Shown here one piece after another: positions 1 through 64,000 of a stretch of 64,000 nucleotides of DNA; position 1 is the first letter of the stretch, and every line of letters starts with the position of its first letter. The notes beneath the pieces are model-generated. The model saw only the letters and a list, made by a program, of their open reading frames with translations. It was not told the DNA's origin and ran no database searches. Source of the DNA: Acidobacteriota bacterium (lineage in GTDB: Bacteria; Acidobacteriota; Vicinamibacteria; Vicinamibacterales; 2-12-FULL-66-21); assembly GCA_016184105.1 (NCBI GenBank), contig JACPDI010000013.1, positions 1 through 64,000 on the forward strand. Direction: 5' to 3'. Made by a program: the position numbers and the translations under genes.

Positions 1-101
1 CGTTCGGCCGCGACTACGAGGAGAGGACCTCGCGCAGCACGCTGCTGTCGCTCGTGGGCGTCAACGTCGGCCTCGGCCCCAGGCCGCTGCTCACGTATTA
101 A
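1..101 (+). CDS. 3' end of a probable outer-membrane protein (partial)
   Basis: Only the last 32 codons are inside the window, read from base 3 to a TAA at 99-101. The tail reads FGRDYEERTSRSTLL and then SLVGVNVGLGPRPLLTY. Alternating residues and the final aromatic residue resemble the last strands of a beta-barrel outer-membrane protein, but the piece is too short for a family call. The TAA lies at the edge of the palindrome that follows, so the palindrome may have supplied the stop and shortened the original gene. The next gene converges from the opposite strand. Confidence 0.4.
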   Translation, partial: FGRDYEERTSRSTLLSLVGVNVGLGPRPLLTY

Positions 102-157
102 GGGGGACAGTCACACTTTCCCGGGCCGCTGCTTCGGAAAGTGTGACTGTCCCCCTT
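100..157. repeat. REP-like palindrome, family 1, copy 1
   Basis: Perfect inverted repeat with arms at about 100-121 and 136-157 and a 14-base loop. The core of the arm is GGACAGTCACACTTTCC. The same arm recurs at 20438-20500 and 34480-34539, so this is a dispersed element and not just a local terminator. It sits between two convergent genes and could end transcription from both sides. No transposase for it is present in the window. Confidence 0.85.
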
Positions 158-164
158 TTCTGCT

Positions 165-2692
165 CTAGAAATCGAACCGCGTCGTTACCCCGAACGTCCG
201 GGGCTGGTTCGTCAGGTACCCGATCCGCGCGCGCGTGCCGCGCTCGCGGTCGAACGAGAGGAGCGCCCGCTCGTCCGTCACGTTGTTGACGTACGCCGAG
301 ACGTCCCACCCCTGGCGCCGCAGGCCGACGCGCAGGTTGAGGATGTCGTACGCCGGCAGCTCCGGATCGTAGCTGAACACGCTTGCCGTCAGCGGTGCGC
401 CGAGCGTGTTCCGCCCGAACGACAGCAGGTCGAGCCGCCCCAGCTCCTCGTCGCCCACCTGCGTGAAGCGCGAGCCGATGTGCTGGTACGTGCCCGTCAG
501 GTACGCCATCGAGCCCGGCCGCACCTCGAACTGGTAGGTCGCCGCCGCCGCGACCTGAACCTTCGGCACCGTCGGCAGCCGCCGTCCCTCCTCGATCCCC
601 GAGACGACGCTGACCGCGCCAGACGGGTCGGTGGAGGTCAGGGTCGACCGCAGCTCCGCGTCGTTGAAGCTGGCCGAGAACGCGAAGTCGAAGTTGCGTG
701 TGGGCGCGATCTCGAACTCCACCTCAGTGCCCACGCTGCGCGCCTTCGGCACGTTGAAGACCACGCGCGAGGAGCACGAGCCCGCGGTCACCGTCGCCTG
801 CAGATCGCGGATGTCCATGTAGAACGCGGACACGTTGAACGAGCCGTTGCCGTTCAGCACCCGCGACTTGTAGCCCACCTCATAGTTCCAGGCGGTCTCG
901 TCCTTCCACGTCTCGCGCCCGCCGAAGGTGACCAGGTCGGCCGGCGTGCACAACGGCACGTTGAGGGGATCGTTGATCCCGCCGAGCCGGAAGCCGCGCG
1001 AGACCTGCGCGTTGAGGTTGGCGTCCTCCGTCACCTTGTAGCTGGCGATGATGCGCGGCGCCACGCCGTTGGCGTCGGTCGAACCCGGCTGCGACACCAG
1101 CGAGACCCCGTTGTTGTCGTTGCCGAAGATCCCGTCGAAGATCTGCTCCTTGTCCTCGCTGAAATGGTAGTAGCGCAGCCCGCCCGTGAGGCTGAACTGC
1201 GGCGTGACCGCGAACGTCCCCTCGCCGAACAGTGCGAACTGGTTCAGCGTGTAGGCCAGGTCCGACCAGAACAGGCTGTCTTTCGGCGCGCGCAGCCCCG
1301 CGGTGGGAATGCCGGAGACGTCCTGGAACCCGTGCACCGGCAGGTCCTGGGCGTAGTCGCGGTCCCCGCGCGAGAAGAAGGCCCCCGCCACCCACGGGAA
1401 GCGCGCGTTCGTGCCGGCGAACCGGATCTCCTGCGTCCACGAGGTGGCTTCGGTCGTGTCGATGAGCGCCGCGTCGAGCGAGTACGCGCGTTCCGGCAGC
1501 CCGATGCTGCCGCCGGTGATGCTCGCCGTCAGCGCCGTCGCGTCACGCACCACCGAGACGTCGCGGAAGATGTACGACGTGATCGAGGTCAGCGCCACCG
1601 TGCCGAAGCGGTAACTGAGGTTCAGATCGCCCAGCACGAAGTCGTCCGTGAAGTCTTCCTGGAGCTGCGTAAACTGCTCGCGCTCGCCGAGCGTCACCGC
1701 CGGCCGCGTGGTCGTGAACGGGTTCGCGAGGATGTTGAACGCGTCGATGCGGTTCCACCCGTCCATCTTCACGCGCTGGTACACGATGCGCCGGCGTCGA
1801 TGTAGCCGGCGACCCGGTTGTAGTACGACGCGACGCGCAGCGACGCTTTCTCGCCGACCGGGACGTTGAATCCCAGCTTGGCGCTCCCGCCCGCGCTCCC
1901 GCCGCCGATCACGTTGCCTCCCAGCTCGACGAAGCCCTTGCGGACATTCATCTCAGGCTGGTTCGTGATGTAGCGCACCGTCCCGGAGAGCGACCCGGAT
2001 CCGAACAGCGTGCCTTGCGGGCCGCGCAGCACCTCCACGCGGCTCGTGTCGAACAGATCGATGTCCGGCGTGAACAGCGACATGGAGATCGTGGACTCGT
2101 CCAGGTACACGCCCACCTGCTCCTTCACGCCCGGCTGATCGCGCACGATCTGGCCGGCCGACACGCCGCGCATGGCGACCTGGCTCTGGCCGGGCCCGAG
2201 ATTCTGAACGGTGAACCCGCCCACATTTGCGGCGAGCCCCTCCATGTCCACCACGCCGCGCGAGCGCAGCATCTCTTCGGTGGGCGCCGCGACCGAAAAG
2301 GGCACGTTGAGGATCGCCTCCTCGCGCTTCATCGCCGTCACGCTCACCTGCTCGCTGAGGCTCACTTCCAGCGAGAAATCGACCTGGTGTGAGCCGCCGC
2401 TTGTGACCTCGATGGCCTGAGTGGCCCTGCGGAAGCCGGACAGTACCACGGCCACGGTGTACTTGCCGGGCGGTAATGCCAGCGAGTAACTCCCGTCGTT
2501 GGCCGTTGTCGCCGAGCGCGCCGCGCCGCCCGCCGGGTTGGTGGCCGTCACCGACGCGCCCGGAAGAGCGGCGCCCGTCGTGTCGCGGACGGTGCCTGCA
2601 ATCTTGCCTTCGGTCCCCTGGGCCCATGCCGGCGCGCCGACGAACACGGCGAGCGCCGCGGCGCAAACAAGCGCCTTCCACTGAATCCTCAT
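165..2692 (-). pseudogene. TonB-dependent receptor with internal deletion and frameshift
   Basis: Outer-membrane, TonB-energised substrate receptor. The start is ATG at 2692 with GGAGGGA just upstream, then a signal peptide ending in PAWAQ. A carboxypeptidase-regulatory-like domain follows (about residues 28-115), then the plug with the motif VEVLRGPQGTLFGSGS and the start of the barrel. The frame closes at about 1769 after VAGYIDAGAS. A second frame opens at 1784 with MYQRVKMDGWNRIDAFNILA and carries the rest of the barrel to 165. At the join the left frame ends in GYIDA and the other frame resumes at RRIVYQRVKMDG. Receptors of this kind usually have about 35-40 residues between these points, so a block of roughly 100 bases plus the frame is missing. 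Substrate unknown. The break is either true decay or an assembly error. Confidence 0.8.
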
Positions 2693-2778
2693 TAAGTCCC
2701 TCCCCGTTACGGCCCCTGTCATACGGCAGAGTCTTGAATTCTGTCAAGTGGACGCTGAACGCTCGGATCCCGAAACGT

Positions 2779-2804
2779 CCCTGAATCCTGAACCCTGAAC
2801 CTTG
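2779..2804. repeat. CCCTGAA-type minisatellite
   Basis: Short imperfect tandem array of CCTGAAN units upstream of the glycosyltransferase gene. Related arrays occur at 8013-8037, 8286-8302 and 33829-33856, always between genes. Confidence 0.5.
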
Positions 2805-2842
2805 TGTGAGGCACGCCGGTTGCAGCCCCAACCGGCATCACG

Positions 2843-3922
2843 ATGCGAATCGCTCAGGTTTCCCCGCTCTATGAAAGCGTGCCGCCGCAGTCTTACGGCG
2901 GCACGGAGCGGGTTGTCTCATATCTGACGGAGGAACTCGTTGGTCAGCGGCATGACGTCACGTTGTTCGCGAGTGGCGACTCGCTGACACGCGCCCAGCT
3001 CGTGCCGGTGGTGGACCGCTCGTTGAGATGGTCGAGGTGCGCCGATCCGCTCGCGCATCATATTTTGATGCTCGAAGCGGTCGCGCGGCGTGCGGACGAG
3101 TTCGATGTCATTCACTTTCACATCGATTACCTCCACTTCCCGCTCTCGCGGCGCCTGGGCACGCGGCAGCTCACCACGCTCCACGGGCGTCTCGACCTGC
3201 CGGACCTGGTGCCGATCTATCGCGAGTTTGCGGACATGCCGGTCGTGTCGATCTCCGGCGCGCAGCGCAGGCCGCTCCCGTGGATCAACTGGGTCGGGAC
3301 CGTCCACCACGGCCTTCCGCCCGGGCTGTACACGTTCCACCAGTCGGCCCGCGAACGCGATGAGTACCTCGTGTTCCTCGGGCGCATCTCGCCGGAGAAG
3401 CGGCTGGATCGCGCGATCAGAACGGCGGAGCGAGCCGGCATGCCGCTGAAGATTGCGGCGAAGATCGACAAGGCCGACGCCGAGTACTTCAACGACGTGA
3501 TCAGGCCGCTGCTGCGCAGCCCGCTCGTCGAGTATCTCGGCGAGGTGAACGACAGGGACAAGAACGATCTGCTCGGCGGCGCGCGCGCGCTCCTCTTTCC
3601 GATCGACTGGCCGGAGCCGTTCGGCCTGGCGATGATCGAGTCGCTGGCGTGCGGCACGCCCGTCATTGCCACGCCCCGCGGCTCCGTTCCCGAGATCGTC
3701 GAGCACGGCATCACCGGCTTCATCGTGGAGAACCTCGAGGAGGCCGCCCGGGCCGTCGAGCGCGCCGGGTCGCTCAGCCGGCGCGCGTGCCGCGAGGCGT
3801 TCGAACGGCGCTTCAACGCCGCCCGCATGGCGCGTGAGTACGTTGCGCTCTACGAGCAGATTGTGGCGGCGCGCGGGCCTGGCCTGTCGGTGATTGGCGC
3901 CGAGGCCGCCGAAGCGATCTGA
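2843..3922 (+). CDS. GT4-family glycosyltransferase
   Basis: Predicted retaining, cytoplasmic glycosyltransferase of 359 residues with two Rossmann-like lobes (GT-B fold). The N-terminus MRIAQVSPLYESVPPQSYGG holds the glycine-rich acceptor-side loop. The C-terminal lobe has FLGRISPEKRLDRAI (around residue 175) and the donor-binding segment PEPFGLAMIESLACGTPVIA (around residue 258), including the E-x7-E pattern typical of family 4. It resembles the subgroup that lacks the usual long insertion. No clear ribosome-binding site precedes the ATG. The debranching enzyme gene follows after 31 bases in the same direction, so the pair probably acts on an alpha-glucan or related storage sugar. The exact sugar donor is unknown. 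Confidence 0.85.
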   Translation: MRIAQVSPLYESVPPQSYGGTERVVSYLTEELVGQRHDVTLFASGDSLTRAQLVPVVDRSLRWSRCADPLAHHILMLEAVARRADEFDVIHFHIDYLHFPLSRRLGTRQLTTLHGRLDLPDLVPIYREFADMPVVSISGAQRRPLPWINWVGTVHHGLPPGLYTFHQSARERDEYLVFLGRISPEKRLDRAIRTAERAGMPLKIAAKIDKADAEYFNDVIRPLLRSPLVEYLGEVNDRDKNDLLGGARALLFPIDWPEPFGLAMIESLACGTPVIATPRGSVPEIVEHGITGFIVENLEEAARAVERAGSLSRRACREAFERRFNAARMAREYVALYEQIVAARGPGLSVIGAEAAEAI

Positions 3923-3953
3923 CGCGCGGCGCGCTGCGCCGCCGCGGAGAGAC

Positions 3954-6119
3954 ATGCAGGACATCATTTCCGCCAGCAACGAGTACCGGATCGTCGCCAC
4001 CGCCGCGCGCGGCACCGAGCCGACCCGCGTGCTCAAGGAAGGGGACACGTTCGCCGTGTTCGACGAGCACGGCGATCTGCGGCCCGCCGGCCTCGGCGAG
4101 CAGGGGCTCTACCATCTCGGCACGCGGCATCTCGCGCACTTCGGGCTGCAGCTCTTCGGCCATCGCCCGCTGCTGCTCAGTTCGACCGTCCGGCAGGACA
4201 ACGACCTGCTGGCGACCGACGCCACCAACCCGGACCTCGTGAGCGCGATCGGCACGGCGATCCCGCGCGACCTGGTCCACGTCTTTCGCGCGACGTTTCT
4301 CTGGCGCGGCGTCTGCTACCAGCGGCTGCGGCTCACGAGCTATGCCGACGTGCGGGTGGAGGTGCCGCTCTCGATCCTCTTCGATGCCGACTTCGCGGAC
4401 ATCTTCGAGGTGCGCGGCACCACGCGGCCGCGCCGCGGCCGGCTGCGCGCCCCGCTTGTTGCCCGCGACCGCGTCGTCATTGCGTACGAGGGGCTGGATC
4501 GTGCCGAGCGGCGCACGGAAATCCATTTCGATCCGGCCCCGGAAGCGATCGACGGAAGCTCCGCGAGCTTTCTCTTCAGGCTCGCGCCGCGCCAGGAGGT
4601 CGACGTCCGGATCGCGATCGCGTGCGACGGGGAGGGAGAGCGCGCCGAGCCGCTCGCCGACGACGTCGCGCTCGAGCGCGTCTGCCACCGCTCCGCCGGG
4701 ACGCGCGCGCGCCAGGCGCGCCTCCAGTCGTCGAACGCGCAGTTCGACGCGTGGGTGCGCCGCTCCGCGGCGGACCTCGCGATGATGACCACCGACACCC
4801 CCGCCGGGCCGTATCCGTACGCCGGCGTCCCGTGGTTCAGTACCGTGTTCGGGCGCGACGGCATCATCGCCGCGCTCCAGCTCCTGTGGATCGATCCGTC
4901 GCTCGCGCGGGGCGTGCTTCAGTTCCTTGCCGACGCGCAGGCGCGCGAGAGCGACCCGGCGCGCGACGCCGAGCCCGGCAAGATCCTGCACGAGATGCGC
5001 CGCGGCGAGATGGCCGCACTCGGCGAGATCCCCTTCGGCCGCTACTACGGCACCGTCGACGCCACGCCCCTCTTCATCGTCCTTGCGGGGGAGTATTTCG
5101 AGCGCACCGCGGACGAGGAGTTCATCGAGGCGCTCTGGCCGGCGATCGATCGCGCGCTCGGATGGGTTGACACGTGGGGCGATCCCGACCAGGACGGCTT
5201 CGTCGAATACCAGCGCCGGAGCGCCACCGGGCTCGTGCAGCAGGGATGGAAGGACTCGCAGGACTCGGTGTTTCACGCCGACGGGACGCTGGCCGAGGCG
5301 CCCATCGCGCTCTGCGAGGTGCAGGCGTACGTCTACCGCGCGCGTCTGGCCGCGGCAGACATCGCGGCGTGCATCGGCGATCCGGCGCGCGCCGCGACCC
5401 TGCGCGCGCAGGCCGACGCGCTGCGGCAGAAGTTCGAGGCGTCGTTCTGGCTCGACGACTTCTCGACCTATGCCCTCGCGCTCGATGGCCACAAGGAGCC
5501 CTGCCGCATCGTGTCGTCGAACGCGGGGCAATGTCTCTTCACCGGCATCTGCGCGCCCGAGCGTGCCGCGCGCGTGGCCGATCGGCTCCTCAAAGACGAT
5601 GCGTTTTCGGGGTGGGGGATACGGACCGTGGCGTCGGGACAGGCGCGCTACAACCCGATGTCGTACCACAACGGATCCGTCTGGCCGCACGACAACGCGC
5701 TCGTCGCGCTTGGCATGGCGCGCTGCGGCCTCACGAGCCACGCCGCCACGGTGCTGCACGCGTTGTTCGACGCGAGCCAGGCAGTGGAGGTCTATCGCCT
5801 GCCCGAGTTGTTCTGCGGCTTCCATCGCCGTCCGGGCGAAGGACCCACGCGGTACCCGGTGGCCTGCGCGCCGCAGGCCTGGGCCTCCGGCGCCGTCTTC
5901 ATGCTCCTGCAGGCCACCATGGGCCTGGCGATCGACGCGCGCCGCCGCCAGATCCGTTTCGCGCACGGCCAGCTCCCCGACTGCGTCCCCTGGCTGCGCA
6001 TCGAGAATCTCGCGGTGGACGACGCGAATGTGGCCTTGCACGTCGAGCGCCGAGGCGCCGGTCTGGACGTGAGCGTCCTGCGCCGCGAAGGCGATGTGGA
6101 GATCGTCGTCCTGAAGTAG
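3954..6119 (+). CDS. amylo-alpha-1,6-glucosidase (glycogen-debranching type)
   Basis: Cytoplasmic glycoside hydrolase of 721 residues that would remove alpha-1,6 branch glucose from glycogen-like polymers. The ATG at 3954 was chosen because GGAGAGAC lies just upstream; the open frame extends further 5' without support. The N-terminal beta-sandwich domain (about 1-270) includes REGDTFAVFDEHGD-like sequence (KEGDTFAVFDEHGD). The C-terminal alpha/alpha toroid carries PWFSTVFGRDG (about 291), GWKDSQDSVFHADG (about 430) and NGSVWPHDN (about 572), all typical of debranching-enzyme catalytic domains. It is probably co-transcribed with the glycosyltransferase upstream. Related proteins act on glycogen, trehalose-linked glucans or mannosylated oligosaccharides, and the substrate is not decided here. 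Confidence 0.9.
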   Translation: MQDIISASNEYRIVATAARGTEPTRVLKEGDTFAVFDEHGDLRPAGLGEQGLYHLGTRHLAHFGLQLFGHRPLLLSSTVRQDNDLLATDATNPDLVSAIGTAIPRDLVHVFRATFLWRGVCYQRLRLTSYADVRVEVPLSILFDADFADIFEVRGTTRPRRGRLRAPLVARDRVVIAYEGLDRAERRTEIHFDPAPEAIDGSSASFLFRLAPRQEVDVRIAIACDGEGERAEPLADDVALERVCHRSAGTRARQARLQSSNAQFDAWVRRSAADLAMMTTDTPAGPYPYAGVPWFSTVFGRDGIIAALQLLWIDPSLARGVLQFLADAQARESDPARDAEPGKILHEMRRGEMAALGEIPFGRYYGTVDATPLFIVLAGEYFERTADEEFIEALWPAIDRALGWVDTWGDPDQDGFVEYQRRSATGLVQQGWKDSQDSVFHADGTLAEAPIALCEVQAYVYRARLAAADIAACIGDPARAATLRAQADALRQKFEASFWLDDFSTYALALDGHKEPCRIVSSNAGQCLFTGICAPERAARVADRLLKDDAFSGWGIRTVASGQARYNPMSYHNGSVWPHDNALVALGMARCGLTSHAATVLHALFDASQAVEVYRLPELFCGFHRRPGEGPTRYPVACAPQAWASGAVFMLLQATMGLAIDARRRQIRFAHGQLPDCVPWLRIENLAVDDANVALHVERRGAGLDVSVLRREGDVEIVVLK

Positions 6120-6129
6120 GTTTCAGGCG

Positions 6130-7422
6130 TCAGGCCAGTGCGACCGGTCCGGACACGACGCGGGAAATCGCCTGGATCGCTTTCAGCCCGGACCCAAACC
6201 GCGCAATCGCTTCCCGATTGGCTTCAAGCTCGCTGTAGGGCAGGTATCGCACGGTCATCTCGCCGATCATCCGGAATGCCGGGCGCGATACCTGGGCGCG
6301 CACGTCCGCTTCGCGATCGTCGGGCGCCACCAGGAAAAGCTCGCGCGTGCCGTGCACGCCGCCGCCCACCGCCAGGTCCAGCATGCGGACGATGCCGGAG
6401 TAGATGGAGGTGGAGTGCTCCACTTCGAAGGCGGCCGCGACGCGCGCAGTCGCGCGTTCCAGCCACAGGACGTCGATGAGGCGGACGGCGTCGCACCCCG
6501 GCGCGCTGTTGAGCGGTTCGGGAAGTTCTTCGAGGCAGCCGTCGCCGAGGCGCGTGCCGTGCCACGTCCGAGATCGGTCGTTCGCCGCCACGTGGACATC
6601 AAAGCCGAGAGACTTCCCGAGATCGCGCAACCACGCCTGGATCTCGGTGTGGGTGCGATCGCCTTCCTCGCCGGCGGCAATCACCTTCCGCGCCCGGGCA
6701 TCCTCGCGCACTTTTTCCAGGTCCGCCTCCCACCTCGCGCGGGCGTCCGCATCGTCTGTCATCGGCGGCGGGGCGTAGCGCTTCGCGCCCAGGTCGAACA
6801 GCAAGCCGGCAATCGCGCCGAGATCGTTCGACAGCAGGTCGCGGTGCCCGGCGTTCACGCGCAGGATCCCCTCGCGCATCGCGAGGTACTCGCGCCAGCG
6901 TCCGAGCTTCACCCGCGCCCCGGTGAGGGCGTTGTAGCCGTTTACGATCGCGGTGTTGAAGGGTGGGATCAGCGTCGGGTGCAGGAAATACAGCAGGTTT
7001 GCAGCGGCGGGGCCCAGCCCCTTGATGCCGTGGCCGTCGAGCGTGGTGATCGCGTCCACCAGGTCCGCTTCGCTGCTGCTGCAGCAGCACGTGTCGAGAA
7101 AGCGTCCGAACGCCTGCTGGTTCTCGCGCGACTCGTAGATGTCAGGGATGCGGAGCTTCGGCTTCCAGAGGAACGCGTGATCCGCCCCCTTGAAAATCTG
7201 GCGTTGTTCCGCGATCGAGCCGACAATCGTCTCGAGCGACGATCCCTTGTAAGTGTTGCCGAACGTGCCGCTGGCGATCTCCGAAACGACCTGCTGCAGC
7301 CCTCGGCGAATCGATCGGAAGTTCTTCAGCCGTTCTTCCCAGAGAAACCAGGTCGCGTACGTGCTGCCGGTATCATTCCGCCAACGGTTTATCAGCGTAC
7401 GGACTGCGGCGTCGCTCGTCAT
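6130..7422 (-). CDS. HhH plus PD-(D/E)XK-like nuclease-domain protein, uncharacterised
   Basis: Unrecognised protein of 430 residues. The middle has a helix-hairpin-helix-like segment, GHGIKGLGPAAANLLYFLHP, of the type that binds DNA backbone in glycosylases and nucleases. The C-terminal part has DVLWLERATARVAAAFEVEH followed by STSIYSGIVRMLDLA. A D...E-x-E arrangement after a beta-strand is what a restriction-endonuclease fold with a variant catalytic motif would show. I therefore infer a DNA-binding nuclease or a relative of type II restriction enzymes. No methyltransferase is adjacent, which argues against a classical restriction-modification pair. ATG 7422 is preferred to the upstream TTG at 7473. 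It converges on the debranching gene with an 11-base gap. Confidence 0.55.
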   Translation of the reverse strand: MTSDAAVRTLINRWRNDTGSTYATWFLWEERLKNFRSIRRGLQQVVSEIASGTFGNTYKGSSLETIVGSIAEQRQIFKGADHAFLWKPKLRIPDIYESRENQQAFGRFLDTCCCSSSEADLVDAITTLDGHGIKGLGPAAANLLYFLHPTLIPPFNTAIVNGYNALTGARVKLGRWREYLAMREGILRVNAGHRDLLSNDLGAIAGLLFDLGAKRYAPPPMTDDADARARWEADLEKVREDARARKVIAAGEEGDRTHTEIQAWLRDLGKSLGFDVHVAANDRSRTWHGTRLGDGCLEELPEPLNSAPGCDAVRLIDVLWLERATARVAAAFEVEHSTSIYSGIVRMLDLAVGGGVHGTRELFLVAPDDREADVRAQVSRPAFRMIGEMTVRYLPYSELEANREAIARFGSGLKAIQAISRVVSGPVALA

Positions 7423-7547
7423 GTCTCGTCTCGCTCCGGAGCCGCCCCCGGAAGAGTGTAGCGGGTGCGTCAAGAGGACTGGCGTGGAAAAATGTCGTCG
7501 GGCCCTTTTGCCTCATCCCCTTTGCCTTGATCTGAGTACACTCCCGT

Positions 7548-8018
7548 GTGCGCTGGCACTACCGCGACCCGCCGCTCGTCTGGCTCTTCGTCGTCGCCTA
7601 TGCCATGCATCTTGCGGAGGAGTTCTTCGGCGGATTTCCGGAGTGGTTTGCGTTCATTGCCGGCGAGAGGCTTCCGCGGGACGCGTTCGTCATCATTAAC
7701 TTGACCGCGCTTGCGGTGATGGCCGCTGCCGCGCACGCGGCGACCCGTCGCGAGTCGCTCGGCTGGCTGGCGATCGCGATCGCGACTGTTGTTTCTGTGA
7801 ACGGCCTTGCGCATCTACTCGGCAGCCTCGTGTCTGCGGGCTACTCGCCCGTGCTGGTGACGGGCGTGGTGCTGTACCTGCCGCTCGGTATGCTTGCTCT
7901 GCTCCGCGCCTGGCACCACGTCGCGCCGGCCTTCTTCTGGCGCGGCGTCGTAGCCGGCCTCGCCGCGCACGCGGTAGTGGTTCTGATCGCGCTAAGCACG
8001 GCCATCACAGCACCCTGA
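7548..8018 (+). CDS. HXXEE-domain membrane protein
   Basis: Polytopic inner-membrane protein of 156 residues with about four hydrophobic helices. The first helix carries MHLAEEFFGGFPEWF, matching the H-x-x-E-E signature that names this family. Biochemical function of the family is unknown. The start is GTG at 7548, and no strong ribosome-binding site is visible. A small basic protein gene follows 22 bases after its stop. Confidence 0.75.
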   Translation: MRWHYRDPPLVWLFVVAYAMHLAEEFFGGFPEWFAFIAGERLPRDAFVIINLTALAVMAAAAHAATRRESLGWLAIAIATVVSVNGLAHLLGSLVSAGYSPVLVTGVVLYLPLGMLALLRAWHHVAPAFFWRGVVAGLAAHAVVVLIALSTAITAP

Positions 8019-8040
8019 ACCGGACCCTGAACCCAGTTGT

Positions 8041-8292
8041 ATGTCCAAGACCCGTCGCAAGCGCAGCACCTCCGCCACCTGGCGCCGTCCGCGCAACATG
8101 CCGCTCGCCGAATGGGAAAAGGCGAACGAGACGATCGAGGCCGAGATGATCGCCTGGGCGCGCACGCTTGTCGTCGAGGACGATGACGGGCGCGTGAGGA
8201 AGCTGACGGAAGAGGAGGTGTTGGAAGTCGCGAAGGCGGGGCAGTGGGAAGGCTCCGCCCGAGCCGCTCGGAAGAAGGCGAAGAAGCCCTGA
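8041..8292 (+). CDS. small charged protein, unknown
   Basis: An 83-residue soluble protein with basic ends (KTRRKRSTSATWRRPR and ARKKAKKP) around an acidic central helix (EDDDGRVRKLTEEEVLEVAK). I do not recognise a family. Base composition matches the neighbours and it lies in line with the HXXEE gene upstream, so it may be co-transcribed. The charged termini suggest nucleic acid or ribosome association, but that is speculation. Confidence 0.45.
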   Translation: MSKTRRKRSTSATWRRPRNMPLAEWEKANETIEAEMIAWARTLVVEDDDGRVRKLTEEEVLEVAKAGQWEGSARAARKKAKKP

Positions 8293-8327
8293 AGCCCTGA
8301 ATCCGGCTGCGTCCCCGAGCGCGCTGC

Positions 8328-8468
8328 GCGGCGCAGGATCGCGACCGTCTCGGTGCCGCCGACCAGCGTTTCCGCCACCGTGAGCGCAACGAACCTGAAC
8401 CCCTGTTCGCCCGCTTCGTTCAGCTCCTTCTTCGGCGTCGCGGTCTTTTGTGTCGCAAGGAGCCGGTC
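8328..8468 (-). pseudogene. remnant of a YRLLAT-type small-domain protein
   Basis: On the minus strand this stretch reads DRLLATQKTATPKKELNEAG, then EQGFRFVALTV and GGTETVAILRR. It resembles the repeated small domain of secreted acidobacterial proteins (related to DUF4177-like folds) in which YRLLAT, KELNEAAEQGFEF and a final ILRR recur. There is no start codon with a signal peptide, an in-frame TGA lies a little upstream, and downstream the frame runs on into unrelated sequence. I read it as a gene fragment. The rest of 8293-8622 holds nothing I can identify. Confidence 0.35.
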
Positions 8469-8622
8469 TGCCCTGTCACGCCCCTCTCGGATGCTATGTG
8501 TTGCTGGTTGTTCCGGCGCTCATACTCGAAGATCGCACGACAAGTCTCCTGGTCCGTACTCAGAAGACGCACTGAGCGGCTCGCCGCCCGCGAGCCCGCC
8601 TGAACGCCGCAGTCCCGCGCCG

Positions 8623-10485
8623 TCAGGACCCCGGCTGAAGATCGCCGCCTCTCGCGCCCCGGCACGCGAGCCCGCCGGCTGCGGCGCCGATGGCCCATGC
8701 GCTCGCGAGCAGCACGAGATGCTGCGGCGAGAAGAGCGCGCGGCCCAGCTGCCCCCAGTCGCGCAACAGCGCAATCCACGCGGGCACCGGCAGGAACGGC
8801 AGCGTCGGCGGATACGGCATCATCCAGCCCGCGATCGCGCCGCCGCCGAACAGCGCACCCGCGAGCGCGCCGCCCGCGCGGCCTGTCGAGGGCTGCGATC
8901 GCCGCAGCACGGCGAGCGCGACGACAAGCACGGGCAGGGCGGCGGTGAGTGCAACGGCGTGCCGCGCGTCGAACGCCATCACCACCAGCACGGCGGCGTA
9001 GCCCGCCGCAAACATCGCGGCGGCGGCCATGTCGCCGAGAGCGGCATGCTGCAGCCGCGAGCGGAAGCTCGCGTACACCCCGAGCGGCGCGCCGATGTGC
9101 ACCATCCCAATCAGCGCCATCAACGCGCGCGTCGTCCCCCACTGGCCGCCAGGAATGGTCGAGAGCGCCACCGCGCAGGCGATGATCCCGGAGACGAGCG
9201 CGATGTGCACACGAATGCGCTCGTCAGGCAACGACGCCCACGCCTTCTTGATGCTGCCGAACTCCAGCGCAAGGCCGATCGCCAGCGCGGCGAGCGCGTA
9301 CGGCGCGAGCCGCTCCACGCTCCGGCCAGACGACAGCACGTCCAGGCTGCCAGCCTGCAGCCCGATCAACACCAGCCACGCCACGGCCCACCAGCTGAGC
9401 GCGGCAAGCGCCAGCGTTGACGTGAGCTGCCGGCGCGCGGCGCACCAGCCAATCCGCGCCAGCGCGATCGCACTCGCAGATAGATGGCCGAACAAGACGA
9501 CCAGCTGAAGCTCCGCTGCCGCGGATGCGGGCGGCCCGGCCCGGAACGCGAGCAGCCCTTCACCGAACGCGACGAGCGCGATCGCCGCCGGCGCTGCCAG
9601 CTTCGCAACGCGCGGCGCGACGAGGCGCGCCCCGCGCCGCAGCGTCCAGTCCACGAGCTGCAGCGAGCCCATGGCGAAGCGGCCGCCCAGCCACATCCAG
9701 AACAGCGTCACGATCGCGGCGGCATCGATCAGAACGAACGCGGTCCATTCCACCGTCGGCGCCCAGCTCTTCAGCGCGGCGGACCCGAGCGTGAGCGCGG
9801 ATGCGGCGAGCGCGCCAACCCACGCGTACGCGAACGTCACGCGGGATGCCGCGGGCCGCATGGTCCGAAGCGCGACGACACCTGCGGCGAACAGCATGCC
9901 ACCGAGCAGCAGGCGCGCTGCCACCGGCTGCCAGCCGAGCGCGCGCCTCAGCCCCGACGGCCCCGCGCTCACGTACGCAAGACCGGCGGCGGCCGCGAGC
10001 CACCACAACAGAGCCGCGGTCCGCGACGACGTCCGGTGGATGACGAGCAGGAAAATCCATCCGAGCCACGCGACGGGGACGATTGCCATCGGCGTGGCAT
10101 TCCACGCGCCGCTGGCGAGGACGTGATAGAAGGCGAGCCACGGGCCCGCGACGGCAAGGGCGAGCGGCGTGCTCTGCGCCGCGGCGACGGCGAGCACCAA
10201 CGACCACGCGAACACGAAGAGCGCGAGGTGAACGGCGGACAGCGCGCCGCCGGCAATCGCCGGCGGCACGATCGCCGGCGACGAGGCGGCCACCGCCGCG
10301 GCCGTGAGGCCGAACAGGCCGATGAGAACCCCACGCTCGGCGGCGCCGAGCGACCAGGCGCGGCGGACCAGCGCCGCCAGCCGCCGGTACGACGCCAGCT
10401 TGAATCGCCGGACGTAGAGCCAGAGCCAGCGCAGCGCGTACGCGCCGCGCCGGCCCACCAGTGCGGCTACTGGACTTTCCGGCAC
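8623..10485 (-). CDS. large polytopic membrane protein, unknown
   Basis: A 620-residue, alanine- and leucine-rich protein with roughly fifteen predicted membrane-spanning helices from about residue 50 to the C-terminus. The N-terminus is basic (YVRRFKLASYRRLAALVRRA), which fits a cytoplasmic start. I see no transporter, oxidoreductase or glycosyltransferase signature. It overlaps the 3' end of the DUF4344 gene by 19 bases, so the two are probably translated from one mRNA. The role is unknown; it could be a helper for the secreted metalloprotein. Confidence 0.6.
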   Translation of the reverse strand: MPESPVAALVGRRGAYALRWLWLYVRRFKLASYRRLAALVRRAWSLGAAERGVLIGLFGLTAAAVAASSPAIVPPAIAGGALSAVHLALFVFAWSLVLAVAAAQSTPLALAVAGPWLAFYHVLASGAWNATPMAIVPVAWLGWIFLLVIHRTSSRTAALLWWLAAAAGLAYVSAGPSGLRRALGWQPVAARLLLGGMLFAAGVVALRTMRPAASRVTFAYAWVGALAASALTLGSAALKSWAPTVEWTAFVLIDAAAIVTLFWMWLGGRFAMGSLQLVDWTLRRGARLVAPRVAKLAAPAAIALVAFGEGLLAFRAGPPASAAAELQLVVLFGHLSASAIALARIGWCAARRQLTSTLALAALSWWAVAWLVLIGLQAGSLDVLSSGRSVERLAPYALAALAIGLALEFGSIKKAWASLPDERIRVHIALVSGIIACAVALSTIPGGQWGTTRALMALIGMVHIGAPLGVYASFRSRLQHAALGDMAAAAMFAAGYAAVLVVMAFDARHAVALTAALPVLVVALAVLRRSQPSTGRAGGALAGALFGGGAIAGWMMPYPPTLPFLPVPAWIALLRDWGQLGRALFSPQHLVLLASAWAIGAAAGGLACRGARGGDLQPGS

Positions 10486-11768
10486 GTGCCGTTCTGCGTG
10501 TGCATCACGCCGGCCGACGGCATCTGGAACGTCACGAACTCCGGCGACGGCGTGCCCGGAGGACCCTCGTAGTCAAAGCGCAGCACGTTGCTGCTCACGC
10601 CCCATCGCCCCCAGGCCGACATGTTCATGCCGTTTGCCATGATGTGCGCCTGGAACGTGGCGTTTGGCTGCAGCGTGATCCGCTGCTGGACGACCATGCC
10701 GCCCGGCGCGCCGTCGCACTGCCAGACGCCGGCCAGCGCGGTCGCACCCTGCGGCGGCGCCGGCGGCGCCGGCGGCGCCGGCGGCGTTTGACCGCCGCCA
10801 CCTCCGCCCTGCGGCGCCTGCTGCCCCTGTCCCTGCCCCTGCGCCGACGCGGCCGCGGCCATCGCGCGCGCGAAGCTCTGGGTGACCGAGGCAAACAGGT
10901 CGTGGCACAGGGTGATCTTCTTCTCAGACGGCGACCACCACGCGTTCACCTCGCCGCAGCCGCGGACGACGACAGGAATATCGTTGGGAAGGCTCACCGC
11001 CCTGCTGACCGAGGCGAGAAACGGCTGGAACACCGTGCCCTGGCGGTAGACGTTTTCAAACGCTCCGAAGGTGCCGCTCACCGCGGGGCCGTACTCGATC
11101 GTCAGCTCGCGCCCGCCAAACGTGCGCTCGAACCAGCCCGGCTCGTGCGGCGCCATCAGCACGTCCCACGCGGCGTACTTCGTCTTGTACTCTTCCGCGC
11201 ACCGGTTGAGACGCGACTGCGGCACGCCGTCCTTCACCGCGCGTCCGACGAAGCGCAGCGGATCGGCGCCGGTGGCGAGGCACAGAATGTTGTAGTAGCG
11301 CCGTTCGTCCGGCGAGTGCTCGTCGTACCACGCGATCTTGCCGCCGGCGTTCGCGCGCTCGGCGGCGGCCAGCTTCCAGAACAACGCGCCGGAGTACACG
11401 AGATCCGCGATGGCGCCCTTCTGATCCTCCGGCGCCTCGGTGAGCGCGGACGTCAGAACGAAAGTCGCGAACTCGTCGGCCACGTCTTCCTGCGGGCCGA
11501 TCGCGGGCAGCTTCAGCTCGGAGATGAGCATGTGCCCCGCCTCGTGCAGGAAGACGAACATCATGGCGCTGACCGACAGCCCCGTCACCTGCATCTGCGC
11601 GTCGCGCGACAGGCCGGTGACGTCCCCCATCGGCAGCGGCGGCATCGAGGCGGTCGCATCGGAACGCGTGGGTCCGGACGAAGAGAGACGGCCGAAGTAA
11701 TTGGCGGTTCCCAGCAATAAAACGACTACCACGGCGGCGGCAATCAGCTGATTGCGCGACACAGTCAT
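10467..11768 (-). CDS. DUF4344-type putative zinc metalloprotein, membrane-anchored
   Basis: A 433-residue protein with an N-terminal membrane helix (residues 6-22), so the bulk is probably periplasmic. A zinc-binding HEAGH motif lies at 75-79 in MFVFLHEAGHMLISELKLP. A conserved acidic stretch, EDVADEFATFVL, sits about 15 residues later, as in DUF4344 proteins. A glutamine/glycine/proline-rich linker (about 310-340) is encoded partly by a tandem GGCGGCGCC repeat at about 10753-10787 and joins a small C-terminal domain of lipocalin-like strands. The family is classed as putative metallopeptidases, but peptidase activity is not demonstrated by sequence alone. It precedes and overlaps the large membrane protein gene. 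Confidence 0.75.
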   Translation of the reverse strand: MTVSRNQLIAAAVVVVLLLGTANYFGRLSSSGPTRSDATASMPPLPMGDVTGLSRDAQMQVTGLSVSAMMFVFLHEAGHMLISELKLPAIGPQEDVADEFATFVLTSALTEAPEDQKGAIADLVYSGALFWKLAAAERANAGGKIAWYDEHSPDERRYYNILCLATGADPLRFVGRAVKDGVPQSRLNRCAEEYKTKYAAWDVLMAPHEPGWFERTFGGRELTIEYGPAVSGTFGAFENVYRQGTVFQPFLASVSRAVSLPNDIPVVVRGCGEVNAWWSPSEKKITLCHDLFASVTQSFARAMAAAASAQGQGQGQQAPQGGGGGGQTPPAPPAPPAPPQGATALAGVWQCDGAPGGMVVQQRITLQPNATFQAHIMANGMNMSAWGRWGVSSNVLRFDYEGPPGTPSPEFVTFQMPSAGVMHTQNGTCRKVQ

Positions 11769-11917
11769 TGGGTGCTCCCTTGGATGCGGTCGCTATAGAA
11801 TGCGGTACGACGCACCCGGGGTCAACGAATTAACGGCTGTGCCCGATCCGCACGCGCGGCGCCGGAAATTGAACACTGCGGGGCCCACGTCCCACGATTG
11901 AGATGAAGGAGCGGCTC

Positions 11918-12325
11918 ATGCTCAAAGCACATCTCGCGAAGGAAATCGTCCTGCGAATGCCGAACGAGATCGGCACGCTCAACGGCGTCGCCAAGACGCT
12001 CGCCGACAAGGGCTTCAACATCCTCGCCGTGAGCGCCTGGGTGGAGGGGCCGGACGTCGTCATCCGGCTGCTCATGGACGACACGTCGCGCGCGGCAGAC
12101 ACGATGAAGGCGCGCGGCTACCACGTGCGCGAAGTGGACGTCGTCGTCGCCGAGATCCCGCACAAGCCCGGCATGCTGCGGAGCATCACCGACAAGCTGG
12201 CGCAGGAGGAGATCGACATCCACCACCTGTATGCCACGTCAGGGCGCGGTCAGGACCAGGGGCTGGTCGTCTTCGCGACCGCGCACAACGATCGCGCGCT
12301 CGTCCGGCTGAACGCCGGGCACTAG
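11918..12325 (+). CDS. ACT-domain protein (tandem ACT)
   Basis: A soluble protein of 135 residues made of two ACT-like modules. Module one begins EIVLRMPNEIGTLNGVAKTL and module two DVVVAEIPHKPGMLRSITDK. Both show the small-ligand loop between the first strand and helix. ACT tandems bind amino acids or related metabolites and usually regulate enzymes or work alone as sensors; no catalytic domain is attached. The ATG at 11918 is chosen because AAGGAG lies six bases upstream, in preference to the ATG at 11903. Its stop abuts the stop of the convergent acetyltransferase gene. Confidence 0.75.
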   Translation: MLKAHLAKEIVLRMPNEIGTLNGVAKTLADKGFNILAVSAWVEGPDVVIRLLMDDTSRAADTMKARGYHVREVDVVVAEIPHKPGMLRSITDKLAQEEIDIHHLYATSGRGQDQGLVVFATAHNDRALVRLNAGH

Positions 12326-12853
12326 CTACGTCGCGATTGGCGGGCGCTGCGACTGGTTCTCCGGGATCAGCCGCTCGACGATGACGACGTCGAGCCATCG
12401 GCCGTCGAGGCGGGCGTGCTTTTCGTAGGTGCCGACCTCGCGGAAGCCGCACGCGCGGCAGAGCGCGCGGCTCGCGGCGTTGGACGGAAACACGCGCGAG
12501 ACGAGCTTCCAGTAGCCGCGCTCGCGCGCGACGGCGGCGAGCGCCTCGAGCAGCCGCCGGCCGACGCCGCGGCCGCGAGCGGCGCGATCGAGATACACGG
12601 ACACCTCCGCGATGCCGGCATAGCATGCCCGCGGCCGATAGCTGCCCGTGCCCGCCCATCCGATCACGCGGCCGTCTTCCTCGGCGACCACCATCGGAAA
12701 CCGCGCGCGGTCCTGCAGCCGCGCCTCGATATCGGCGGCGCTGCGTGGCTCTGTCTCGAACGTCGCGCCGCGCTCGGCGATACCCTGGTTGTAGATGGCG
12801 GCAACAGCCGCCGCATCGGCAAGCTCCGCCTGCCTGATGGTGAGCTGCATCAT
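12326..12853 (-). CDS. GNAT N-acetyltransferase, phosphinothricin/ArsN1-like
   Basis: Cytoplasmic acetyl-CoA-dependent N-acetyltransferase of about 175 residues. It begins MMQLTIRQAELADAAAVAAI and has the subgroup motif YNQGIAERGATFETEPR. The acetyl-CoA pyrophosphate loop is RAARGRGVGRRLLEAL (R-x-x-G-x-G/A type), and ASRALCRACGFREVGTYEKH is the conserved C-terminal motif. The substrate could be phosphinothricin-like amino acids, methionine sulfone/sulfoximine or arsinothricin. An upstream TTG at 12901 overlaps the stop of the preceding coiled-coil gene and may be the real, translationally coupled start; neither start has a clear ribosome-binding site. Confidence 0.8.
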   Translation of the reverse strand: MMQLTIRQAELADAAAVAAIYNQGIAERGATFETEPRSAADIEARLQDRARFPMVVAEEDGRVIGWAGTGSYRPRACYAGIAEVSVYLDRAARGRGVGRRLLEALAAVARERGYWKLVSRVFPSNAASRALCRACGFREVGTYEKHARLDGRWLDVVIVERLIPENQSQRPPIAT

Positions 12854-12897
12854 GAGAGGGCGCTGCCGCGTGAGGGGACGCACCGCCTCGGGCGGCG

Positions 12898-13224
12898 TCA
12901 ATGTTTGCGGCGATGCTCGAGGGCGGTCACGCGCCCGTCGATCGCGTCGAGCCTCCGATCGGTCGCGTCATGGCGGCGCTCGTGCGCGTCGACGCGATCG
13001 CGCAAGGCGAAGTGCCCATCCAGCACCTGCTGGAAGCGCATCTCCAGCCGCGCCCCGACCATGCTCATGTGACTCTTGAGCGTTTCGGTCATTTCGTCGA
13101 AGCGCCGGTCGACCGCTTCGAATCGGGCGTCGACCTGCCCGAACCGCGCATTCTCCTGATCGAAACCCTGCCGCATCTCCGCGGCCAGTTGGTCGATCCT
13201 GCGCTCCAGCGATTCGTCCGCCAT
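12898..13224 (-). CDS. coiled-coil protein with repeating R-F-x-x-V/M-D units
   Basis: A 108-residue hydrophilic protein built of a regular repeat: FDQENARFGQVDARFEAVDR and then RFDEMTETLKSH, with a similar basic tail ERRHDATDRRLDAIDGRVTA. The pattern predicts a long parallel coiled coil resembling phage-fibre or chemoreceptor-like rods, with no signal peptide or membrane helix. Function is unknown. It overlaps the possible TTG start of the acetyltransferase gene by four bases. Confidence 0.55.
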   Translation of the reverse strand: MADESLERRIDQLAAEMRQGFDQENARFGQVDARFEAVDRRFDEMTETLKSHMSMVGARLEMRFQQVLDGHFALRDRVDAHERRHDATDRRLDAIDGRVTALEHRRKH

Positions 13225-13492
13225 CTCCCGTCCTCCGAGGATAGTAGCATCGTCTCGACGTGCCTTGCATCCCGACTATCGCCACTTGCGTGCCGCGGAT
13301 GATTTCTGCGGAAAACAGCGGAACTGCGTGAGGTAAGGACGCGGCCGTCGCAATAGTTGCGCGCGTGTGCGCCTTCGCGCGTGGATAATTCTTCGCTCAG
13401 CGCGCCGCGGTGACACAGCACAAGGCGGGCATCTGAATGCTCTGATATCCTCGAACGTCGGGGCTGCAATGCCGCTCCGCGGAGGTTGAAAG

Positions 13493-15517
13493 ATGCAACG
13501 ACTCATCCTTGCCATCACCCTGACGGCATTGTTCGCCGCGACGGCGGCGGGCCGCATAGACGAGGGGATGTGGACGCTCGATAACTTCCCGAAGGCGGAC
13601 GTCGCGCAGAAATACAAAGTCCAGATCACGGACGAATGGCTCGACGGGCTGCAGACCGCGGTGGTGCGCCTCGAGAGCGGGTGCACGGCGTCTTTTGTTT
13701 CCCCGGAGGGCCTGGTGCTCACCAACCACCACTGCGCCCAGACGTGCCTCGCGGAGAACTCCACCGCGCAGCGCGATCTTGTGGCCGGCGGCTACCTCGC
13801 GGACGCGCGAAACGATGAAATCCGGTGCCAGGGCGAGCAGGCATCCGTCCTGATGGACACGCAGGATGTCACGCCCGACGTGACGCGTGCGCTGGCGGGC
13901 GTCGCCGCCGCGGACGCCGCACGCACGCGCAACCAGGTGCTGACGAAGCTCGAGGAGCGCTGCGAAGCAGAGTCCAGGAGCGCAGGCCGTCCGCTCAAGT
14001 GCGAAGCGGTCACGCTCTACCAGGGCGGCCAGCACCGGCTCTACAAGTACAAACGTTACGACGATGTGCGGCTGGCGTTTGCGCCGGAGTCTGACATCGC
14101 CGCATTCGGCGGTGATCCGGATAACTTCCAGTTCCCGCGGTGGTGTCTCGACATGTCGCTCCTGCGCGTGTACGAGAACGGCAAGCCCGCCGCGACACCC
14201 GGTCATCTGTCCTTCAATTGGGCGGGCGCGAAGGAAGGGGAGCCCGTCTTCGTCTCCGGCCATCCGGGGACGACGCAGCGGCTGCTGACGATCGCGCAGT
14301 TGAAGACGCAGCGCGACCTGTTCCTGCCGTTCTGGCTGCTGCGCTTCTCGGAACTGCGCGGCCGGCTGGCGCAATATTCGAAGACCTCCCCCGAGGCGGC
14401 GCGCACCGCGAAGGACTACCTCGACACGATCGAGAACAGCCACAAGGTGCGGCGCATGCAGCTGGCGACGCTGCTCGACGATCGCCTGATGGAGCAGCGC
14501 GCCCGGCAGGAACAGAAGCTTCGCGAGGCGGTGATGGCGAGCGCCGAGCTGAAGGCGCGCGCCGGATCGGCGTGGGACGACATCGCGCGCGCGGAGGCGA
14601 GGTATCGGGACATCCTCGTGCCGTACACGTGGATCGAAGGGGGCGCCGGGTTCAACAGCGACCTCTTCGCGTACGCGCGGTCGCTGCTGCGCGCCGCCGA
14701 CGAGCGCGCCAAGCCGAGCGCCGAACGGTTGCGCGAGTACACCGACACGCAACTGGGACATCTGAAGCAGACGCTGGCCGCCGAGACACCCGTCTACCCG
14801 GAGTTGGAACAGGCGCGCCTGTCGTTCTCCCTCGAGCGCATGCGCGAGTACCTCGGGCCGGATCACCCGGTGGTGAAGTCGTCGCTGGGGAAGGCATCGC
14901 CCGACGAACGCGCGAAGGCGCTCGTCACCCTCTCGACGCTGGGAGACCCGAAGGTGCGAACGGCGCTCTTCGAAGGCGGCAAGGCAGCAATCGAGGCGAG
15001 CCAGGATCCCATGATCGCGCTCGCTCGTGAGATTGACGGCGAGGCGCGGGCGCTGCGCAAGGTGTACGAGAACGAGGTGCAGGTGCCCGAGCAGCGCGCG
15101 CAGCAGGCGATTGCGGACGCGCGCTTCAAGGTGTACGGCACCAGCCTGTACCCCGATGCCACCTTCACGCTGCGGCTCTCATACGGCGCGGTGCAGGGTT
15201 GGACGGAAGCCGGCCGCCGCATCGAACCGTTCACGCGCCTCGATCGGCTCTACGGGCGCGCGACCGGCGCGCGGCCGTTCGCGCTGCCGCAGCGCTGGGT
15301 TGCCGCCAGGACGCGCCTCGATATGAATACCCCCGTCAACTTCTCCACCACCAACGACATCGTCGGAGGGAACTCGGGGAGCGCGGTGGTGAACGCCAGG
15401 CCGACGTTTACGGCGCGGCGGAGATTGCGAAGGAACTGGGGATCGCGGAAGCCGCGAAAAAGGTGGCGAGGCGGTAGAGATTCTGCGGCTTCCCGCGTGC
15501 GTTCTGCGGCGAGGTGA
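13493..15517 (+). pseudogene. S46 dipeptidyl-peptidase-like serine protease, 3' deletion and frameshift
   Basis: A secreted (periplasmic) serine exopeptidase of the S46 family. It has GGAGG eight bases before the ATG and an N-terminal signal peptide. The chymotrypsin-like half carries the catalytic His in GLVLTNHHCAQTC, the Asp region in FGGDPDNFQFPRWCLDM and the nucleophile motif NDIVGGNSGSAVVN. Right after AVVNA the frame changes. The true C-terminal tail, DVYGAAEIAKELGIAEAAKK, is found immediately downstream in another frame and ends at 15477. About 45 residues that normally lie between these points, including the G-L-I-F-D-G-N region, are absent. As read, the protein ends in an unrelated basic tail. 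Loss of this segment should inactivate the enzyme unless it is an assembly collapse. Confidence 0.8.
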
Positions 15518-15520
15518 GAC

Positions 15521-15886
15521 TCAGGCGGCAGGGCCCTTTCGCTGCCGCCTTCTGCGCTCCTGCTTCACCGTGCGCGGGAGCGGCGCCGAGACAGGAGCCA
15601 TGCGGCGCTCGACCTCGAAATCGCCCCACAGGTCTCGCGCGAACGCCTCGCCACGCTCCACGCTGGCGAGCGCTTCACCCACAGAGTGCCGGTACGCGCG
15701 CGCCTGCTCCGGCGTGATGGGCGCCGCGTCGGGCTGGACCGCGTCCAGCAGGGCCGCCGACAGGTCCTTTACGGTCGCGAGCGCGTGATGATAGCGGATC
15801 AGGAGTTCGCGAAGCCGCGTGGCCTCGGTCGGCGCCGCTGCGGCCGCCTCTCCGGTGCCGAGTGCGGGAAGTGACAGCTCGCTCAT
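15521..15886 (-). CDS. small protein coupled to the HTH gene, unknown
   Basis: A 121-residue soluble protein whose ATG overlaps the TGA of the upstream HTH-domain gene (ATGA), so the two are translationally coupled. The centre is helical (LRELLIRYHHALATVKDLSA) and the C-terminus is strongly basic (RTVKQERRRRQRKG). No family is recognised. Coupling suggests that it works with the HTH protein. Confidence 0.55.
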   Translation of the reverse strand: MSELSLPALGTGEAAAAAPTEATRLRELLIRYHHALATVKDLSAALLDAVQPDAAPITPEQARAYRHSVGEALASVERGEAFARDLWGDFEVERRMAPVSAPLPRTVKQERRRRQRKGPAA

Positions 15887-16410
15887 GGGTCCACCTGCGG
15901 GTTCAGCGACCAGGCCGGTGTGTCGGCGTCCGCACCTTCGAGCGCCGGCGCGCGCCCGCCGTTGGCGACGCCGTGCAGCCACCACGCCAGCCGCGTCAGC
16001 AGCCGGCTCCACCACGGCGCGGGCGTCGCGTCGAGAAACAACCGGATCGGCGCGACCGGCGGACGCGCCACGCGCGGCGCCGGTGCCGGCGCCCCGAGCG
16101 CCAGAGCATCCCCTCGCGCCGCGCGATCGATATTCAGCACCGCCAGGTCGGGAAACAGCGTTGCGAATTCCTCGACCGTCTCGGCCGGATCCAGGCCGAC
16201 CAGCGCCGCGTAGCCTCGCACGTACGACCGGCTGTAGAGGCCGGCGGGCCATCGGCGGCACGTTCCGTCTTCGAGAGCGGCAATCAGCGACGAGCTGAGC
16301 TTGGTTTCCTCAGCGATGCGCTCGATCGAAAGCTTGCGCCGCTCGCGCGCCAGGCGCAGGCGGGTTCCAAAGAGCGTGCGTTCTGTCAATGAACGTTCCC
16401 CGGGGAGCAC
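15883..16410 (-). CDS. helix-turn-helix (RodZ-like HTH_25) protein
   Basis: A 175-residue protein. Residues about 12-75 form a Cro/RodZ-type HTH: GTRLRLARERRKLSIERIAE, then SSSLIAALEDG and LYSRSYVRGYAALVGLDP. This matches the N-terminal domain of RodZ and HTH_25 proteins. Downstream are a proline-rich linker and a short tryptophan-rich, weakly hydrophobic segment (TPAPWWSRLLTRLAWWL) where RodZ would have its membrane helix, but the periplasmic domain is missing. It may be a short RodZ-like or transcription-related protein. The start is uncertain: GTG at 16410 or a TTG at 16389 with GGGGAA upstream. Confidence 0.65.
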   Translation of the reverse strand: MLPGERSLTERTLFGTRLRLARERRKLSIERIAEETKLSSSLIAALEDGTCRRWPAGLYSRSYVRGYAALVGLDPAETVEEFATLFPDLAVLNIDRAARGDALALGAPAPAPRVARPPVAPIRLFLDATPAPWWSRLLTRLAWWLHGVANGGRAPALEGADADTPAWSLNPQVDP

Positions 16411-16548
16411 AAGAGAAGGTCACGAGCACTGTAGGCCCACGATCGCGCGGAATCAAGCTGAGCAGAACGGTTTTGCGGGGATGAGTGTCGTCCGAGAGTG
16501 ACCGCGTGCTCGCGCGTGGGCGTCGCGGGCACGCGGTGCGTGAGGAGT

Positions 16549-16580
16549 GACGAGATCCGTCCGGCCGGACCGATCTCGTC
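16549..16580. terminator. palindromic hairpin, possible terminator
   Basis: Near-perfect palindrome. The outer arms are GACGAGATC and GATCTCGTC, and the centre is the self-complementary GTCCGGCCGGAC. It lies exactly at the 3' end of the small secreted-protein gene on the minus strand. There is no following T-run, so factor-independent termination is doubtful; it could protect the mRNA end. The remaining bases of 16411-16548 show nothing clear. Confidence 0.4.
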
Positions 16581-16957
16581 TAGCGGCAGATCGCGCCGGC
16601 AAACGCCAGCGACTCGGCGTGCAGGTCGTCGCCGGCGCGGCGGCCGGTGATGCGCACGAGCTTCCCGACACTGTCCCGCAGCTTGATGCTGCGTCCGCTG
16701 GTCACGGTCATGCTCACGCTGCGCCTCGTGATGAACCCGGTCTTCCACGAGCGCGCCCGTGGCGCGTTCGGTCCGGTGATGTCGGTCAGCATGAACCGCG
16801 CGCCGTGGTCCGCCGAGCGGAGGCAGCCGACAAAGGTCACCACCTCGCCACGGTCCGCGACAGCACGCTTCGACGCTTTGGCCGGCGCGGGCGAGCTGAC
16901 CGCCGCGGCCGCGAACACCAGCAGGATGAACACGGTTGCGAACAGGCGTTTGGCCAC
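16580..16957 (-). CDS. small secreted protein, OB-fold-like
   Basis: A 125-residue exported protein. The GTG start at 16957 is chosen because AAGGAG precedes it by about eight bases and the frame then begins directly with a signal peptide (KRLFATVFILLVFAAAAVSS). The mature part reads as alternating beta strands (EVVTFVGCLRSADHGARFML, SVGKLVRITGRRAG), reminiscent of small periplasmic OB-fold proteins with two cysteines. Function is unknown. Confidence 0.6.
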   Translation of the reverse strand: MAKRLFATVFILLVFAAAAVSSPAPAKASKRAVADRGEVVTFVGCLRSADHGARFMLTDITGPNAPRARSWKTGFITRRSVSMTVTSGRSIKLRDSVGKLVRITGRRAGDDLHAESLAFAGAICR

Positions 16958-17142
16958 AGGCCTCTCCTTGTGCCGGGGGAGTCGGCGTGGAGGGTGCAAC
17001 GGCAATGCCTGAAGAGGAGGGCGCTAACCTGCTGTGGCGGCGGGGTTAGCGCGGATCGGCCAACCCCGCCTGGTGTGCGCGCGACAGATCCGTGCGCGCC
17101 GATCTCGGTTTCGTGCGCGCCGCGAACGCCGCGCCTCGATCG

Positions 17143-17661
17143 CTACTGCGTCTTCTTCAGGCGCGGGTCGTCCTGCGGATTGATGTACGTCAGCTCGAAC
17201 GGCCCCATGGCGTGGATCTGCAGCACGGTTGCCCCTTTCGCCCGCACGTAATGCGCCGCCTTCTTCGGCATCCTCACGAACGATCCGGCGGCGAGCGGGC
17301 GCATGGCGCTCTCCTCGGCCTTCTCGCCCATGCCGACGACGAGCGTGCCTTCGAGGACGGTGACGTTCTCGTCGGTTGGATGCCAGTGGGGAGCGACCGT
17401 GTAGCCATCCGGGAATCTCACGCGGATGACGAACTGGCCCGCCTTCGTGGGATCGCCGGCGAGGACCGCCGCCTGTGCGCCGGCGGGGAGGGCCGGGGGC
17501 GCCGGGCCCCACGTGACGTCGCCGGCCGCGACCATCGCGTGCGCGGACGCCGTGTCCGGCTTCGGCTGCATGCCCGCGTGCGCCTGCGCCCCGAGAGTCG
17601 CCGCCGCGGCCGCGAAGATGGCCGCTGTTCCGAGTGCCGCCGCGAACCTGGTCAATCTCAT
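17143..17661 (-). CDS. exported cupin-domain protein
   Basis: A 172-residue protein. ATG 17661 has GAGGAG upstream and is followed by a signal peptide (LTRFAAALGTAAIFAAAAAT). The mature part is a single small cupin. The metal-site motif 1 is GYTVAPHWHPTDENVTVLEG and motif 2 covers AGSFVRMPKKAAHYVRA. Two His and a Glu in motif 1 plus a His in motif 2 are the expected ligands. Proteins of this type occur widely as periplasmic DUF4437/cupin-2 members without a known substrate. The TonB receptor gene diverges 118 bases away. Confidence 0.75.
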   Translation of the reverse strand: MRLTRFAAALGTAAIFAAAAATLGAQAHAGMQPKPDTASAHAMVAAGDVTWGPAPPALPAGAQAAVLAGDPTKAGQFVIRVRFPDGYTVAPHWHPTDENVTVLEGTLVVGMGEKAEESAMRPLAAGSFVRMPKKAAHYVRAKGATVLQIHAMGPFELTYINPQDDPRLKKTQ

Positions 17662-17779
17662 GCGTTTCTCCTCCTCAGCCCACTGCAAGGAGGCAGACTG
17701 TAGCGCGGAGAAGAGCGAATGTCGAGACATTCCGTTGGGCTATAATCCCGCGCACTGCGTCTCTCTTCACGGAGGCTTC

Positions 17780-20437
17780 ATGCTGGCAGCCGGCGTCCGT
17801 CCCGTGTCCGCCCTCGTCGCAGCGATGTTCGCCGTCGTGTTGTTCGGCGCCGCCGGCGCGGCTGCTGCGCAACAGGAGGTCACGATCACCGGAACCGTGA
17901 CGACGGCCGCTGATGGTCTCTCGCTTCCCGGCGCGGAAGTCAGTATTCCCGCGCTGGGCCTTTCCGCGACCACCGACACCGCGGGCAAGTACACGCTGAC
18001 CGTGCCGGCCGGCGCGCGCGCGTCGGCGGTGGACCTGCGCGTGACGTTTGCCGGCCTGGTGACGCAGACCGCGCGCGTGTCGTTGACGGGCGCGTCGGTG
18101 ACGCGTGACTTTTCGATGACCGTCGGCTTCCACGAGGAGATCACGGTCGGATCGCGCGCGCCCGGCGTGGAGGCGCAGCTCGCCGTGCCGGTCGACATCA
18201 TCACCTCCGCGGAACTGAAGGCGACCGGCCTCAGCGAGACGGCGCAGATCATCCAGGCGGTGGCGCCGTCGTTCAACTTCCCGCGACCCACCATCACGGA
18301 CGGCACCGACACCGTGCGCCCCGCGACGCTGCGCGGCCTCGGTCCCGACCAGGTGCTCGTGCTGATCAACGGCAAGCGGCGCCACACCAGCTCGCTGGTG
18401 CACGTCAATGGCAGCATCGGCCGCGGATCGACGGGCGTTGACCTGAACGCGATTCCTCCGTCGGCGATCGAGCGCGTGGAGATCCTGCGCGACGGTGCGG
18501 CGGCGCAGTACGGATCGGATGCGATTGCCGGCGTCATCAACGTCGTGCTGAAGGGGGGAACGGCCGACAAGAGCGTCGCCTACAAGGTGGGCGGCACCGG
18601 TGAAGGAGACGGCGAGCTGAACGAGGTGAGCGGCACTTACGGGTTCGACCTGTTCGGCGGCGGCGTCAACGTGTCGGCGGAGTATCGCGACCGGAACCGC
18701 ACGAACCGCGCGGGCCCGGATCCACGCCCGCAGGGGACCGACCCCGGCGTCGAGCCGCCCCCGCAGCCGAACCATCGGTGGGGCGATGGCGACACGAACG
18801 ACACGATGGTGTTCGCCAACGGCGAGTTTCCGCTCAACGCCGCGAAGAATCGATCGCTGTACCTGTTTGGCGGCGTCAGCCGGCGGCTTGGGAACTCGGC
18901 CGGCTTTTACCGCCTCGCGGGGGATGCCCGCAACTGGAAGACGATTTATCCGCAGGGATTCCTGCCGCAGATCGAGCCGGACGTGGTCGACGCGTCGCTC
19001 ACCGGCGGCGTGCGCGGCGCGGCGAGGGGATGGGCGTACGACGCGAGCCTGGAGTGGGGGCACAACAGCTTCGACTTCCACGTCACCAACTCGCTGAACG
19101 CGTCGCTCGGGCCGGCGGTGCCGCCGAACCAGACGGAGTTCTACGCCGGCTCGTTCGTGTTCGATCAGTGGGTGGGCAACCTGGACTTCACGCGGCCGGT
19201 CAGCGTCGGGCCGGTCCGGCGCGCCAACGTCGCGTTCGGCGCCGAGTGGCGCCGCGAGGCGTATCAGATCCTCGCCGGGGAAGAGCACTCGTATGTCGAC
19301 GGCGGCTTTGCCAACCAGCTCGGCGGACGCGCGGCGCCGGGCGCGCAGGTTTTCCCGGGGTTCCGCCCCTCGAACGAGGTCGATGAATCGCGCGACAGTG
19401 TCGCGGGGTACATCGATCTCGAGGGGGATCTTGCCGACTGGCTGCGCGTGGGCGTGGCGGGTCGCGCGGAGCGCTACAGCGACTTCGGCAACACGGCGAA
19501 TGGCAAGCTGACCGTGCGCCTCGAGCCGGTCTCGCGCGTGGTCGTGCGCGGCGCGGTGTCCACGGGCTTCCGCGCGCCGTCGTTGCAGCAGTCGTGGTTC
19601 TCGGCGGTCAGCACCAACTTCCTGAACGTCGGCGGCACGCTGTTGCCTTTCGAGGTGGGCACCTTCCCGGTGGAGAGCCCGGTGGCGGCCGCGCTGGGGG
19701 CGCGTCGACTGGAGCCGGAGACGTCGGTGAACATCAGCGGCGGCTTCGTGCTCGAGCCGGTTGACGGGATGGAGATTTCGGTGGACGCGTATCGCATCGA
19801 GATCGACGACCGGATCGTGTTCTCCGGCAATTTCACGGGCGGGCGCATCTCGGCGCTGCTCGCGCCGTTTGGCGCGACCGGCGCGCGGTTCTTCACCAAC
19901 GCCATCGACACGCGCACCAACGGGTTGGACGGCGAGTTTGCGTATCGCGTCAGCCTGGACGAGCGCAACTCGTTGAGGCTGACGGCCGGCTTCAACCGCA
20001 ACGACACGGACATCGTCCGGCTGCTGCCGACGCCGCCGCAGCTCGCGGGGTTCGAGAACGTGCTGTTCGATCGGATCGAGCGCCGCAGCATCGAGTGCGG
20101 GCAGCCGCACACCAACGTGATTCTGGGCGCGGGATGGTCCGGCCGCCCGGTGAGCGCGTCGATGCGGTCGCAGCGCTACGGCGAGTTCTGCAGCTTTTCA
20201 GCCACGGAAGCGCTCGACCAGAATTTCAGCCCCAAGTGGCTGACCGACTTCGACATGACCGTCCGCCTCGGTGATGCGTCGGTGCAGGTCGGCATCCAGA
20301 ACGCGTTCGACGTGTATCCGGACCTGAACATCCCGCCGAACTCGTTCAACGGCATCCAGAGGTATCCCAGCCACTCGCCCTTCGGCATGAACGGCCGGTT
20401 CCTGTACGTCCGCGTCGGCTACTCCTGGGGTCAGTGA
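17780..20437 (+). CDS. TonB-dependent receptor, intact
   Basis: Outer-membrane receptor of 885 residues. ATG 17780 has GGAGG four bases upstream; the open frame further 5' is not needed. A signal peptide (ALVAAMFAVVLFGAAGAAAA) is followed by a carboxypeptidase-regulatory-like domain (about 32-110). The plug carries RPATLRGLGPDQVLVLINGK and VEILRDGAAAQYGSDAIAGV. The barrel runs to the C-terminus and ends FLYVRVGYSWGQ. The 'GKRRHTSSLVHVNG' and 'GSIGRGSTGVDLN' segments are typical of the iron-/vitamin-type receptor subgroup seen in Bacteroidota and Acidobacteriota. Substrate unknown. The stop codon is one base before palindrome copy 2. Confidence 0.9.
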   Translation: MLAAGVRPVSALVAAMFAVVLFGAAGAAAAQQEVTITGTVTTAADGLSLPGAEVSIPALGLSATTDTAGKYTLTVPAGARASAVDLRVTFAGLVTQTARVSLTGASVTRDFSMTVGFHEEITVGSRAPGVEAQLAVPVDIITSAELKATGLSETAQIIQAVAPSFNFPRPTITDGTDTVRPATLRGLGPDQVLVLINGKRRHTSSLVHVNGSIGRGSTGVDLNAIPPSAIERVEILRDGAAAQYGSDAIAGVINVVLKGGTADKSVAYKVGGTGEGDGELNEVSGTYGFDLFGGGVNVSAEYRDRNRTNRAGPDPRPQGTDPGVEPPPQPNHRWGDGDTNDTMVFANGEFPLNAAKNRSLYLFGGVSRRLGNSAGFYRLAGDARNWKTIYPQGFLPQIEPDVVDASLTGGVRGAARGWAYDASLEWGHNSFDFHVTNSLNASLGPAVPPNQTEFYAGSFVFDQWVGNLDFTRPVSVGPVRRANVAFGAEWRREAYQILAGEEHSYVDGGFANQLGGRAAPGAQVFPGFRPSNEVDESRDSVAGYIDLEGDLADWLRVGVAGRAERYSDFGNTANGKLTVRLEPVSRVVVRGAVSTGFRAPSLQQSWFSAVSTNFLNVGGTLLPFEVGTFPVESPVAAALGARRLEPETSVNISGGFVLEPVDGMEISVDAYRIEIDDRIVFSGNFTGGRISALLAPFGATGARFFTNAIDTRTNGLDGEFAYRVSLDERNSLRLTAGFNRNDTDIVRLLPTPPQLAGFENVLFDRIERRSIECGQPHTNVILGAGWSGRPVSASMRSQRYGEFCSFSATEALDQNFSPKWLTDFDMTVRLGDASVQVGIQNAFDVYPDLNIPPNSFNGIQRYPSHSPFGMNGRFLYVRVGYSWGQ

Positions 20438-20500
20438 AATAAGTGGGACAGTCACACTTTCCTTGATGTTGCTACGGAAAGTGTGACTGTCCCACTTATT
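20438..20500. repeat. REP-like palindrome, family 1, copy 2
   Basis: Perfect 25-base inverted repeat (arms 20438-20462 and 20476-20500) with a 13-base loop. It has the same core GGACAGTCACACTTTCC as copies 1 and 3, and a family variant TGGGA in place of GGGGGA. It begins at the stop of the TonB receptor, and its right end supplies the TAA that terminates the minus-strand lipoprotein. Confidence 0.85.
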
Positions 20501-20810
20501 GCGTCCCGCCCCCCAGCTCGTACTGCAGGCTGTGCCCGAGCTCGTGTGCCAGCGATGCGACGCGCGCCGGCCATTCCTGCCGCGCGATTGCGGCCTCATT
20601 GAGAAGGACCCGCCGGTATCCGCCCACCGCGTCACGCTCGAGAACGGACGCGATGCTCGCGATCGCGACGTCGTACTCGCGGACGCTCTCGACATGAGTC
20701 ACCGGCCGTACGGAATCGTCCGGCGTGTACAGCAGGCGAGGTCCCGCGGGAGCGGCGCAGCCGGCGAGCGCCACCGGGAGCAGGAGGCGCGGAATCAGCA
20801 ACCGGTGCAT
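20496..20810 (-). pseudogene. lipoprotein with HELGH metal motif, cut short by a palindrome
   Basis: A 104-residue product with a lipoprotein signal (lipobox LAGC, Cys at residue 18) that would anchor it to the envelope. The only recognisable motif is AHELGHSLQYELGGGTQ at the very C-terminus, where HELGH matches the zinc-binding HExxH of metallopeptidases. In a working enzyme the fold and the third ligand would continue beyond this point. Here the reading frame meets the arm of palindrome copy 2, and its TAA is the stop codon. I infer that insertion of the element, with loss of the downstream part, truncated the gene. Confidence 0.6.
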
Positions 20811-20860
20811 GGCGGTCTGGGGAAGGCTCGCGTGGTAGAATAATCGTTTTGCCCATCGAA

Positions 20861-22459
20861 ATGATTGCAGTCAGTGGCGTGTCCATGCGGTTCGGGTCCA
20901 AGATCCTGTTCGAGGACGTGACCGCCACGTTCTCCAAGGGGCGGCGGTACGGCTTGACGGGGCCGAACGGCGCGGGGAAATCGACCTTCATGAAGGTCCT
21001 CACCGGCGAGCTCGTCCCGCAGAAAGGCACCGTCGCGCGGCCGCGCAAGGTCGGCGTGCTGCGGCAGGACCAGTTCGCCTTCGACCGGTTTCGGGTGATC
21101 GATACGGTCATCATGGGCAACTCACGCTTATGGACCGCGCTCGGAGAGCGGGAACAGCTCTACGCGAAGGCGGACATGAGCGATGCCGACGGCATGCGCC
21201 TGGGAGAGCTCGAGGGCATTATCGGCGAAGAGGACGGCTACACGGCCGAGAGCGACGCGGCGATTCTGCTGCAGGGCCTCGACATCCCCGACGAGCTCCA
21301 CCAGCGGACGATGGCAGAGCTGCAGGGCGGGCAGAAGGTCCGGGTGCTGCTCGCGCAAGCGCTCTTCGGCCACCCGGAGGCGCTGCTGCTCGATGAGCCG
21401 ACCAACCATCTCGACCTCGACTCGATTCACTGGCTCGTCGGGCTCCTGGCGCGCTACGACGGAACGCTGATCGTGATCTCACACGACCGGCACTTCCTGA
21501 ACGCGGTGTGCACGCACGTCGCGGACATCGACTACCAGACCATCATCACCTACACGGGTGGCTACGACGACATGGTCGTGGCGAAGACCGAGATCCGCTC
21601 CCGCGTCGAGGCGGAGAACGCGCAGCGCGAAAAGAAGATCGCGCAGCTGAACGAGTTCATCGCGCGGTTCGGCGCCGGCACGCGCGCCAGCCAGGTGACC
21701 TCGCGCCGCAAGGAAGTCGAGCGGCTGCAGACGACCGAGCTGGCGCGGTCGAACATTCAGCGCCCCTACATCAAGTTCTCCATGGTGCGGCCGTCGGGGC
21801 GCCACGTGCTGGAGTCGGCCGACGTGCGGAAGGCGTTCGCCGGCCAGCAGGTGATAGCCGGATTCAGCGGCATGGTCCATCGCGGCGAGAAAGTCGTGAT
21901 CGTCGGGCGCAACGGCGCCGGAAAGACGACGTTGCTGAAGGCGCTGTTGTCGGACGCGCCAAACCTGCCGGCGTCGCGTGGCGATCGGGACGGCGGCAGC
22001 ATCCGGTGGGGCCACGAGGTGTCGATCGGATACTTCCCGCAGGATCACACGGGCGCGATTGAAAAGGGGCTCACGGCGGTGGAGTGGCTGCACCGATTCG
22101 ATCCGGCGGCGTCACGCCAGGAGATCCACGGCCTTCTTGGGCAGATGCTGTTCAGCGGCGAGGAAGGGCTGAAGCCGACCGAAGCGCTTTCGGGGGGCGA
22201 GACGGCGCGGCTGTTGTTCTGCCGCATCATGCTGCAGAAGCCGAACGTGATCGTCCTCGACGAGCCGACCAATCACCTCGATCTGGAATCGGTGAACGCG
22301 CTCAACATCGCGCTGCAGAAATTCGAGGGCACGGTGCTGCTGGTGACGCACGACCAGGACCTGATGGAAGAGGTCGGCACGCGCGTGTGGCACGTCGAGC
22401 ACGGCGCCGTGGAGGATTTCAAAGGCGCTTACGAGGAATACGCCGCCGCAACGGCGTAG
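20861..22459 (+). CDS. ABC-F family ATPase (YbiT-like)
   Basis: Soluble protein of 532 residues with two ABC nucleotide-binding domains and no membrane segment, as in ABC-F translation factors. Domain 1 has Walker A GPNGAGKST, a variant signature ELQGGQKVRVLLAQ and Walker B EALLLDEPTNHLDLDS. Domain 2 has Walker A GRNGAGKTT, signature ALSGGETARLL and Walker B VIVLDEPTNHLDLES. Between them is the charged interdomain linker (ENAQREKKIAQLNEFIARFG). These proteins act at the ribosomal E site to ease stalled translation or confer antibiotic protection; the layout is closest to YbiT. ATG 20861 is chosen over the TTG at 20849. Confidence 0.9.
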   Translation: MIAVSGVSMRFGSKILFEDVTATFSKGRRYGLTGPNGAGKSTFMKVLTGELVPQKGTVARPRKVGVLRQDQFAFDRFRVIDTVIMGNSRLWTALGEREQLYAKADMSDADGMRLGELEGIIGEEDGYTAESDAAILLQGLDIPDELHQRTMAELQGGQKVRVLLAQALFGHPEALLLDEPTNHLDLDSIHWLVGLLARYDGTLIVISHDRHFLNAVCTHVADIDYQTIITYTGGYDDMVVAKTEIRSRVEAENAQREKKIAQLNEFIARFGAGTRASQVTSRRKEVERLQTTELARSNIQRPYIKFSMVRPSGRHVLESADVRKAFAGQQVIAGFSGMVHRGEKVVIVGRNGAGKTTLLKALLSDAPNLPASRGDRDGGSIRWGHEVSIGYFPQDHTGAIEKGLTAVEWLHRFDPAASRQEIHGLLGQMLFSGEEGLKPTEALSGGETARLLFCRIMLQKPNVIVLDEPTNHLDLESVNALNIALQKFEGTVLLVTHDQDLMEEVGTRVWHVEHGAVEDFKGAYEEYAAATA

Positions 22460-22466
22460 CGTGGGG

Positions 22467-22664
22467 TCACGCGACGCGGGACAGACGGCGCACGACCACC
22501 TTCGCGGGACGCTCGGGGGAGCATTCGTGCCACCACTGGCCCGCTTCAAACCACCACCCGCCTTCGCCCTGGTCGTCGAACAGCGTGTTGCAGCGGGAAC
22601 AGACGTCGTACTCGAGCTTCGGACGGCTCGGCGTCTTCCTTTGGAAATCCTGAGGCATAGTCAT
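22467..22664 (-). CDS. small CxxC protein, unknown
   Basis: A 65-residue soluble protein (or 63 if the second ATG is used) with CSRCNTLFDDQGEGGWWFEA and a later Cys in WWHECSPERP. The CxxC plus further His and Cys could bind one zinc. No family is recognised. It converges on the ABC-F gene with a gap of seven bases. The 22665-22823 stretch upstream contains a GGGGACAGTTGG sequence that only faintly resembles the family-1 palindromes. Confidence 0.5.
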   Translation of the reverse strand: MTMPQDFQRKTPSRPKLEYDVCSRCNTLFDDQGEGGWWFEAGQWWHECSPERPAKVVVRRLSRVA

Positions 22665-22823
22665 CGTCTAATCAGGTGTCTAATCAGGCGCAGGCTCATA
22701 GGCTATGACGCCTGGCGGGGACAGTTGGTTTCACTCCTGCGTCTTTTTACTAGGGATTATCGTCGCCTCGTGACGGCAAGAGCCATGCATGAGGTGTTGG
22801 TGCCAGCCTGCAGGAGGGGGACC

Positions 22824-23378
22824 ATGCGACTCGGGAAATTCGGAGTCTTCGCTATCGCGGCGCTCCTCGCCGGAACAGCAGAGCTGTCCGGAGCGGCCCA
22901 GTCCGCCGTCGTCCGGTCGGACGTCCGCACCCGCCAGCTCGAGTACGAGATCGGCGCTGCGCTGCTCCGGCTGCCGTACTACGACGTGTTCGACAGCCTC
23001 GCGTACGAAGTTGCCGGCAAAGGGCTCGTCCGGCTCAGCGGCCAGGTCCGCACCGGCTGGCTCAAGAACGACGCGGAGCGGGCCGTCAAGCGCGTACGCG
23101 GCGTGGACACCGTCATCAACGACATCGAGATCCTGCCGCCCAGCCTTGGCGACGACCGGATCCGCCTCGCCGTCTATCGCTCGCTGTTCGCCGATTCCTC
23201 GCTGTATCGGTACGCGCTCGGCGCGAACCCGTCGATCCGGATCATCGTCAAGAACGGGCGCGTGACGCTTGAAGGCCTCGTCAACTCGCCGATGGACAAG
23301 ACGATGGCCGGCTTCAAGGCGCGCGAGGTCTGGGGCGTTTTCGGCGTCACGAACAATCTCGTCGTCGAGAAATCGTGA
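22824..23378 (+). CDS. exported BON-domain protein
   Basis: A 184-residue envelope protein. GGAGG precedes the ATG and a signal peptide (KFGVFAIAALLAGTAELSGA) follows. Two BON modules are visible: the first covers LPYYDVFDSLAYEVAGKGLV and KRVRGVDTVINDIEILP, and the second covers NPSIRIIVKNGRVTLEGLVN and ends in VFGVTNNLVVEKS. BON domains bind phospholipid or stabilise envelopes (as in OsmY). The aldose dehydrogenase gene follows 22 bases downstream. Confidence 0.8.
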   Translation: MRLGKFGVFAIAALLAGTAELSGAAQSAVVRSDVRTRQLEYEIGAALLRLPYYDVFDSLAYEVAGKGLVRLSGQVRTGWLKNDAERAVKRVRGVDTVINDIEILPPSLGDDRIRLAVYRSLFADSSLYRYALGANPSIRIIVKNGRVTLEGLVNSPMDKTMAGFKAREVWGVFGVTNNLVVEKS

Positions 23379-23400
23379 GATCTGAGATCGGCAATCTGTC

Positions 23401-24543
23401 ATGCCGAGAAGCTGGCTCTTCGCCGTGCCGCTGGTCGTCGCGCTGCAGCAGCCGCAGATGGCCTGCAGCCCGGCGCCCGAGCCCGGCGAGACCGAGCCGC
23501 CGCCGACGGGCGACATTCATACGGCCGCGGATGGCACACGATTTCTGGTCGAGACGTACCTTCGCAATCTCGTTGTGCCCTGGGGAATGGCCTTCGCGCC
23601 CGATGGACGGCTTTTCATCACCGAGCGTCCAGGCCGCGTCCGCATCGCCAGCGGCGGTCAATTACTGGCGTCGCCGGCGCTTACCCTTGATGACGTCTCC
23701 GCCGTCAGCGAATCAGGCCTGCTCGGCATCACGCTTCATCCCGATTTCGGCTCGAACCACTTCGTCTACGTCGTCTATACCGCGCGCGCGGACGGCCGCA
23801 CGGTCAACCGCCTCGCGCGCTATCGCGAGGTGAACAACACGCTCGCTGAACGCGCCGTCCTCTTCGACAATATCCCCGCCGCCCCGGTCCACGACGGCTC
23901 GCGCGTGAAGTTCGGGCCCGACGGCTTCCTGTACCTGACGATGGGAGATGCGGCGGCGGCATCGCTCGCGCAGGACCTGGGATCGTACGCGGGGAAGATC
24001 TTCCGGATTCGCGAGGATGGGACGAGCGCGCCCGGGAATCCATTTTCGTCGCCGATCTTCTCCTACGGGCACCGCAACCCGCAGGGGATCGATTTCCATC
24101 CGCTGACCAGCGAGTTGTGGGAGACCGAGCACGGGCCGACCGGCTTCGACGAGGTGAATCGGATTCGCGCGGGCGCCAACTACGGCTGGCCGGAGATCAC
24201 CGGCGCTGAAAGCCGCGCCGGCATGGAGCGCCCGGTGCTGTTCTACACGCCGTCCATCGCGCCTTCGGGGATGGCGTTCTACCGTGGCACGCGCATCCCG
24301 GCGTTCACGAACGACCTCTTCTTCGGCACGCTGGCGGGCACGCACCTGCACCGCGTTCGGCTGAACGCAGCGGGGACGGAGGTGGCGGGCGAGGAGCGGC
24401 TGCTCGAGCGCGTGTACGGCCGCATCCGCGACGTGGTGTCCGGACCGGACGGCTTCCTGTACTTCTCCACCAGCAATCGCGACGGCCGCGGGACTCCCTC
24501 GGCCGACGACGACCGGATTTTCAGGATCAGGCCCGCGCCGTAG
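23401..24543 (+). CDS. PQQ-dependent aldose/sorbosone-type dehydrogenase
   Basis: Secreted six-bladed beta-propeller quinoprotein of 380 residues, probably a periplasmic lipoprotein (hydrophobic leader followed by QMACSPAP). It would oxidise sugars with PQQ as cofactor and pass electrons to the respiratory chain. Supporting segments are LVVPWGMAFAPDGRLFITER, ESGLLGITLHPDF (catalytic His region), DGSRVKFGPDGFLYLTMGDA, SYGHRNPQGIDFHP and LWETEHGPTGFDEVNRI. All match the soluble glucose / sorbosone dehydrogenase fold and the YliI type. No PQQ biosynthesis genes are nearby. The sugar specificity is open. Confidence 0.85.
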   Translation: MPRSWLFAVPLVVALQQPQMACSPAPEPGETEPPPTGDIHTAADGTRFLVETYLRNLVVPWGMAFAPDGRLFITERPGRVRIASGGQLLASPALTLDDVSAVSESGLLGITLHPDFGSNHFVYVVYTARADGRTVNRLARYREVNNTLAERAVLFDNIPAAPVHDGSRVKFGPDGFLYLTMGDAAAASLAQDLGSYAGKIFRIREDGTSAPGNPFSSPIFSYGHRNPQGIDFHPLTSELWETEHGPTGFDEVNRIRAGANYGWPEITGAESRAGMERPVLFYTPSIAPSGMAFYRGTRIPAFTNDLFFGTLAGTHLHRVRLNAAGTEVAGEERLLERVYGRIRDVVSGPDGFLYFSTSNRDGRGTPSADDDRIFRIRPAP

Positions 24544-24570
24544 TGCCTCGGCGGCGGCACGGATGGCGGC

Positions 24571-24858
24571 CTACTTGTCCGCCGGCCGCGCTCTCGCCTT
24601 CAACGCTCCCCCGACACGGGACCGCCCGATCAACTGCTCGTTGGCATCGTCTGCGACGGCGTGTTCGGTGTCGCGCGTGCTCGGGCCGGTGCCGCCGGGC
24701 GTGCGCGCCGGGTGATCGCCGCCCGGAACCTCGCGACGTTCGGGTTTTGCCGGTCCTTCCCACGCCGGCTCGCCGCCTCCCACCTCGCGCCCGACCAGGT
24801 CTTCGTCGCCGGCAATGACGTCGTTGTCGAGAGATTCCTGTTTGCGCTGCTCAGCCAT
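24571..24858 (-). CDS. small hydrophilic protein, unknown
   Basis: A 95-residue, charged and probably disordered protein rich in Gly, Pro, Asp and Glu. Its ATG is preceded by GGGGGA. It lies 35 bases after the AAA ATPase gene in the same direction and could be co-transcribed. No domain, signal peptide or membrane segment is seen, and high-GC chance ORFs of this size are common, so confidence is limited. Confidence 0.35.
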   Translation of the reverse strand: MAEQRKQESLDNDVIAGDEDLVGREVGGGEPAWEGPAKPERREVPGGDHPARTPGGTGPSTRDTEHAVADDANEQLIGRSRVGGALKARARPADK

Positions 24859-24893
24859 GAGTCCCCCGGCTGGAAGCGCAGCAAGGCGAGTAC

Positions 24894-26384
24894 CTACTTG
24901 ACGGGCACGAACCTACCTGAGGCGTACGCGCGAAGCGCCGCGATGTCCTCGCGGCGGGAGACGGAGAGGGGGACGGTGGCTTTCAGCATCGAGCCGAGCA
25001 GCGAGGTGTCGAGCGGGCGCTTCTCGTAGAGCGTGCGATACAGCGACGCGACGACCGCCTGCTCGATTTCGGCGCCGCTGAAGCCGTCGCACGCCGCCGC
25101 CAGGAGCGCCGTGTCGAATGTGGACGGGTCCTGGTGGCGAAGGCGCAGGTGAATCTTCAGGATTTCCGCGCGCTCGGATGCATCCGGCAGATCGACGAAG
25201 AAGATTTCATCGAACCGCCCCTTGCGCATGAGCTCCGGCGGCAGCGCCGACAGGTCGTTGGCCGTCGCGGCAACGAACACGGGTGTCTTGTGTTCCTGCA
25301 GCCACGTGAGGAACGTGCCGAGCAGGCGACGCCCGAGCCCGCCATCCGCTTCGCTGCTGCCGATAGCGAAGCCCTTTTCAATTTCATCGATCCAGAGGAC
25401 GCTGGGTGCCATCGATTCGGCCATCTCGAGCGCCCGCCGGAAATTCTTTTCCGACTCGCCGATGAACTTGTCGAGCAGGCGCCCCGCATCCAGCTTCAGG
25501 AGCGGCATGCGCCACTGCCGCGCGATGACCTTCGCCGCAAGCGACTTGCCGCAGCCTTGCACGCCGACGAGCAGCACGCCGCGCGGCGGATTCAGGTTGA
25601 GCGCGCGCGCCTCCGGCTGGAAGCCCACGCGTGCCTGGTCGAGCCACGCCCGAAACCGATCGAAGCCGCCGATTTCAAACGCGTTGTCCGACGGCGCGTA
25701 GTACTCGAGCAGGCCTCCATCTTCAATCAGCTGCGCCTTCCGCTCGAGGATGCGCCCCACATCGTCTGCCGTCAGCCGGCCGTCGCTGAGCGCGGCGTAT
25801 GCGAGCGCCTGCCGCGCCTGGTTGAGCGTGAGCCCCGACATCGCGAGCACCAGCGCCTCGAGGTCCGCGGGGGACAGGTCCAGCGTGACCGCGCGGCCGC
25901 TCGCCTTCAGGGCACCGGCGACCGACCCGACCATCGATCGCAGTTCGTCCGGCCCCGGCAGGTGCAGGTGCAGGTGCACGACACTGTGCGCGATGGCCGC
26001 GGGCAGCTCGTTCGAGACGCCGCTGAGGACCATCGTGGCGCGCGTCTTCGAGAATTTCGAGGCGGCATCGAGGAACGCGCGCTGCACCTCCGCTCGGTGC
26101 AGGTGCACGGCCAGATCGCGCAGGTGGAACATCGCCTCCACCGTGAGCGTCTCGAGGTGTTTCAGGACGCCCAGCGGGTCGTTCGTGCCGAAGGTGGAAT
26201 GGGCGTCGCCGCCCGCGCGCGTGAGACCCCGCGTCACCGACCACTGGAACAGCGGCAGCCGCAGCTCGGCCGCGACCTCGCGCACGAGCGACTCGACGCG
26301 CTCTTCCTCGACGCTGTCGATGGCGACGACGGGCTGGAACGAGAGGATGAGCGTCTTGAGGTCGTGGACCGTCGCGCGCGCCAT
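24894..26384 (-). CDS. AAA+ ATPase, Ycf46-like
   Basis: Cytoplasmic AAA+ protein of 496 residues. The N-terminal half (1-235) is a RecA-like fold without an intact P-loop (TLILSFQPVVAIDSVEEER). The C-terminal AAA module has Walker A GVQGCGKS, Walker B VLWIDEIEKGF, sensor 1 FVAATANDLSALPPEL, the arginine finger MRKGRFDEIFFVDLP and sensor 2 GFSGAEIEQAV. This layout matches Ycf46-like ATPases found in cyanobacteria and many bacteria; their role (carbon-uptake or stress related) is poorly defined. The open frame continues upstream to 26825, but ATG 26384 fits the family start. Confidence 0.85.
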   Translation of the reverse strand: MARATVHDLKTLILSFQPVVAIDSVEEERVESLVREVAAELRLPLFQWSVTRGLTRAGGDAHSTFGTNDPLGVLKHLETLTVEAMFHLRDLAVHLHRAEVQRAFLDAASKFSKTRATMVLSGVSNELPAAIAHSVVHLHLHLPGPDELRSMVGSVAGALKASGRAVTLDLSPADLEALVLAMSGLTLNQARQALAYAALSDGRLTADDVGRILERKAQLIEDGGLLEYYAPSDNAFEIGGFDRFRAWLDQARVGFQPEARALNLNPPRGVLLVGVQGCGKSLAAKVIARQWRMPLLKLDAGRLLDKFIGESEKNFRRALEMAESMAPSVLWIDEIEKGFAIGSSEADGGLGRRLLGTFLTWLQEHKTPVFVAATANDLSALPPELMRKGRFDEIFFVDLPDASERAEILKIHLRLRHQDPSTFDTALLAAACDGFSGAEIEQAVVASLYRTLYEKRPLDTSLLGSMLKATVPLSVSRREDIAALRAYASGRFVPVK

Positions 26385-26428
26385 GTGAGGGATGCCGCAA
26401 ATGGTACCACGGCATCCCTCGTTTTCAA

Positions 26429-28297
26429 TCACTCGATCGCGACCGTCACCGTGGCGCGTCCGTCCCGTCCCACGGGGTTGTACTGGACGCTGTTGATCCC
26501 CGCGACGAGGTACGGCGACAGGTCCACGCTCACCGTGCCGGACCCGAGCGCCGCTTCGTCGAGCGAGATGTCCCACGCTTCGTTGACGTGCACGCGCAGC
26601 CCCTTCAGGTCCGTGGATCGGACGACGAGCGTGCCGCGGGCGCTCGGCGCCATGAACTGCTGGCGCAGCGTCGGCGGTCCGGTCCCCGGATCGCGTCCGA
26701 TATCGATCGGATACGAGCCGACATCCACACCCGTGTAATAGCCTTTGAGGATCTCCAGGAAGTTCTGGCCGGACCAGGCGCGGCCGTTCGAGCCGTACTG
26801 GCTCAGGCCCACGTTGTGTCCCCACCCGCCGCCCCAGGAGACGACGTGGCTCAGCGAGCTGTCAGGATTGCGCACGACCTCGACGACGCTGGGATTGTTC
26901 AGGACGAAACCCGCGATGATGTTGCTGCCTGTGCAAAGCGGCGGCGTGATGACCTCGCTCCGCCCGAGCACGTTGCGCAGGTTGTCCCAGCCTCGGACCT
27001 CGGCCACGCCGGTCGTCAGCGTGATGCGCGCCACTGCGGCGCGCGCAGACGCGCCCATGCGGCGGGTGATCTCGACGTCGGTGACCGTGCCGGTCGTGTT
27101 GCCCGAGATCACCACGGACCGGCCGGACAGGTTCATCCGCGTCCTGATGTACCCGGGCGACAGGACGATGCGCCACCGCGAGAACCGGTTGCGCGCGTTC
27201 GACACGCGTGGGCAGTCGTCAAACGTGTCGGGCTGCAGCGCGGTCCAGAACGACGCGATGCCCGCATCGCTCGTGAAATCCGGTGCGACCCCATCGCCGT
27301 CGTAGATCCCGCGGAGGTACGGCGTCGCGTTCGTGCCGGGAAGCTGGCTCGACGGGCTGTTGAAGATCCACTCGTTGTGCTCGCTGTGCCCGCCGAACGA
27401 CGAGGAGTACAGCGCACTGATGATTTGCCCGTTGTAGGACGCGACGAGTCCAGAGGTGTCGGTCGACGCCTGTCGGCCTTTGACGGTCTCGGACATCACA
27501 CCGCGATAGACCTGCGACGAGCTGGAGTCGACGATGTCGAACGGCCAGCCGGAGCGGGCGAAGCGGCCGATGTTCGCCACCGCGTATCCACGCGCGGCAA
27601 TCGCCTGCGCCTTCAGCGCCTCGACGTGGAAGCTGTTCAGCGATTCGTTCGTGACGACGCCCGGAACGTAATCCTCGAGCTCCACGATGTTGATCACGTT
27701 CAGCCGCCCGGCGGTCGTCGGCGTGCCGCGGGAGATCTCGATCGCGCCGCGGTAACGCGGGACGAAGGCCGTCGTGCCCCGCCGGATGCTCTCCACCCTG
27801 AACTCGTTCGTCGCTTGCGTCGGCTTGAAGAAAATCGGCCCGCCGAACGAGCCGAGGAACACACCATCGACCGAGACCTGGTAGCCTGCGCCGTCGAAGG
27901 TGACATGGGTGAGCGCTCCGGCTGCGATGGCGGCGATCTGTTTGCCCGTCGCGCCGTCGAGCACGTGGACATCGCCCGCCGTGTGGCTGATGTCGGCGAA
28001 CGGGTGACTGAGCGTGAAGAACTCGGAGTACGCGCCGCTGCTCGTAAACGAGTAATACAAACCGACGCGCAGCGTGGCCACCGCCTGCGTGGGATTGCCG
28101 AGAATCACCGGACCGAGCTCGGGGCGCGCGCCGGAGGCGTGCGATTCGCCCTGATCGATCTTCATCTGGATCCACTGTTCTTCCTGCTGCTGTTCCTCCG
28201 GCGACGGCGGCGGCGGCACCTGGGCGCCCACTGATGTGCAGAGCAGTGCGAGGAGTGCGGCAAGCGCGGCGGAGCCCGACGTGACGTGTGTGCTCAT
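26429..28297 (-). CDS. secreted SpoIID/LytB-domain protein
   Basis: A 622-residue exported protein (signal peptide ALAALLALLCTSVGAQ). The central region has VINIVELEDYVPGVVTNESL and EALKAQAIAARGYAVANIG (about 205-250), then SSSSQVYRGV and SALYSSSFGGHSE. The conserved late motif WGHNVGLSQYGSNG (about 505) completes the SpoIID fold. SpoIID-type enzymes are lytic transglycosylases that cut denuded glycan strands of peptidoglycan. The C-terminal ~80 residues form a beta domain. In a non-sporulating diderm it probably remodels the cell wall or acts at division. No spore genes are nearby. Confidence 0.85.
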   Translation of the reverse strand: MSTHVTSGSAALAALLALLCTSVGAQVPPPPSPEEQQQEEQWIQMKIDQGESHASGARPELGPVILGNPTQAVATLRVGLYYSFTSSGAYSEFFTLSHPFADISHTAGDVHVLDGATGKQIAAIAAGALTHVTFDGAGYQVSVDGVFLGSFGGPIFFKPTQATNEFRVESIRRGTTAFVPRYRGAIEISRGTPTTAGRLNVINIVELEDYVPGVVTNESLNSFHVEALKAQAIAARGYAVANIGRFARSGWPFDIVDSSSSQVYRGVMSETVKGRQASTDTSGLVASYNGQIISALYSSSFGGHSEHNEWIFNSPSSQLPGTNATPYLRGIYDGDGVAPDFTSDAGIASFWTALQPDTFDDCPRVSNARNRFSRWRIVLSPGYIRTRMNLSGRSVVISGNTTGTVTDVEITRRMGASARAAVARITLTTGVAEVRGWDNLRNVLGRSEVITPPLCTGSNIIAGFVLNNPSVVEVVRNPDSSLSHVVSWGGGWGHNVGLSQYGSNGRAWSGQNFLEILKGYYTGVDVGSYPIDIGRDPGTGPPTLRQQFMAPSARGTLVVRSTDLKGLRVHVNEAWDISLDEAALGSGTVSVDLSPYLVAGINSVQYNPVGRDGRATVTVAIE

Positions 28298-28405
28298 TCA
28301 ACGGCCTCACGCAATCAGAGCCGGGATCATATGTCCGCCGCGCCGGATCAAAGCTCAGCCGTTCTCCGCCTGCGCAATCGGCGGGCGCGGGCGATGCGCG
28401 ACAGG

Positions 28406-28636
28406 CTATTCGGCGGAATGCTCGCGGCGCCGCACGTCCATGCGGGCCGCATCCGCGGCGCGGTCGTCGATGTCTTGAAATCGTTCGCGCGTCGTATCGG
28501 GCAGACGCACCGAAGCGCGGCCGGGCGCAAGGGTCTCCTCGTGGAGGAGGCGTCCCTCGGGGGATTCATCCAGCCGGACGCCCCGACCACCCTCGGTGAT
28601 CTCGAGATCCTGCAGCTGAGCCTCGTCGTCCCCCAT
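28406..28636 (-). CDS. small acidic protein, unknown
   Basis: A 76-residue hydrophilic protein with ATG 28636 preceded by GGAGGGCGCG, a reasonable ribosome-binding site. It has charged, polar sequence (GDDEAQLQDLEITEGGRGVR and RLPDTTRERFQDIDDRAADA) and no recognised domain. It lies 39 bases after the exported methyltransferase gene in the same direction, so co-transcription is possible. It could also be a chance frame. Confidence 0.4.
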   Translation of the reverse strand: MGDDEAQLQDLEITEGGRGVRLDESPEGRLLHEETLAPGRASVRLPDTTRERFQDIDDRAADAARMDVRRREHSAE

Positions 28637-28675
28637 CGCGCCCTCCACGCCAGATTGCAGCAACGAGCAGGCCAG

Positions 28676-29239
28676 TTACTTAATCGTCCACAGGTAGATC
28701 CGCCGGCCGTTGACTTCCTGCGTCTTTTCCGGCGGCCACTGATCGCCCATATCGAACGCGTGCGAGACGATGCGCGTGCCCGGCTTCAGTTCTTTCTGCA
28801 GCTTGGGCATCAGCTTCTGGTTGAGCGACGGCAGCAGGTACAGCGTGACGACGGTGGCCCGGCTGACATCGGTCTCGAACAGATCCGCGTTCATGATCTT
28901 CACTTTGTCGGCAACGCCGGCGCTCGCGACGTTCGCGTTGGCCTCGGAAATCCGCTGGGGATCGATGTCGATGCCGACCGCGCGCGCACCGTACACCTTC
29001 GCCGCGGTCACTGGAATCCGGCCGTCGCCACACCCCAGGTCGTAGACGACATCCTTGCCGTTGACGCCGGCCATGACGAGCATCGCGTCGACCACTTCCT
29101 GCGGTGTGGGGACGTAGATGACGTCGGGCGTGCGAAGCGGCTTGTCGGCGGCGGCCGCCTGCTGGGCCGCCGGAGCGGCGGATGAGATGGATGAGATTAA
29201 GAGAAGAGTGACGAGCACCAGGGCCGGACGGAATCGCAT
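28676..29239 (-). CDS. class I SAM methyltransferase with export signal
   Basis: A 187-residue protein. ATG 29239 is favoured because AAGGAG sits about nine bases upstream. It opens with a clear signal peptide (ALVLVTLLLISSISSAAPAA), so the enzyme is predicted to be exported. The rest is a short Rossmann methyltransferase: motif I VVYDLGCGDGRIPVTAAK, the acidic ribose-binding residues in VGIDIDPQRISEANANV, motif II/III region VKIMNADLFETD and motif IV VVTLYLLPSLNQKL. SAM is a cytoplasmic cofactor, so either the enzyme acts before export or the leader is a membrane anchor. The amidohydrolase gene diverges 40 bases away. Confidence 0.75.
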   Translation of the reverse strand: MRFRPALVLVTLLLISSISSAAPAAQQAAAADKPLRTPDVIYVPTPQEVVDAMLVMAGVNGKDVVYDLGCGDGRIPVTAAKVYGARAVGIDIDPQRISEANANVASAGVADKVKIMNADLFETDVSRATVVTLYLLPSLNQKLMPKLQKELKPGTRIVSHAFDMGDQWPPEKTQEVNGRRIYLWTIK

Positions 29240-29279
29240 GCGTGTCATCTCCTTCGGCGAGGACGATTATACTGCGCGA

Positions 29280-30995
29280 ATGCGCAAGCCCCTGTTCGTC
29301 CTGCTGGGCCTCACGCTGTGTCTGTCCCCTGCCTCGCTCGACGCGCAGCGGCGGCCGCGGCAGCGTCGCCCGGCCCCGCAGAAGCCGGCGCCGGTTCCGC
29401 CGCCTGCGGACCTCGTCATCGTGAACGGCAAGATCTTCGCCCCGGCGGCTCAGCCGGACGCCGGGACGCCCGTCTTCGCGCAGGCCCTCGCGATCCGCGG
29501 CGACCGCATCGCCGCGGTCGGCGGGAGTGCCGACATCAAGAAGGTGACCGGCCCGGCCACGCGCGTGATCGACGCCGGTGGCCGCGCGGTCATTCCCGGT
29601 TTCAACGACGCGCACGTCCATCCGCCGGCGTACCCGGACGGCGTCGAGCTGCGCACCGGAGATTCGCCGACGCCGGATCCGACCTTCAAGGACGTGTTAA
29701 AACTGGTGGCCGACGCCACGGCGAAAGCGCCGCAAGGCACCTGGATCTCCGGGGCGATCGGGCCGACGATCATCGACGACGTCGAAGCGACGCGGTTCGG
29801 GCTCGACGAGGTGTCAAAGGCACACCCGGTGCTGCTGCGCGCGTGGACCGGGCACGGCACGTTTTTCAACACGGCGATTATGAAGGATCTGGGGCTGTCG
29901 GAGACGGAGCCGGACCCGCCGGGCGGATTTTTCACGAGGCTGCGCAAGGGGGGCAGCGATCGCACCCTCAGCGGCTTCGCGCACGAGTACGCGGAAGCCC
30001 GCATGGACCGCGCGCTGACGGAGGGGATGTCGGACGCCGCGATCGTCGACGCGTTTCGCGCGTTCGCCTCCGAGGCGGTGTCGTTCGGCATCACGAGCGC
30101 GCAGGCGATCATGAACTCGCATGACGCCGATCGCGTGGCCGCGCTGCTTCGGGACGCGGACCTGCCGATCCGTCTCCGGCTGGTCCGGTTCCCCGTGCAG
30201 GATCCCGCCACGTGGCAGCCTCCCGCCTCGACCGCGCCTCCGGCTCCCGCGACCGCCCTGAGCGTGTGGGGCACCAAGTGGATCCTCGATGGGACGCCGA
30301 TCGAGCGCCTGGCGTTTCTGCGGCAGGACTACGCGGACCGGCCGAAGTGGCGCGGGCAGCCGAACTTCAGGGACGCGTCGCTGCGCGCGATGGCGCTCAA
30401 GGCGCTCGAGAGCCGGGAGCAGGTCATGCTGCACGCCTCGGGCGACGGCGCGGTCGCGCAGGCGTTCTCGGTGATGACCGCGGCGGGATCGCCGCTCAGG
30501 TGGCAGTCGCGCCGCGTGCGGATCGAGCACGGGGATCTGCTCGCGGGCGATCTGGTCCCGCGTGCGAAAAACCTTGGCGTGATCGTCGTGCAGAATCCCG
30601 CGCACCTGTCGATCCGCGACATGGACGCGCGATTCGGCCCGGCCCGGGCGGCGACCGTGCAGCCGCTGCGGTCCCTGCTCGAGGCGGGCGTGCCGCTTGC
30701 GATAGGCTCGGACGGCCCGCTGAACCCCGGGCTCAACCTGATGCTCGCCACGCTGCATCCGAACAATCCGAAGGAAGCCTTGACGCGGGAGCAGGCGCTG
30801 CGCGCCTACACGCACGGCTCCGCGTACGCGGAGTTCGCCGAGCAGGAGAAAGGCACGATCGCGCCGAACATGCTCGCCGACATCGCGATTCTCTCGCAGG
30901 ACATCTTCACGGCCCCGCCCGACTCGCTCGCGGCGACGACCGCGGTGGTCACGATTGTGGGGGGGAAAGTCGTCTTCGAGTCGAAGGAAATGTAG
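29280..30995 (+). CDS. exported amidohydrolase, YtcJ-like (Amidohydro_3)
   Basis: A metal-dependent hydrolase of 571 residues with a signal peptide (LFVLLGLTLCLSPASLDA) and a proline-rich linker. The beta-sandwich part reads ADLVIVNGKIFAP and VTGPATRVIDAGGRAVIPGF. The TIM barrel has the first metal-ligand motif NDAHVHPP, a His at RIEHGDLLAGD and the Asp motif AIGSDGPLNPGLNLM, followed by the C-terminal LADIAILSQDIF. Members hydrolyse amides, imides or carbamates, and the substrate is unknown. Its stop is one base before the GTG of the coproheme decarboxylase gene, so the two form an operon. Confidence 0.85.
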   Translation: MRKPLFVLLGLTLCLSPASLDAQRRPRQRRPAPQKPAPVPPPADLVIVNGKIFAPAAQPDAGTPVFAQALAIRGDRIAAVGGSADIKKVTGPATRVIDAGGRAVIPGFNDAHVHPPAYPDGVELRTGDSPTPDPTFKDVLKLVADATAKAPQGTWISGAIGPTIIDDVEATRFGLDEVSKAHPVLLRAWTGHGTFFNTAIMKDLGLSETEPDPPGGFFTRLRKGGSDRTLSGFAHEYAEARMDRALTEGMSDAAIVDAFRAFASEAVSFGITSAQAIMNSHDADRVAALLRDADLPIRLRLVRFPVQDPATWQPPASTAPPAPATALSVWGTKWILDGTPIERLAFLRQDYADRPKWRGQPNFRDASLRAMALKALESREQVMLHASGDGAVAQAFSVMTAAGSPLRWQSRRVRIEHGDLLAGDLVPRAKNLGVIVVQNPAHLSIRDMDARFGPARAATVQPLRSLLEAGVPLAIGSDGPLNPGLNLMLATLHPNNPKEALTREQALRAYTHGSAYAEFAEQEKGTIAPNMLADIAILSQDIFTAPPDSLAATTAVVTIVGGKVVFESKEM

Positions 30996-30996
30996 C

Positions 30997-31827
30997 GTGC
31001 ACAACCCGTTCGTTCCCGAAACGCTTGAAGGGTGGAGCGTGCTCCACCAGATGTTCCGCGTAAAGTGGCCCGCGATCCGGCAGATGACGAACGCGTCGCG
31101 CCGCGAGCTGACCTCGTCCGTCGGCACCGCGCTTTGCGGCCCCGAGGATGCGCGCGCGGGCGGGACGGCGCTCGTACATCTGCTCGGCCACAAGGGAGAT
31201 CTGATGCTGATCCATTTCCGCCGCGCCTTCGACGACCTCGAGGCGGCCGAGCTGGCGCTCGCGCAGACGCCCCTGTTCGACGTGCTCGAGCCAGCCACGT
31301 CGTACGTGTCCATCGTGGAGCTGGGCATGTACGACATGACGGCGAAGGTGCACGAGCAACTCCAGGCGAAAGGACTGAAGCCGGGAAGCGGGGACTACGA
31401 CGCCGCGTTCGACGCCGAGATGGAGCCGCAGAAGTCGCGCGTGGCGGGGCGCCTGTTTCCCGAGGTGCCCCGGCGCCGGCACGTGTGCTTTTACCCGATG
31501 AACAAGCGGCGCGGCGAGCGGAAGAACTGGTACTTGGAGCCGTTCGAGGAACGCGCCGCGATGATGCGCGAGCACGGGATGATCGGCCGCCATTACTCGG
31601 GGAACGTGACGCAGATCATCTCCGGGTCCATCGGCTTCGACGACTGGGAGTGGGGCGTCGATCTTTTCGCCGACGATCCGCTGGTGTTCAAGAAACTGAT
31701 CTACGAGATGCGCTTCGACCGGGCGACCGCGGAATTCGCGGAGTTCGGGCCGTTCTACGTGGGGCTGCAGTTCAGCGCGCAGGAGCTGCCGAAGTTCCTG
31801 AGCGGCGAGGCGCCGTCTCTTCTATGA
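30997..31827 (+). CDS. hemQ: coproheme decarboxylase / HemQ (chlorite-dismutase family)
   Basis: Cytoplasmic enzyme of 276 residues that would convert coproheme III to heme b by two oxidative decarboxylations in the coproporphyrin-dependent heme pathway. The GTG start at 30997, with AAGGA upstream, restores the conserved N-terminus PETLEGWSVLHQMFRVKW. Key segments are HVCFYPMNKRRGERKNWY (catalytic Tyr about 166, propionate-binding Lys/Arg), MREHGMIGRHYSGNVTQIIS (proximal heme His about 193) and IGFDDWEWGVDLFADDP. All agree with ChdC/HemQ and not with true chlorite dismutase. It sits between an amidohydrolase and an S9 peptidase (ATGA overlap with the latter), an unusual setting without other heme genes. 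Confidence 0.9.
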   Translation: MHNPFVPETLEGWSVLHQMFRVKWPAIRQMTNASRRELTSSVGTALCGPEDARAGGTALVHLLGHKGDLMLIHFRRAFDDLEAAELALAQTPLFDVLEPATSYVSIVELGMYDMTAKVHEQLQAKGLKPGSGDYDAAFDAEMEPQKSRVAGRLFPEVPRRRHVCFYPMNKRRGERKNWYLEPFEERAAMMREHGMIGRHYSGNVTQIISGSIGFDDWEWGVDLFADDPLVFKKLIYEMRFDRATAEFAEFGPFYVGLQFSAQELPKFLSGEAPSLL

Positions 31828-33836
31828 GGCGCCGGACCTTTCAAGCCGCCGTTGTCATCGTCGCCCTCGGCGCGCTCGCGGGCGCGGCCGGGCAGAAGCC
31901 GCTGACGACTGCCGACCTCCACCGGCTGCGGTCGGTGGGCGACGTGCAGCTGTCGCCCGACGGCAGGCGCGTGGCATACACGGTCTACAAGAGCGACAGG
32001 CCTGGCCGGCCGTACCCGCAGATCTGGGTGGCGCAGGTGGAGAGCGGTGAACCGTCGCTCGTCGGCGATGGGGCGGATCCGAGATGGTCGTCCGACGGAC
32101 ACGCTCTCGCGTACGCCGGCTGGGACAACGGGAGTGCCGGCATCGACGTCGTCAAGGTCGAGGGCCTCGGGTCGAAGGCCGAAAAGACCGAGGCCGATCG
32201 CGTCGCCCACGTTTCAGGCACCAACCATCCCCTGCCGTCGGCAGGGGAGGAGATCGCCTGGTCCCCCGATGGGAAGCAGATCGCCTTCGTGTCGTCGACG
32301 CCCGGCCCCGAGCAGGACGCGAACGGCGATCCGATGGTGATCACGCGATATCTCTACAAACCGACCGCGTCCGAGGGAAGCACCCGGTTCAACGACAATC
32401 GCCGGCTGCACATCTTCATCGTGGACGTGGCCACGAAGAAGGTGCGACAGCTGACCGAGGGACGTTTCTACGAGCACTCCATCGACTGGTCGCCGAAAGG
32501 TGACGAGATCCTGTTCGTCTCCAACCGGGAGCGCGATCCCGATCGCGCGTTCAACTACGACGTCTTCGCCGTCCGGGTGAGCGACGGCGCCGTGCGCCGC
32601 CTGACGGAGACGAAAAGCGCGGAGTACTTTCCGCGCTGGTCGCCAGACGGATCGCGCATCGCGTTGCTCGGCACGAAGCGCGACCTGACGTCATCCGAGA
32701 CGACGATGGAGGACACGCACGTCTGGATGATGAACGCGGACGGGAGCGGCCGGCACGAGGTCGGCGCGCAGATCGACAACCGGCAGGGGGCCCCGAGGTG
32801 GGTCGACGGCCAGGTGGCGTTCACGGTGCAGGAGCGGGGTGCGACGCACCTCTACCTGGAGGGTCGCCCGGTCGACGCGGGCGGGTCGGTGGGAGCCTGG
32901 TCGATTGCCGGCGACGTCATCGCGGCTGCCGTCACCACGCGCGATCGCCCCGCGGATCTGATCGCGTGCCGCCGCCGGTCGTCAGACCGGCGCCCGGCAT
33001 GCTCGGACAGGCGGGTCCTCACGGACCACAATGCGTTCCTTCACGATCGCGCCATCGCCGGCGTGGAGTCGTTCACGGTCAGGAGCTTCGACGGTCTCGA
33101 TGTCGAGGCGTTCGTCACGAGGCCGGCGGCGTTCGATCCCGCGCGGAAGTACCCGCTCGTTACGGTCATCCATGGCGGCCCGCATGCGCAGCAGGGGGCG
33201 TCATTCAATGCGAAGGCGCAGATCTATGCCGGGGCCGGTTTCGCGTCGCTGATGGTGAACTATCGGGGCTCCACGGGCTACGGGCAGAAATTTGCCGACG
33301 CGATCTTCGGCGACCAGAACGGAGGCGAGGCGAAGGACGTACTGGCCGGCGTGAGCGCGGCCGTTGCGAGATACCCGTGGATCGATCGCACGGCGCTACT
33401 CGTCGAGGGCACGAGTTACGGCGGGCAGCTCGCCAACTGGCTCATCACGCAGACCGACCGGTTCAAGGCCGCGGTGCCCATCGCGGGCATTGCGAACCTC
33501 GTGAGCTTCAACTACATGGCGTACTACCACGACTACCTCGCCGTGGAGTTCGGGTCGTACCCGCACGAGAAGGGGTTGATCGACAAGCTGTGGGAGCGGT
33601 CGCCGATTCGCTACGCGAAGGACGTGAAGACGCCAACGCTCTTCATCCATGGTGAGAATGACAACGACGTCCCCATCGCGGAGGCGGAGCAATTCTTCAT
33701 CGCGCTGAAAGATGCGGGCGTGGAGACGGTGATGGTGCGCTATCCGCGCGAGGGCCACGGCCTGCGCGAAACCGGTCACGTCGCGGACGCCATCGAGCGT
33801 GCGCTGGCGTGGTACACGGCACACCTAAAACCCTGA
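31824..33836 (+). CDS. S9-family prolyl-oligopeptidase-like serine peptidase
   Basis: An exported peptidase of 670 residues (signal peptide FQAAVVIVALGALAGAAGQ). The N-terminal beta-propeller shows repeating W-S-x-D/K-G units (AWSPDGKQIAFVS, DWSPKGDEILFVSNR, RWSPDGSRIALLG). The alpha/beta-hydrolase domain has HGGPHAQQG (oxyanion region), the nucleophile in EGTSYGGQLANWL (Ser about 531), the Asp in FIHGENDNDVP and the His in YPREGHGLRE. It probably trims peptides in the periplasm. The ATG overlaps the TGA of the hemQ gene, giving translational coupling of two unrelated functions. Confidence 0.9.
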   Translation: MRRRTFQAAVVIVALGALAGAAGQKPLTTADLHRLRSVGDVQLSPDGRRVAYTVYKSDRPGRPYPQIWVAQVESGEPSLVGDGADPRWSSDGHALAYAGWDNGSAGIDVVKVEGLGSKAEKTEADRVAHVSGTNHPLPSAGEEIAWSPDGKQIAFVSSTPGPEQDANGDPMVITRYLYKPTASEGSTRFNDNRRLHIFIVDVATKKVRQLTEGRFYEHSIDWSPKGDEILFVSNRERDPDRAFNYDVFAVRVSDGAVRRLTETKSAEYFPRWSPDGSRIALLGTKRDLTSSETTMEDTHVWMMNADGSGRHEVGAQIDNRQGAPRWVDGQVAFTVQERGATHLYLEGRPVDAGGSVGAWSIAGDVIAAAVTTRDRPADLIACRRRSSDRRPACSDRRVLTDHNAFLHDRAIAGVESFTVRSFDGLDVEAFVTRPAAFDPARKYPLVTVIHGGPHAQQGASFNAKAQIYAGAGFASLMVNYRGSTGYGQKFADAIFGDQNGGEAKDVLAGVSAAVARYPWIDRTALLVEGTSYGGQLANWLITQTDRFKAAVPIAGIANLVSFNYMAYYHDYLAVEFGSYPHEKGLIDKLWERSPIRYAKDVKTPTLFIHGENDNDVPIAEAEQFFIALKDAGVETVMVRYPREGHGLRETGHVADAIERALAWYTAHLKP

Positions 33837-33856
33837 ACCCTGAGCCCTTAACCCTG
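33829..33856. repeat. CCCTGAA-type minisatellite
   Basis: Array of AACCCTG/AGCCCTT-like heptamers starting inside the S9 peptidase stop region and running into the intergenic space. It is the same unit as at 2779-2804 and around 8013-8302. Confidence 0.5.
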
Positions 33857-33895
33857 CCTGGAGCCTGGCGCCGTGCGCTATGACACGCCCCCCAC

Positions 33896-33925
33896 TTGAG
33901 CTTTCGGGGGGGTTCCGGCTATAGT
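33896..33925 (+). promoter_or_regulatory. predicted sigma-70-type promoter
   Basis: TTGAGC (33896-33901) and TATAGT (33920-33925) are separated by 18 bases, giving a predicted start near 33932. It would drive a roughly 230-base leader ending at the ATG of the small integrase-like gene. A G-run lies in the spacer. Confidence 0.45.
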
Positions 33926-33952
33926 CTGGGCAGACATCCGGAGCGGTCCACG

Positions 33953-34378
33953 TTGGAGAGCGTGGGCCCGGCAACCTGGGGCGGACATCCCAAGGTGCCT
34001 TCCGGCAGCCCCAGCGGTTCCCCCGCGCGCTGCCGGAGATGCGGTCCCGAGCAACCGGACGGGACAAACAAGTGTCCGGCCTGCCAAGCCCAGAGGCAAC
34101 AGCGGGCACTCCGGGTGTTTTTTCAAGGCCAGCGGGAGGGCTGGCCGAGGAGAAAACACCAATGCCTGTCGCATCCATACCTAATCCAAATCATCATCTC
34201 TGGAGAAACGGCCGCCTGTGGTGGATCGCCTTCACCGTCGTGTACGACGGGTGGCGGCAGGAGCGCGTGCGGCGCTCGCTCGGCACGGCGGACCTCGAAG
34301 AGGCTCGCCGCCGCCGCGACGACCTGCTGCACCAGTTCGCGACGCAGCCCAACGCCGACGTGGTCGCGTTTCGTGTGA
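33953..34378 (+). CDS. possible zinc-ribbon reading frame, probably degenerate
   Basis: From a TTG at 33953 (GGAG about ten bases upstream) this frame reads SGSPARCRRCGPEQPDGTNK followed by CPAC. This is a convincing four-cysteine zinc ribbon (CxxC-14-CxxC) like those in small phage- or integrase-associated proteins. After the ribbon the frame loses recognisable character and overlaps the next gene by more than 200 bases in another frame. Either a short zinc-ribbon peptide is made from the leader, or an older gene has been broken. I am unsure that it is translated. Confidence 0.3.
   Translation: MESVGPATWGGHPKVPSGSPSGSPARCRRCGPEQPDGTNKCPACQAQRQQRALRVFFQGQREGWPRRKHQCLSHPYLIQIIISGETAACGGSPSPSCTTGGGRSACGARSARRTSKRLAAAATTCCTSSRRSPTPTWSRFV
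34114..34160 (+). promoter_or_regulatory. structured 5' leader enclosing the ribosome-binding site
   Basis: The outer helix GGTGTTTT (34114-34121) pairs with AAAACACC (34153-34160), and the inner helix GGCCAGC (34127-34133) with GCTGGCC (34140-34146). The likely Shine-Dalgarno GAGGAG (34147-34152) lies in the junction between the helices, just before the ATG at 34162 or the adjacent start of the small gene. Such a fold could control access of ribosomes. No known riboswitch class is recognised. Confidence 0.4.
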
Positions 34379-34473
34379 AGGAAAGCCACACGACGCAGTT
34401 CCCCGCGCAGGCCGAGACGTTCGTGCACGCCCCGGCATTCGGGGTCGAGGGCGCGGAGCAGTCCCGGGTCTGA
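34161..34473 (+). CDS. small protein resembling an integrase N-terminal arm domain
   Basis: About 103 residues: PNPNHHLWRNGRLWWIAFTV, then RRSLGTADLEEARRRRDDLL. The beta-turn with aromatic residues followed by an R-x-S-L-G-T-x-D-x-x-E-A helix closely resembles the arm-binding N-terminal domain of tyrosine recombinases (R-x-S-L-G-T-x-N/D). The catalytic recombinase domain is absent. It is either a stand-alone DNA-binding protein, such as an excisionase-like factor, or the remnant of an integrase. A structured leader and a promoter candidate lie upstream. It ends six bases before palindrome copy 3. Confidence 0.5.
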
Positions 34474-34479
34474 GCCGCG

Positions 34480-34539
34480 TAAGGGGGACAGTCACACTTT
34501 CCTGGGCCGCTGCCTCGGAAAGTGTGACTGTCCCCCTTA
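34480..34539. repeat. REP-like palindrome, family 1, copy 3
   Basis: Perfect 23-base inverted repeat (34480-34502 and 34517-34539) with a 14-base loop almost identical to that of copy 1 (GGGCCGCTGC then T/C and TC). It ends 20 bases before the GTG of the candidate selenoprotein. That leaves no room for a promoter in between, so any transcript of that gene passes through it or starts inside it. Confidence 0.85.
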
Positions 34540-34559
34540 TTCTGTGATGAAATGTCTTC

Positions 34560-35210
34560 GTGGCCCTTCTCGCCGACGCCGATCTGAAGCAGCTCCAGGA
34601 AACCTTCGCCGAGCTCAAGAACCCCGTAAAGATCGTCTTCTTCACGCAGACGCTCAACTGCGAGACCTGCGATATCGCGAAGCAGGTGCTCAGCGAAGTC
34701 GTGCGCATCAACGACAAGATCACGCTCGAGGAGCGCAATTTCCTCCTCGAGAAGGATGAGGCCGCGCGCCTCGGCATCGACCGCGTGCCCGCCGTTGCGG
34801 TGCTCGGCGATAACGGCACGGACCACGGCATCCGTTTCTTCGGCGCGCCGCACGGCTACGAATTTTCGTCGCTGCTCGAATCGATCCTGCTGACGGGGGG
34901 CGCCGACGAAGTGGGCCTGAGCGAGGACAGCATGGCGCTGCTCGCGTCACTCAAAGAGCCGGTTCACATCCAGGTGTTCGTGACACCGACCTGACCGCAC
35001 TGTCCCCGGGCCGTGAGCCTGGCGATGCGGATGGCGATGCTCAGTGACAAGGTGACGATGGCGTCGGTCGGCGCGGCGGAGTTTCCAGACGTCGTGCAGC
35101 GCTACCGCATCACGGGCGTGCCAAAGACGGTCGTCAACGGGAAGGTCGAGCTGCTTGGCGCGCAGCCGGAAGACGTGTTCGTGGCCGACGCCCTGCGCCC
35201 GTTCGTTTGA
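34560..35210 (+). CDS. two-domain glutaredoxin-like (PDO-type) protein, candidate selenoprotein with in-frame TGA
   Basis: Read through one TGA, the frame encodes 216 residues: two thioredoxin-fold units like archaeal and bacterial protein disulfide oxidoreductases. Unit 1 has FFTQTLNCETCDIAKQVL (Cys 34 and 37) and the cis-Pro loop DRVPAVAVLGD. Unit 2 has QVFVTPT, then TGA at codon 145, then PHCPRAVSLAM, and its cis-Pro loop GVPKTVVNGK. In known relatives this site reads VFVTPTCPYCP, so TGA stands exactly at the first active-site cysteine. The frame continues unbroken to 35210 with full family conservation. A SECIS-like hairpin follows the TGA. GTG 34560 is the only in-frame start after an upstream stop. 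No Sec machinery genes are in this window. The alternative is a point mutation or base-call error from TGT/TGC. Confidence 0.75.
34992..35030 (+). promoter_or_regulatory. TGA codon with SECIS-like stem-loop
   Basis: TGA (34992-34994) is followed 11 bases later by the helix CCGGGC (35006-35011) paired with GCCTGG (35017-35022, one G-U pair). The five-base loop CGTGA has a G at position two. A lower helix, CCGCA (34995-34999) with TGCGG (35026-35030), closes the structure right after the TGA. Spacing, apical loop size and the loop G match bacterial SECIS elements such as that of formate dehydrogenase H. The fold was drawn by eye. Confidence 0.55.
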
Positions 35211-35283
35211 GGCACCAGGCACGAGGCACCAGGTTGCGCCTCGTGCGTCAGCCTTCCGACTCGCGCCTGATGACTCGTGCCTA
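35208..35283. repeat. GAGGCACCAG/GCACGAG repeat region
   Basis: Direct repeats of AGGCACCAGGC and AGGCACGAG at the stop of the glutaredoxin-like gene, followed by inverted copies (CGCCTCGTGC, GACTCGTGCCTAG) at the end of the convergent typA gene. The inverted arms can form a hairpin between the two convergent genes and may end both transcripts. Confidence 0.45.
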
Positions 35284-37128
35284 GTCGGTCTTCCGAGGCC
35301 TCATGTTCGCCTGCAGGATCTTCTTCCGCAGGCGAATACTCTTCGGCGTCACCTCGACCAGCTCATCGTCGTTGATGAACTCGATCGCCTGCTCGAGGCC
35401 GAGCTTGCGCGGCGGGATGAGCCGGATGGCTTCGTCGGCCGTCGACGCGCGCATGTTCGTCTGCTTCTTTTCCTTCGTGACGTTCACGTCCAGATCGTTC
35501 GTGCGCGAGTTCTCGCCAACGAGCATGCCTTCATAGACCTGCGTCGCGGGATCGATGAAGATCTCGCCGCGCTCCTGCAGGTTCGAGAGCGCGTACGCGG
35601 TGGCCACTCCCGCGCGGTCCGCGACCAGCGCTCCGGTGGGACGCGCCGGGATCGCGCCGTGCCACGGCTCCCAGCCCGAGAAGATGTGGTTCATGATCCC
35701 GGTGCCTCTGGTTTCCGTGAGGAACTGCGAGCGGAAGCCGATCAGGCCGCGCGCCGGAATGCGGAATTCGAGCCGCACGCGGCCGCTGCCGTGATTGATC
35801 ATCTTGGTCATGACGCCGCGGCGCGTCCCGACCTGCGCGATGACGACGCCCTGGAACTCGTCGGCCACGTCGATCACCAGCTCCTCGACCGGCTCGACGC
35901 GCGTGCCGCCGATGTCGCGGGTGACGATCTCCGGCCGCGACACCTGGAGCTCGTACCCCTCGCGCCGCATCATCTCGATCAGGATTGACAGCTGCAGCTC
36001 GCCGCGCCCGAGCACCTTCATCTGTTCCGGCGTGTCGGTCGGCTCCACGCGAATCGACACGTTGCCGAGCAGTTCGCGATCGAGCCGGTCCTTCAGGTTG
36101 CGCGACGTGACGAACTGCCCCTCGCGGCCGGCGAGCGGCGAGGTGTTCACGCCGAAGATCATCGAAACGGTCGGCTCGTCGATGGCCGTTGTCGGGATGG
36201 GCGTCGCGTGCTCGGGGTCCGCCACGGTTTCGCCGATCGTGATGTCTTCAATCCCAGCCAGGCAGACAATGTCGCCGGCGGCGGCCGATTCGATGTCGAC
36301 GCGCTTCAGCCCCTCGAACGCGAACAGCTTGGTGACACGCGTCTGCTGCTGCGCTCCCTCGAGCTTGCAGACGGTGATCGCGTCGCCGATCGTCACCGTG
36401 CCGTTGAAGATGCGGCCGATCGCGATCCGCCCGAGATAGTCGCTGGAGTCGAGGTTGGCCACGAGCATCTGGAGCGGCGCGGACGGATCGCCGTGTGGCG
36501 CCGGCACGCTCCGGAGAACGGCGTCAAATAACGGGCGGAGGTCCGTCCCCGGCGTGTCGAGCGCAACCGAGGCGGTTCCCGCGCGCGCGCTCGTGTACAG
36601 CACCGGAAAATCGAGCTGATCCTCGGTGGCGTCGAGATCGATGAAGAGGTCGTACACCTCGTTCAGCACTTCCTGCGGCCGGGCGTCAGGCCGATCGATC
36701 TTGTTGATGACGACGATCGGCGCCAGGCGGCGCTCGAGCGCCTTGCGGAGCACGAACCGCGTTTGCGGCAGCGGCCCCTCGGAGGCATCGACCAGCAGCA
36801 GCACGCCGTCCACCATCGACAGCGTGCGCTCCACCTCGCCGCCAAAATCCGCGTGCCCCGGCGTGTCCACGATGTTGATGAGGAGACCCTCGTCCGTCTC
36901 GGGATCGCGGTAGTGCACCGCCGTGTTCTTCGCCAGGATGGTGATGCCCCGCTCGCGTTCGAGCTCGTTGCTGTCCATCGCGCGCTCGGCCACGCGCTCG
37001 TTGGCGCGGAAGACCCCGCTCTGGTGCAGCATCGCGTCCACCAGCGTCGTCTTGCCATGGTCCACGTGGGCCACGATGGCGACGTTCCGGCGCAGCGGAT
37101 TGGCGATCTGCGGGCTTCGAGGGGTCAT
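35281..37128 (-). CDS. typA: TypA/BipA ribosome-associated GTPase
   Basis: Translation-factor GTPase of 615 residues that binds 70S ribosomes and assists 50S assembly and stress adaptation. G1 is AHVDHGKTT, the switch I region contains [13 protein letters not shown]3 is [11 protein letters not shown] and G4 is [10 protein letters not shown]. Domain III/V segments and the BipA-specific C-terminal domain are complete ([25 protein letters not shown]-like [20 protein letters not shown], ending [13 protein letters not shown]). The start at the second ATG (37128) has GGTGAG six bases upstream; the first ATG is at 37134. Confidence 0.95.
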
Positions 37129-37209
37129 GAGCATCTCACCAGTATACCTGACAGGTGCCTGATCAACCCCGAAGGGGCTCCCACCGTCTTAACCTCTGGC
37201 GCCAGCTGA

Positions 37210-37818
37210 ATGGATGACGCTCAGCTCATCACGCGAGCCGCGGCTGGGGACAGTGCCGCCTTCATGACCCTGGTGGAGCGTCACCGGGGGCTGGTGTATC
37301 GGGTGGCGTTCCAGTATGCCGGCAACCACTTCGACGCGGACGACATTGCGCAGGACGTGTTCCTCAAGGTGCACCGGTCCCTCGCCTCGTTCCGGCACGA
37401 CGCGCAATTCGCGTCCTGGCTTTATCGGATCGCGATGAACGCGTGCATCGATCACGGCCGGCGGCGGACCCCGGTGACGTCGCTTGACGCCGCGCGGGAA
37501 GACGAACGACCGTACGACCCGGTTGCCGCGGACCCCGGACCGGAGCAGCACGTGTACGCCGGCGAGGTCCGGCGCGCCGTCGAGGCGGCAGTGGACAAGC
37601 TGCCGCCGCAGCAGCGGGTGATCTTCGCCATGCGCCATTTCGAAGGATTGAAGCTCACCGACATCGCTGACGCGCTCGGCGTCGCGGAGGGGACCGTGAA
37701 GCGGCAGCTCCACTCCGCGGTGCACCGCCTGCGCCACGCGCTGCGCGGCGTGCGCGGCGTGCGCGCCGGGCGGACGCACGAGGCGGCCGCGCACCGGCCC
37801 GGAGTGGCGAACTCATGA
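37210..37818 (+). CDS. ECF-type RNA polymerase sigma factor (RpoE-like)
   Basis: A 202-residue sigma factor. Region 2 covers AAAGDSAAFMTLVERHRGLV and the core-binding/-10 element NHFDADDIAQDVFLKVHRSL, followed by FASWLYRIAMNACIDHGRRR. Region 4 covers DKLPPQQRVIFAMRHFEGLK and DIADALGVAEGTVKRQLHSA, a clear HTH for -35 recognition. Its stop overlaps the start of the zinc-finger anti-sigma gene (ATGA), the standard pairing, so its activity is probably held by that protein until an envelope or redox signal. A 75-base gap separates it from the divergent typA gene. Confidence 0.9.
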   Translation: MDDAQLITRAAAGDSAAFMTLVERHRGLVYRVAFQYAGNHFDADDIAQDVFLKVHRSLASFRHDAQFASWLYRIAMNACIDHGRRRTPVTSLDAAREDERPYDPVAADPGPEQHVYAGEVRRAVEAAVDKLPPQQRVIFAMRHFEGLKLTDIADALGVAEGTVKRQLHSAVHRLRHALRGVRGVRAGRTHEAAAHRPGVANS

Positions 37819-38588
37819 CGATCTGCCCGCGCGCCGCTGGCGAGACGCCCACGCTGTATTTCTACGGCGAGCTCGATCCCGCCGCCCGCAACGATTTCGA
37901 GCGACACCTCGCCACGTGCGCGGCGTGCGCGGCCGCGGTCGGCGAATTGGAACAGGTGCGCGCGGCGCTCGATGATCGCGCATCTGTCACGCGCACGGAT
38001 GCCGAGTGGGCCGACTTCATGCGGCGCCTCGGCGCCGCCACGTGCGACGTGCGACGTGCCACGGTGCGACGTGCCACGGTGCCACGTGCGGACGTCAGCA
38101 CGTCGCACGTGGCACGTCGCACGTGGCACGTGACGTGGCACGTGATGACGTGGTTCGCTCTGGCTGCCACCTTGCTCGTCGGCGTCGCGCTCGGGTTGGT
38201 CTGGCAGCCGCGAAGCCTGCCGCCGCGCCAGGCGACCGTGAACGGGACGGCAGGCGACGCGGCGCTCGAGGCGGCGGCGGCGCGGCACTTCGAGCGCGCG
38301 AAGATCGTCCTGCTCGGCTTGGTCATGAAAGACACGGAGCGCGCGAGCGCCGCAGACTGGGAGTACGAGCGCGCGCTGGCGGCATCGCTGCTGCCCGAGA
38401 CGCGCCTGTTCCGCCTGTCGGCCGCCGATCGCGGCGACGCGCGGCTCGCGCGGCTCCTCGGCGATCTCGAGACCGTGCTGCTGCAGGCGTCAATGGCGTC
38501 CGACGCCGACCCGCCGGAACTGCAGCGCCTCCAGCGCATCATCCGCGGGCGCGACCTCATCGTCCGCATGGGCTTCAGGGAGTTATAG
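37815..38588 (+). CDS. zinc-finger anti-sigma factor, membrane-anchored
   Basis: A 257-residue partner of the adjacent sigma factor. The N-terminal anti-sigma domain carries the ZAS zinc motif in RHLATCAACAAAV (His-x3-Cys-x2-Cys). A single membrane helix (TWFALAATLLVGVALGLVW, about 112-130) separates it from a periplasmic, helical C-terminal domain. The cytoplasmic linker before the helix (about 76-110) is encoded by an inverted minisatellite and reads as low-complexity HV/TW/RR repeats. It probably sequesters the sigma factor at the membrane. Confidence 0.8.
   Translation: MTICPRAAGETPTLYFYGELDPAARNDFERHLATCAACAAAVGELEQVRAALDDRASVTRTDAEWADFMRRLGAATCDVRRATVRRATVPRADVSTSHVARRTWHVTWHVMTWFALAATLLVGVALGLVWQPRSLPPRQATVNGTAGDAALEAAAARHFERAKIVLLGLVMKDTERASAADWEYERALAASLLPETRLFRLSAADRGDARLARLLGDLETVLLQASMASDADPPELQRLQRIIRGRDLIVRMGFREL
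38038..38153. repeat. inverted minisatellite inside the anti-sigma gene
   Basis: About 115 bases made of the units GCGACGTGCCACG and its complement CGTGGCACGTCGC in tandem. The left half (38038-38090) and right half (38097-38150) can pair into a long imperfect hairpin. It lies entirely in frame in the anti-sigma gene between the zinc domain and the membrane helix. Confidence 0.75.
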
Positions 38589-38592
38589 CGGC

Positions 38593-39732
38593 ATGTCCAG
38601 GAAATACCTGCCGGCGTTCTTGGCCACCATATGGGTGCCCACGGTGGCGCTCGCCTTCGCGGCGGACTCCGAACGGCTGTCCCGCGCGAAAGATTTGATC
38701 GCCGACGAGCAGTGGCGGCGGGCCATCGTCGAGCTTCGCGCGGCGTACGACGATCCGAACGAGCCGGCTCGTGACGAAGCCGCGTTCTGGCTCGCGCACA
38801 GCCTTCATCAGACCGGCGACACCGCGGCGGCCCTGCAGGCGATCGAACAGCTCGAGCGCCGGTTCCCGCGGAGCCGTTGGGCGTTTCCCGCGCGGTCGTT
38901 GAAGATCGAGATCGCACATCGGCTGAACCGCAACGACGTCCTGTGGGAGTACGCGACGGCACCTCCGCCGCCACCGGCCGCTCCGGCCCCGCACGCGGTG
39001 CCGGCACCACCCCCGCCGCCCGCGCCTCCCGCGCGTGGCCCTCGCCCCCGGCGACAGTGGGTGAAGGCTGACGAGATCGACGACCTGGAAATCGTCGCCG
39101 AGGTGGATCTGCGCATCCAGGCGCTTGGCAGCCTCATCCGCGTCGAGCCGACGCGCGCCGTGCCGATCCTCAAGGACGTGGCCCTCAGGACGACAGACGT
39201 GGACCAGGCGCGCCGCGCGCTGTTCGTGCTGATGCAGTCCGACCGCCCGGATGCGCGTTCGGCCGTGGCGGACGTCGCCAGGATCGGCCCCGAGCCGGTG
39301 ACGCTTGCCGCCGTGAAAGTCCTTGGGCTCGCGCGATCCCCTGAGGCCGCGCAGCTGTTGGCCGACCTGTACTCGTCGGGTTCCTCCCCGGTAAAAACGC
39401 AGGTCATCCGCGCGCTCGGCGCCACGCGCCAGCCGCAGAGCCTCGTGCGGATCGCGCGCTCGGAAGGGGAATGGTCGCTGCGCGAGAGCGCCGTCGCCGC
39501 GCTCGGCCAGGCGGGAGCGCGAACGCAGCTCGCGATGCTGTACCGGCAGCACCCCGAGCTGAAACTGCCGATCATCATCGCGTTGTTCACGGCCGCCGGG
39601 GAGGACGAGCTGATCGCGATCGCCGAGAGCGAGCGGGATGCGAAGTTGAGGGACGAAGCGCTCGCGCGGCTGAAGCTGTTCGGCACGCCACGCGCGAGAG
39701 CGCTCGTCGAGGCCGCGCGCGCACGAAAGTAG
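38593..39732 (+). CDS. exported TPR/HEAT-repeat protein
   Basis: A 379-residue protein with a signal peptide (LPAFLATIWVPTVALAFAAD). An N-terminal TPR-like pair follows (AKDLIADEQWRRAIVELRAA and EAAFWLAHSLHQTGDTAAAL). A proline/alanine-rich linker (about 118-150) leads to HEAT-type helical repeats (VTLAAVKVLGLARSPEAAQL, KTQVIRALGATRQPQSLVRI, ESAVAALGQAGARTQLAML). It starts four bases after the anti-sigma stop, so it is part of the sigma operon. It is probably a periplasmic scaffold or a sensor subunit acting with the anti-sigma factor. Confidence 0.75.
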   Translation: MSRKYLPAFLATIWVPTVALAFAADSERLSRAKDLIADEQWRRAIVELRAAYDDPNEPARDEAAFWLAHSLHQTGDTAAALQAIEQLERRFPRSRWAFPARSLKIEIAHRLNRNDVLWEYATAPPPPPAAPAPHAVPAPPPPPAPPARGPRPRRQWVKADEIDDLEIVAEVDLRIQALGSLIRVEPTRAVPILKDVALRTTDVDQARRALFVLMQSDRPDARSAVADVARIGPEPVTLAAVKVLGLARSPEAAQLLADLYSSGSSPVKTQVIRALGATRQPQSLVRIARSEGEWSLRESAVAALGQAGARTQLAMLYRQHPELKLPIIIALFTAAGEDELIAIAESERDAKLRDEALARLKLFGTPRARALVEAARARK

Positions 39733-39821
39733 CTCCCCAGTCCCGCCGCGGAACGCGCGGAACGCGCAGGGCTTTTTCGAAGCGCGTTTCCGCGGTTTCT
39801 GCGAGTTCTGCGGCGATGCCG

Positions 39822-40226
39822 TTAGTCGTCCAGCGTCGCGAACAGGATCGCCAGCACGCTGAAGGTGAGCCCAACACCGATCGCGACGCCAATCGCCAAC
39901 GCCTTGCCGAACCCCATCCCCTGGTCGAGTTCAATTGACGTGATGCGTTCGGCAGGGATCCGCACCGGAGGCTCCGGGATGCGCGTGCGCTCCCGGACGA
40001 CGACATCCTGCGCGTCGACGCCGACGATCACCGCCTTCATCTGACGGCCGTCGGTAAGGGTCACGCGGACGCGCGCGCCCGCGGGGATCCGTTCCGCCGT
40101 GGAGCGGACGAGCGCCGGATCCACGCGCGTGGCCTCCTGCACGCGCGCGCCCCCCTGCATCGCCCGCACTCCCGCGCACTGCGCGGAGAGCGCCGCGCAC
40201 AATATCACCGCCACTGTCTTCTTCAT
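39822..40226 (-). CDS. small envelope protein with C-terminal membrane helix
   Basis: A 134-residue protein with an N-terminal signal (VAVILCAALSAQCAGVRA), a small beta domain (ARVRVTLTDGRQMKAVIVGV, VRIPAERITSIELDQ) and a C-terminal hydrophobic helix (ALAIGVAIGVGLTFSVLAIL). The beta part resembles Sm/SH3-like 'DGR-x-x-G-x-V' barrels of periplasmic proteins common in Acidobacteriota. Function is unknown. It follows the beta-barrel gene by nine bases in the same direction. Confidence 0.6.
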   Translation of the reverse strand: MKKTVAVILCAALSAQCAGVRAMQGGARVQEATRVDPALVRSTAERIPAGARVRVTLTDGRQMKAVIVGVDAQDVVVRERTRIPEPPVRIPAERITSIELDQGMGFGKALAIGVAIGVGLTFSVLAILFATLDD

Positions 40227-40235
40227 GACGTCACC

Positions 40236-40880
40236 TCAGAAGTCCATGCCAAAGCCGACGCGCACGGCGAGGTTGTCGATCGACGACCGGAAGTCGGTCT
40301 GAAGATCCGAACGGAAGAACGCGCGCGGCGTGAGGTATGCCTTCAACGCCAGCGCGGCAAACGCGTTCGTTCGGGTGTCCGCGGAGGTTCGCGTGGAGCC
40401 GGGTTCAAGCTGCTGTTGGCCGCTGCGGTCGTACACGATCAACGGCGAGGTCTCGCTCGTGATGTCACGCCAGGTGACGCTCACACCCGCCCCGACCGAA
40501 ACGTGCGCCCACGTATTGCGGCCGAACTGGTAGAACTGTCCGATCGAGAGCCGCGTGTCCTGGATGTCGTGCTGGGTGCTCCGCCACGCCGTCCGCCCCG
40601 CTGGCAGCAGGATGCTCTCGCCGATAAAGACATCCTCGTGGTCCGATCGCTCCGCCACGACCTCGGTCTTCAGGTGCTCGGTCCAGTAGAAACCCGCCTG
40701 GCCGGCCAGCGTCAGGCGGCCTAACGCCCAGTTGTCTTCTCCGCGGCTGAGCGCGGATACGTCAGAGTGAAGCCACCCCAGCGACACGCTGGCATCTCCG
40801 CGCGGCGCGCCGGGCGTCTGTGCCGTGGCGGGTGCCGACGCCAGCAAGGCCGCGACCATCAGCACCCATCGTGTCTGCAT
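40236..40880 (-). CDS. outer-membrane beta-barrel protein, unknown
   Basis: A 214-residue protein starting at ATG 40880 (GGAGG six bases upstream) with a signal peptide (RWVLMVAALLASAPATAQ). The mature part is made of amphipathic strands (RLTLAGQAGFYWTEHLKTEV, TWAHVSVGAGVSVTWRDI, AFFRSDLQTDFR) and ends in the aromatic VRVGFGMDF, the usual BAM-recognition ending. About eight to ten strands are likely. No specific family is recognised. Confidence 0.7.
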   Translation of the reverse strand: MQTRWVLMVAALLASAPATAQTPGAPRGDASVSLGWLHSDVSALSRGEDNWALGRLTLAGQAGFYWTEHLKTEVVAERSDHEDVFIGESILLPAGRTAWRSTQHDIQDTRLSIGQFYQFGRNTWAHVSVGAGVSVTWRDITSETSPLIVYDRSGQQQLEPGSTRTSADTRTNAFAALALKAYLTPRAFFRSDLQTDFRSSIDNLAVRVGFGMDF

Positions 40881-41045
40881 TCGAACCTCCACCCGGGAAT
40901 GCGCAACATCGGGCCGGAGCGGCTCATGGCAGTGCCGGCACGAAACCTCTTACGCTTTTCGTAAAACGCGTGAGCGGCTTCGGCCGCAAATGACGGGTTT
41001 TCCCCCGGTTTTGGCGTGGCGCGCGGTTCGCTTTGCTGCAGCGTG

Positions 41046-41522
41046 ATGACCCGTACCGACCCGGCACACGGCAGGCGTCTCGTGCTTCGAGCGTTCGTCA
41101 ACACGGCCCTTGGCGTGCTCGCCGCCGGCCTCGCCTCGGTCGTCGGGCGTTTCGCGCTCGTGCCCAGGGCGTCGGCACGCCAGCAGTGGTTCCGCGGCGC
41201 GTCGCTTGGCGACCTCGATCCCGACACGCCATTTCCTGCCGTCCTGGCGGTCGCGCGAGACGACGGGTGGTCGCGCGCCCGCGTGAACGAGACTGTCTTT
41301 GTCGTGTGGGATGGGTTGACTGGCATCAGGGCGATGTCTGCCACCTGCACGCACCTGGGTTGCCGCGTGCGCTGGGACAACGGCGCGCAGCGGTTCAAGT
41401 GTCCCTGTCACGGTGGCGAGTACGACGCGCACGGAAACGTCACCGCCGGTCCTCCGCCGCGCCCCCTGCTGGCCCTGGCGGCGCGCATCACGGATGAGGG
41501 AGACGTCGAGGTCCGGCTGTGA
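41046..41522 (+). CDS. Rieske 2Fe-2S protein of a cytochrome bc-type complex
   Basis: A 158-residue iron-sulfur subunit. An N-terminal basic stretch with a twin arginine (HGRRLVLRAFVNTA) precedes one membrane anchor (ALGVLAAGLASVVG). The cluster-binding motifs are CTHLGC and CPCHGGEYD, each giving one Cys and one His ligand plus the disulfide Cys. It would carry electrons from quinol to the c-type heme of the partner protein. Its TGA overlaps the ATG of the cytochrome b-c gene, so the two are coupled. ATG 41046 is chosen; a GTG lies one codon earlier. Confidence 0.9.
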   Translation: MTRTDPAHGRRLVLRAFVNTALGVLAAGLASVVGRFALVPRASARQQWFRGASLGDLDPDTPFPAVLAVARDDGWSRARVNETVFVVWDGLTGIRAMSATCTHLGCRVRWDNGAQRFKCPCHGGEYDAHGNVTAGPPPRPLLALAARITDEGDVEVRL

Positions 41523-43108
41523 TGAAGGCGCTCGGCGAATGGCTGCACGCACGCACCGGCTATCGGACTGGCCTGTCGCGTCTGCTCGACGAGCCGCTTC
41601 CGCCCGGGATCGGCTGGTGGTTCACGCTGGGCAGCGTGCTGTTGTTCCTTCTGGCGCTCCAGGGCATCACCGGCGTCGCGCTCGCGCTGTACTACGCGCC
41701 GACGCCGGACCATGCCTATCAGAGCGTGCAGTTCATCATGCGCGAGGTCCCGCTGGGGTCCTTCGTTCGCGGGCTGCATTTCTTCGGCGCCAGTGCCATC
41801 GTGATTGCCGCGGTCTTGCACATGCTGCGGGTCATCGCCTTCGGATCGTACAAAGCTCCGCGCGAAGCCACGTGGCTCACGGGCGTTGCGCTTCTGCTCA
41901 TCGTGCTCGCATTCTCGTTGACCGGTTACCTGCTGCCATGGGACCAGCGCGCGTACTGGGCAACGGTGGTCACCGTGAATATCACGAAGCTGATCCCGCT
42001 TGCGGGCGATACGATGGCCGCCCTCGCCGGCGCGCCCGGAGGCCACGTGGGCGCGCTCACGCTTTCACGCTGGTTCGCGATCCACGTGATCGTGCTCCCC
42101 GCGGCGATCGTCGCCTTCGTGGTCGCGCACATCTTCCTGATGCGGCGTCACGGGATCTCCGGCCCCGTCCGGCCGCCCGTGCCATCGGGTGCCGGGGCTC
42201 ATGCCGCCGGCCAGCCGTTCTATCCGTACCAGGCCGCTCGTGACGTTGTCGTCATGGTCATCGTGGCGGCCGTGCTCGGCGCGCTCGCCGGGCACGGCAT
42301 GCCGGATCTCGAGCGGATGGCCGATCCGGCTGATGCCACCTACGTGCCGCGCCCGGAGTGGTATTTCCTCGGGCTGTTCCAGCTGCTGAAGTACATGCCG
42401 GGGCGCCTCGAGATTTTCGGCGCGCTCATTCTGCCGGGGCTGGTCGTCGGATTGCTCGCGCTGTTGCCCTGGCTGGATCGAAGTCCGAACCGGGATCCCC
42501 GGAAGAGGCCGATCGTGCTCGGAGGGGTCGTCGCCGCGCTGCTTTCGCTCGTGTCGTTGACCGTCGCCGGCTGGAGCGACCGTCCCCCGCGACGACCGGC
42601 GGGGGAATGGACCGTCCGGGAAGTGGCCGGCGCCGCCCTGGCAGAGAGCAAGGGATGTGCGCGCTGTCACGGAGACGGCCGGCTGGCGGATCAGCTCGGT
42701 CAGATTGCGGTGACGCGCCCCCTTCCCTGGCTGCAGAACCACTTCGCCGATCCAGAGGTCATCGCGCCAGGGATCCGGCCGCTTCCTCCCTCGAACGAGC
42801 GCGAAGGGGCCGCGCTCATCGCGTATGTCGAGCGCGGTGGCGTTCCGCCATCCTGGCCGGCGGAGGCCCGCGAGGCGTCCGTGCTGTTCGCGCGCCACTG
42901 CATCGGGTGCCACACCATCGACGGCGACGGGGGTACCGAGGGGCCCGACCTGTCGCGCGCGGGACGCAAGCACGACGGGCAGTGGCTGCGCGACTGGATC
43001 GCTCGTCCCGCCGCGATGAAGTCGGATGCGGAGATGCCCGCCTTCGACGACAAGCTCTCCTCAGGCGAACTGGAGCACATCGCCCGGTTCCTGGCCGCGC
43101 GCCGGTAG
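41522..43108 (+). CDS. fused cytochrome b / di-heme cytochrome c subunit
   Basis: A 528-residue inner-membrane protein. The cytochrome b part (1-210) has four heme-ligand histidines on two helices (GLHFFGAS, VLHMLRVIA, AIHVIVL, VAHIFLM). The subunit-IV part follows with the quinol-site motif RPEWYFLGLFQLLKYMPG. After a last membrane helix (about 340-360) come two c-type heme sites, KGCARCHGDG (about 380) and RHCIGCHTIDGDGG (about 462). With the Rieske gene it makes a compact two-gene bc complex in which cytochrome c is fused to cytochrome b. Confidence 0.9.
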   Translation: MKALGEWLHARTGYRTGLSRLLDEPLPPGIGWWFTLGSVLLFLLALQGITGVALALYYAPTPDHAYQSVQFIMREVPLGSFVRGLHFFGASAIVIAAVLHMLRVIAFGSYKAPREATWLTGVALLLIVLAFSLTGYLLPWDQRAYWATVVTVNITKLIPLAGDTMAALAGAPGGHVGALTLSRWFAIHVIVLPAAIVAFVVAHIFLMRRHGISGPVRPPVPSGAGAHAAGQPFYPYQAARDVVVMVIVAAVLGALAGHGMPDLERMADPADATYVPRPEWYFLGLFQLLKYMPGRLEIFGALILPGLVVGLLALLPWLDRSPNRDPRKRPIVLGGVVAALLSLVSLTVAGWSDRPPRRPAGEWTVREVAGAALAESKGCARCHGDGRLADQLGQIAVTRPLPWLQNHFADPEVIAPGIRPLPPSNEREGAALIAYVERGGVPPSWPAEAREASVLFARHCIGCHTIDGDGGTEGPDLSRAGRKHDGQWLRDWIARPAAMKSDAEMPAFDDKLSSGELEHIARFLAARR

Positions 43109-43326
43109 CCATTCATCACGCCCCTCGTGCGTCGCACGCCGTGTATGGGTTTCAAGCTCGGCTGTCAGCCCGCTGACGAGGTGCAGGCTCGTGAAAGACC
43201 GGAAGCCTGTTTTCACGCGTAGATCCGTGTATTCCTGTTCAGATGCTCGCGCGGCGGCACTGGCCGGCCCCTTGCAAACTCGGCAGGCCGTCTCGCCAAC
43301 GCGATGTTTGCTTCCAAGTCACTGAG

Positions 43327-43356
43327 TTGGCGCGACTAAGCAGGCTGCGATATATT
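43327..43356 (+). promoter_or_regulatory. predicted promoter of the gas vesicle operon
   Basis: TTGGCG (43327-43332) and TATATT (43351-43356) are separated by 18 bases. The predicted transcription start falls at about 43363, only a few bases before the ATG at 43367, and no ribosome-binding site precedes that ATG, which suggests a leaderless mRNA. A GG-N10-GC sequence resembling a sigma-54 site lies at 43262-43275. The remaining bases of the 258-base gap (43109-43366) show no gene. Confidence 0.45.
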
Positions 43357-43366
43357 CAGCGTTCCC

Positions 43367-43732
43367 ATGCCGTCGGATTTGCCCGTTCATTCGCGTTCCA
43401 CAGGGCTGGTCGACGTCCTCGACCGTGTCCTCGACAAAGGGCTGGTCATCGCCGGCGACATCAAGGTGTCGCTGGCCGAAGTCGAGCTGCTCACCATCCG
43501 GATCCGTCTGCTGGTGTGTTCTCTCGACAAGGCACAGGAAATTGGACTCGATTGGTGGCGGTACGACCGCTCTCTGTCGCCGGGATCGGGCGACACGGCA
43601 GCGGAACGAGCGCTGCGGGAGCACGTCCGCGTCCTCGAGGCGAAAGTTGACGCGCTCTCGGCAGCGGCCGGCGTGCGGGCAGCAGGGGCCAGACCCATCG
43701 ATCGCGCTCCCGCGGCGCGGCGCCGCAAGTAA
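43367..43732 (+). CDS. gas vesicle GvpA-family minor protein (GvpJ/GvpM-like)
   Basis: A 121-residue protein. The core [20 protein letters not shown] followed by [20 protein letters not shown] is the GvpA fold (helix-strand-strand-helix). Its '[14 protein letters not shown]' replaces the '[14 protein letters not shown]' of the main shell protein, as in the minor homologues GvpJ and GvpM that nucleate or cap the vesicle. The segment [15 protein letters not shown] is typical of that branch. The C-terminus adds a short coiled coil and a basic tail (RAPAARRRK). It is the first gene of the operon, 32 bases ahead of gvpA. Confidence 0.85.
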
Positions 43733-43764
43733 CCGAGTCCAGCGAGGAGTGTCAGGAGCTCAGC

Positions 43765-44100
43765 ATGGCTGTTGAAAGAGCCGCAGGCGGAACAAGTCTG
43801 ATCGACGTTCTCGATCGCGTTCTCGATAAGGGCATCGTGATCGATGCCTGGGTGCGCGTATCGCTCGTCGGCATCGATCTGATTACCGTCGAGGCCCGCG
43901 TCGTCGTGGCATCCATCGATACGTACTTGAAGTACTCGGAGGCGGTCAGCCTCGTGGCGCCCGTGTCGCGTCCCGCCGGCGAATTGCCGGCGCAGCAGGA
44001 CGTCCTGGCCGAGAACGCCGCGTTGCGTGCGGAACTGGCCGCCGCGCGCGGCGGGCGCGCGCCCGCACGTCGGCGGCGACGGCGCATCGCGCAAGGCTGA
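43765..44100 (+). CDS. gvpA: gas vesicle main structural protein GvpA
   Basis: A 111-residue shell protein that assembles into the rib helix of the hollow, gas-filled vesicle. Residues about 10-72 carry the highly conserved core [20 protein letters not shown], then [20 protein letters not shown] and [12 protein letters not shown], almost identical to known GvpA. Unlike the short classical GvpA it has a C-terminal extension of about 35 residues ending in a strongly basic tail ([10 protein letters not shown]). It is followed 20 bases later by the histidine kinase gene. Confidence 0.92.
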
Positions 44101-44120
44101 GAACGAGATTGAGTTGAGCC

Positions 44121-46262
44121 GTGTTTCGAGCGCCGTCCGCAACGATGACCGTGTCTTCGGTGAGCGATGCCGAGTCCCGCGTGGCGCTTCTCGAGTTCCT
44201 GCTCGGGAGCGTGGACCTGCAGGATTCTGCCGCACGCGCGCTGGACTGGCTGGCGAAGCAGCTCGGCGTTGAACAGGGGCTCGTCACGATCGTCGAGCCG
44301 GCCTCGCGCCATCTCATCGTGCTGGCGGAGCACGGCATTCCGGCCTCAGCGGTCACGAATTTCTCGGTCGGTCTGACGGATGACGAGCACCCGCTCACCG
44401 CGGTATCGCGGAGCGGCCACCCGGTGTACTTCGAGCGGGGGGCGTTTCCCTCTCCGATAGATCGCGCGGGGTTCCATGCGTTTCCGCTGCGCTGTGAAGA
44501 TCCGGAGGCGCCGCAGAATCTTGTCGGCGTCCTGCTGGCGTCTCTCGGATCGCCCGAGGTGCCCGCGGATGCCGCGTGGCTGGCGGAGATGCTGGGGCGC
44601 CAGCTCGGTCGTCTTCAGCAGCGGCAGGCACTGCAGGAATCGCGGTTCGGCCAGGAGCGGATGCTGTTGTACAGCATCATTAACGCCGTCACCGACCCGA
44701 TCCTCCTTACCGACACCGAAGGCAAGTTGATCATCGCGAACTCGCTGGCCGAGCGCCTGTTCACCGCACCCGATGATGCGAGCGAAGGGTGGCGGCGGGC
44801 GGTGGCGCTCAACAGCATGCTGTTCAGCGCCGCGCTCTCGGCCACCGCGATGGAGCGCACCGAGGGCCCTGCAGGGCGCCGCGAGCTGCTGCTCGTCGAT
44901 TCGATCGAGGGCTCGGACCTGCTGTTCGAGCTGATGGCATCGCGGGCGAAAGACGAGCGGCAGGGCACGTACGTCGTGTCCGTGCTCCGGAACGTCACCG
45001 ACCTCGCGCGCGCCAAGGAGGAGATCGAAGAGAGCTACCGGACGCTGCGGATCGCGCAGGCGGAGGTCCGCGACGAGCGGCACCGGCTGGACCTGATCAT
45101 CGACTCGGTGGCCGACCCGATCCTGGTGACCGACGAGGCGGCGGACATCGTCCTGATGAATACGCCGGCCGAGCGGCTCTTCACGGCGCCGCCCGAGGTG
45201 GGCGAGTCGGCGCTGCGGCGCGTGCGGTCGAACGGCGCTCACCTGACTTCGTTCGTGTCGAACCTCCTGGCGACGAGCGGGCAGCAGCGGTACCGCGGCG
45301 AAATCAACCTCGTGGATCCGCTGAGCGGACAACCGAGCCCCGTGGAGGCGATTGCGGGGACGATCCTCTCCGAGCAGGGGGAGCTGACCTGGGTCGTCAC
45401 CATCCTGCACGACCTCACCGAGGCGATCGAGAAGGCGAAGCTCTACGCGCAGGTGAAGAAGGCGTCGGAAGAGCTCGAGGCGAAGGTGCAGGAGGCGACC
45501 GCGGAGCTGGCGGCGCAAAACGAGCTGCTCAGGCGCCAGCACCTGGAGCTGGAGCAGGCGTCGGCCCTCAAGTCGCAGTTCCTGGCGAATATGTCGCACG
45601 AGTTCAGGACGCCGCTCAACGCGATCCTGGGCTACACGCACATGCTGCTGCAGGGCGTGTTCGGACAGGTGGCGGACGCGCAGCGGCGCAGCCTGACGCG
45701 GATCGACTCCAACTCGCGCCACCTGCTCGCGCTCATCAACGACATTCTCGACATCACGCGGATCGAAGCCGGCCGGATGCCGCTGCACCTGAGCACGTTC
45801 GGCGTGCAGCAGCTGATCGACGAAGTCATCGCGGAGCTCGAGCCGATCATCAAGCGATCGAACCTGAAGCTGACCGTGCGCATGCCGCACCGCGCGCCGG
45901 AGCTGCGGTCCGATCGGCAGAAGGTGAAGCAGATCCTCGTCAATCTGCTCAGCAACGCGTTGAAGTTCACGCATGCGGGCGGGGTGCGCATCTCGGCCAC
46001 CTATCGTGCGGCCGACCGCATGATGCAGATCTCGGTGACCGACAGCGGCATCGGCATCGCGCCCGGCGATCAGACGAAGGTGTTCGAGGACTTCCGGCAG
46101 CTTGACAGCTCGCCGGCGCGCGGATACGGCGGCACGGGTCTGGGTCTCTCGATCTGCCGGCGGCTGGCGGTCATGCTCGGTGGGGCGATCGAGCTGCGCA
46201 GCGAGCCGGACAAGGGATCCACCTTCACGCTGGTCCTGCCGGCACGCCTGAGGAAACGATGA
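44121..46262 (+). CDS. GAF/PAS hybrid sensor histidine kinase in the gas vesicle operon
   Basis: A cytoplasmic kinase of 713 residues without membrane helices. Residues about 15-175 form a GAF-like domain (SAARALDWLAKQLGVEQGLV). Two PAS modules follow (SIINAVTDPILLTDTEGKLI and LIIDSVADPILVTDEAADIV) and then a coiled coil. The HisKA site is NMSHEFRTPLNAILGYTHML (His about 494). The ATPase domain has KQILVNLLSNALKFTHAGG (N box), DSGIGIAP (G1) and GYGGTGLGLSICRRL (G2). GTG 44121 is used; an ATG lies at 44145. Its TGA overlaps the receiver gene. The signal is unknown, but its position suggests it senses a condition that decides vesicle formation. Confidence 0.85.
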   Translation: MFRAPSATMTVSSVSDAESRVALLEFLLGSVDLQDSAARALDWLAKQLGVEQGLVTIVEPASRHLIVLAEHGIPASAVTNFSVGLTDDEHPLTAVSRSGHPVYFERGAFPSPIDRAGFHAFPLRCEDPEAPQNLVGVLLASLGSPEVPADAAWLAEMLGRQLGRLQQRQALQESRFGQERMLLYSIINAVTDPILLTDTEGKLIIANSLAERLFTAPDDASEGWRRAVALNSMLFSAALSATAMERTEGPAGRRELLLVDSIEGSDLLFELMASRAKDERQGTYVVSVLRNVTDLARAKEEIEESYRTLRIAQAEVRDERHRLDLIIDSVADPILVTDEAADIVLMNTPAERLFTAPPEVGESALRRVRSNGAHLTSFVSNLLATSGQQRYRGEINLVDPLSGQPSPVEAIAGTILSEQGELTWVVTILHDLTEAIEKAKLYAQVKKASEELEAKVQEATAELAAQNELLRRQHLELEQASALKSQFLANMSHEFRTPLNAILGYTHMLLQGVFGQVADAQRRSLTRIDSNSRHLLALINDILDITRIEAGRMPLHLSTFGVQQLIDEVIAELEPIIKRSNLKLTVRMPHRAPELRSDRQKVKQILVNLLSNALKFTHAGGVRISATYRAADRMMQISVTDSGIGIAPGDQTKVFEDFRQLDSSPARGYGGTGLGLSICRRLAVMLGGAIELRSEPDKGSTFTLVLPARLRKR

Positions 46263-46687
46263 TCGCGGGGCGCCAACAACCGCTCGTGCTGGTGGTGGAG
46301 GACTACCAGGACGCGCGTGAAATGTACAGTGAGTACCTGCGGTTCTCGGGCTTCGACGTCATCGAGGCGGCCAACGGCCTCGAGGCGATCGAGCAGGCCG
46401 TGGCGAAGGCACCGGACCTCATCCTGATGGACCTGGCGCTGCCGAAGATGGACGGCTGGGAGGCGACGCGCCGGCTGAAGGCGGACGTCCGGACCCAGGA
46501 GATCCCCATCGTGGCGCTCACGGGACACGCGCTCGCGGGACACGCCGACGGGGCGAAGAAGGCCGGGTGTGACTCCTTCGTCACGAAGCCATGCCTGCCC
46601 GACGCGCTCGTCACCGAGATCCAGAGGATCCTCGGAAGCGGAAGGAAGAAAGGGAGCCGCCAGGCCGCCAGGGCCGGCAACGGATAA
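46259..46687 (+). CDS. single-domain response regulator (CheY-like)
   Basis: A 142-residue receiver domain without an output domain. The phosphorylation site is Asp 58 in LILMDLALPKMDGWE, with the acidic pair in VVEDYQDARE and the conserved Lys 110 in SFVTKPCLPD. A basic tail (GRKKGSRQAARAG) follows the domain. It is translationally coupled to the kinase gene and 13 bases before the first gvpF/L gene. It probably receives phosphate from that kinase and acts by protein contact. Confidence 0.85.
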   Translation: MIAGRQQPLVLVVEDYQDAREMYSEYLRFSGFDVIEAANGLEAIEQAVAKAPDLILMDLALPKMDGWEATRRLKADVRTQEIPIVALTGHALAGHADGAKKAGCDSFVTKPCLPDALVTEIQRILGSGRKKGSRQAARAGNG

Positions 46688-46700
46688 GTGACACCCAGTT

Positions 46701-47639
46701 ATGGCGAAGCGTCAGCAGACACCATCGGCAGGGCGCAGGACGGCGTCGCGGATCGCGGCCCGCCAGGCGACGTCCACGCGCCGGAAGCCGGCTGCGGCGG
46801 TGGAACCTGCGCGCACCAAGAAGCTGGAGCGCGTGAAGTTTCCGTCGGCGGTGCCGAGCGCCGCGCCCAGGCGGAGCGCCGCGGGCGCCGTCGAAGGCAA
46901 GTACGTCTACTGCATCATCAAGTCGGACAAGCCGCTGTACTTCGGCCCGCTTGGGCTCGGGCAGGATCCGGCGGAAGTGCACACGGTGATCTATCGCGAC
47001 CTGGCGGCCGTCGTGTCGAGCACGCCCATGGTGGTCCAGGATCCCACGCGGGAAAACGTTCTCGCGCACCAGCGCGTGAACGAGACGGTCATGCGCGACC
47101 ACACCGTCATCCCGATGTCGTTCGGCACCGTCTTCAAGACGGCGGACGACATCGTCGAGCTGCTCCGCTCCGCGTACGAGGCCTTCACCGACGTCCTCAA
47201 CAAGATGCAGGACAAGTTCGAGTTCGGTCTGAAGGTGCTGTGGGATCGCGATCAGACCATCCGCGACATCGAGAGCGAAGATGAGGACATCCGCCGCCTC
47301 AAGGGGGAGATTTCCAGCCAGACGGGGTCCACCTACTTCGCCCGGATGCAGTACGGACGGCTGATCGATCAGGCGCTGCAGGCGCGCTCGGAGCGGTACG
47401 TGGCGGAGATCTTCGACGCGCTGCGCGACGTGTCGGTCGCATCCCGTTCGAACAAGCCCATCGGCGATCGCATGATCATGAACGCCGCCTTCCTGGTTGC
47501 GCGAGACATGGAGCTGGCCTTCGACGCCCGGGTGAAGGCGATCGGCACGCGCTACGACAAGCTGACGTTCAAGTACACGGGCCCCTGGCCGCCGTACAAT
47601 TTCGTGAACATCCGGCTGAAGCTCGAACGGGCGCATTAG
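46701..47639 (+). CDS. gas vesicle protein GvpF/GvpL, long form
   Basis: A 312-residue protein of the GvpL/GvpF family, accessory proteins that bind GvpA and help start vesicle assembly. The family core begins at about residue 66 with GKYVYCIIKSDKPLYFGPLG and includes VIYRDLAAVVSSTPM, HQRVNETVMRDHTVIPMSFG and the C-terminal motif KYTGPWPPYNFVNIRLKLE. The N-terminal ~65 residues are a basic, disordered extension (RRTASRIAARQATSTRRKPA) not usual for the family. It is one of three GvpF/L proteins in the operon. Confidence 0.9.
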   Translation: MAKRQQTPSAGRRTASRIAARQATSTRRKPAAAVEPARTKKLERVKFPSAVPSAAPRRSAAGAVEGKYVYCIIKSDKPLYFGPLGLGQDPAEVHTVIYRDLAAVVSSTPMVVQDPTRENVLAHQRVNETVMRDHTVIPMSFGTVFKTADDIVELLRSAYEAFTDVLNKMQDKFEFGLKVLWDRDQTIRDIESEDEDIRRLKGEISSQTGSTYFARMQYGRLIDQALQARSERYVAEIFDALRDVSVASRSNKPIGDRMIMNAAFLVARDMELAFDARVKAIGTRYDKLTFKYTGPWPPYNFVNIRLKLERAH

Positions 47640-47649
47640 CACCCACCAC

Positions 47650-47886
47650 GTGTTCATTCTTGATTCGCTCCTGATCGGCGGGATCCGGTTCGTGCTCGAC
47701 AAGATCGCGGCCGCCGCCGACGAGGAGCTGAACGACGAGGCCGCGCTTCGCGAGCAGCTGCTGACCGCACAGATGCGGGTCGAGCTGGGCGAGATGAGCG
47801 AGCGGGAGTTCGCCTCGTTCGAAGCCACCATCCTCGAACGCCTCCGTGACATCCGCGAAGCGACCTTCGGCGGTGACGAAACGTGA
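47650..47886 (+). CDS. gvpG: gas vesicle protein GvpG
   Basis: A 78-residue protein starting at GTG. MFILDSLLIGGIRFVLDKIA followed by an acidic helical part (MSEREFASFEATILERLRDI) matches GvpG, a small accessory protein needed for vesicle assembly in haloarchaea and streptomycetes. It begins ten bases after the gvpF/L stop, and the next gene overlaps its last 14 bases. Its TGA is one base before the left arm of the family-2 palindrome. Confidence 0.85.
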   Translation: MFILDSLLIGGIRFVLDKIAAAADEELNDEAALREQLLTAQMRVELGEMSEREFASFEATILERLRDIREATFGGDET

Positions 47887-49930
47887 AAAAAGGGGTCGGG
47901 AGCCTTTTTACGAAAAACGTAAAAAGGCTCCCGACCCCTTTTTCTGGCGCCTGTTCGGAGGCAAAGGGGGCGTCGGCAAGACGACGTGCGCCGCCGCGTG
48001 GGCGGTGGCGCGCGCCAAAGCCGGCCTCCGCGTGCTGGCGGTGTCCGTGGACCCGGCGCACTCGCTCGGCGACGCGCTGGGCAGGCGTCTCGGCGCAAAG
48101 CCGGCCCGCGTGGCCATCGGGCGCGGAATGCTCGCGGCGCTCGAGGTCGATGCCGGGTCCGCCGTCGTCGCGTGGCTCAAGGAACGCCGGCCCGCGTTCG
48201 CGGCGCTGATCGAGCGCGGCACGCTCCTCGATCACGAGGACGCCGCCCGCCTGATGAAGCTGCCGCTGCCGGGACTCGACGAGCTTGCCGCGTTTCTCGC
48301 GATGACCTCGTTCGAGCGTGCCGGTGAGTACGACGAGATCGTCGTGGATACCGCCCCCACTGGGCACACCTTCCGGCTGCTCGAGGTCCCACGTCTCGTG
48401 CACGCCGTGGCCGACCTGTTCGCGGCCATGCACGGCCGCCACGCGATGGTCGCGCGCGCGCTGGGAGGATCGGTCGGCGCCGATCCGCTGGTCGAGGAGC
48501 TGCGCCGCGACGCGGGCGATGTCGAGCGCCGGCTGCACGACGCGTCGCAGTGCGCGATCTCGTGGGTCACGCTCGCCGAGCCCGTGACGATCCAGGAAAC
48601 CATCGACGGGATCCGATGGCTTCGCGGAGGCGCCTTTCCGCTGGATGCGCTCATCGTCAACCGCCTGACCCCGACGCCGCGGGGCGGCTGCCCCCAGTGC
48701 CGTGCCCGCGCGGAGTACGAGCAGGACGCGCTGGCGCCCCTCGCCGCACACGTGAGATCGCTTCGCGTGTCGCTCGTCGAGGATCAGGGGGCCGAGCCGC
48801 GTGGCGTTCCCGCGCTCCGGCGGATCGCGGCGGATCTCATGGCGGACCGTTCCGGCGTCCGGCTCGGCGCGACCAGAGCGAAGCGGGGGAGCGGCGCATC
48901 GGCCGCCGCGATCCGTCGCGACGCGGTCGAACCGGCACCCGCCGTGTTTGACGTACCCGCGTTTACGAGGCTGGTGCTGTTCGGAGGAAAGGGGGGCGTC
49001 GGCAAGACCACGTGCGCCGCGGCGAGTGCCATGAGCCTGGCGGCTGCAGAACCCAGGCGGCAGGTCAGGCTCATCTCCACCGATCCGGCGCCATCGCTCG
49101 GCGACGTGCTCGGCATGAAGATCGGCAACACCTGGCGGCCGGTGCCCGGCCGCTGGCATCTGCACGTTCGCGAGCTTGACGCCTCGACGGTGTTCGACGA
49201 ATACCGCCAGCGGTACCAGGGAGCCATCGCCGACTTCTTCGACCGTCTTGCCGCCGGATCCCCGTTTGACGCGACCGCGGATCGAGCCGTGTTCGAGCGG
49301 CTGTTCGACCTCGCACCGCCCGGCATCGACGAACTCGTCGCGCTGCTCGCCGTCGCGGACGTCTTGCGCGAGGGAGCCGACGATCTGCTCGTGGTGGACA
49401 CCGCGCCGACCGGGCACACGGTGCGGCTGCTGGGCATGCAGGCCGACGTCCAGCAGTGGGTCGCCCTGCTGATGCAGCTCGTGATCAAGTATCGGCTTGC
49501 GGCCCGAGCCGAATCGCTTGCCCACGACCTCGTGCATCTCTCGCGGGGTCTCCGGGAGTTTCGAGCGCTGCTCGGCGACCGCACGCGCGCACGGTTTGTG
49601 ACCGTCGTGCGCCCCGCCGTGCTGCCGCGGCTGGAGACCGAGCGGCTGCTCGACCAGCTGCAGCGCATGAACGTGCCGGCGCCCACGGTCATCGTCAACG
49701 GGGAGAGCAGCGGTGGGTGCGCGGCCTGTCGCCGGCGCGCCGAGGCGGAGCAGCGAGAGGTCGCCCGCATCGAGCGGCTGTGCGGCGCCTCGCGCCCCCC
49801 TTGCGATATCATGCACGCGCCGCTTCGGATTCCGCCGCCACACGGCGTCCAGGAGCTGCTCGAGTGGAGCGACTCGTGGCGAACCGGGCACACCGCCTCA
49901 GGCCGCCGCGGCGCGGCGCCTACATCATGA
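47873..49930 (+). CDS. tandem Get3/ArsA-type ATPase in the gas vesicle operon
   Basis: A soluble 685-residue protein with two fused Get3/ArsA domains. Each has the deviant Walker A FGGKGGVGKTT (about 29-38 and 371-380), the family motif DTAPTGHT followed by F/VRLL, and a CxxC pair (CPQC about 273, CAAC about 616). Get3 uses such a CxxC to bind the zinc that holds its dimer, so the protein looks more like a targeting chaperone than an arsenite pump ATPase. No arsB, arsC or arsR is present. GTG 47873 overlaps gvpG; an ATG at 47846 is also in frame. Between the start and the first P-loop, about 19 residues (RGREPFYEKRKKAPDPFF) are encoded by a palindrome. I infer a role in handling hydrophobic Gvp proteins. 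Confidence 0.8.
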   Translation: MTKREKRGREPFYEKRKKAPDPFFWRLFGGKGGVGKTTCAAAWAVARAKAGLRVLAVSVDPAHSLGDALGRRLGAKPARVAIGRGMLAALEVDAGSAVVAWLKERRPAFAALIERGTLLDHEDAARLMKLPLPGLDELAAFLAMTSFERAGEYDEIVVDTAPTGHTFRLLEVPRLVHAVADLFAAMHGRHAMVARALGGSVGADPLVEELRRDAGDVERRLHDASQCAISWVTLAEPVTIQETIDGIRWLRGGAFPLDALIVNRLTPTPRGGCPQCRARAEYEQDALAPLAAHVRSLRVSLVEDQGAEPRGVPALRRIAADLMADRSGVRLGATRAKRGSGASAAAIRRDAVEPAPAVFDVPAFTRLVLFGGKGGVGKTTCAAASAMSLAAAEPRRQVRLISTDPAPSLGDVLGMKIGNTWRPVPGRWHLHVRELDASTVFDEYRQRYQGAIADFFDRLAAGSPFDATADRAVFERLFDLAPPGIDELVALLAVADVLREGADDLLVVDTAPTGHTVRLLGMQADVQQWVALLMQLVIKYRLAARAESLAHDLVHLSRGLREFRALLGDRTRARFVTVVRPAVLPRLETERLLDQLQRMNVPAPTVIVNGESSGGCAACRRRAEAEQREVARIERLCGASRPPCDIMHAPLRIPPPHGVQELLEWSDSWRTGHTASGRRGAAPTS
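47887..47943. repeat. REP-like palindrome, family 2, in frame
   Basis: Perfect 26-base inverted repeat (47887-47912 and 47918-47943) with a five-base AAAAA loop. The arm core is GGGGTCGGGAGCCTTTTT. Its sequence is unrelated to the family-1 palindromes. It begins right after the gvpG stop and is open in the frame of the Get3-like gene. The transcript would carry a very stable hairpin between the start codon and the first P-loop. Confidence 0.9.
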
Positions 49931-50715
49931 CGACTGCCACGTACCTCTACTGCGTGTTGAAACGGGCGCGCGTGCCTCCGCTCGCTCGCGTTCCTCCGGG
50001 GATGCCGGGCGGCGCGCGGCCGCGCGCGATCGAAGTCCCGCATCGGCCGGCGGGGCTCTGGCTGATCGTGTCCGACGTGCCTCTCGACCTGTACGGATCA
50101 GAGTCGATCAACGCCAACCTCCAGGACATGGAGTGGGTGTCGGTGCGCGCCATGGCGCACGAGGCGGTGGTCGAATTCTGCTCGCGGGCCGGTGACGTGG
50201 TCCCGATGAAGCTGTTCACGCTCTTCAGGGACGACGCGCGGGCGATCGCCAACGTGGAGGGCGCGGGAAACCTCGCGGCGATCTTCAAGCGGATCGGCGG
50301 CGCCGCCGAGTGGAGCGTGCGCGTGACGTGCGCACGCTCCGCCTCCGCCGGCGCGCAGCCCGCCTCTCCCGGCCGTCGCCGCGCGAGCGCTCGAGGAAGC
50401 GCCGCCTCAGGAACATCGTTCCTGCTCCGCAAGAAGGCCGATCGAGACCAGGCGCGCACGGCGGTTGCGGAGGCGCGCCGCGCGGTCGAGGACGTGCATC
50501 GCCGCCTCTCACGGCTCGCTCGCGCGTCGGTCCGGAAAGAGGGAGACGCCGAGGGAACAAGCCTGATGCTCGACGCGGCGTTCCTCGTTCCGCGAAAGAG
50601 AGAACAGTCCTTTCGCCGCGAGGTGGAGCGGCTTGCGGCCGGTGCCGGACGAGCCGGCTGCGAAATGGTGCTGAGCGGCCCCTGGCCCGCCTATCACTTC
50701 GTGGCGGAGCGGTAG
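49927..50715 (+). CDS. gas vesicle protein GvpL/GvpF, second copy
   Basis: A 262-residue GvpL/F protein. Family features are the start ATYLYCVLKRARVPPLARVP, MEWVSVRAMAHEAVVEFCSR, DVVPMKLFTLFRDDAR and the ending MVLSGPWPAYHFVAER. Its ATG overlaps the TGA of the Get3-like ATPase gene (ATGA), which ties the ATPase to vesicle assembly at the level of translation. It probably forms assembly intermediates with GvpA. Confidence 0.88.
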   Translation: MTTATYLYCVLKRARVPPLARVPPGMPGGARPRAIEVPHRPAGLWLIVSDVPLDLYGSESINANLQDMEWVSVRAMAHEAVVEFCSRAGDVVPMKLFTLFRDDARAIANVEGAGNLAAIFKRIGGAAEWSVRVTCARSASAGAQPASPGRRRASARGSAASGTSFLLRKKADRDQARTAVAEARRAVEDVHRRLSRLARASVRKEGDAEGTSLMLDAAFLVPRKREQSFRREVERLAAGAGRAGCEMVLSGPWPAYHFVAER

Positions 50716-50716
50716 C

Positions 50717-50989
50717 GTGCCGCGAACCCGACCCTGGAAAGAGGCGCAGCGCCGGCTGTCGGCGCCCGAGGCATCGCGGAGCCGGCCGAAGACGCTCGTG
50801 CAGTCGCTGCAGCACGAAGACGCCACGCTGCTCGACGCCGTAGACAACCTGCTCAATCGAGGCGTGGTGATCGACGCGGAGCTGATCTTGGCGCTTGCCG
50901 ATGTCGACCTGGTCCATCTGCGCCTGTCGCTTCTGCTGAGCGCCGCGGATCGCGTGCTCTCGCCGGCGCGGCGCCGCCGGAGGCGATGA
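50717..50989 (+). CDS. gas vesicle GvpA-family minor protein (GvpJ/GvpS-like)
   Basis: A 90-residue protein with a GTG start one base after the preceding stop. Residues about 34-78 carry the GvpA core: ATLLDAVDNLLNRGVVIDAE, then LILALADVDLVHLRLSLLLS. The 'ADVDLVHLRLSLLL' version of the second strand belongs to the minor homologues GvpJ/GvpS rather than to GvpA. The C-terminus is basic (ARRRRRR). It overlaps the next gvpF/L gene by four bases. Confidence 0.82.
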   Translation: MPRTRPWKEAQRRLSAPEASRSRPKTLVQSLQHEDATLLDAVDNLLNRGVVIDAELILALADVDLVHLRLSLLLSAADRVLSPARRRRRR

Positions 50990-51648
50990 CGGGGCTCTAC
51001 GTCTATGCGATCGCCGGCCGCGCCATGCGCGTGCGCGCCCGGGGCATCTTCGGGCGGCCGTTGCGTGTCGTACGGGCGGGCCGGCTTTACGTCGTGGTGG
51101 AGACCGCGGCGCGCGCACCACGGCCGACGGTCGCGAAGCTGAAGGCGCAGGGACAGGTCATCGCGCGCCTGGTGCAGTCGGGCGCCGACATCCTGCCGGC
51201 GCGCTTCGGCGCCCACGTCCGCGACGCCGGCGAACTGGCACGCGCGCTGGCAGGCCGGGCCCGGGAACTCTCGCGCGCGCTTCGCCGCGTGCGCGGCTGC
51301 GTGCAGATGACGGTGCGTGTCACGATGGAATCGAACGATCGCGGGATCAGCCATCGTGGGATCGGCACGGATCGAGGAACGCGCTTTCTGCGCGCGCGGG
51401 CGGCGGCCGAAGCCGCCCGGCGCCGCGATCCGATCGTTCGGGCGGTGCGCCGCGCGGCCAGCCCCTATGCGCGGGAGACCCGGATCGAGTGGCGCGGCGA
51501 CGGCGCGAGCGTGTTTCACCTGGTGCCCCGCGCCCGCGCCCTCGCCTACGTGTCGGCGGTCACCCGCGCGATGAAGCGGCGCGGCGCTGCCGCGGCGATC
51601 GCCGGGCCGTGGGCGCCGTTCGCCTTCGTCGAGATCGAGGAGTCATGA
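50986..51648 (+). CDS. gas vesicle protein GvpF/GvpL, third and short copy
   Basis: A 220-residue, arginine-rich GvpF/L protein. It begins MTGLYVYAIAGRAMRVRARG and has the family's 'ADILPARFGAHVRDAGELAR' segment and the closing motif AAIAGPWAPFAFVEIEE. It lies between a GvpA-family gene and gvpK with ATGA overlaps on both sides. Three GvpF/L copies in one operon suggest that they form a hetero-oligomeric assembly complex. Confidence 0.85.
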   Translation: MTGLYVYAIAGRAMRVRARGIFGRPLRVVRAGRLYVVVETAARAPRPTVAKLKAQGQVIARLVQSGADILPARFGAHVRDAGELARALAGRARELSRALRRVRGCVQMTVRVTMESNDRGISHRGIGTDRGTRFLRARAAAEAARRRDPIVRAVRRAASPYARETRIEWRGDGASVFHLVPRARALAYVSAVTRAMKRRGAAAAIAGPWAPFAFVEIEES

Positions 51649-52070
51649 CCGCCAGGCGCAAGTCCAGGACCCCGACAAACCCGAAGGTCACCGCCGCACG
51701 GCCAAAGACGCGGGCCCGGCCGCGGAGGGTCGGCGCCGCCCGGGCCGAAACGAAGGAGATCGAGACCCTCCGCCGGGATCTCGAGCGCGCGGCAGCGCGC
51801 AGCGGCTCGCCGCGGTGGAACGCCAATCCCGATGACGTGCAGCGATCGGTGATGCAGCTCGTGCTCACGCTGGTGGAGTTCATCCGCCGCCTGCTCGAGC
51901 GCCAGGCGATCCGGCGCATGGAGAACCGCACGCTGACGAAAAAGCAAACCGAGGACGTCGGGTTCGCGCTCATGCGCCTGGAGGAGACGATCCAGGATCT
52001 CGCCAGGCAGTTCGATATCGATCCGGAGGAGTTGAATCTGGATTTGGGGGCGGTGGGGAGGCTGATGTAG
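51645..52070 (+). CDS. gvpK: gas vesicle protein GvpK
   Basis: A 141-residue protein, last gene of the operon. The family core is VMQLVLTLVEFIRRLLERQA, then IRRMENRTLTKKQTEDVGFA and LMRLEETIQDLARQFDIDPE, ending in ELNLDLGAVGRLM. GvpK is an accessory protein required for vesicle formation in several species. The N-terminus has a basic, disordered extension of about 45 residues. A minisatellite starts at its stop codon, and the tail of the opposite-strand propeller gene overlaps its last 100 bases. Confidence 0.9.
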   Translation: MTARRKSRTPTNPKVTAARPKTRARPRRVGAARAETKEIETLRRDLERAAARSGSPRWNANPDDVQRSVMQLVLTLVEFIRRLLERQAIRRMENRTLTKKQTEDVGFALMRLEETIQDLARQFDIDPEELNLDLGAVGRLM

Positions 52071-53238
52071 TTCGAGGGGTTCGAGGGGTTCGAGGGGTTC
52101 GAGGTTCGAGGTTCGAGGTTCGGGGTTCGAGAGGTTCAGGAGTTCCCGGTGTGGCCGCTTTTTCGGCCGATCGAGCCCCATTGAACTCGTACAATCCCGG
52201 CGCCACCAGCAGCCTTCCCGCCGGCGAGAATGACAGCGAGACCGGAGCGAGGATGCCCGTCGCGCCCCTGAACTGCACGGTTCGTTTCTTGTCGCCGTAG
52301 CGGTCGTAGACGTACGTGAACGGCGGCATCAGCGAGACCCAGAGATTGCCGTGCGCGTCTGCCGCGGCCGCGCGAACGTTGGGCGTCACGAAGGGCAGGT
52401 CTCCCTCGGGGGACTCCCGTCGCGGCCATCGTGCCGGCAGGTTCGCCACGATCTCGTCCACTTCCGGTCCTTCGACGTGCCGTTCGAAGAGCAGCCGTCC
52501 GTCGCGGTCGTACGCGCGGTACATCGGCACGCCGGTGGAAAACACGAAATAGAACCCGCCGCGTGGATTGACGATGGGCAGGCCGGTGTTCAACGCGAGG
52601 TGCAGGTCGTGGTCCGCTTCATGGCCCGTGCGGCGAAGCTGTCCGAAGGTGCGAAGCGGCGTGCCGGACATGCCGTACTCGGTGATGAGCGATCCCGTTT
52701 CCGGCTGGTTGATGAGCAGCGACCGCCCGGTGTACTGCAGCGATCCCACGCCGTTGACCACCAGGCTTCCCAGCGTCACCCGTATCGCGTTGCGGCCGGG
52801 CAGCGTGAAACCCGTGATGCGGATGCCGTTTGCGTCGAACAGTTGCACGCGCTCGCGAGAATTGGGCGCGTCGGCGACGACAAACGAGCTTTCGGGCTCG
52901 AGATCGAACGCCGACGGCTGCAGGAGGCGCCCTTCCTCGAACCCGATCTGAATGAGCTTGCGCGGCGCGCCCGCCCCGGGATCGATGCCGTACACGGCGT
53001 GGGCGCGGCGATCGAAGACGTAATACCGCCCGGACTTCGCCTGCTGAAACGCGGTGGGCTCCTGGAACGCGCCGGCAATGTGCGCGGGGAGCCCGCCGGT
53101 GGCTGTGAGGGTTTCAACGCGGACGGACGGTTGAAGTGATCCAGGTGCTCTCGGTGCTCCAGGTGCTTTGGGTGCTCCGGGTGCTCCGAGCACCGCGAGC
53201 ACCCCGAGCACCTGGAGCACCTTCAGCACCTGGAGCAC
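51970..53238 (-). CDS. exported NHL/beta-propeller protein with minisatellite-encoded ends
   Basis: A 422-residue protein as read. The core (about residues 40-360) is a beta-propeller: AFQQAKSGRYYVFDRRAHAV, SFVVADAPNSRERVQLFDAN, GGFYFVFSTGVPMYRAYDRD, ADAHGNLWVSLMPPFTYVYD and SLSFSPAGRLLVAPGLYEF. This matches the 6-bladed NHL-type proteins common in Acidobacteriota. The likely GTG start at 53238 (G-run upstream) opens a hydrophobic leader LQVLKVLQVLGVLAVLGAPG encoded by a tandem GTGCTCCAG repeat. The C-terminal ~60 residues (EPRTSNLEPRTPRTPRT and beyond) come from a second minisatellite and overlap gvpK, so the natural C-terminus was probably near 52170. Function unknown. Confidence 0.6.
   Translation of the reverse strand: MLQVLKVLQVLGVLAVLGAPGAPKAPGAPRAPGSLQPSVRVETLTATGGLPAHIAGAFQEPTAFQQAKSGRYYVFDRRAHAVYGIDPGAGAPRKLIQIGFEEGRLLQPSAFDLEPESSFVVADAPNSRERVQLFDANGIRITGFTLPGRNAIRVTLGSLVVNGVGSLQYTGRSLLINQPETGSLITEYGMSGTPLRTFGQLRRTGHEADHDLHLALNTGLPIVNPRGGFYFVFSTGVPMYRAYDRDGRLLFERHVEGPEVDEIVANLPARWPRRESPEGDLPFVTPNVRAAAADAHGNLWVSLMPPFTYVYDRYGDKKRTVQFRGATGILAPVSLSFSPAGRLLVAPGLYEFNGARSAEKAATPGTPEPLEPRTSNLEPRTPRTPRTPRTTSASPPPPNPDSTPPDRYRTAWRDPGSSPPGA
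52070..52145. repeat. GGGGTTCGA minisatellite
   Basis: Tandem nonamers GAGGGGTTC, changing to GAGGTTC heptamers, begin at the gvpK stop and end in the 3' part of the propeller gene on the opposite strand. The array is the junction between two convergent genes. Confidence 0.8.
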
Positions 53239-53245
53239 CTGGCGC
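53140..53245. repeat. inverted GGTGCTCC minisatellite
   Basis: About 100 bases of GGTGCTCNG units (53144-53188) followed by the complementary GAGCACCNN units (53189-53240). The two halves can form a long hairpin. It lies between the E1 dehydrogenase stop and the propeller core, and encodes that protein's N-terminal leader (VLQ/VLK/VLG units) and the following GAP-repeat linker. Confidence 0.8.
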
Positions 53246-53251
53246 CCCCCG

Positions 53252-55390
53252 TCAGTACCGCGCGATCTCTTGAATCGCCTCGAGGACGTCGCTCGACTGC
53301 GGCAGGATCTCTTCCTCGAGATCCGGGCAGTACGCGACCGGCGTATCCATGGCGGCCACGCGCCGGACCGGCGCGTCGAGGTGCTCGAACAGCTCCCCCG
53401 CGATCCGCGCCGCCAGCTCGGCGCCAAAGCCGCACGTCAGCTGATCTTCGTGCGCGATGATGACGCGGTTGGTCTCGCGCACGGCCTTCGCGATGCCGTC
53501 CCAGTCGTACGGGATGATGGTGCGCAGATCGATCACGCGCGCGCTGATGCCGTCCTTCTCCGCCTGCTGGGCGGCGAGCAGAGACCGCTGCACGAGCGCC
53601 CCCCACGTGACGACGGTGACGTCCGTGCCGTCGCGACGCACCGCCCCCTTGCCGAACGGCACCATGTACTCCGCACCCTGATACGGCGCTTTGTTGTACG
53701 TCTGCCGGTACAGATGCTTGTGCTCGAGGAACAGCACGGGATCGTCACAACGAATCGCGGTGCGCAGCAGTCCCCCCGCGTCCTGCGCGTTCGACGGGAA
53801 CACGACCCGCAGGCCCGGGCAGTGCGCGAAGATGCTCTCGCCGCACTGGCTGTGGTACGGCGCACCGCCGCGCAGGTACCCGCCGATCGCCACCCGCACG
53901 ACCGCCGGGCACGAGAACGCGTTGTTGGAGCGATACCGCAGCATCGACATCTCGTCGCGCAGCTGCATCATCGCCGGCCAGATGTAGTCGAAAAACTGGA
54001 TCTCGACCACCGGCTTGATCCCGCGGGTGGCCATGCCGATGGCCCGGCCGACGATGTTGGCCTCGGCGAGCGGCGAATTGAACACGCGCACGCTGCCGAA
54101 CGCCTTCTGCAGCCCGTGCGTGACCTTGAACACCCCGCCCTTGCCCGGGACCTTCGCGGCTGCGCTCTCGCGGCTGCAGTCCGCGACGTCTTCGCCGAAG
54201 ACCACGATCCGGGCGTCACGCGCCATCTCGTCCTTCACCGTGCGGTTGATGGCCGCGACCATCGTGTCCGGCTTCCCCTCGGGCTGCGGCGTGGTGTCGA
54301 ACGCCGGCGACGTGGGATCGACGTCAGGCGAGTACACGTAGAGCGCGGCGGTGTCTTTCGCCGGCCGTGGTGCCGCCATCGCGCGCTCGACGGCCTCGTT
54401 GATCGCCTTCTCGACGTCCTTTGCGATGGTGGCCAGCGCCGCCTCGTCCACCAGTTCCTCGCTCTTGAGGAAGTCCGCGAAGCGCACGATCGGGTCGCGG
54501 CGCGCTTCTTCCGCGCGTTCCTCCGGCGTCTTGTACAGCCGCTCGTCGTCGGAGAGCGAGTGCGAGTACGGCCGGATGACTTTCGCGTGAACGAGCGCCG
54601 GCCCCTTGCGCGCGCGCGCGTACGCGACCGCCTCCTTGTACGCGCGATAGCTCGCCAGCACGTCGGTCCCGTCGGTGCGCACGACCTTCAGGCCGGGAAA
54701 CGACTCGACGAGACGCGAGATGTCGCCGCCGGGTGTCTGCACTTCGACGGGCACGGAGATCGCGTATCCGTTGTCCTCGATCAGGTAAACGACCGGCAGC
54801 TTGCGCGTGCACGCCGTGTTCAGCGACTCCCAGAACTCGCCTTCGCTGGTCGTCCCGTCGCCGAGCGAGACGTACACCACCTCGTCGTCCCGGAAACGGT
54901 CGCGGCGATCGGCGATGCCGTCGATCTTCGAGTAGAGCAGGCCCGCTTCCGCGCAGCCGATCGCCTGGAGGCACTGCGTGCCCGTCGGGCTGGACTGCGA
55001 GACGATGTGGAGGCGTGTGTGGCCCCAGTGCGAGGGCATCTGCCGTCCGCCGGATGAGGGGTCGTCCTTCGCGCCCACGGCCGCCAGGAACATTTCTTCG
55101 GCGGTGACGCCCAGCGTGAGGCACAGCGCGCGATCGCGGTAGTACGGGTAGAACCAGTCGTGACCCGGCTTCAGGTTCATCCCCGCCGCGACGAGGATCG
55201 CCTCGTGGCCGGCGCCGCTGATCTGGAAGAAAATGAGGCTCTGGTTCTTGAGCTGAATCTCCTTGTCGTCGATGCGGCGCGACAGCAGCATCGTCCGATA
55301 GATGCGAAGGAGATCCTCCGGGGAGAGGCCTTCGTAGCGGTCCGTCCCGCTGCGCGCGGTCGCGGCCGGGCCGTTCGTCACTGCCTTCAT
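53252..55390 (-). CDS. fused alpha-beta E1 component of a 2-oxoacid dehydrogenase
   Basis: A thiamine-diphosphate enzyme of 712 residues that would decarboxylate a branched-chain 2-oxoacid or pyruvate/acetoin and pass the acyl group to a lipoyl E2. The alpha half (1-345) has the ThDP motif [18 protein letters not shown] ending in EDNGYAIS, and the phosphorylation-loop-like [16 protein letters not shown]. The beta half (about 370-712) has [60 protein letters not shown] and the C-terminal transketolase-C domain. Both halves, normally separate proteins, are in one chain. ATG 55390 is chosen over 55471. No E2 or E3 gene is adjacent, so the substrate is not settled. Confidence 0.88.
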
Positions 55391-55436
55391 CCAAGTAGTA
55401 TAAGATTTTCCGCGTTCCAGCACGACAGGAGTCCCC

Positions 55437-57578
55437 ATGCGCATGAGCCGTCTTCTGATGGCGCTGGCCATCGTTCTGGCGTGGCCGCGTCCCGTTCCGG
55501 CGCAATCGTCGCCGTTTCTTGCCGAACCGGCCTATCGCGCGCTCGTCAACGAGATTTCGGGTGATATCGCGTACGAACACGTGCGGTGGTTCACCCACTA
55601 CCACCGCCCGATGGGAGGAAGCGAGGGGTACCAGGCGGTCGAGAAGTACGTGTACGACAAGGCCCGGCAGTACGGCCTCGAAGAGGTGCGCATCATCAGG
55701 CTGAAACAGAACGGCCCGAGCTGGAGCCCGCGCGCAAGCGAGCTGTGGCTGATCGAACCGGAGATGCGCCGCCTCGCGTTCAATACCGAGGTGCCGCTGG
55801 CGCTGGCCGACTACAGCCGGCCGGCGAACGTGCCCGCCGCGGAACTCGTCGATATCGGCGAGGGAGCCGCGTCGGACCTCGAAGGGAAAGACCTCGCCGG
55901 CAAGGTGGTGCTGACCTCGGGTCCGGTGTCGCGGGCGATGGAGGACGCGGTGTGGAAGCGCGGCGCGCTTGGCGTCCTCGCGTACTCCACGGCGCGGATG
56001 CCGGACTATCCCGATCAGTACCCGTGGATGCGCGTGCCGGTGGAGAACCGCGACAAGACGAAGCCGGGCACGTGGGCGTTCGTGCTGCAGCCTCGCGAAG
56101 GGGAACGGCTTCGCGCCGAGCTGAAAGCGACGAAACGCCCCTACAAGGTTCGCGCGGCCGTCAACGCCGAGTTCCACAAGGAGTCCTACCAGTCGATCGT
56201 GGAAGGGGTGATCCGCGGCACCGAGATCCACGATCAGGACCTCGTGCTCACCGGCCACCTCCAGGAAGAGATGTTCTCGGCGAACGACGATGCGAGCGGC
56301 TGCGCCAACGTGCTGGAGATCGCCCGCGCGCTCAAGAAGATGGTTGATGAGGGGACGCTGCCGCGGCCGCGCCGCGACATCCGGTTCTGGTGGCTCGACG
56401 AGATCAGCGCGTCCGAGCAGTACTTCGCCGACAACCCCGCGGAGACGAAGCAGCTGCTGGCCAACATCAACCAGGACATGGTTGGCGCGAAGCAATCCGC
56501 CGGAAGCCGCGTGCAGTTCGTGACGCGGCCGCCGCACTCGCGCGCCTCGTACCTGGGTGACGTCATCGAGTCGATCGTCGAGTCGCTCGTCGCCGGCAAC
56601 ACGGCGTTCCTTTCCGCGGGGCAGGCGGCGCAGCTCCGGCAGGGTCCCGACGCGATTCCTGCCACGACCACGAGCGATGCACCGTTCAGCAGGCCCGTGT
56701 TGTCCCGCCTTGGCACGCACGAACGCTACGACGCCCGGGTTGTGCCGTTCCACAACAACACCGACCACCAGGTGTTCAACATGGCCGTCATCGGCGTGCC
56801 TGGCGTCACCTTCACGAACTGGCCCGACCCCTTCATCCATTCGAGTGACGACGACCTGTGGCAGATCGACCCGACGCAGCTGAAGCGCAACGCGGTCGCG
56901 GTCGCGGGTGCGGCGCTCTACCTCGCCAACGCCGGTGACGCGGAGGCGGTCACGCTCGGCACGGAGCTGTACGGGCGCGCCCTCGAGCGGCTGAGCCGCG
57001 ACGCGCGCGTGGCCATGACGATGAACGACTACGCGCGCGGCGCGAACCTGGTGCGACAGGCGGCACGGCGCGAGCGGCGGACCCTCGAGTCGGTCTCACG
57101 GTTTGCCACGCCCGGCGGCGCGGGAGAGCGGGCGCTGAAGGCGCTCATCCAGCAGCTGCCCACCGAGGACAACGCGGAGATGCGGTTGTCCGCGTACGTC
57201 GCCGGCGTGACCGGCACGAAGCCGGCGTCGGCCGCGGCGCCGTCTCCGCGCGAGAAAGAGCTGGCGACCATGGTGCCGTCCATCGCCGTGTCCATCCAGG
57301 AGTACCTCGACACGCGCGCGCAGCTGAAGCGCCCGCCTGCCCTCCACAGCCTGATGGCGTATGAGGTCATGAACTTCGTGGACGGCACGAACACGTATCT
57401 CGACATCTTCCGGGCCGTATCGGCCGAGGCGGACGCCGCCGGCGACTGGTACTACGGCACGGTGACGCTCGAGGACGTCGCGAGCTACCTTGATTCGGCA
57501 AAAGCCGCCGGCATCGTCACCGTGAAGACCGTGCCGTTGCCGGCGCGTAAGACGACGAGCGGAAAGGGCACCCGATGA
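55437..57578 (+). CDS. exported M28-family zinc aminopeptidase with PA domain
   Basis: A 713-residue peptidase with a signal peptide ([18 protein letters not shown]). A protease-associated domain lies at about 120-250 ([20 protein letters not shown]). The catalytic domain has [20 protein letters not shown] (first zinc His and bridging Asp), [18 protein letters not shown] (Glu pair), NINQDMVG (Asp) and [12 protein letters not shown] (late His). These fit M28 co-catalytic zinc enzymes. The C-terminal ~200 residues are helical. It probably releases amino acids from peptides outside the inner membrane. The cupin gene is coupled by an ATGA overlap. Confidence 0.85.
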
Positions 57579-57940
57579 CGACCGAAACGGTCACGCTGCA
57601 CCGCTGGGACGAGATCGAACACGAGAAAGTCACCGAGATGATCTCGCGCAAGCTCGTCACCGGCGCGAAAGAGATGCTCGCGCAGATCTATCTGAAGAAA
57701 GGCGCCATCGTTCCGGCCCACAAGCACGAGAGCGAGCAGATGACGTACGTCCTGCAGGGGGCGCTGAAGTTCGTCATCGGCGGCGAGGAAATCACCGTGC
57801 GCGAGGGAGAAGTGCTCCACATTCCGTCGTGGGTGGAACACCAGGCGGAGGCGCTCGACGACACGTTCGAGCTCGACCTGTTCAGCCCGATCCGGCAGGA
57901 CTGGCTGGACAAGACGGATGACTACTTTCACAAGAAGTAA
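57575..57940 (+). CDS. small cupin-domain protein
   Basis: A 121-residue cytoplasmic single-domain cupin. Motif 1 is GAIVPAHKHESEQMTYVLQG, holding two His, a Glu-type ligand and the glycine. Motif 2 is GEVLHIPSWVEHQAEALDD with the last His ligand. Metal binding is likely, but the substrate is unknown; the type resembles pectin-degradation or quercetinase-like small cupins. Its ATG overlaps the stop of the M28 peptidase gene, and the SDR gene follows after 26 bases. Confidence 0.8.
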   Translation: MTTETVTLHRWDEIEHEKVTEMISRKLVTGAKEMLAQIYLKKGAIVPAHKHESEQMTYVLQGALKFVIGGEEITVREGEVLHIPSWVEHQAEALDDTFELDLFSPIRQDWLDKTDDYFHKK

Positions 57941-57966
57941 GAAGTAGAAAGACAAGAAGGGAAAAC

Positions 57967-58758
57967 GTGGAGACAGGATTGAAAGGCAGGGTTGCCCTCG
58001 TGTGCGCGGCGAGCGAGGGGCTCGGGCGCGCGGCCGCCGACTCGCTCGCGGCCGAAGGGTGCCGGCTGGCCATCTGTTCGCGCCGCGAGCCGGCGATCGA
58101 GCAGGCGGCCGGCGAGATCCGCCGCGAACGCGGCGTCGAGGTGCTCGCCGTGGCGGCCGATCTCAGGGACGCGGCGGACATCTCGCGCCTGGTCTCGAAG
58201 ACCGTGGAGGCCTTCGGCGGCCTCGACGTGCTGGTCACCAACGTGGGCGGCCCGAAACCCGGATTGTTCGACACGCTCGCAGACAGCGACTGGTACGATG
58301 CGGTGGACCTGCTGCTGATGAGCGCGGTGCGGCTCTCGCGCGAAGCCATACCGCACATGAAGGCCCGCGGCGGCGGGCGGATCGTGCACATCACGTCCGT
58401 GGCCGTGAAGCAGCCGGTCGCCGGCCTGATGCTCTCGAACGCCGTGCGCGCGGCGGTGATTGGTTTTGCGAAGACCTTGTCGCGCGAGCTGGCGCGAGAC
58501 AACATCACCGTCAACTGCGTCGCACCCGGCTACACGCGGACCGCGCGCATCACCCGCCTCAACGAGGCCGCGGCCGCCCGCGAGGGGCAACCGGTCGCGG
58601 CGATCGAACAGAAGCTCGTGTCGCAGATTCCGATGGGACGGCTCGGCGAGCCGCGCGAGCTGGCGGATCTCATCGCGTTCCTCGCGTCCGATCGGGCCGG
58701 CTACATGACCGGCAGCGTGATCCAGGTGGATGGCGGCGCCGTCGCCGGCATTCTTTAG
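57967..58758 (+). CDS. atypical SDR-family oxidoreductase
   Basis: A 263-residue Rossmann protein starting at GTG. The cofactor loop reads CAASEGLGRA, where classical enzymes have T-G-x3-G-x-G. The N-N-A-G strand is VTNVGG. The catalytic segment reads ITSVAVKQPVAGLMLSNAVR, in which the expected Tyr-x3-Lys is replaced by S-N-x-x-R. This combination marks the 3-ketoacyl-reductase-like subgroup that lacks the standard tetrad. The C-terminal parts APGYTRTARITRLN and YMTGSVIQVDGGA are normal. Enzymatic activity is uncertain, though the subgroup is widespread. Confidence 0.8.
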   Translation: METGLKGRVALVCAASEGLGRAAADSLAAEGCRLAICSRREPAIEQAAGEIRRERGVEVLAVAADLRDAADISRLVSKTVEAFGGLDVLVTNVGGPKPGLFDTLADSDWYDAVDLLLMSAVRLSREAIPHMKARGGGRIVHITSVAVKQPVAGLMLSNAVRAAVIGFAKTLSRELARDNITVNCVAPGYTRTARITRLNEAAAAREGQPVAAIEQKLVSQIPMGRLGEPRELADLIAFLASDRAGYMTGSVIQVDGGAVAGIL

Positions 58759-58776
58759 GAAGCCAGGAGGCTGACC

Positions 58777-59337
58777 ATGGGATTCCTCGTGCTCCTCGCG
58801 ATTGTCGCCGTCGTTTTGTTCTGGGGGATCGGGATCTACAACCGCCTCGTCCGCCTCAAGAACCAGGTCGCCAACGGCTGGCGGCAGATCGACGTGCAGT
58901 TGAAGCGCCGGCACGACCTGATTCCGAACCTCGTGAACACCGTCAAGGGGGCGATGGAGTTCGAGCGGGACACCCTCACTCGCGTCATGGAGGCACGCGC
59001 GAAGGCGGTGTCGGCCGCCACGCCGGCGGCCGCGGGACGCGCCGAGGGAGAGCTGACGCAGGCCCTGGGGCGCCTGTTCGCCGTCGCCGAGAGCTATCCC
59101 GCGCTGAAGGCCAACGAGAACGTGAAGATGCTCCAGGAGGAGCTGGCATCCACGGAGAACAAGATCGGATTCGCCCGGCAGTTCTACAACGATGTGGCGA
59201 CGGCCTACAACACGGCGCGCGAGACGTTCCCCTCGAACATCGTCGCGTCGAGCATGAACTTCACGGCGGCGGAGCTCTTCGAGCTGGCTGACGAGGCCGA
59301 GCGCGCCGTGCCGGCCGTCGACCTGTCGATGAAATGA
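58777..59337 (+). CDS. LemA family protein
   Basis: A 186-residue membrane-anchored protein. One N-terminal helix (FLVLLAIVAVVLFWGIGIYN) is followed by the LemA four-helix core: RLKNQVANGWRQIDVQLKRR, HDLIPNLVNTVKGAMEFERD, YPALKANENVKMLQEELAST and RQFYNDVATAYNTARETFPS. LemA proteins are often encoded next to M48 peptidases, as here, where its TGA overlaps the htpX-like ATG. They are thought to work with that peptidase in membrane quality control. Confidence 0.92.
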   Translation: MGFLVLLAIVAVVLFWGIGIYNRLVRLKNQVANGWRQIDVQLKRRHDLIPNLVNTVKGAMEFERDTLTRVMEARAKAVSAATPAAAGRAEGELTQALGRLFAVAESYPALKANENVKMLQEELASTENKIGFARQFYNDVATAYNTARETFPSNIVASSMNFTAAELFELADEAERAVPAVDLSMK

Positions 59338-60332
59338 ATCTCTTCGATCAGCAGAAATCCAACCGCCGGAAGACGTGGTTCATCATGGCCGTCTTCGTGG
59401 GATTCCTGCTGCTCCTCGGGGCGGGCTTCGACCTGTTCGTCCTCGGCCAGAACGGCGTGCCGATCCCATTCGGCGCGCTCGCGGCGCTCGGCGTCGGCGG
59501 CGCCAGCGCCTGGACCGGCTACCTGCACGGCGACCGCGCCGTGCTGCTGTCGTCCGGCGCCGTGCCGATCGAACAGGCCGCTGCGGCGCTGGAGTGGCCG
59601 GACGGGCCACTGAAGCTGAAACAGTACGAAAACATCGTCGAGGAGATGGCGATTGCCTCCGGCCTGCCGAAGCCGGCGGTCTACGTCATTCCCGATCCCG
59701 ACCCGAACGCGTTCGCGACCGGGCGCGATCCGGAGCACGCCTCGCTGGCCGTCACCCGCGGCCTGCTGGACATGCTGAACCGCGAGCAGCTTCAAGGGGT
59801 CGTGGGCCACGAGATGAGCCATGTCCGGAATTACGACATCCGGCTCATGACCATCATCGCGGCGCTGGTGGGCGCGATCGCGTTGATTGCCGACTGGACC
59901 GGGCGCGCGATGCGTCACGGCTTCGGCGGCGGCGGGGGTCGGCGTGGAGGCAAGGGCAAGGGAAATGCGGCGGGCCTCGTGTTGCTGGCGATCTGGATCG
60001 TCGCCCTCCTCGTCGCGCCGTTCGTCTCGCGCCTGCTCGCCCTGTCCGTCTCGCGGCGCCGCGAATATCTCGCCGACGCCTCGTCCGCGGAGTTGACGCG
60101 CAATCCGGTCGCGCTCGCCGAAGCGCTGCAGAAAATCGAGTACGCCGCCGGGCCGACCAAGGCCATCAAGCAGGGCAGCGCCCACCTGTGCATCGCCGAT
60201 CCGCTCGGTCGCGCGGTGACGTCGAAGGAAGGCTACTGGGCGGACTGGTTCGCCACGCACCCGCCGATGGTCAAGCGCATTTCCGCGCTGCGGCAGATGG
60301 CCTACCTGCAGGCGCATCCGCAGGCTCAGTGA
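59334..60332 (+). CDS. htpX: HtpX-like M48 membrane zinc metalloprotease
   Basis: A 332-residue inner-membrane protease. Two N-terminal helices (about 15-62) precede the catalytic site GVVGHEMSHVRNYDIRLM (HEMSH at 159-163). Two more hydrophobic helices flank a glycine-rich loop (FGGGGGRRGGKGKG), and the third zinc ligand lies in SRRREYLADASSAELTRNP. It degrades damaged membrane proteins, as HtpX does in Escherichia coli. It is coupled to lemA by an ATGA overlap and converges on the rhomboid gene with a seven-base overlap. Confidence 0.92.
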   Translation: MNLFDQQKSNRRKTWFIMAVFVGFLLLLGAGFDLFVLGQNGVPIPFGALAALGVGGASAWTGYLHGDRAVLLSSGAVPIEQAAAALEWPDGPLKLKQYENIVEEMAIASGLPKPAVYVIPDPDPNAFATGRDPEHASLAVTRGLLDMLNREQLQGVVGHEMSHVRNYDIRLMTIIAALVGAIALIADWTGRAMRHGFGGGGGRRGGKGKGNAAGLVLLAIWIVALLVAPFVSRLLALSVSRRREYLADASSAELTRNPVALAEALQKIEYAAGPTKAIKQGSAHLCIADPLGRAVTSKEGYWADWFATHPPMVKRISALRQMAYLQAHPQAQ

Positions 60333-61075
60333 ATCGTGCGGTCCCAGCGGGCGTCGCCACCGCGTCCGCCCGGGTGAACGTCGAACCTGCGGCGCAGACG
60401 ATTCATCTTCCACTTCACCCACCGGTACTTCAGCTCCGCCATGAGTCCGCCGCGCCCGCTTCGAAGGTAGAGATATCCGACGAGCAGCCCGCCCAGGTGC
60501 GTGGAGTGCGCCGTCGTGCTGCCGCCGCCGGTGGCCGAGAGGAACGAGATCGCGCCGATGATCATCACGAAGTACTTGGCGGGTACCGGGAACAGCAGGA
60601 ACATCAGGATCGGGCGATCCGGATAGTAGTAGCCGTACGCGAGCAGGAGGCCGTACAGCGCGCCTGAAGCCCCCACCGTCGTTGCAACGTAGACCTCGTT
60701 CGCGAAGGGCAGCGGCAGCAGCGAGACGATGAGGGACGTGGCGGCCGCGCCGACGCCCGTGACGAAGAAATAGCGGACGAAGAAGGTCGTTCCCCACAGC
60801 CGCTCGAGCTCCACGCCGAACATCCACACACCAAGCATGTTGAACAGGATGTGCGTGAAGTTCCCGTGGAGGAACATGTAGGTCAGCGGCTGCCACACCC
60901 ATCCGTGCTCGACCACGGACTGCGGTCGGAGGCCGAGCAGGAGCGTCAGCGCGGGGGCCGCCAGCTGCAGCACGAACATGAGGATGTTCGCGACCAGCAG
61001 CGCCTTCACCGCCGGGGTGACCGGGCCGGGACCAAAGGAGTACGAAACGCCGTACGGACGAGGAACTCGGGCCAT
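60326..61075 (-). CDS. rhomboid-family intramembrane serine protease
   Basis: A 249-residue six-helix protein. The catalytic dyad is Ser 137 in TVGASGALYGLLLAYG and His 193 in TAHSTHLGGLLVGYLYLR. The oxyanion residues lie in MFLHGNFTHILFNMLGVWMF, and the L1 loop residues are in VELERLWGTTFFVRYF. It would cleave membrane-embedded substrates. The C-terminal tail is basic. It converges on htpX and is followed upstream by the MFS gene with a 19-base gap, so MurJ, MFS and rhomboid read in one direction. Confidence 0.88.
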   Translation of the reverse strand: MARVPRPYGVSYSFGPGPVTPAVKALLVANILMFVLQLAAPALTLLLGLRPQSVVEHGWVWQPLTYMFLHGNFTHILFNMLGVWMFGVELERLWGTTFFVRYFFVTGVGAAATSLIVSLLPLPFANEVYVATTVGASGALYGLLLAYGYYYPDRPILMFLLFPVPAKYFVMIIGAISFLSATGGGSTTAHSTHLGGLLVGYLYLRSGRGGLMAELKYRWVKWKMNRLRRRFDVHPGGRGGDARWDRTIH

Positions 61076-61094
61076 CAGCTCTTCGATCGTACCA

Positions 61095-62276
61095 CTACTG
61101 CACGAGAGGTACCGAAACGGCCTTGTCCGAGTCGGCGGGCGAAAGCTCGCGCGGAAGGGGTGAAGCCGTGGCCGCAGCGAGCAGCGGCACGCAGCCGAGG
61201 ATCGTCAGCGTCCGTTCAATTCCAATACGGTCCGCCAGCATTCCTACCAGCGGCACGGTGAGGCCGCCGGTTCCCCAGGCAAAGCCCATCATCAGCGACG
61301 ACACGGTTGCCGCGCTCACGGGCGCGATGGCCTGGCCGAACGTGACGTTCACCGGCAGCGTGGACTGCAGGAAGAACCCTCCGATGGCCAGCACGGCGAT
61401 GAACGCGCCCCCGTGCAGCGCCGGTGCGGCCAGGAGGAACGGCACCGACAACAGGAGTGACAGGATAATCACGCGCCGCGCGCCGAATCGGTCCGCCAGC
61501 GGGCCGCCGATGAAGCCGCCCAGGCCGCTCGCGAAGAGATACGCCGCGACGATCGATCCCGCCGCGCCGACCGGCAGGCCGCGCCGTGTCAGCAGCACGG
61601 GCACGAAGGTCGCCATCGCGAGCGAGGTGAGCGTGCGAAGCACGACGATGGTGTACAGCAGCGACAGCGGTTTCGCGTAGGGCCGCAGCGAACGCAGTCC
61701 GCCGCCCGATCGCCCTGAGTTCAACTCGAAGGTGGGCACGCGCGTGGCGAACGCGGCGACGACCACCAGTGCGGGCAGCGCCAGCAGCGGCGTCCAGGTC
61801 GTGCCGAACCGCTGAACGAATGGGGCGAACACGAGCGGCCCGAGCGAGAGGCCGATCGACCCGCCCGTGATGTAGACCGACATGGCCAGCCCGCTTTGCC
61901 GGCCGCCGAGCCGGTGCGCCAGCGCGGCGGCGGGCGGGTGGAAGGCCGCCGTGCCGAGCCCTCCGACCATCAGGACGGCGCCGAGCATCAGTCGTGACGT
62001 CGCGACGCCGACGAAGCTGAGCACGCCGACGGCGAGAAACGGGCCGGCGATCAGCAGGACGCGCGGCCTCCAGCGGTCCGCGATGTGCCCGAAGCCCAGC
62101 TGCGCGACCGACGCTGACAGCTGGAACAACATGGCAAACGTGCCCGCCATCGCGAGCGACAAGCCCAGTTTGGGGATGAGCAGCGGCAGCAACGGCGCGT
62201 AGATGTTGCCGAAGCCATCGACCATCATGTGCGCGCTGGCCATCCGAAGCACGGTTGAATGGAGGCGAGGGATCAT
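61095..62276 (-). CDS. MFS transporter, fosmidomycin-resistance-like
   Basis: A 393-residue protein with twelve predicted helices. The helix 1 region ASAHMMVDGFGNIYAPLLPL matches the fosmidomycin-resistance (Fsr) branch (H-x-x-x-D-x). The loop 2-3 motif is GHIADRWRPRVLLI and the equivalent in the second half is GPLADRFGARRVIILS. It probably exports a small molecule or drug by proton antiport. ATG 62276 overlaps the murJ TGA (ATGA), so the shorter product is preferred to the longer frame reaching 62438. Confidence 0.85.
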   Translation of the reverse strand: MIPRLHSTVLRMASAHMMVDGFGNIYAPLLPLLIPKLGLSLAMAGTFAMLFQLSASVAQLGFGHIADRWRPRVLLIAGPFLAVGVLSFVGVATSRLMLGAVLMVGGLGTAAFHPPAAALAHRLGGRQSGLAMSVYITGGSIGLSLGPLVFAPFVQRFGTTWTPLLALPALVVVAAFATRVPTFELNSGRSGGGLRSLRPYAKPLSLLYTIVVLRTLTSLAMATFVPVLLTRRGLPVGAAGSIVAAYLFASGLGGFIGGPLADRFGARRVIILSLLLSVPFLLAAPALHGGAFIAVLAIGGFFLQSTLPVNVTFGQAIAPVSAATVSSLMMGFAWGTGGLTVPLVGMLADRIGIERTLTILGCVPLLAAATASPLPRELSPADSDKAVSVPLVQ

Positions 62277-63847
62277 CCGGAGATCCGCCTGAGCACGCGC
62301 GCGATCGCGCCCTCGAATTCCTGGATGCGGAGGAGCCGCGCAGCCGCCATCAGCACGGCCACCGCCGCGGCGATCGCGCCGAAGACCTGGACAAGCTTGG
62401 CGGCCAACGACGCGGCGGGCCAGACCCCGTCGAACCACGCGGCCGTGGCATGCGCGGCAAGACCCATGGCCGCCGAGGCGATCAGGATCTTGGCGGATGC
62501 CGTCGCGATGCGGCGCCCTTCGAGGCCGCCAAGGCGGCGCCGCAGCAGCCAGAGCAGCGCCCCGGCGTTGAACATCGCGGCCAGCGAGGTGCCGAGCGCG
62601 AGACCGCGGTAGCCCATGACGCGCACCAGCGCCAGGTTGATCGACAGGTTCGCGAGGACGGAGATGACGCTGATCGTGACTGGCGTGCGGCTGTCGCGCA
62701 GCGAGTAAAAGGTCGGCGAGGCGATCTTCACGGCCGAGTAGCCGATCAGCCCGGGTGCGTAGAAGATCAGCGCCGCCGCCGTCGCCGCCGTATCGGCTTC
62801 GGTGAACCGGCCGCGCTCGAGCAGCAGCGACACGATGGGATCGGCAAGCGCCATCAGCCCGATCGTCGCCGGCACGTTCAGCATCAGCATCATCCTGAGC
62901 GCCGTGGAGATGGTCTGCCGCATGGACGCGGTGTCCTTCACGGCCGCGTGTCGCGAGATGTCAGGCAGCGCCGCCGTCGCAATCGACACCCCGAAGAGCC
63001 CGATCGGCAAGTACATCAGGCGGAAGGCGTAACTGAGCCAGGAAACGGCCCCCTGCTCCTGTGTTGCGGCAAGGTAGGTGTTCACGAACACGTTGATTTG
63101 CACCGCCGCGAGGCCGAGCGTGCCGGGACCCATCAGGCGCAGCACCTCGCGCAGATCGGGATCCCGAAAATTGACGATCGGGTGATACCGGAAGCCCTCC
63201 TTCCGCAGCGCCGGCCACTGCAGCGCGATTTGTCCGAGCCCGCCGAGCAGTGTGCCGACGGCAATCGCGGCGATCGGCGGCAGCCCCAGCGCCGGCATCA
63301 CGGGAACGAGCGCGAACGCGCAGAAAATCGTCGCGACGTTGAACATCGCGGGCGACATCGCCGGGATGAAGAACCGGTGGAGCGAGTTCAGCATGCCCAT
63401 GAACGCGGCCGCCACCGCGATCGTCGTCAGGAAGGGCAGCATGATGCGCGTCAGCAGCGTCGTGAGTTCGAGCTTGCCCGGCACCTCTCCAAAGTCTCCG
63501 GCGATGGCATGCGTGATCGGGGCGGCGAAGATGATCCCGAGCACGACGATCACGCCGGTGACCGCCAGGAGTGCGTTTATGACAAGGTTGCCCAGCCGCC
63601 ACGCCTCGTCGCGGCCGCCGTGGGTGAGGTTCCGCGTGAACGCGGGGACGAACGCCGCCGTCATGGCCCCTTCCGCGAAGAGGTCGCGAAGCAGGTTGGG
63701 CACGCGAAACGCGACGTTGAACGCGTCCATCTCGCGGCCGGCGCCGAACAAGGCCGCGAGGACGGTCTCGCGCGCGACGCCCAGCAGTCGGCTGGTCATC
63801 GTGGCGATGCTGATGAGCCCGGCTGACCGGGCGAGGCGGGTGCTCAT
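62273..63847 (-). CDS. murJ: lipid II flippase MurJ
   Basis: A 524-residue MOP-superfamily protein with about fourteen membrane helices that flips lipid II across the inner membrane for peptidoglycan synthesis. The start ATG 63847 gives the conserved beginning STRLARSAGLISIATMTSRL followed by LGVARETVLAALFGAGREMD. MurJ hallmarks are FRVPNLLRDLFAEGAMTAAF with VPAFTRN (essential Arg and Asp residues) and YLPIGLFGVSIATAALPDIS. The open frame upstream of 63847 is not needed. The 153 bases from 63848 to the window end show no gene. Confidence 0.93.
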   Translation of the reverse strand: MSTRLARSAGLISIATMTSRLLGVARETVLAALFGAGREMDAFNVAFRVPNLLRDLFAEGAMTAAFVPAFTRNLTHGGRDEAWRLGNLVINALLAVTGVIVVLGIIFAAPITHAIAGDFGEVPGKLELTTLLTRIMLPFLTTIAVAAAFMGMLNSLHRFFIPAMSPAMFNVATIFCAFALVPVMPALGLPPIAAIAVGTLLGGLGQIALQWPALRKEGFRYHPIVNFRDPDLREVLRLMGPGTLGLAAVQINVFVNTYLAATQEQGAVSWLSYAFRLMYLPIGLFGVSIATAALPDISRHAAVKDTASMRQTISTALRMMLMLNVPATIGLMALADPIVSLLLERGRFTEADTAATAAALIFYAPGLIGYSAVKIASPTFYSLRDSRTPVTISVISVLANLSINLALVRVMGYRGLALGTSLAAMFNAGALLWLLRRRLGGLEGRRIATASAKILIASAAMGLAAHATAAWFDGVWPAASLAAKLVQVFGAIAAAVAVLMAAARLLRIQEFEGAIARVLRRISG

Positions 63848-64000
63848 GCGGAGCGAAGGCCAGCGTACCACAGCGGAACGTGGCCGCTCGCGGACGGTGT
63901 CCGTCGGCGGGACGCCGCCAGGCGCCGCCCCGCGCTGCCGCAAGCGATACTCGATCAGAGCGTTACGCGAACTCCCAACGCCGCCCCAAGAGGCCGCCCC

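Follow-up and report, generated by a model that had tools for sequence, protein, structure and literature searches.

REPINs, as Bertels and Rainey reportedly described them in 2011, consist of two inverted REPs with a short spacer, are dispersed in the genome but patchy among relatives, and go together with RAYT transposases. Other mobile palindromes are found within genes. The Rickettsia palindromic elements (RPE), of about 150 bp, are translated in frame inside unrelated conserved proteins (PMC10969869). In the parts of the article by Di Nocera, De Gregorio and Rocco (2013; PMC3733652) considered here, dimeric palindromes are reported in frame in conserved genes, where they add 20-30 residues, and REPs are placed generally near the 3' ends of ORFs. 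The same parts describe TIRtrons (TIRYT), tyrosine transposase genes flanked by inverted repeats without GTAG, which are known from Acidobacteria.

The palindrome that we describe lies in a window (the whole stretch of DNA analysed) of 64,000 nucleotides from an Acidobacteriota bacterium, where it adjoins the end of gvpG and is open in the frame of a gas vesicle ATPase. It is a REPIN, in which a 23-bp repeat, AAAAAGGGGTCGGGAGCCTTTTT, is present twice in inverted orientation, and very probably it is translated as part of the ATPase. As in REPIN/RAYT systems, there are two inverted REPs, the copies are dispersed and patchy among relatives, and a tyrosine transposase gene flanked by the repeat is present in the genome. 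Unlike the canonical systems, this one has no GTAG tetranucleotide, its transposase scores below the NCBIfam RAYT cut-off, and about a quarter of the two-arm copies are apparently inside ORFs, not between genes. With the RPE it shares a palindrome that is open in frame and predicted to be read inside unrelated conserved proteins. However, its length of 57-68 bp, its candidate cognate transposase gene, its GC-rich genome and its lineage are all different. Membership among the Rickettsia palindromic elements was rejected on length and lineage, and the likeness is in the way of working only.

Judged by flanking repeats and motif, and by the parts of PMC3733652 considered, the anatomy of REPIN and transposase appears closest to the TIRtron/TIRYT kind. 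In-frame dimeric palindromes, copies near the 3' ends of ORFs and transposase-flanking repeats without GTAG are common to both. The repeat sequence is new, in contrast, and it matches the TIR motif GGGGWSAS published there at 7/8 positions (GGGGTCGG). The family is new, then, but its kind, an intragenic REPIN with a tyrosine transposase, is not, and the phenomenon itself is already known. No mention of a REP copy in a gas vesicle ATPase was found in those parts of the 2013 article.

The junction between gvpG and the ATPase gene

The features of the locus, in coordinates of the window, are the following.

46701..47639, + strand: GvpF/GvpL gas vesicle protein gene (Pfam GvpL_GvpF, 250 bits)
47650..47886, + strand: gvpG (Pfam GvpG, 58.4 bits, cut-off 30.6), with the stop codon TGA at 47884-47886
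47846..47848, + strand: alternative GTG (in the sequence not ATG), same frame as the ATPase
47873..47875, + strand: GTG within gvpG, 11 nt 5' of its stop, where the ATPase most likely starts; in frame with or without the 57-nt element
47873..49930, + strand: Get3/ArsA-type ATPase with two domains, belonging to the gas vesicle cluster; the REPIN makes up residues about 5-24
47883..47885, + strand: GTG that shares bases with the gvpG stop (GTGA) and is in a different frame from the ATPase
47887..47943, + strand: REPIN, 57 bp = 19 codons, with the ATPase-frame reading ...KRGREPFYEKRKKAPDPFF
47887..47912, + strand: left arm, containing the first REP core GGGGTCGGGAGCC (47892-47904)
47918..47943, - strand: right arm, containing the inverted REP core (47926-47938)

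Double Get3/ArsA-type ATPases are known from gas vesicle clusters (PMC2963123). The ATPase of the window has two GGKGGVGKTT P-loop motifs and belongs to the Get3/ArsA/TRC40 family (TIGR00345, 324.9 vs 135; Pfam ArsA_ATPase, 321.6 vs 24.3 bits). An arsenical pump ATPase of the ArsA type was considered and rejected, given 185 bits for TIGR04291 vs a cut-off of 650 bits and the gas vesicle genes around it. The GvpG encoded at 47650-47886 is without the C-terminal tail SPKDYKITGIEASFEG that other members of its family have.

The first base of the palindrome adjoins the 3' end of the gvpG stop codon. Repeat finding gave two arms of 26 nt each, 100% complementary, around a 5-nt loop. The reading frame of the downstream ATPase is open across them, and the ORF reads ...AVTKREKRGREPFYEKRKKAPDPFFWRLFGGKGGVGKTT. 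The predicted RNA fold over 106 nt has -60.6 kcal/mol (z = -7.3), far better than shuffled sequence, and the hairpin followed by T5 gets an intrinsic terminator-like score on both strands. The preliminary description of this locus had claimed a perfect 26-base inverted repeat, an in-frame addition of about 19 residues and a strong mRNA hairpin near the ATPase start. All of this is borne out, the hairpin as a prediction.

In an AlphaFold2 model of the ATPase, residues 1-20 have pLDDT <50 and the first strand comprises residues 24-30. Residue 24, where this strand begins, is also the last residue of the repeat. Because the model gives low pLDDT up to residue 20 and lets the first strand start only at 24, the extra N-terminal tail could well be harmless.

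The repeat family, its candidate transposase and its in-frame copies

A search of the organism's own genome (G000) with the palindrome returned 58 matching segments at about 30 places, many of the segments being both strands of one palindrome. A scan with the core GGGGTCGGGAGCC, allowing <=1 mismatch, gave 57 matches vs 11 for the reversed control. Copies with two arms, in which AAAAAGGGGTCGGGAGCCTTTTT is followed by a middle part and then by its inverse over an inner length of 47-58 nt, number 23 with that of the window; single-arm copies occur at a few loci. The window copy is of a 57-bp subtype, and two sister copies of this subtype lie on contig C28. What marks a REP family, short palindromic repeats in inverted pairs and in many dispersed copies, is thus found here. 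A chance palindrome is rejected by the copy number in the genome. An assembly artefact is very unlikely because the repeat is only 57 bp long, its flanks are unique in the 120-kb contig and sister copies exist elsewhere. A search of 11 genomes from the same family detected no copy of the repeat. A close variant, with the core GGGGTCGGGTGCC and 42 matching segments, is present in a genome from a different family of the same order (L196 in G018). Since the repeat goes undetected in the same-family genomes and the other-family genome has it at up to 93% identity, the comparison suggests that it was acquired laterally. That the palindrome is a mobile insertion in the start region, as had been proposed before, is supported by its dispersal in the genome and by relatives that have no copy.

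We searched the genome for a tyrosine transposase gene with the repeat on its flanks and found one on contig C21, a Y1_Tnp gene (L009:1389-2154) that has the repeat on both sides. The HUH motif PNHWHLV (HWH) and YVERN can be recognised by eye in the predicted protein, which scores 61.9 bits with the NCBIfam model REP_Tyr_transpos (REP-associated tyrosine transposase), under its cut-off of 80. A GTAG tag at the REP end is absent from AAAAAGGGGTCGGGAGCCTTTTT. The element is non-autonomous and would most likely be mobilised in trans by this HUH tyrosine transposase. In G030 a relative of the transposase has a related repeat, GGGGTCGGGAGTATTTTCA, at its flanks. In G018, where the sister repeat is abundant, no close transposase turned up with an E-value <=1e-8. 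The C-terminus of the C21 transposase, RKKAPDPFF, is encoded by the repeat itself. Further tyrosine transposase relatives in G000 lie at C18:52345-53001 (40% identity) and C17:40908-41357 (35% identity).

There are no stop codons in the repeat in any reading frame, and therefore insertions of 3n bases can be translated. Whether flanking ORFs are coding was judged from GC3 patterns and domain matches. Several copies in the genome are inside ORFs that stay open across them. A search for in-frame effects on other genes, proposed in the preliminary description, found such copies in MiaB (L042), MazG (L050) and YbeY (L047). At the site of the insert VKRGREPFSPDPSGKKAPDPIS in MazG (identified by an NCBIfam equivalog match), 9/10 relatives are 16-17 residues shorter and the tenth is about 14 shorter. 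In MiaB and YbeY the repeat occupies loops whose length varies among relatives. Three further candidate in-frame insertions, in a VWA-domain protein (L039), a putative membrane protein without a Pfam match (L037) and a zinc-ribbon protein (L170), are proposed on the basis of ORFs that stay open with coding-like GC3. Because copies are in frame inside MazG, MiaB, YbeY and these three ORFs, translation of the repeat is to be expected in this genome, and its in-frame reading in the ATPase is one case among several. In NuoM and a GAF protein the C-terminus is also lengthened by a repeat copy, and a cytochrome c-type protein as well as an alpha/beta hydrolase may owe their N-termini to one. At L044:279-1139 (-) and L167:1034-1666 (+) the repeat stands directly 5' of signal-peptide-like stretches (LLLLLCVAPAPAHA; LLCCLLAAASLVAC), and there it may provide N-terminal residues together with the start codon. 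Among the remaining copies, many start only a few bases away from a stop codon.

The start of the ATPase

Where does translation of the ATPase begin? The preliminary description named GTG 47873 and ATG 47846 as candidates. Both positions are indeed inside gvpG, but the codon at 47846 is GTG. No clear Shine-Dalgarno-like sequence is seen 5' of either codon. When the 57 nt (19 codons) are taken out, GTG 47873 stays in frame and reads MTKRDWRLFGGKGG; the element-free reading from this codon, MTKRDWRLFGGKGGVGKTT, resembles that of the relative L018 (MTTWQFVCGKGG). Since GTG 47873 is in frame without the element, this start is probably older than the insertion, the effect of which would have been to make a disordered N-terminal linker 19 residues longer. 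It is improbable, then, that the REPIN gave the gas vesicle ATPase a new start.

Palindrome-free relatives with gvpG directly upstream were gathered across the class, and the class set comprises 18 loci, mostly from metagenome-assembled genomes, in which a single sequencing error is possible at any one locus. The spacers from the gvpG stop to GGKGG vary (22, 25, 31, 40, 49, 94 nt and others). The frame offset from gvpG to the ATPase is +1 in 12/17 class loci with a placeable gvpG stop, the window included, and it is also +1 in the outgroup L058; L018, L019, L149, L150 and L153 do not have it. An offset of +1 despite variable spacers is expected if translation enters 5' of the gvpG stop. Such entry is supported, not proved, by the constant offset, to which shared ancestry also contributes. 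The spacers of L016, L150, L151 and L153 contain unrelated low-complexity repeats (of the GAAGTCTGAAG or CTTCCGTCTTC type), and because of these the junction seems tolerant of insertions in general. The comparison with operons lacking the palindrome, which the earlier account had called for, thus yields relatives that mostly keep the +1 offset. Two of its other suggestions find no support. Translation need not have been pushed upstream by the insertion, given the offset in most relatives and a GTG 47873 that is in frame without the element. Nor is it supported that relatives regularly start a few residues before the P-loop; in palindrome-free gvpG-linked relatives the only candidates are often inside gvpG or just 3' of it.

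A further result was unexpected. In 7/18 loci (L013, L014, L017, L019, L148, L149, L155) the whole open frame 5' of the P-loop contains neither ATG nor GTG nor TTG. An ATG is found there in just 1/18 (L021), inside the first strand, and gvpG starts with ATG or GTG in 18/18 of the same loci. In L156 and L157, relatives without gvpG in front, the ATPase has an ordinary ATG start. Loci without a canonical start offer CTG or ATC instead, and for some of these the gvpG tail contains an SD-like GAAGG/GAGGG within its conserved FEG codons. A tentative suggestion, which we hold to be possible though rather doubtful, is that across the class translation of the ATPase encoded 3' of gvpG often does without a canonical start codon (beginning at CTG or ATC, in some cases with the SD-like sequence in the gvpG tail, or by recoding from gvpG), that this possibly keeps the ATPase scarce vs GvpG, and that the REPIN entered a junction that was already unusual.

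The explanation that we consider likely for the window is as follows. A REPIN mobilised in trans would have landed directly 3' of the gvpG stop, with the older start GTG 47873 on one side and the ATPase's first beta strand on the other. It would have added about 57 nt net; the frame would be kept, and the ATPase would gain about 19 disordered residues. Translation of the ATPase is probably coupled to that of gvpG. Ribosomes finishing gvpG would halt right before the hairpin, where the gvpG ribosome would cover its 5' arm and keep that arm open, and re-initiation would take place 11 nt back at GTG 47873.

Other readings of the junction can be weighed against insertion behind an older GTG 47873. 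The ATPase might formerly have started just before the P-loop, for example at GTG 47883, until the insertion broke the frame and left the upstream start in use by default. GTG 47883 and the gvpG stop do form a classic GTGA overlap, and in the relative L018 a GTGA of such kind is in frame with the ATPase. Such a history is nevertheless unlikely: the insertion would have to be 2 mod 3 in net length (e.g. 56 or 59 nt), whereas the repeat has 57 nt, an in-frame GTG would have to stand by chance 10 nt upstream, and the +1 offset in most relatives is the window's own, contrary to an older start at 47883. We think it quite improbable, too, that the palindrome is untranslated, with the ATPase starting at CTG 47951 and the hairpin serving as an untranslated leader or a transcription attenuator between the two genes. 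The terminator-like score of hairpin and T5 on both strands would fit, as would the many other copies just 3' of stop codons and the several relatives in which CTG is the sole in-frame NTG codon. However, CTG 47951 is residue 27, and a protein starting there would lose about half of the first beta strand as modelled (24-30); moreover, the frame is open across the repeat, as it would be if the insertion were coding, and at other loci the repeat clearly forms part of coding sequence.

Lastly, GvpG and the ATPase could be joined by programmed +1 frameshifting in the gvpG tail, with the repeat inside the fused product. An offset of +1 in most loci and the missing ATG, GTG and TTG in 7/18 would be accounted for. 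Yet no conserved slippery site is seen in the gvpG tails, and L149, L150 and L151 cannot make a fused product by a frameshift within gvpG, because in-frame stops occur there at the gvpG stop or behind it. With these stops between the genes, programmed frameshifting from gvpG as a general mechanism is rejected for L149-L151, and for the window we regard it as very improbable.

Significance

A REPIN family that is in frame in the housekeeping enzymes MazG, MiaB and YbeY and in a gas vesicle ATPase acts in an RPE-like manner outside Rickettsia. With a candidate transposase gene in the same genome, the addition of peptides by mobile palindromes becomes testable with a defined enzyme. There is also a warning in these observations: predicted N-terminal extensions in such genomes can be mobile DNA.

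Follow-up and report, generated by a model that had tools for sequence, protein, structure and literature searches.

A repeat that forms part of a signal peptide already has a precedent in the enterobacterial RU-2/YPAL element, which contributes to the predicted signal peptide of Yersinia YPO1552, unrelated leaders being found in other genera (Delihas 2007, PMC2759123; review PMC2229807). As described there, RU-2 is a MITE-like element of 168 nt with a fixed sequence, whereas at the locus presented here each arm is a tandem run of units of 7-10 nt, and the unit varies from genome to genome. The palindromic elements of Rickettsia, about 100-150 nt long, lie in frame inside protein genes (PMC2229807); these accounts likewise concern fixed sequences within proteins, in contrast to tandem short units standing as a putative leader. 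GGGAATC heptamer arrays of Xanthomonas are dispersed and mostly intergenic, lying near the upstream ORF (Rehm et al. 2015, PMC4692102), and 70 cases in one genome are convergent inverted pairs (PMC4692102). The arrays of this study share with them the dispersal, the short tandem units and the inverted pairing, the unit of our locus occurring at few places in its own genome and at many in the genomes G002 and G033. The Xanthomonas arrays consist of one G-rich unit and were studied for quadruplexes, and the main text of that paper does not mention a signal-peptide role (PMC4692102). No description of array-made signal peptides beyond RU-2, or of such arrays in Acidobacteriota, was found in one open-licence literature library, which does not prove their absence. 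What is new here is that short-unit convergent arrays occur as putative leaders, repeatedly at a single orthologous locus but with varying units, a combination that joins the RU-2 and Xanthomonas kinds of element.

A convergent array between the E1 and propeller genes

Within the 64,000 nt of DNA from an uncultured acidobacterium that were analysed (the window), a quasi-palindrome of 9-nt GGTGCTCNN units in two convergent (head-to-head) arms fills the space that separates a fused E1 gene from an NHL-type beta-propeller gene; the order on the minus strand is E1 gene, array and propeller ORF (Table 1). On the plus strand GGTGCTCNN units run up to 53186 and their reverse complement from 53188. 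TRF returned tandem arrays at 53136-53188 and 53188-53242 with periods of 9/18, and the inverted arms (53136-53186 and 53188-53238), 51 nt each with 1 nt between them, are 84% complementary. The minus-strand RNA of the array folds at -103.6 kcal/mol, compared with -59.8 +/- 4.2 in 200 shuffles, none of which was as low (z = -10.5), confirming that the array is real and beyond chance. The preliminary description had placed it at 53140-53245; its existence stands, and its extent begins 4 nt and ends 3 nt earlier than given there.

Table 1. Features around the array, with positions in the window.
Feature	Position	Strand	Basis
Fused alpha-beta E1 component of 2-oxoacid dehydrogenase, 739 residues	53252..55471	-	Pfam E1_dh, Transket_pyr, Transketolase_C; NCBIfam
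Quasi-palindromic array, 9-nt GGTGCTCNN units	53136..53242	.	Tandem-repeat, inverted-repeat and folding results
First arm on coding strand: in-frame V-L-x repeats; proposed start GTG 53238 and putative hydrophobic leader core	53188..53238	-	12-residue window VLQVLGVLAVLG, mean hydropathy 2.46
Second arm on coding strand: in-frame G-A-P repeats; putative linker behind hydrophobic core	53139..53186	-	Reading frame
Conserved NHL-type beta-propeller domain, exported-type protein	52180..53139	-	Orthologues 46-62% identical; AlphaFold2; PDB NHL matches
Second array, GGTTCGA units, at 3' end of propeller ORF where orthologues have stop	52070..52145	.	Tandem-repeat search

The array has the features of the convergent short-unit tandem arrays of the Xanthomonas type (6-9 nt units, inverted pairs, dispersed). 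The REP class is defined by a single palindrome of 20-40 nt with a GTAG/CGTC tag; neither tag occurs in the array on either strand, and it is a multi-unit palindrome instead. Full-length copies, as expected of a MITE- or RPE-like mobile element, were not seen in the searches made, no promoter-like sites were found in the array region, and no Rfam RNA family matched in 51900-55600.

The propeller ORF has no Pfam match. Its profile matches NHL domains of solved structures as the best PDB matches, and the AlphaFold2 model (mean pLDDT 86, pTM 0.88) is closest to NHL propellers, so the beta-propeller label given in the preliminary description was right; the domain is intact and its conserved residues are present. 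At its 3' end the ORF runs through the GGTTCGA array to 51970, antisense to gvpK (51489-52070, plus strand), and the gas vesicle genes gvpL/F and gvpK adjoin the propeller gene (50986-52070). A second GGTTCGA palindrome lies elsewhere in the genome (L073, 13352-13471), so the idea of a single GGTTCGA array per genome was dropped.

Reading frame and start of translation

The minus-strand frame across the array, RQ-VLQ-VLK-VLQ-VLG-VLA-VL-GAP-GAP-KAP-GAP-RAP-GSLQPSVRVETL, is open throughout and contains the V-L-x and G-A-P readings reported in the preliminary description. It holds in-frame GTG codons at 53238, 53229, 53220, 53211, 53202 and 53193, of which GTG 53238, proposed there as the start, lies 13 nt past the E1 stop. 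The first in-frame ATG, GTG or TTG after the array is GTG 52995, 40 residues into the conserved domain; since there is no start between the array and 52995, translation must begin in or above the array, and a start after the array, which the preliminary description had named as something that would refute its reading, is rejected. The only other upstream start, TTG 53427, is in an open frame, yet it lies within the E1 gene, 176 nt before the E1 stop, and is thought unlikely. An in-frame start codon is present at -12 to +30 nt of the E1 stop in 36 of 65 orthologous loci, which makes a start at +13 ordinary for a propeller gene.

The V-L-x stretch of the array is the sole hydrophobic N-terminal segment of the window's propeller protein. 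Its 12-residue hydropathy maximum of 2.46 (VLQVLGVLAVLG) is the best of the six frames with both region lengths tried, and only one sense frame of the 9-nt array, V-L-x, is strongly hydrophobic, which is the frame used. Behind GTG 53238 the features of a Sec-type signal peptide are found, namely a positive n-region with one Lys and the N-terminal hydrophobic core VLQVLGVLAVLG; the second arm is G-A-P/proline-rich, leaving no clear cleavage site in the c-region. Altogether, it is likely that the array functions as a leader.

The preliminary description had also suggested that length variation in the array could act as a phase-variable switch. This part is not supported, since the 9-nt unit keeps the frame, so that an array with more or fewer units makes the leader longer or shorter and cannot switch it off; phase-variable contingency loci have a unit that is not a multiple of 3, or a promoter repeat. 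Variation in repeat number was seen only between two relatives, L135 and L137.

Leaders at the orthologous loci

A first orthologue search in 60 relatives gave a match in 30 including the window's own genome, with the E1 gene upstream of the propeller in all 30 loci. No relative was returned by a search with the single propeller protein; a profile made from the alignment returned 69 loci, mainly of Acidobacteriota MAGs, which together with the own locus make 70. The E1 stop could be placed in 65 of these, the others (L100, L124, L131, L133 and L154) being mostly cut by contig ends. No congener of the window's organism was found in the genomes of its family. Upstream of the mature part, the own-frame 12-residue hydropathy maximum has a median of 2.44 over 69 loci and falls below 1.5 only in L124, which begins at a contig edge, L154 being without its N-terminus. 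This median, beside the 2.46 of the window, indicates a protein that carries an N-terminal hydrophobic leader almost throughout. The preliminary description had named a conventional leader in homologues as something that would refute its reading. Most homologues do have one, but orthologues with an N-terminus carry their hydrophobic leader at the position of the array and not downstream of an array, which points to replacement and is no argument against the leader.

By reading of the 65 spacers, nine leaders are written wholly or partly by palindromic short-unit arrays of at least six different units, a count that is partly our own reading: GGTGCTC in the window (L031), AAGGCAG/CTGCCTT in L094 and L096, GTGAGAA/TTCTCAC in L108, AAGGAAG and AAAAG types in L109, TGCTGAA/TTCAGCA in L119 and L121, GCAGAG/CTCTGCG in L132, and GGGAGTC/CTTCTCC in L137. 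An array precedes a separate conventional leader in at least six further spacers (L091, L095, L097, L126, L148 and L149). An inverted-repeat score of at least 18 is reached by 16/65 spacers, compared with 2/65 E1 ends of equal length and 0/65 propellers, and at least one of 12 dinucleotide shuffles reaches this score in 6/65 spacers. Array-type hairpins number eight in 9,005 nt of spacer (seven without the window's own) versus three in 348,275 nt from other parts of these 65 loci. This comparison region is mostly coding, which makes the excess look larger than it is relative to other intergenic DNA. Under a strict rule, by which at least 18 of the 36 nt of the most hydrophobic window lie inside detected arms, only 7 of the 19 spacers with strong inverted repeats qualify, L156 and L158 being doubtful and near the shuffle maximum.

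Tandem periodicity over the last 105 nt of the leader is at least 0.7 in 8 of 64 loci (L096, L094, L031, L108, L137, L093, L109 and L149) versus 0/64 in each of three control regions, with codon shuffles of GC-rich leaders hitting 0.7 at least once in ten in 5/64 loci. By our reading the periodicity of L093 is an alanine-codon run, and the degenerate arrays of L119, L121 and L132 fall below the threshold. In nine of ten array-leader loci the frame used is the most hydrophobic one among the three sense frames. Frame choice was not used as proof of a leader role, because heptamer frames give similar peptides (L094, L096) and some leader parts are non-array.

On a quick tree built from 63 propellers, at least six changes are needed to account for the nine array-leader rows, and one clade (L094, L096, L108 and L109; SH-aLRT 98) has array leaders throughout, with three different units. 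Judging from this one clade of a quick tree, the layout seems to be kept as the repeat units change. In the near pair L135/L137, the first 300 residues of the mature part are 96% identical in amino acids and 91% in nucleotides. The two differ in a CTTCTCC-type stretch of 105 nt, in frame and placed behind the leader core and ahead of the mature part, and in a further 30 nt of the first arm.

A dispersed class of arrays

Vicinamibacteria-type Acidobacteriota genomes harbour dispersed intergenic tandem arrays with short units (7-10 nt) in convergent arrangement. The array of the window is a member of this class, which the preliminary description had missed. Three copies of GGTGCTNNN in tandem occur in 10 of 60 genomes, at eight places in the own genome, 141 in G002 and 87 in G033, the reversed control giving none in either G002 or G033; the stricter GGTGCTCNN form was found only in the own genome. 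AAGGCAG arrays are found in 25/60 genomes (127/127 by strand in G002, control 20/27; 75/82 in G036, control 0/0) and TTCAGC arrays in 20/60 (47/39 by strand in G008, control 0/3). Sampled stretches contain three array-type hairpins in 464 kb of the own genome, five in 160 kb of G004, eight in 160 kb of G007, one in 80 kb of G010, two in 158 kb of G036, none in 160 kb of G014 and two in 79 kb of G002. Across 20 stretches picked around array matches, the context is mostly spacers and gene ends.

Several other repeats were observed alongside. The GGTGCTC unit is also present in the own genome at L006, L007, L009 and L010 (about 1450-1550), in apparent coding linkers or gene ends and in differing frames. 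A CACGTGG-type palindromic array (38037-38145) lies in frame within an anti-sigma factor ORF (37671-38585, plus strand), where it precedes a hydrophobic segment, MTWFALAATLLVGVALGLVW, that we read as the membrane helix. REP-like palindromes of the GGGACAGTCACACTTTCC type are found at 99-158, 20436-20502 and 34480-34539, and by our count make up 17 of 25 hairpins in the 464 kb sampled; a second type (GGGGTCGGGAGCC) is found at 47885-47945. Short AACCCTG and AGGCACC arrays stand directly behind apparent gene ends (33829-33856 and 35210-35285), and another gene, in the relative G036, has array arms on either side of its apparent leader (L227, 1816-1940).

Proposed origin of the leader

We propose that an array of this dispersed class supplies the leader of the propeller, with its start at GTG 53238 and putative Sec export, an explanation that we hold to be probable as a whole. 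The array, occupying the E1-propeller spacer, would have come to provide the 5' end of the propeller gene, and translation would most likely start at GTG 53238 by coupling to E1 translation. The first arm would encode the hydrophobic core of a Sec-type signal peptide, M-LQVLK-VLQVLGVLAVLG, and the second a G-A-P linker ahead of the mature propeller, which would then be exported and cleaved.

The very strong hairpin directly after the E1 stop might instead belong to an element acting only as DNA or RNA, for example an intercistronic hairpin with a terminating, slowing or stabilising effect on the E1 transcript, its coding being incidental and the propeller of this genome having lost its leader and being either cytoplasmic or poorly translated. 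Several relatives have the array ahead of a separate leader, and elsewhere in the samples most arrays are found in intergenic DNA or at the ends of genes, both in keeping with such a role. The propeller domain is intact, however, and with no start after the array the protein, if made, must be translated through it; moreover, the hydrophobic frame is the frame used, and no T-run terminator was found at the array. We regard a purely structural role as unlikely on this evidence.

It could also be argued that a selfish palindromic element was inserted in frame by chance, the leader being merely tolerated and its hydrophobicity unselected, since the GGTGCTC unit lies inside coding linkers in several frames elsewhere in the genome (L006, L007, L009 and L010) and another palindromic array is in frame in the anti-sigma factor. 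Against such an accident, which we consider quite improbable, the array here replaces a leader and does not add to one, and leaders stay hydrophobic across units. An assembly artefact, suggested by the mostly metagenome-assembled nature of the genomes, is hardly credible given that the class recurs in many separate assemblies with both strands balanced and that the flanking genes are intact.

Returning to an array that supplies the leader, its recurrence would be understandable if leaders need only charge followed by hydrophobicity, as complementary arms would supply such pairs. Complementary arms pair codons of opposite hydropathy. For L094, L096 and L109, six of six frames give a hydrophilic, net positive first arm and a second arm of positive mean hydropathy, with stops in none of the six frames of L096, two of L094 and four of L109. 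Since 7 leaves a remainder of 1 on division by 3, a perfect heptamer array encodes one and the same heptapeptide whichever of its three frames is read. The charged-then-hydrophobic pattern is not general, being reversed in L091 and weak or absent in L097, L119, L121 and L126. That some purine-first heptamer palindromes are charged and then hydrophobic in all six frames may explain how readily leaders form. Tentatively, convergent short-unit arrays might thus be a recurring generator of signal peptides, purine-first heptamer palindromes giving a leader in every frame and both directions, and the E1-propeller spacer might be a hot spot where leaders are born, lengthened and rewritten while export is kept.

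Implications

To judge from the sequences compared here, export signals may arise repeatedly from simple repetitive DNA, with different repeats in related bacteria. If true, this would provide a concrete, testable route from non-coding repetitive DNA to a functional signal for export, along with natural replicates, several of them at a single orthologous locus, a near pair that differs by an in-frame length change, and a simple codon-level reason why palindromic arrays suit leaders. It would also mean that annotators may miss or mis-start leaders that adjoin such arrays.
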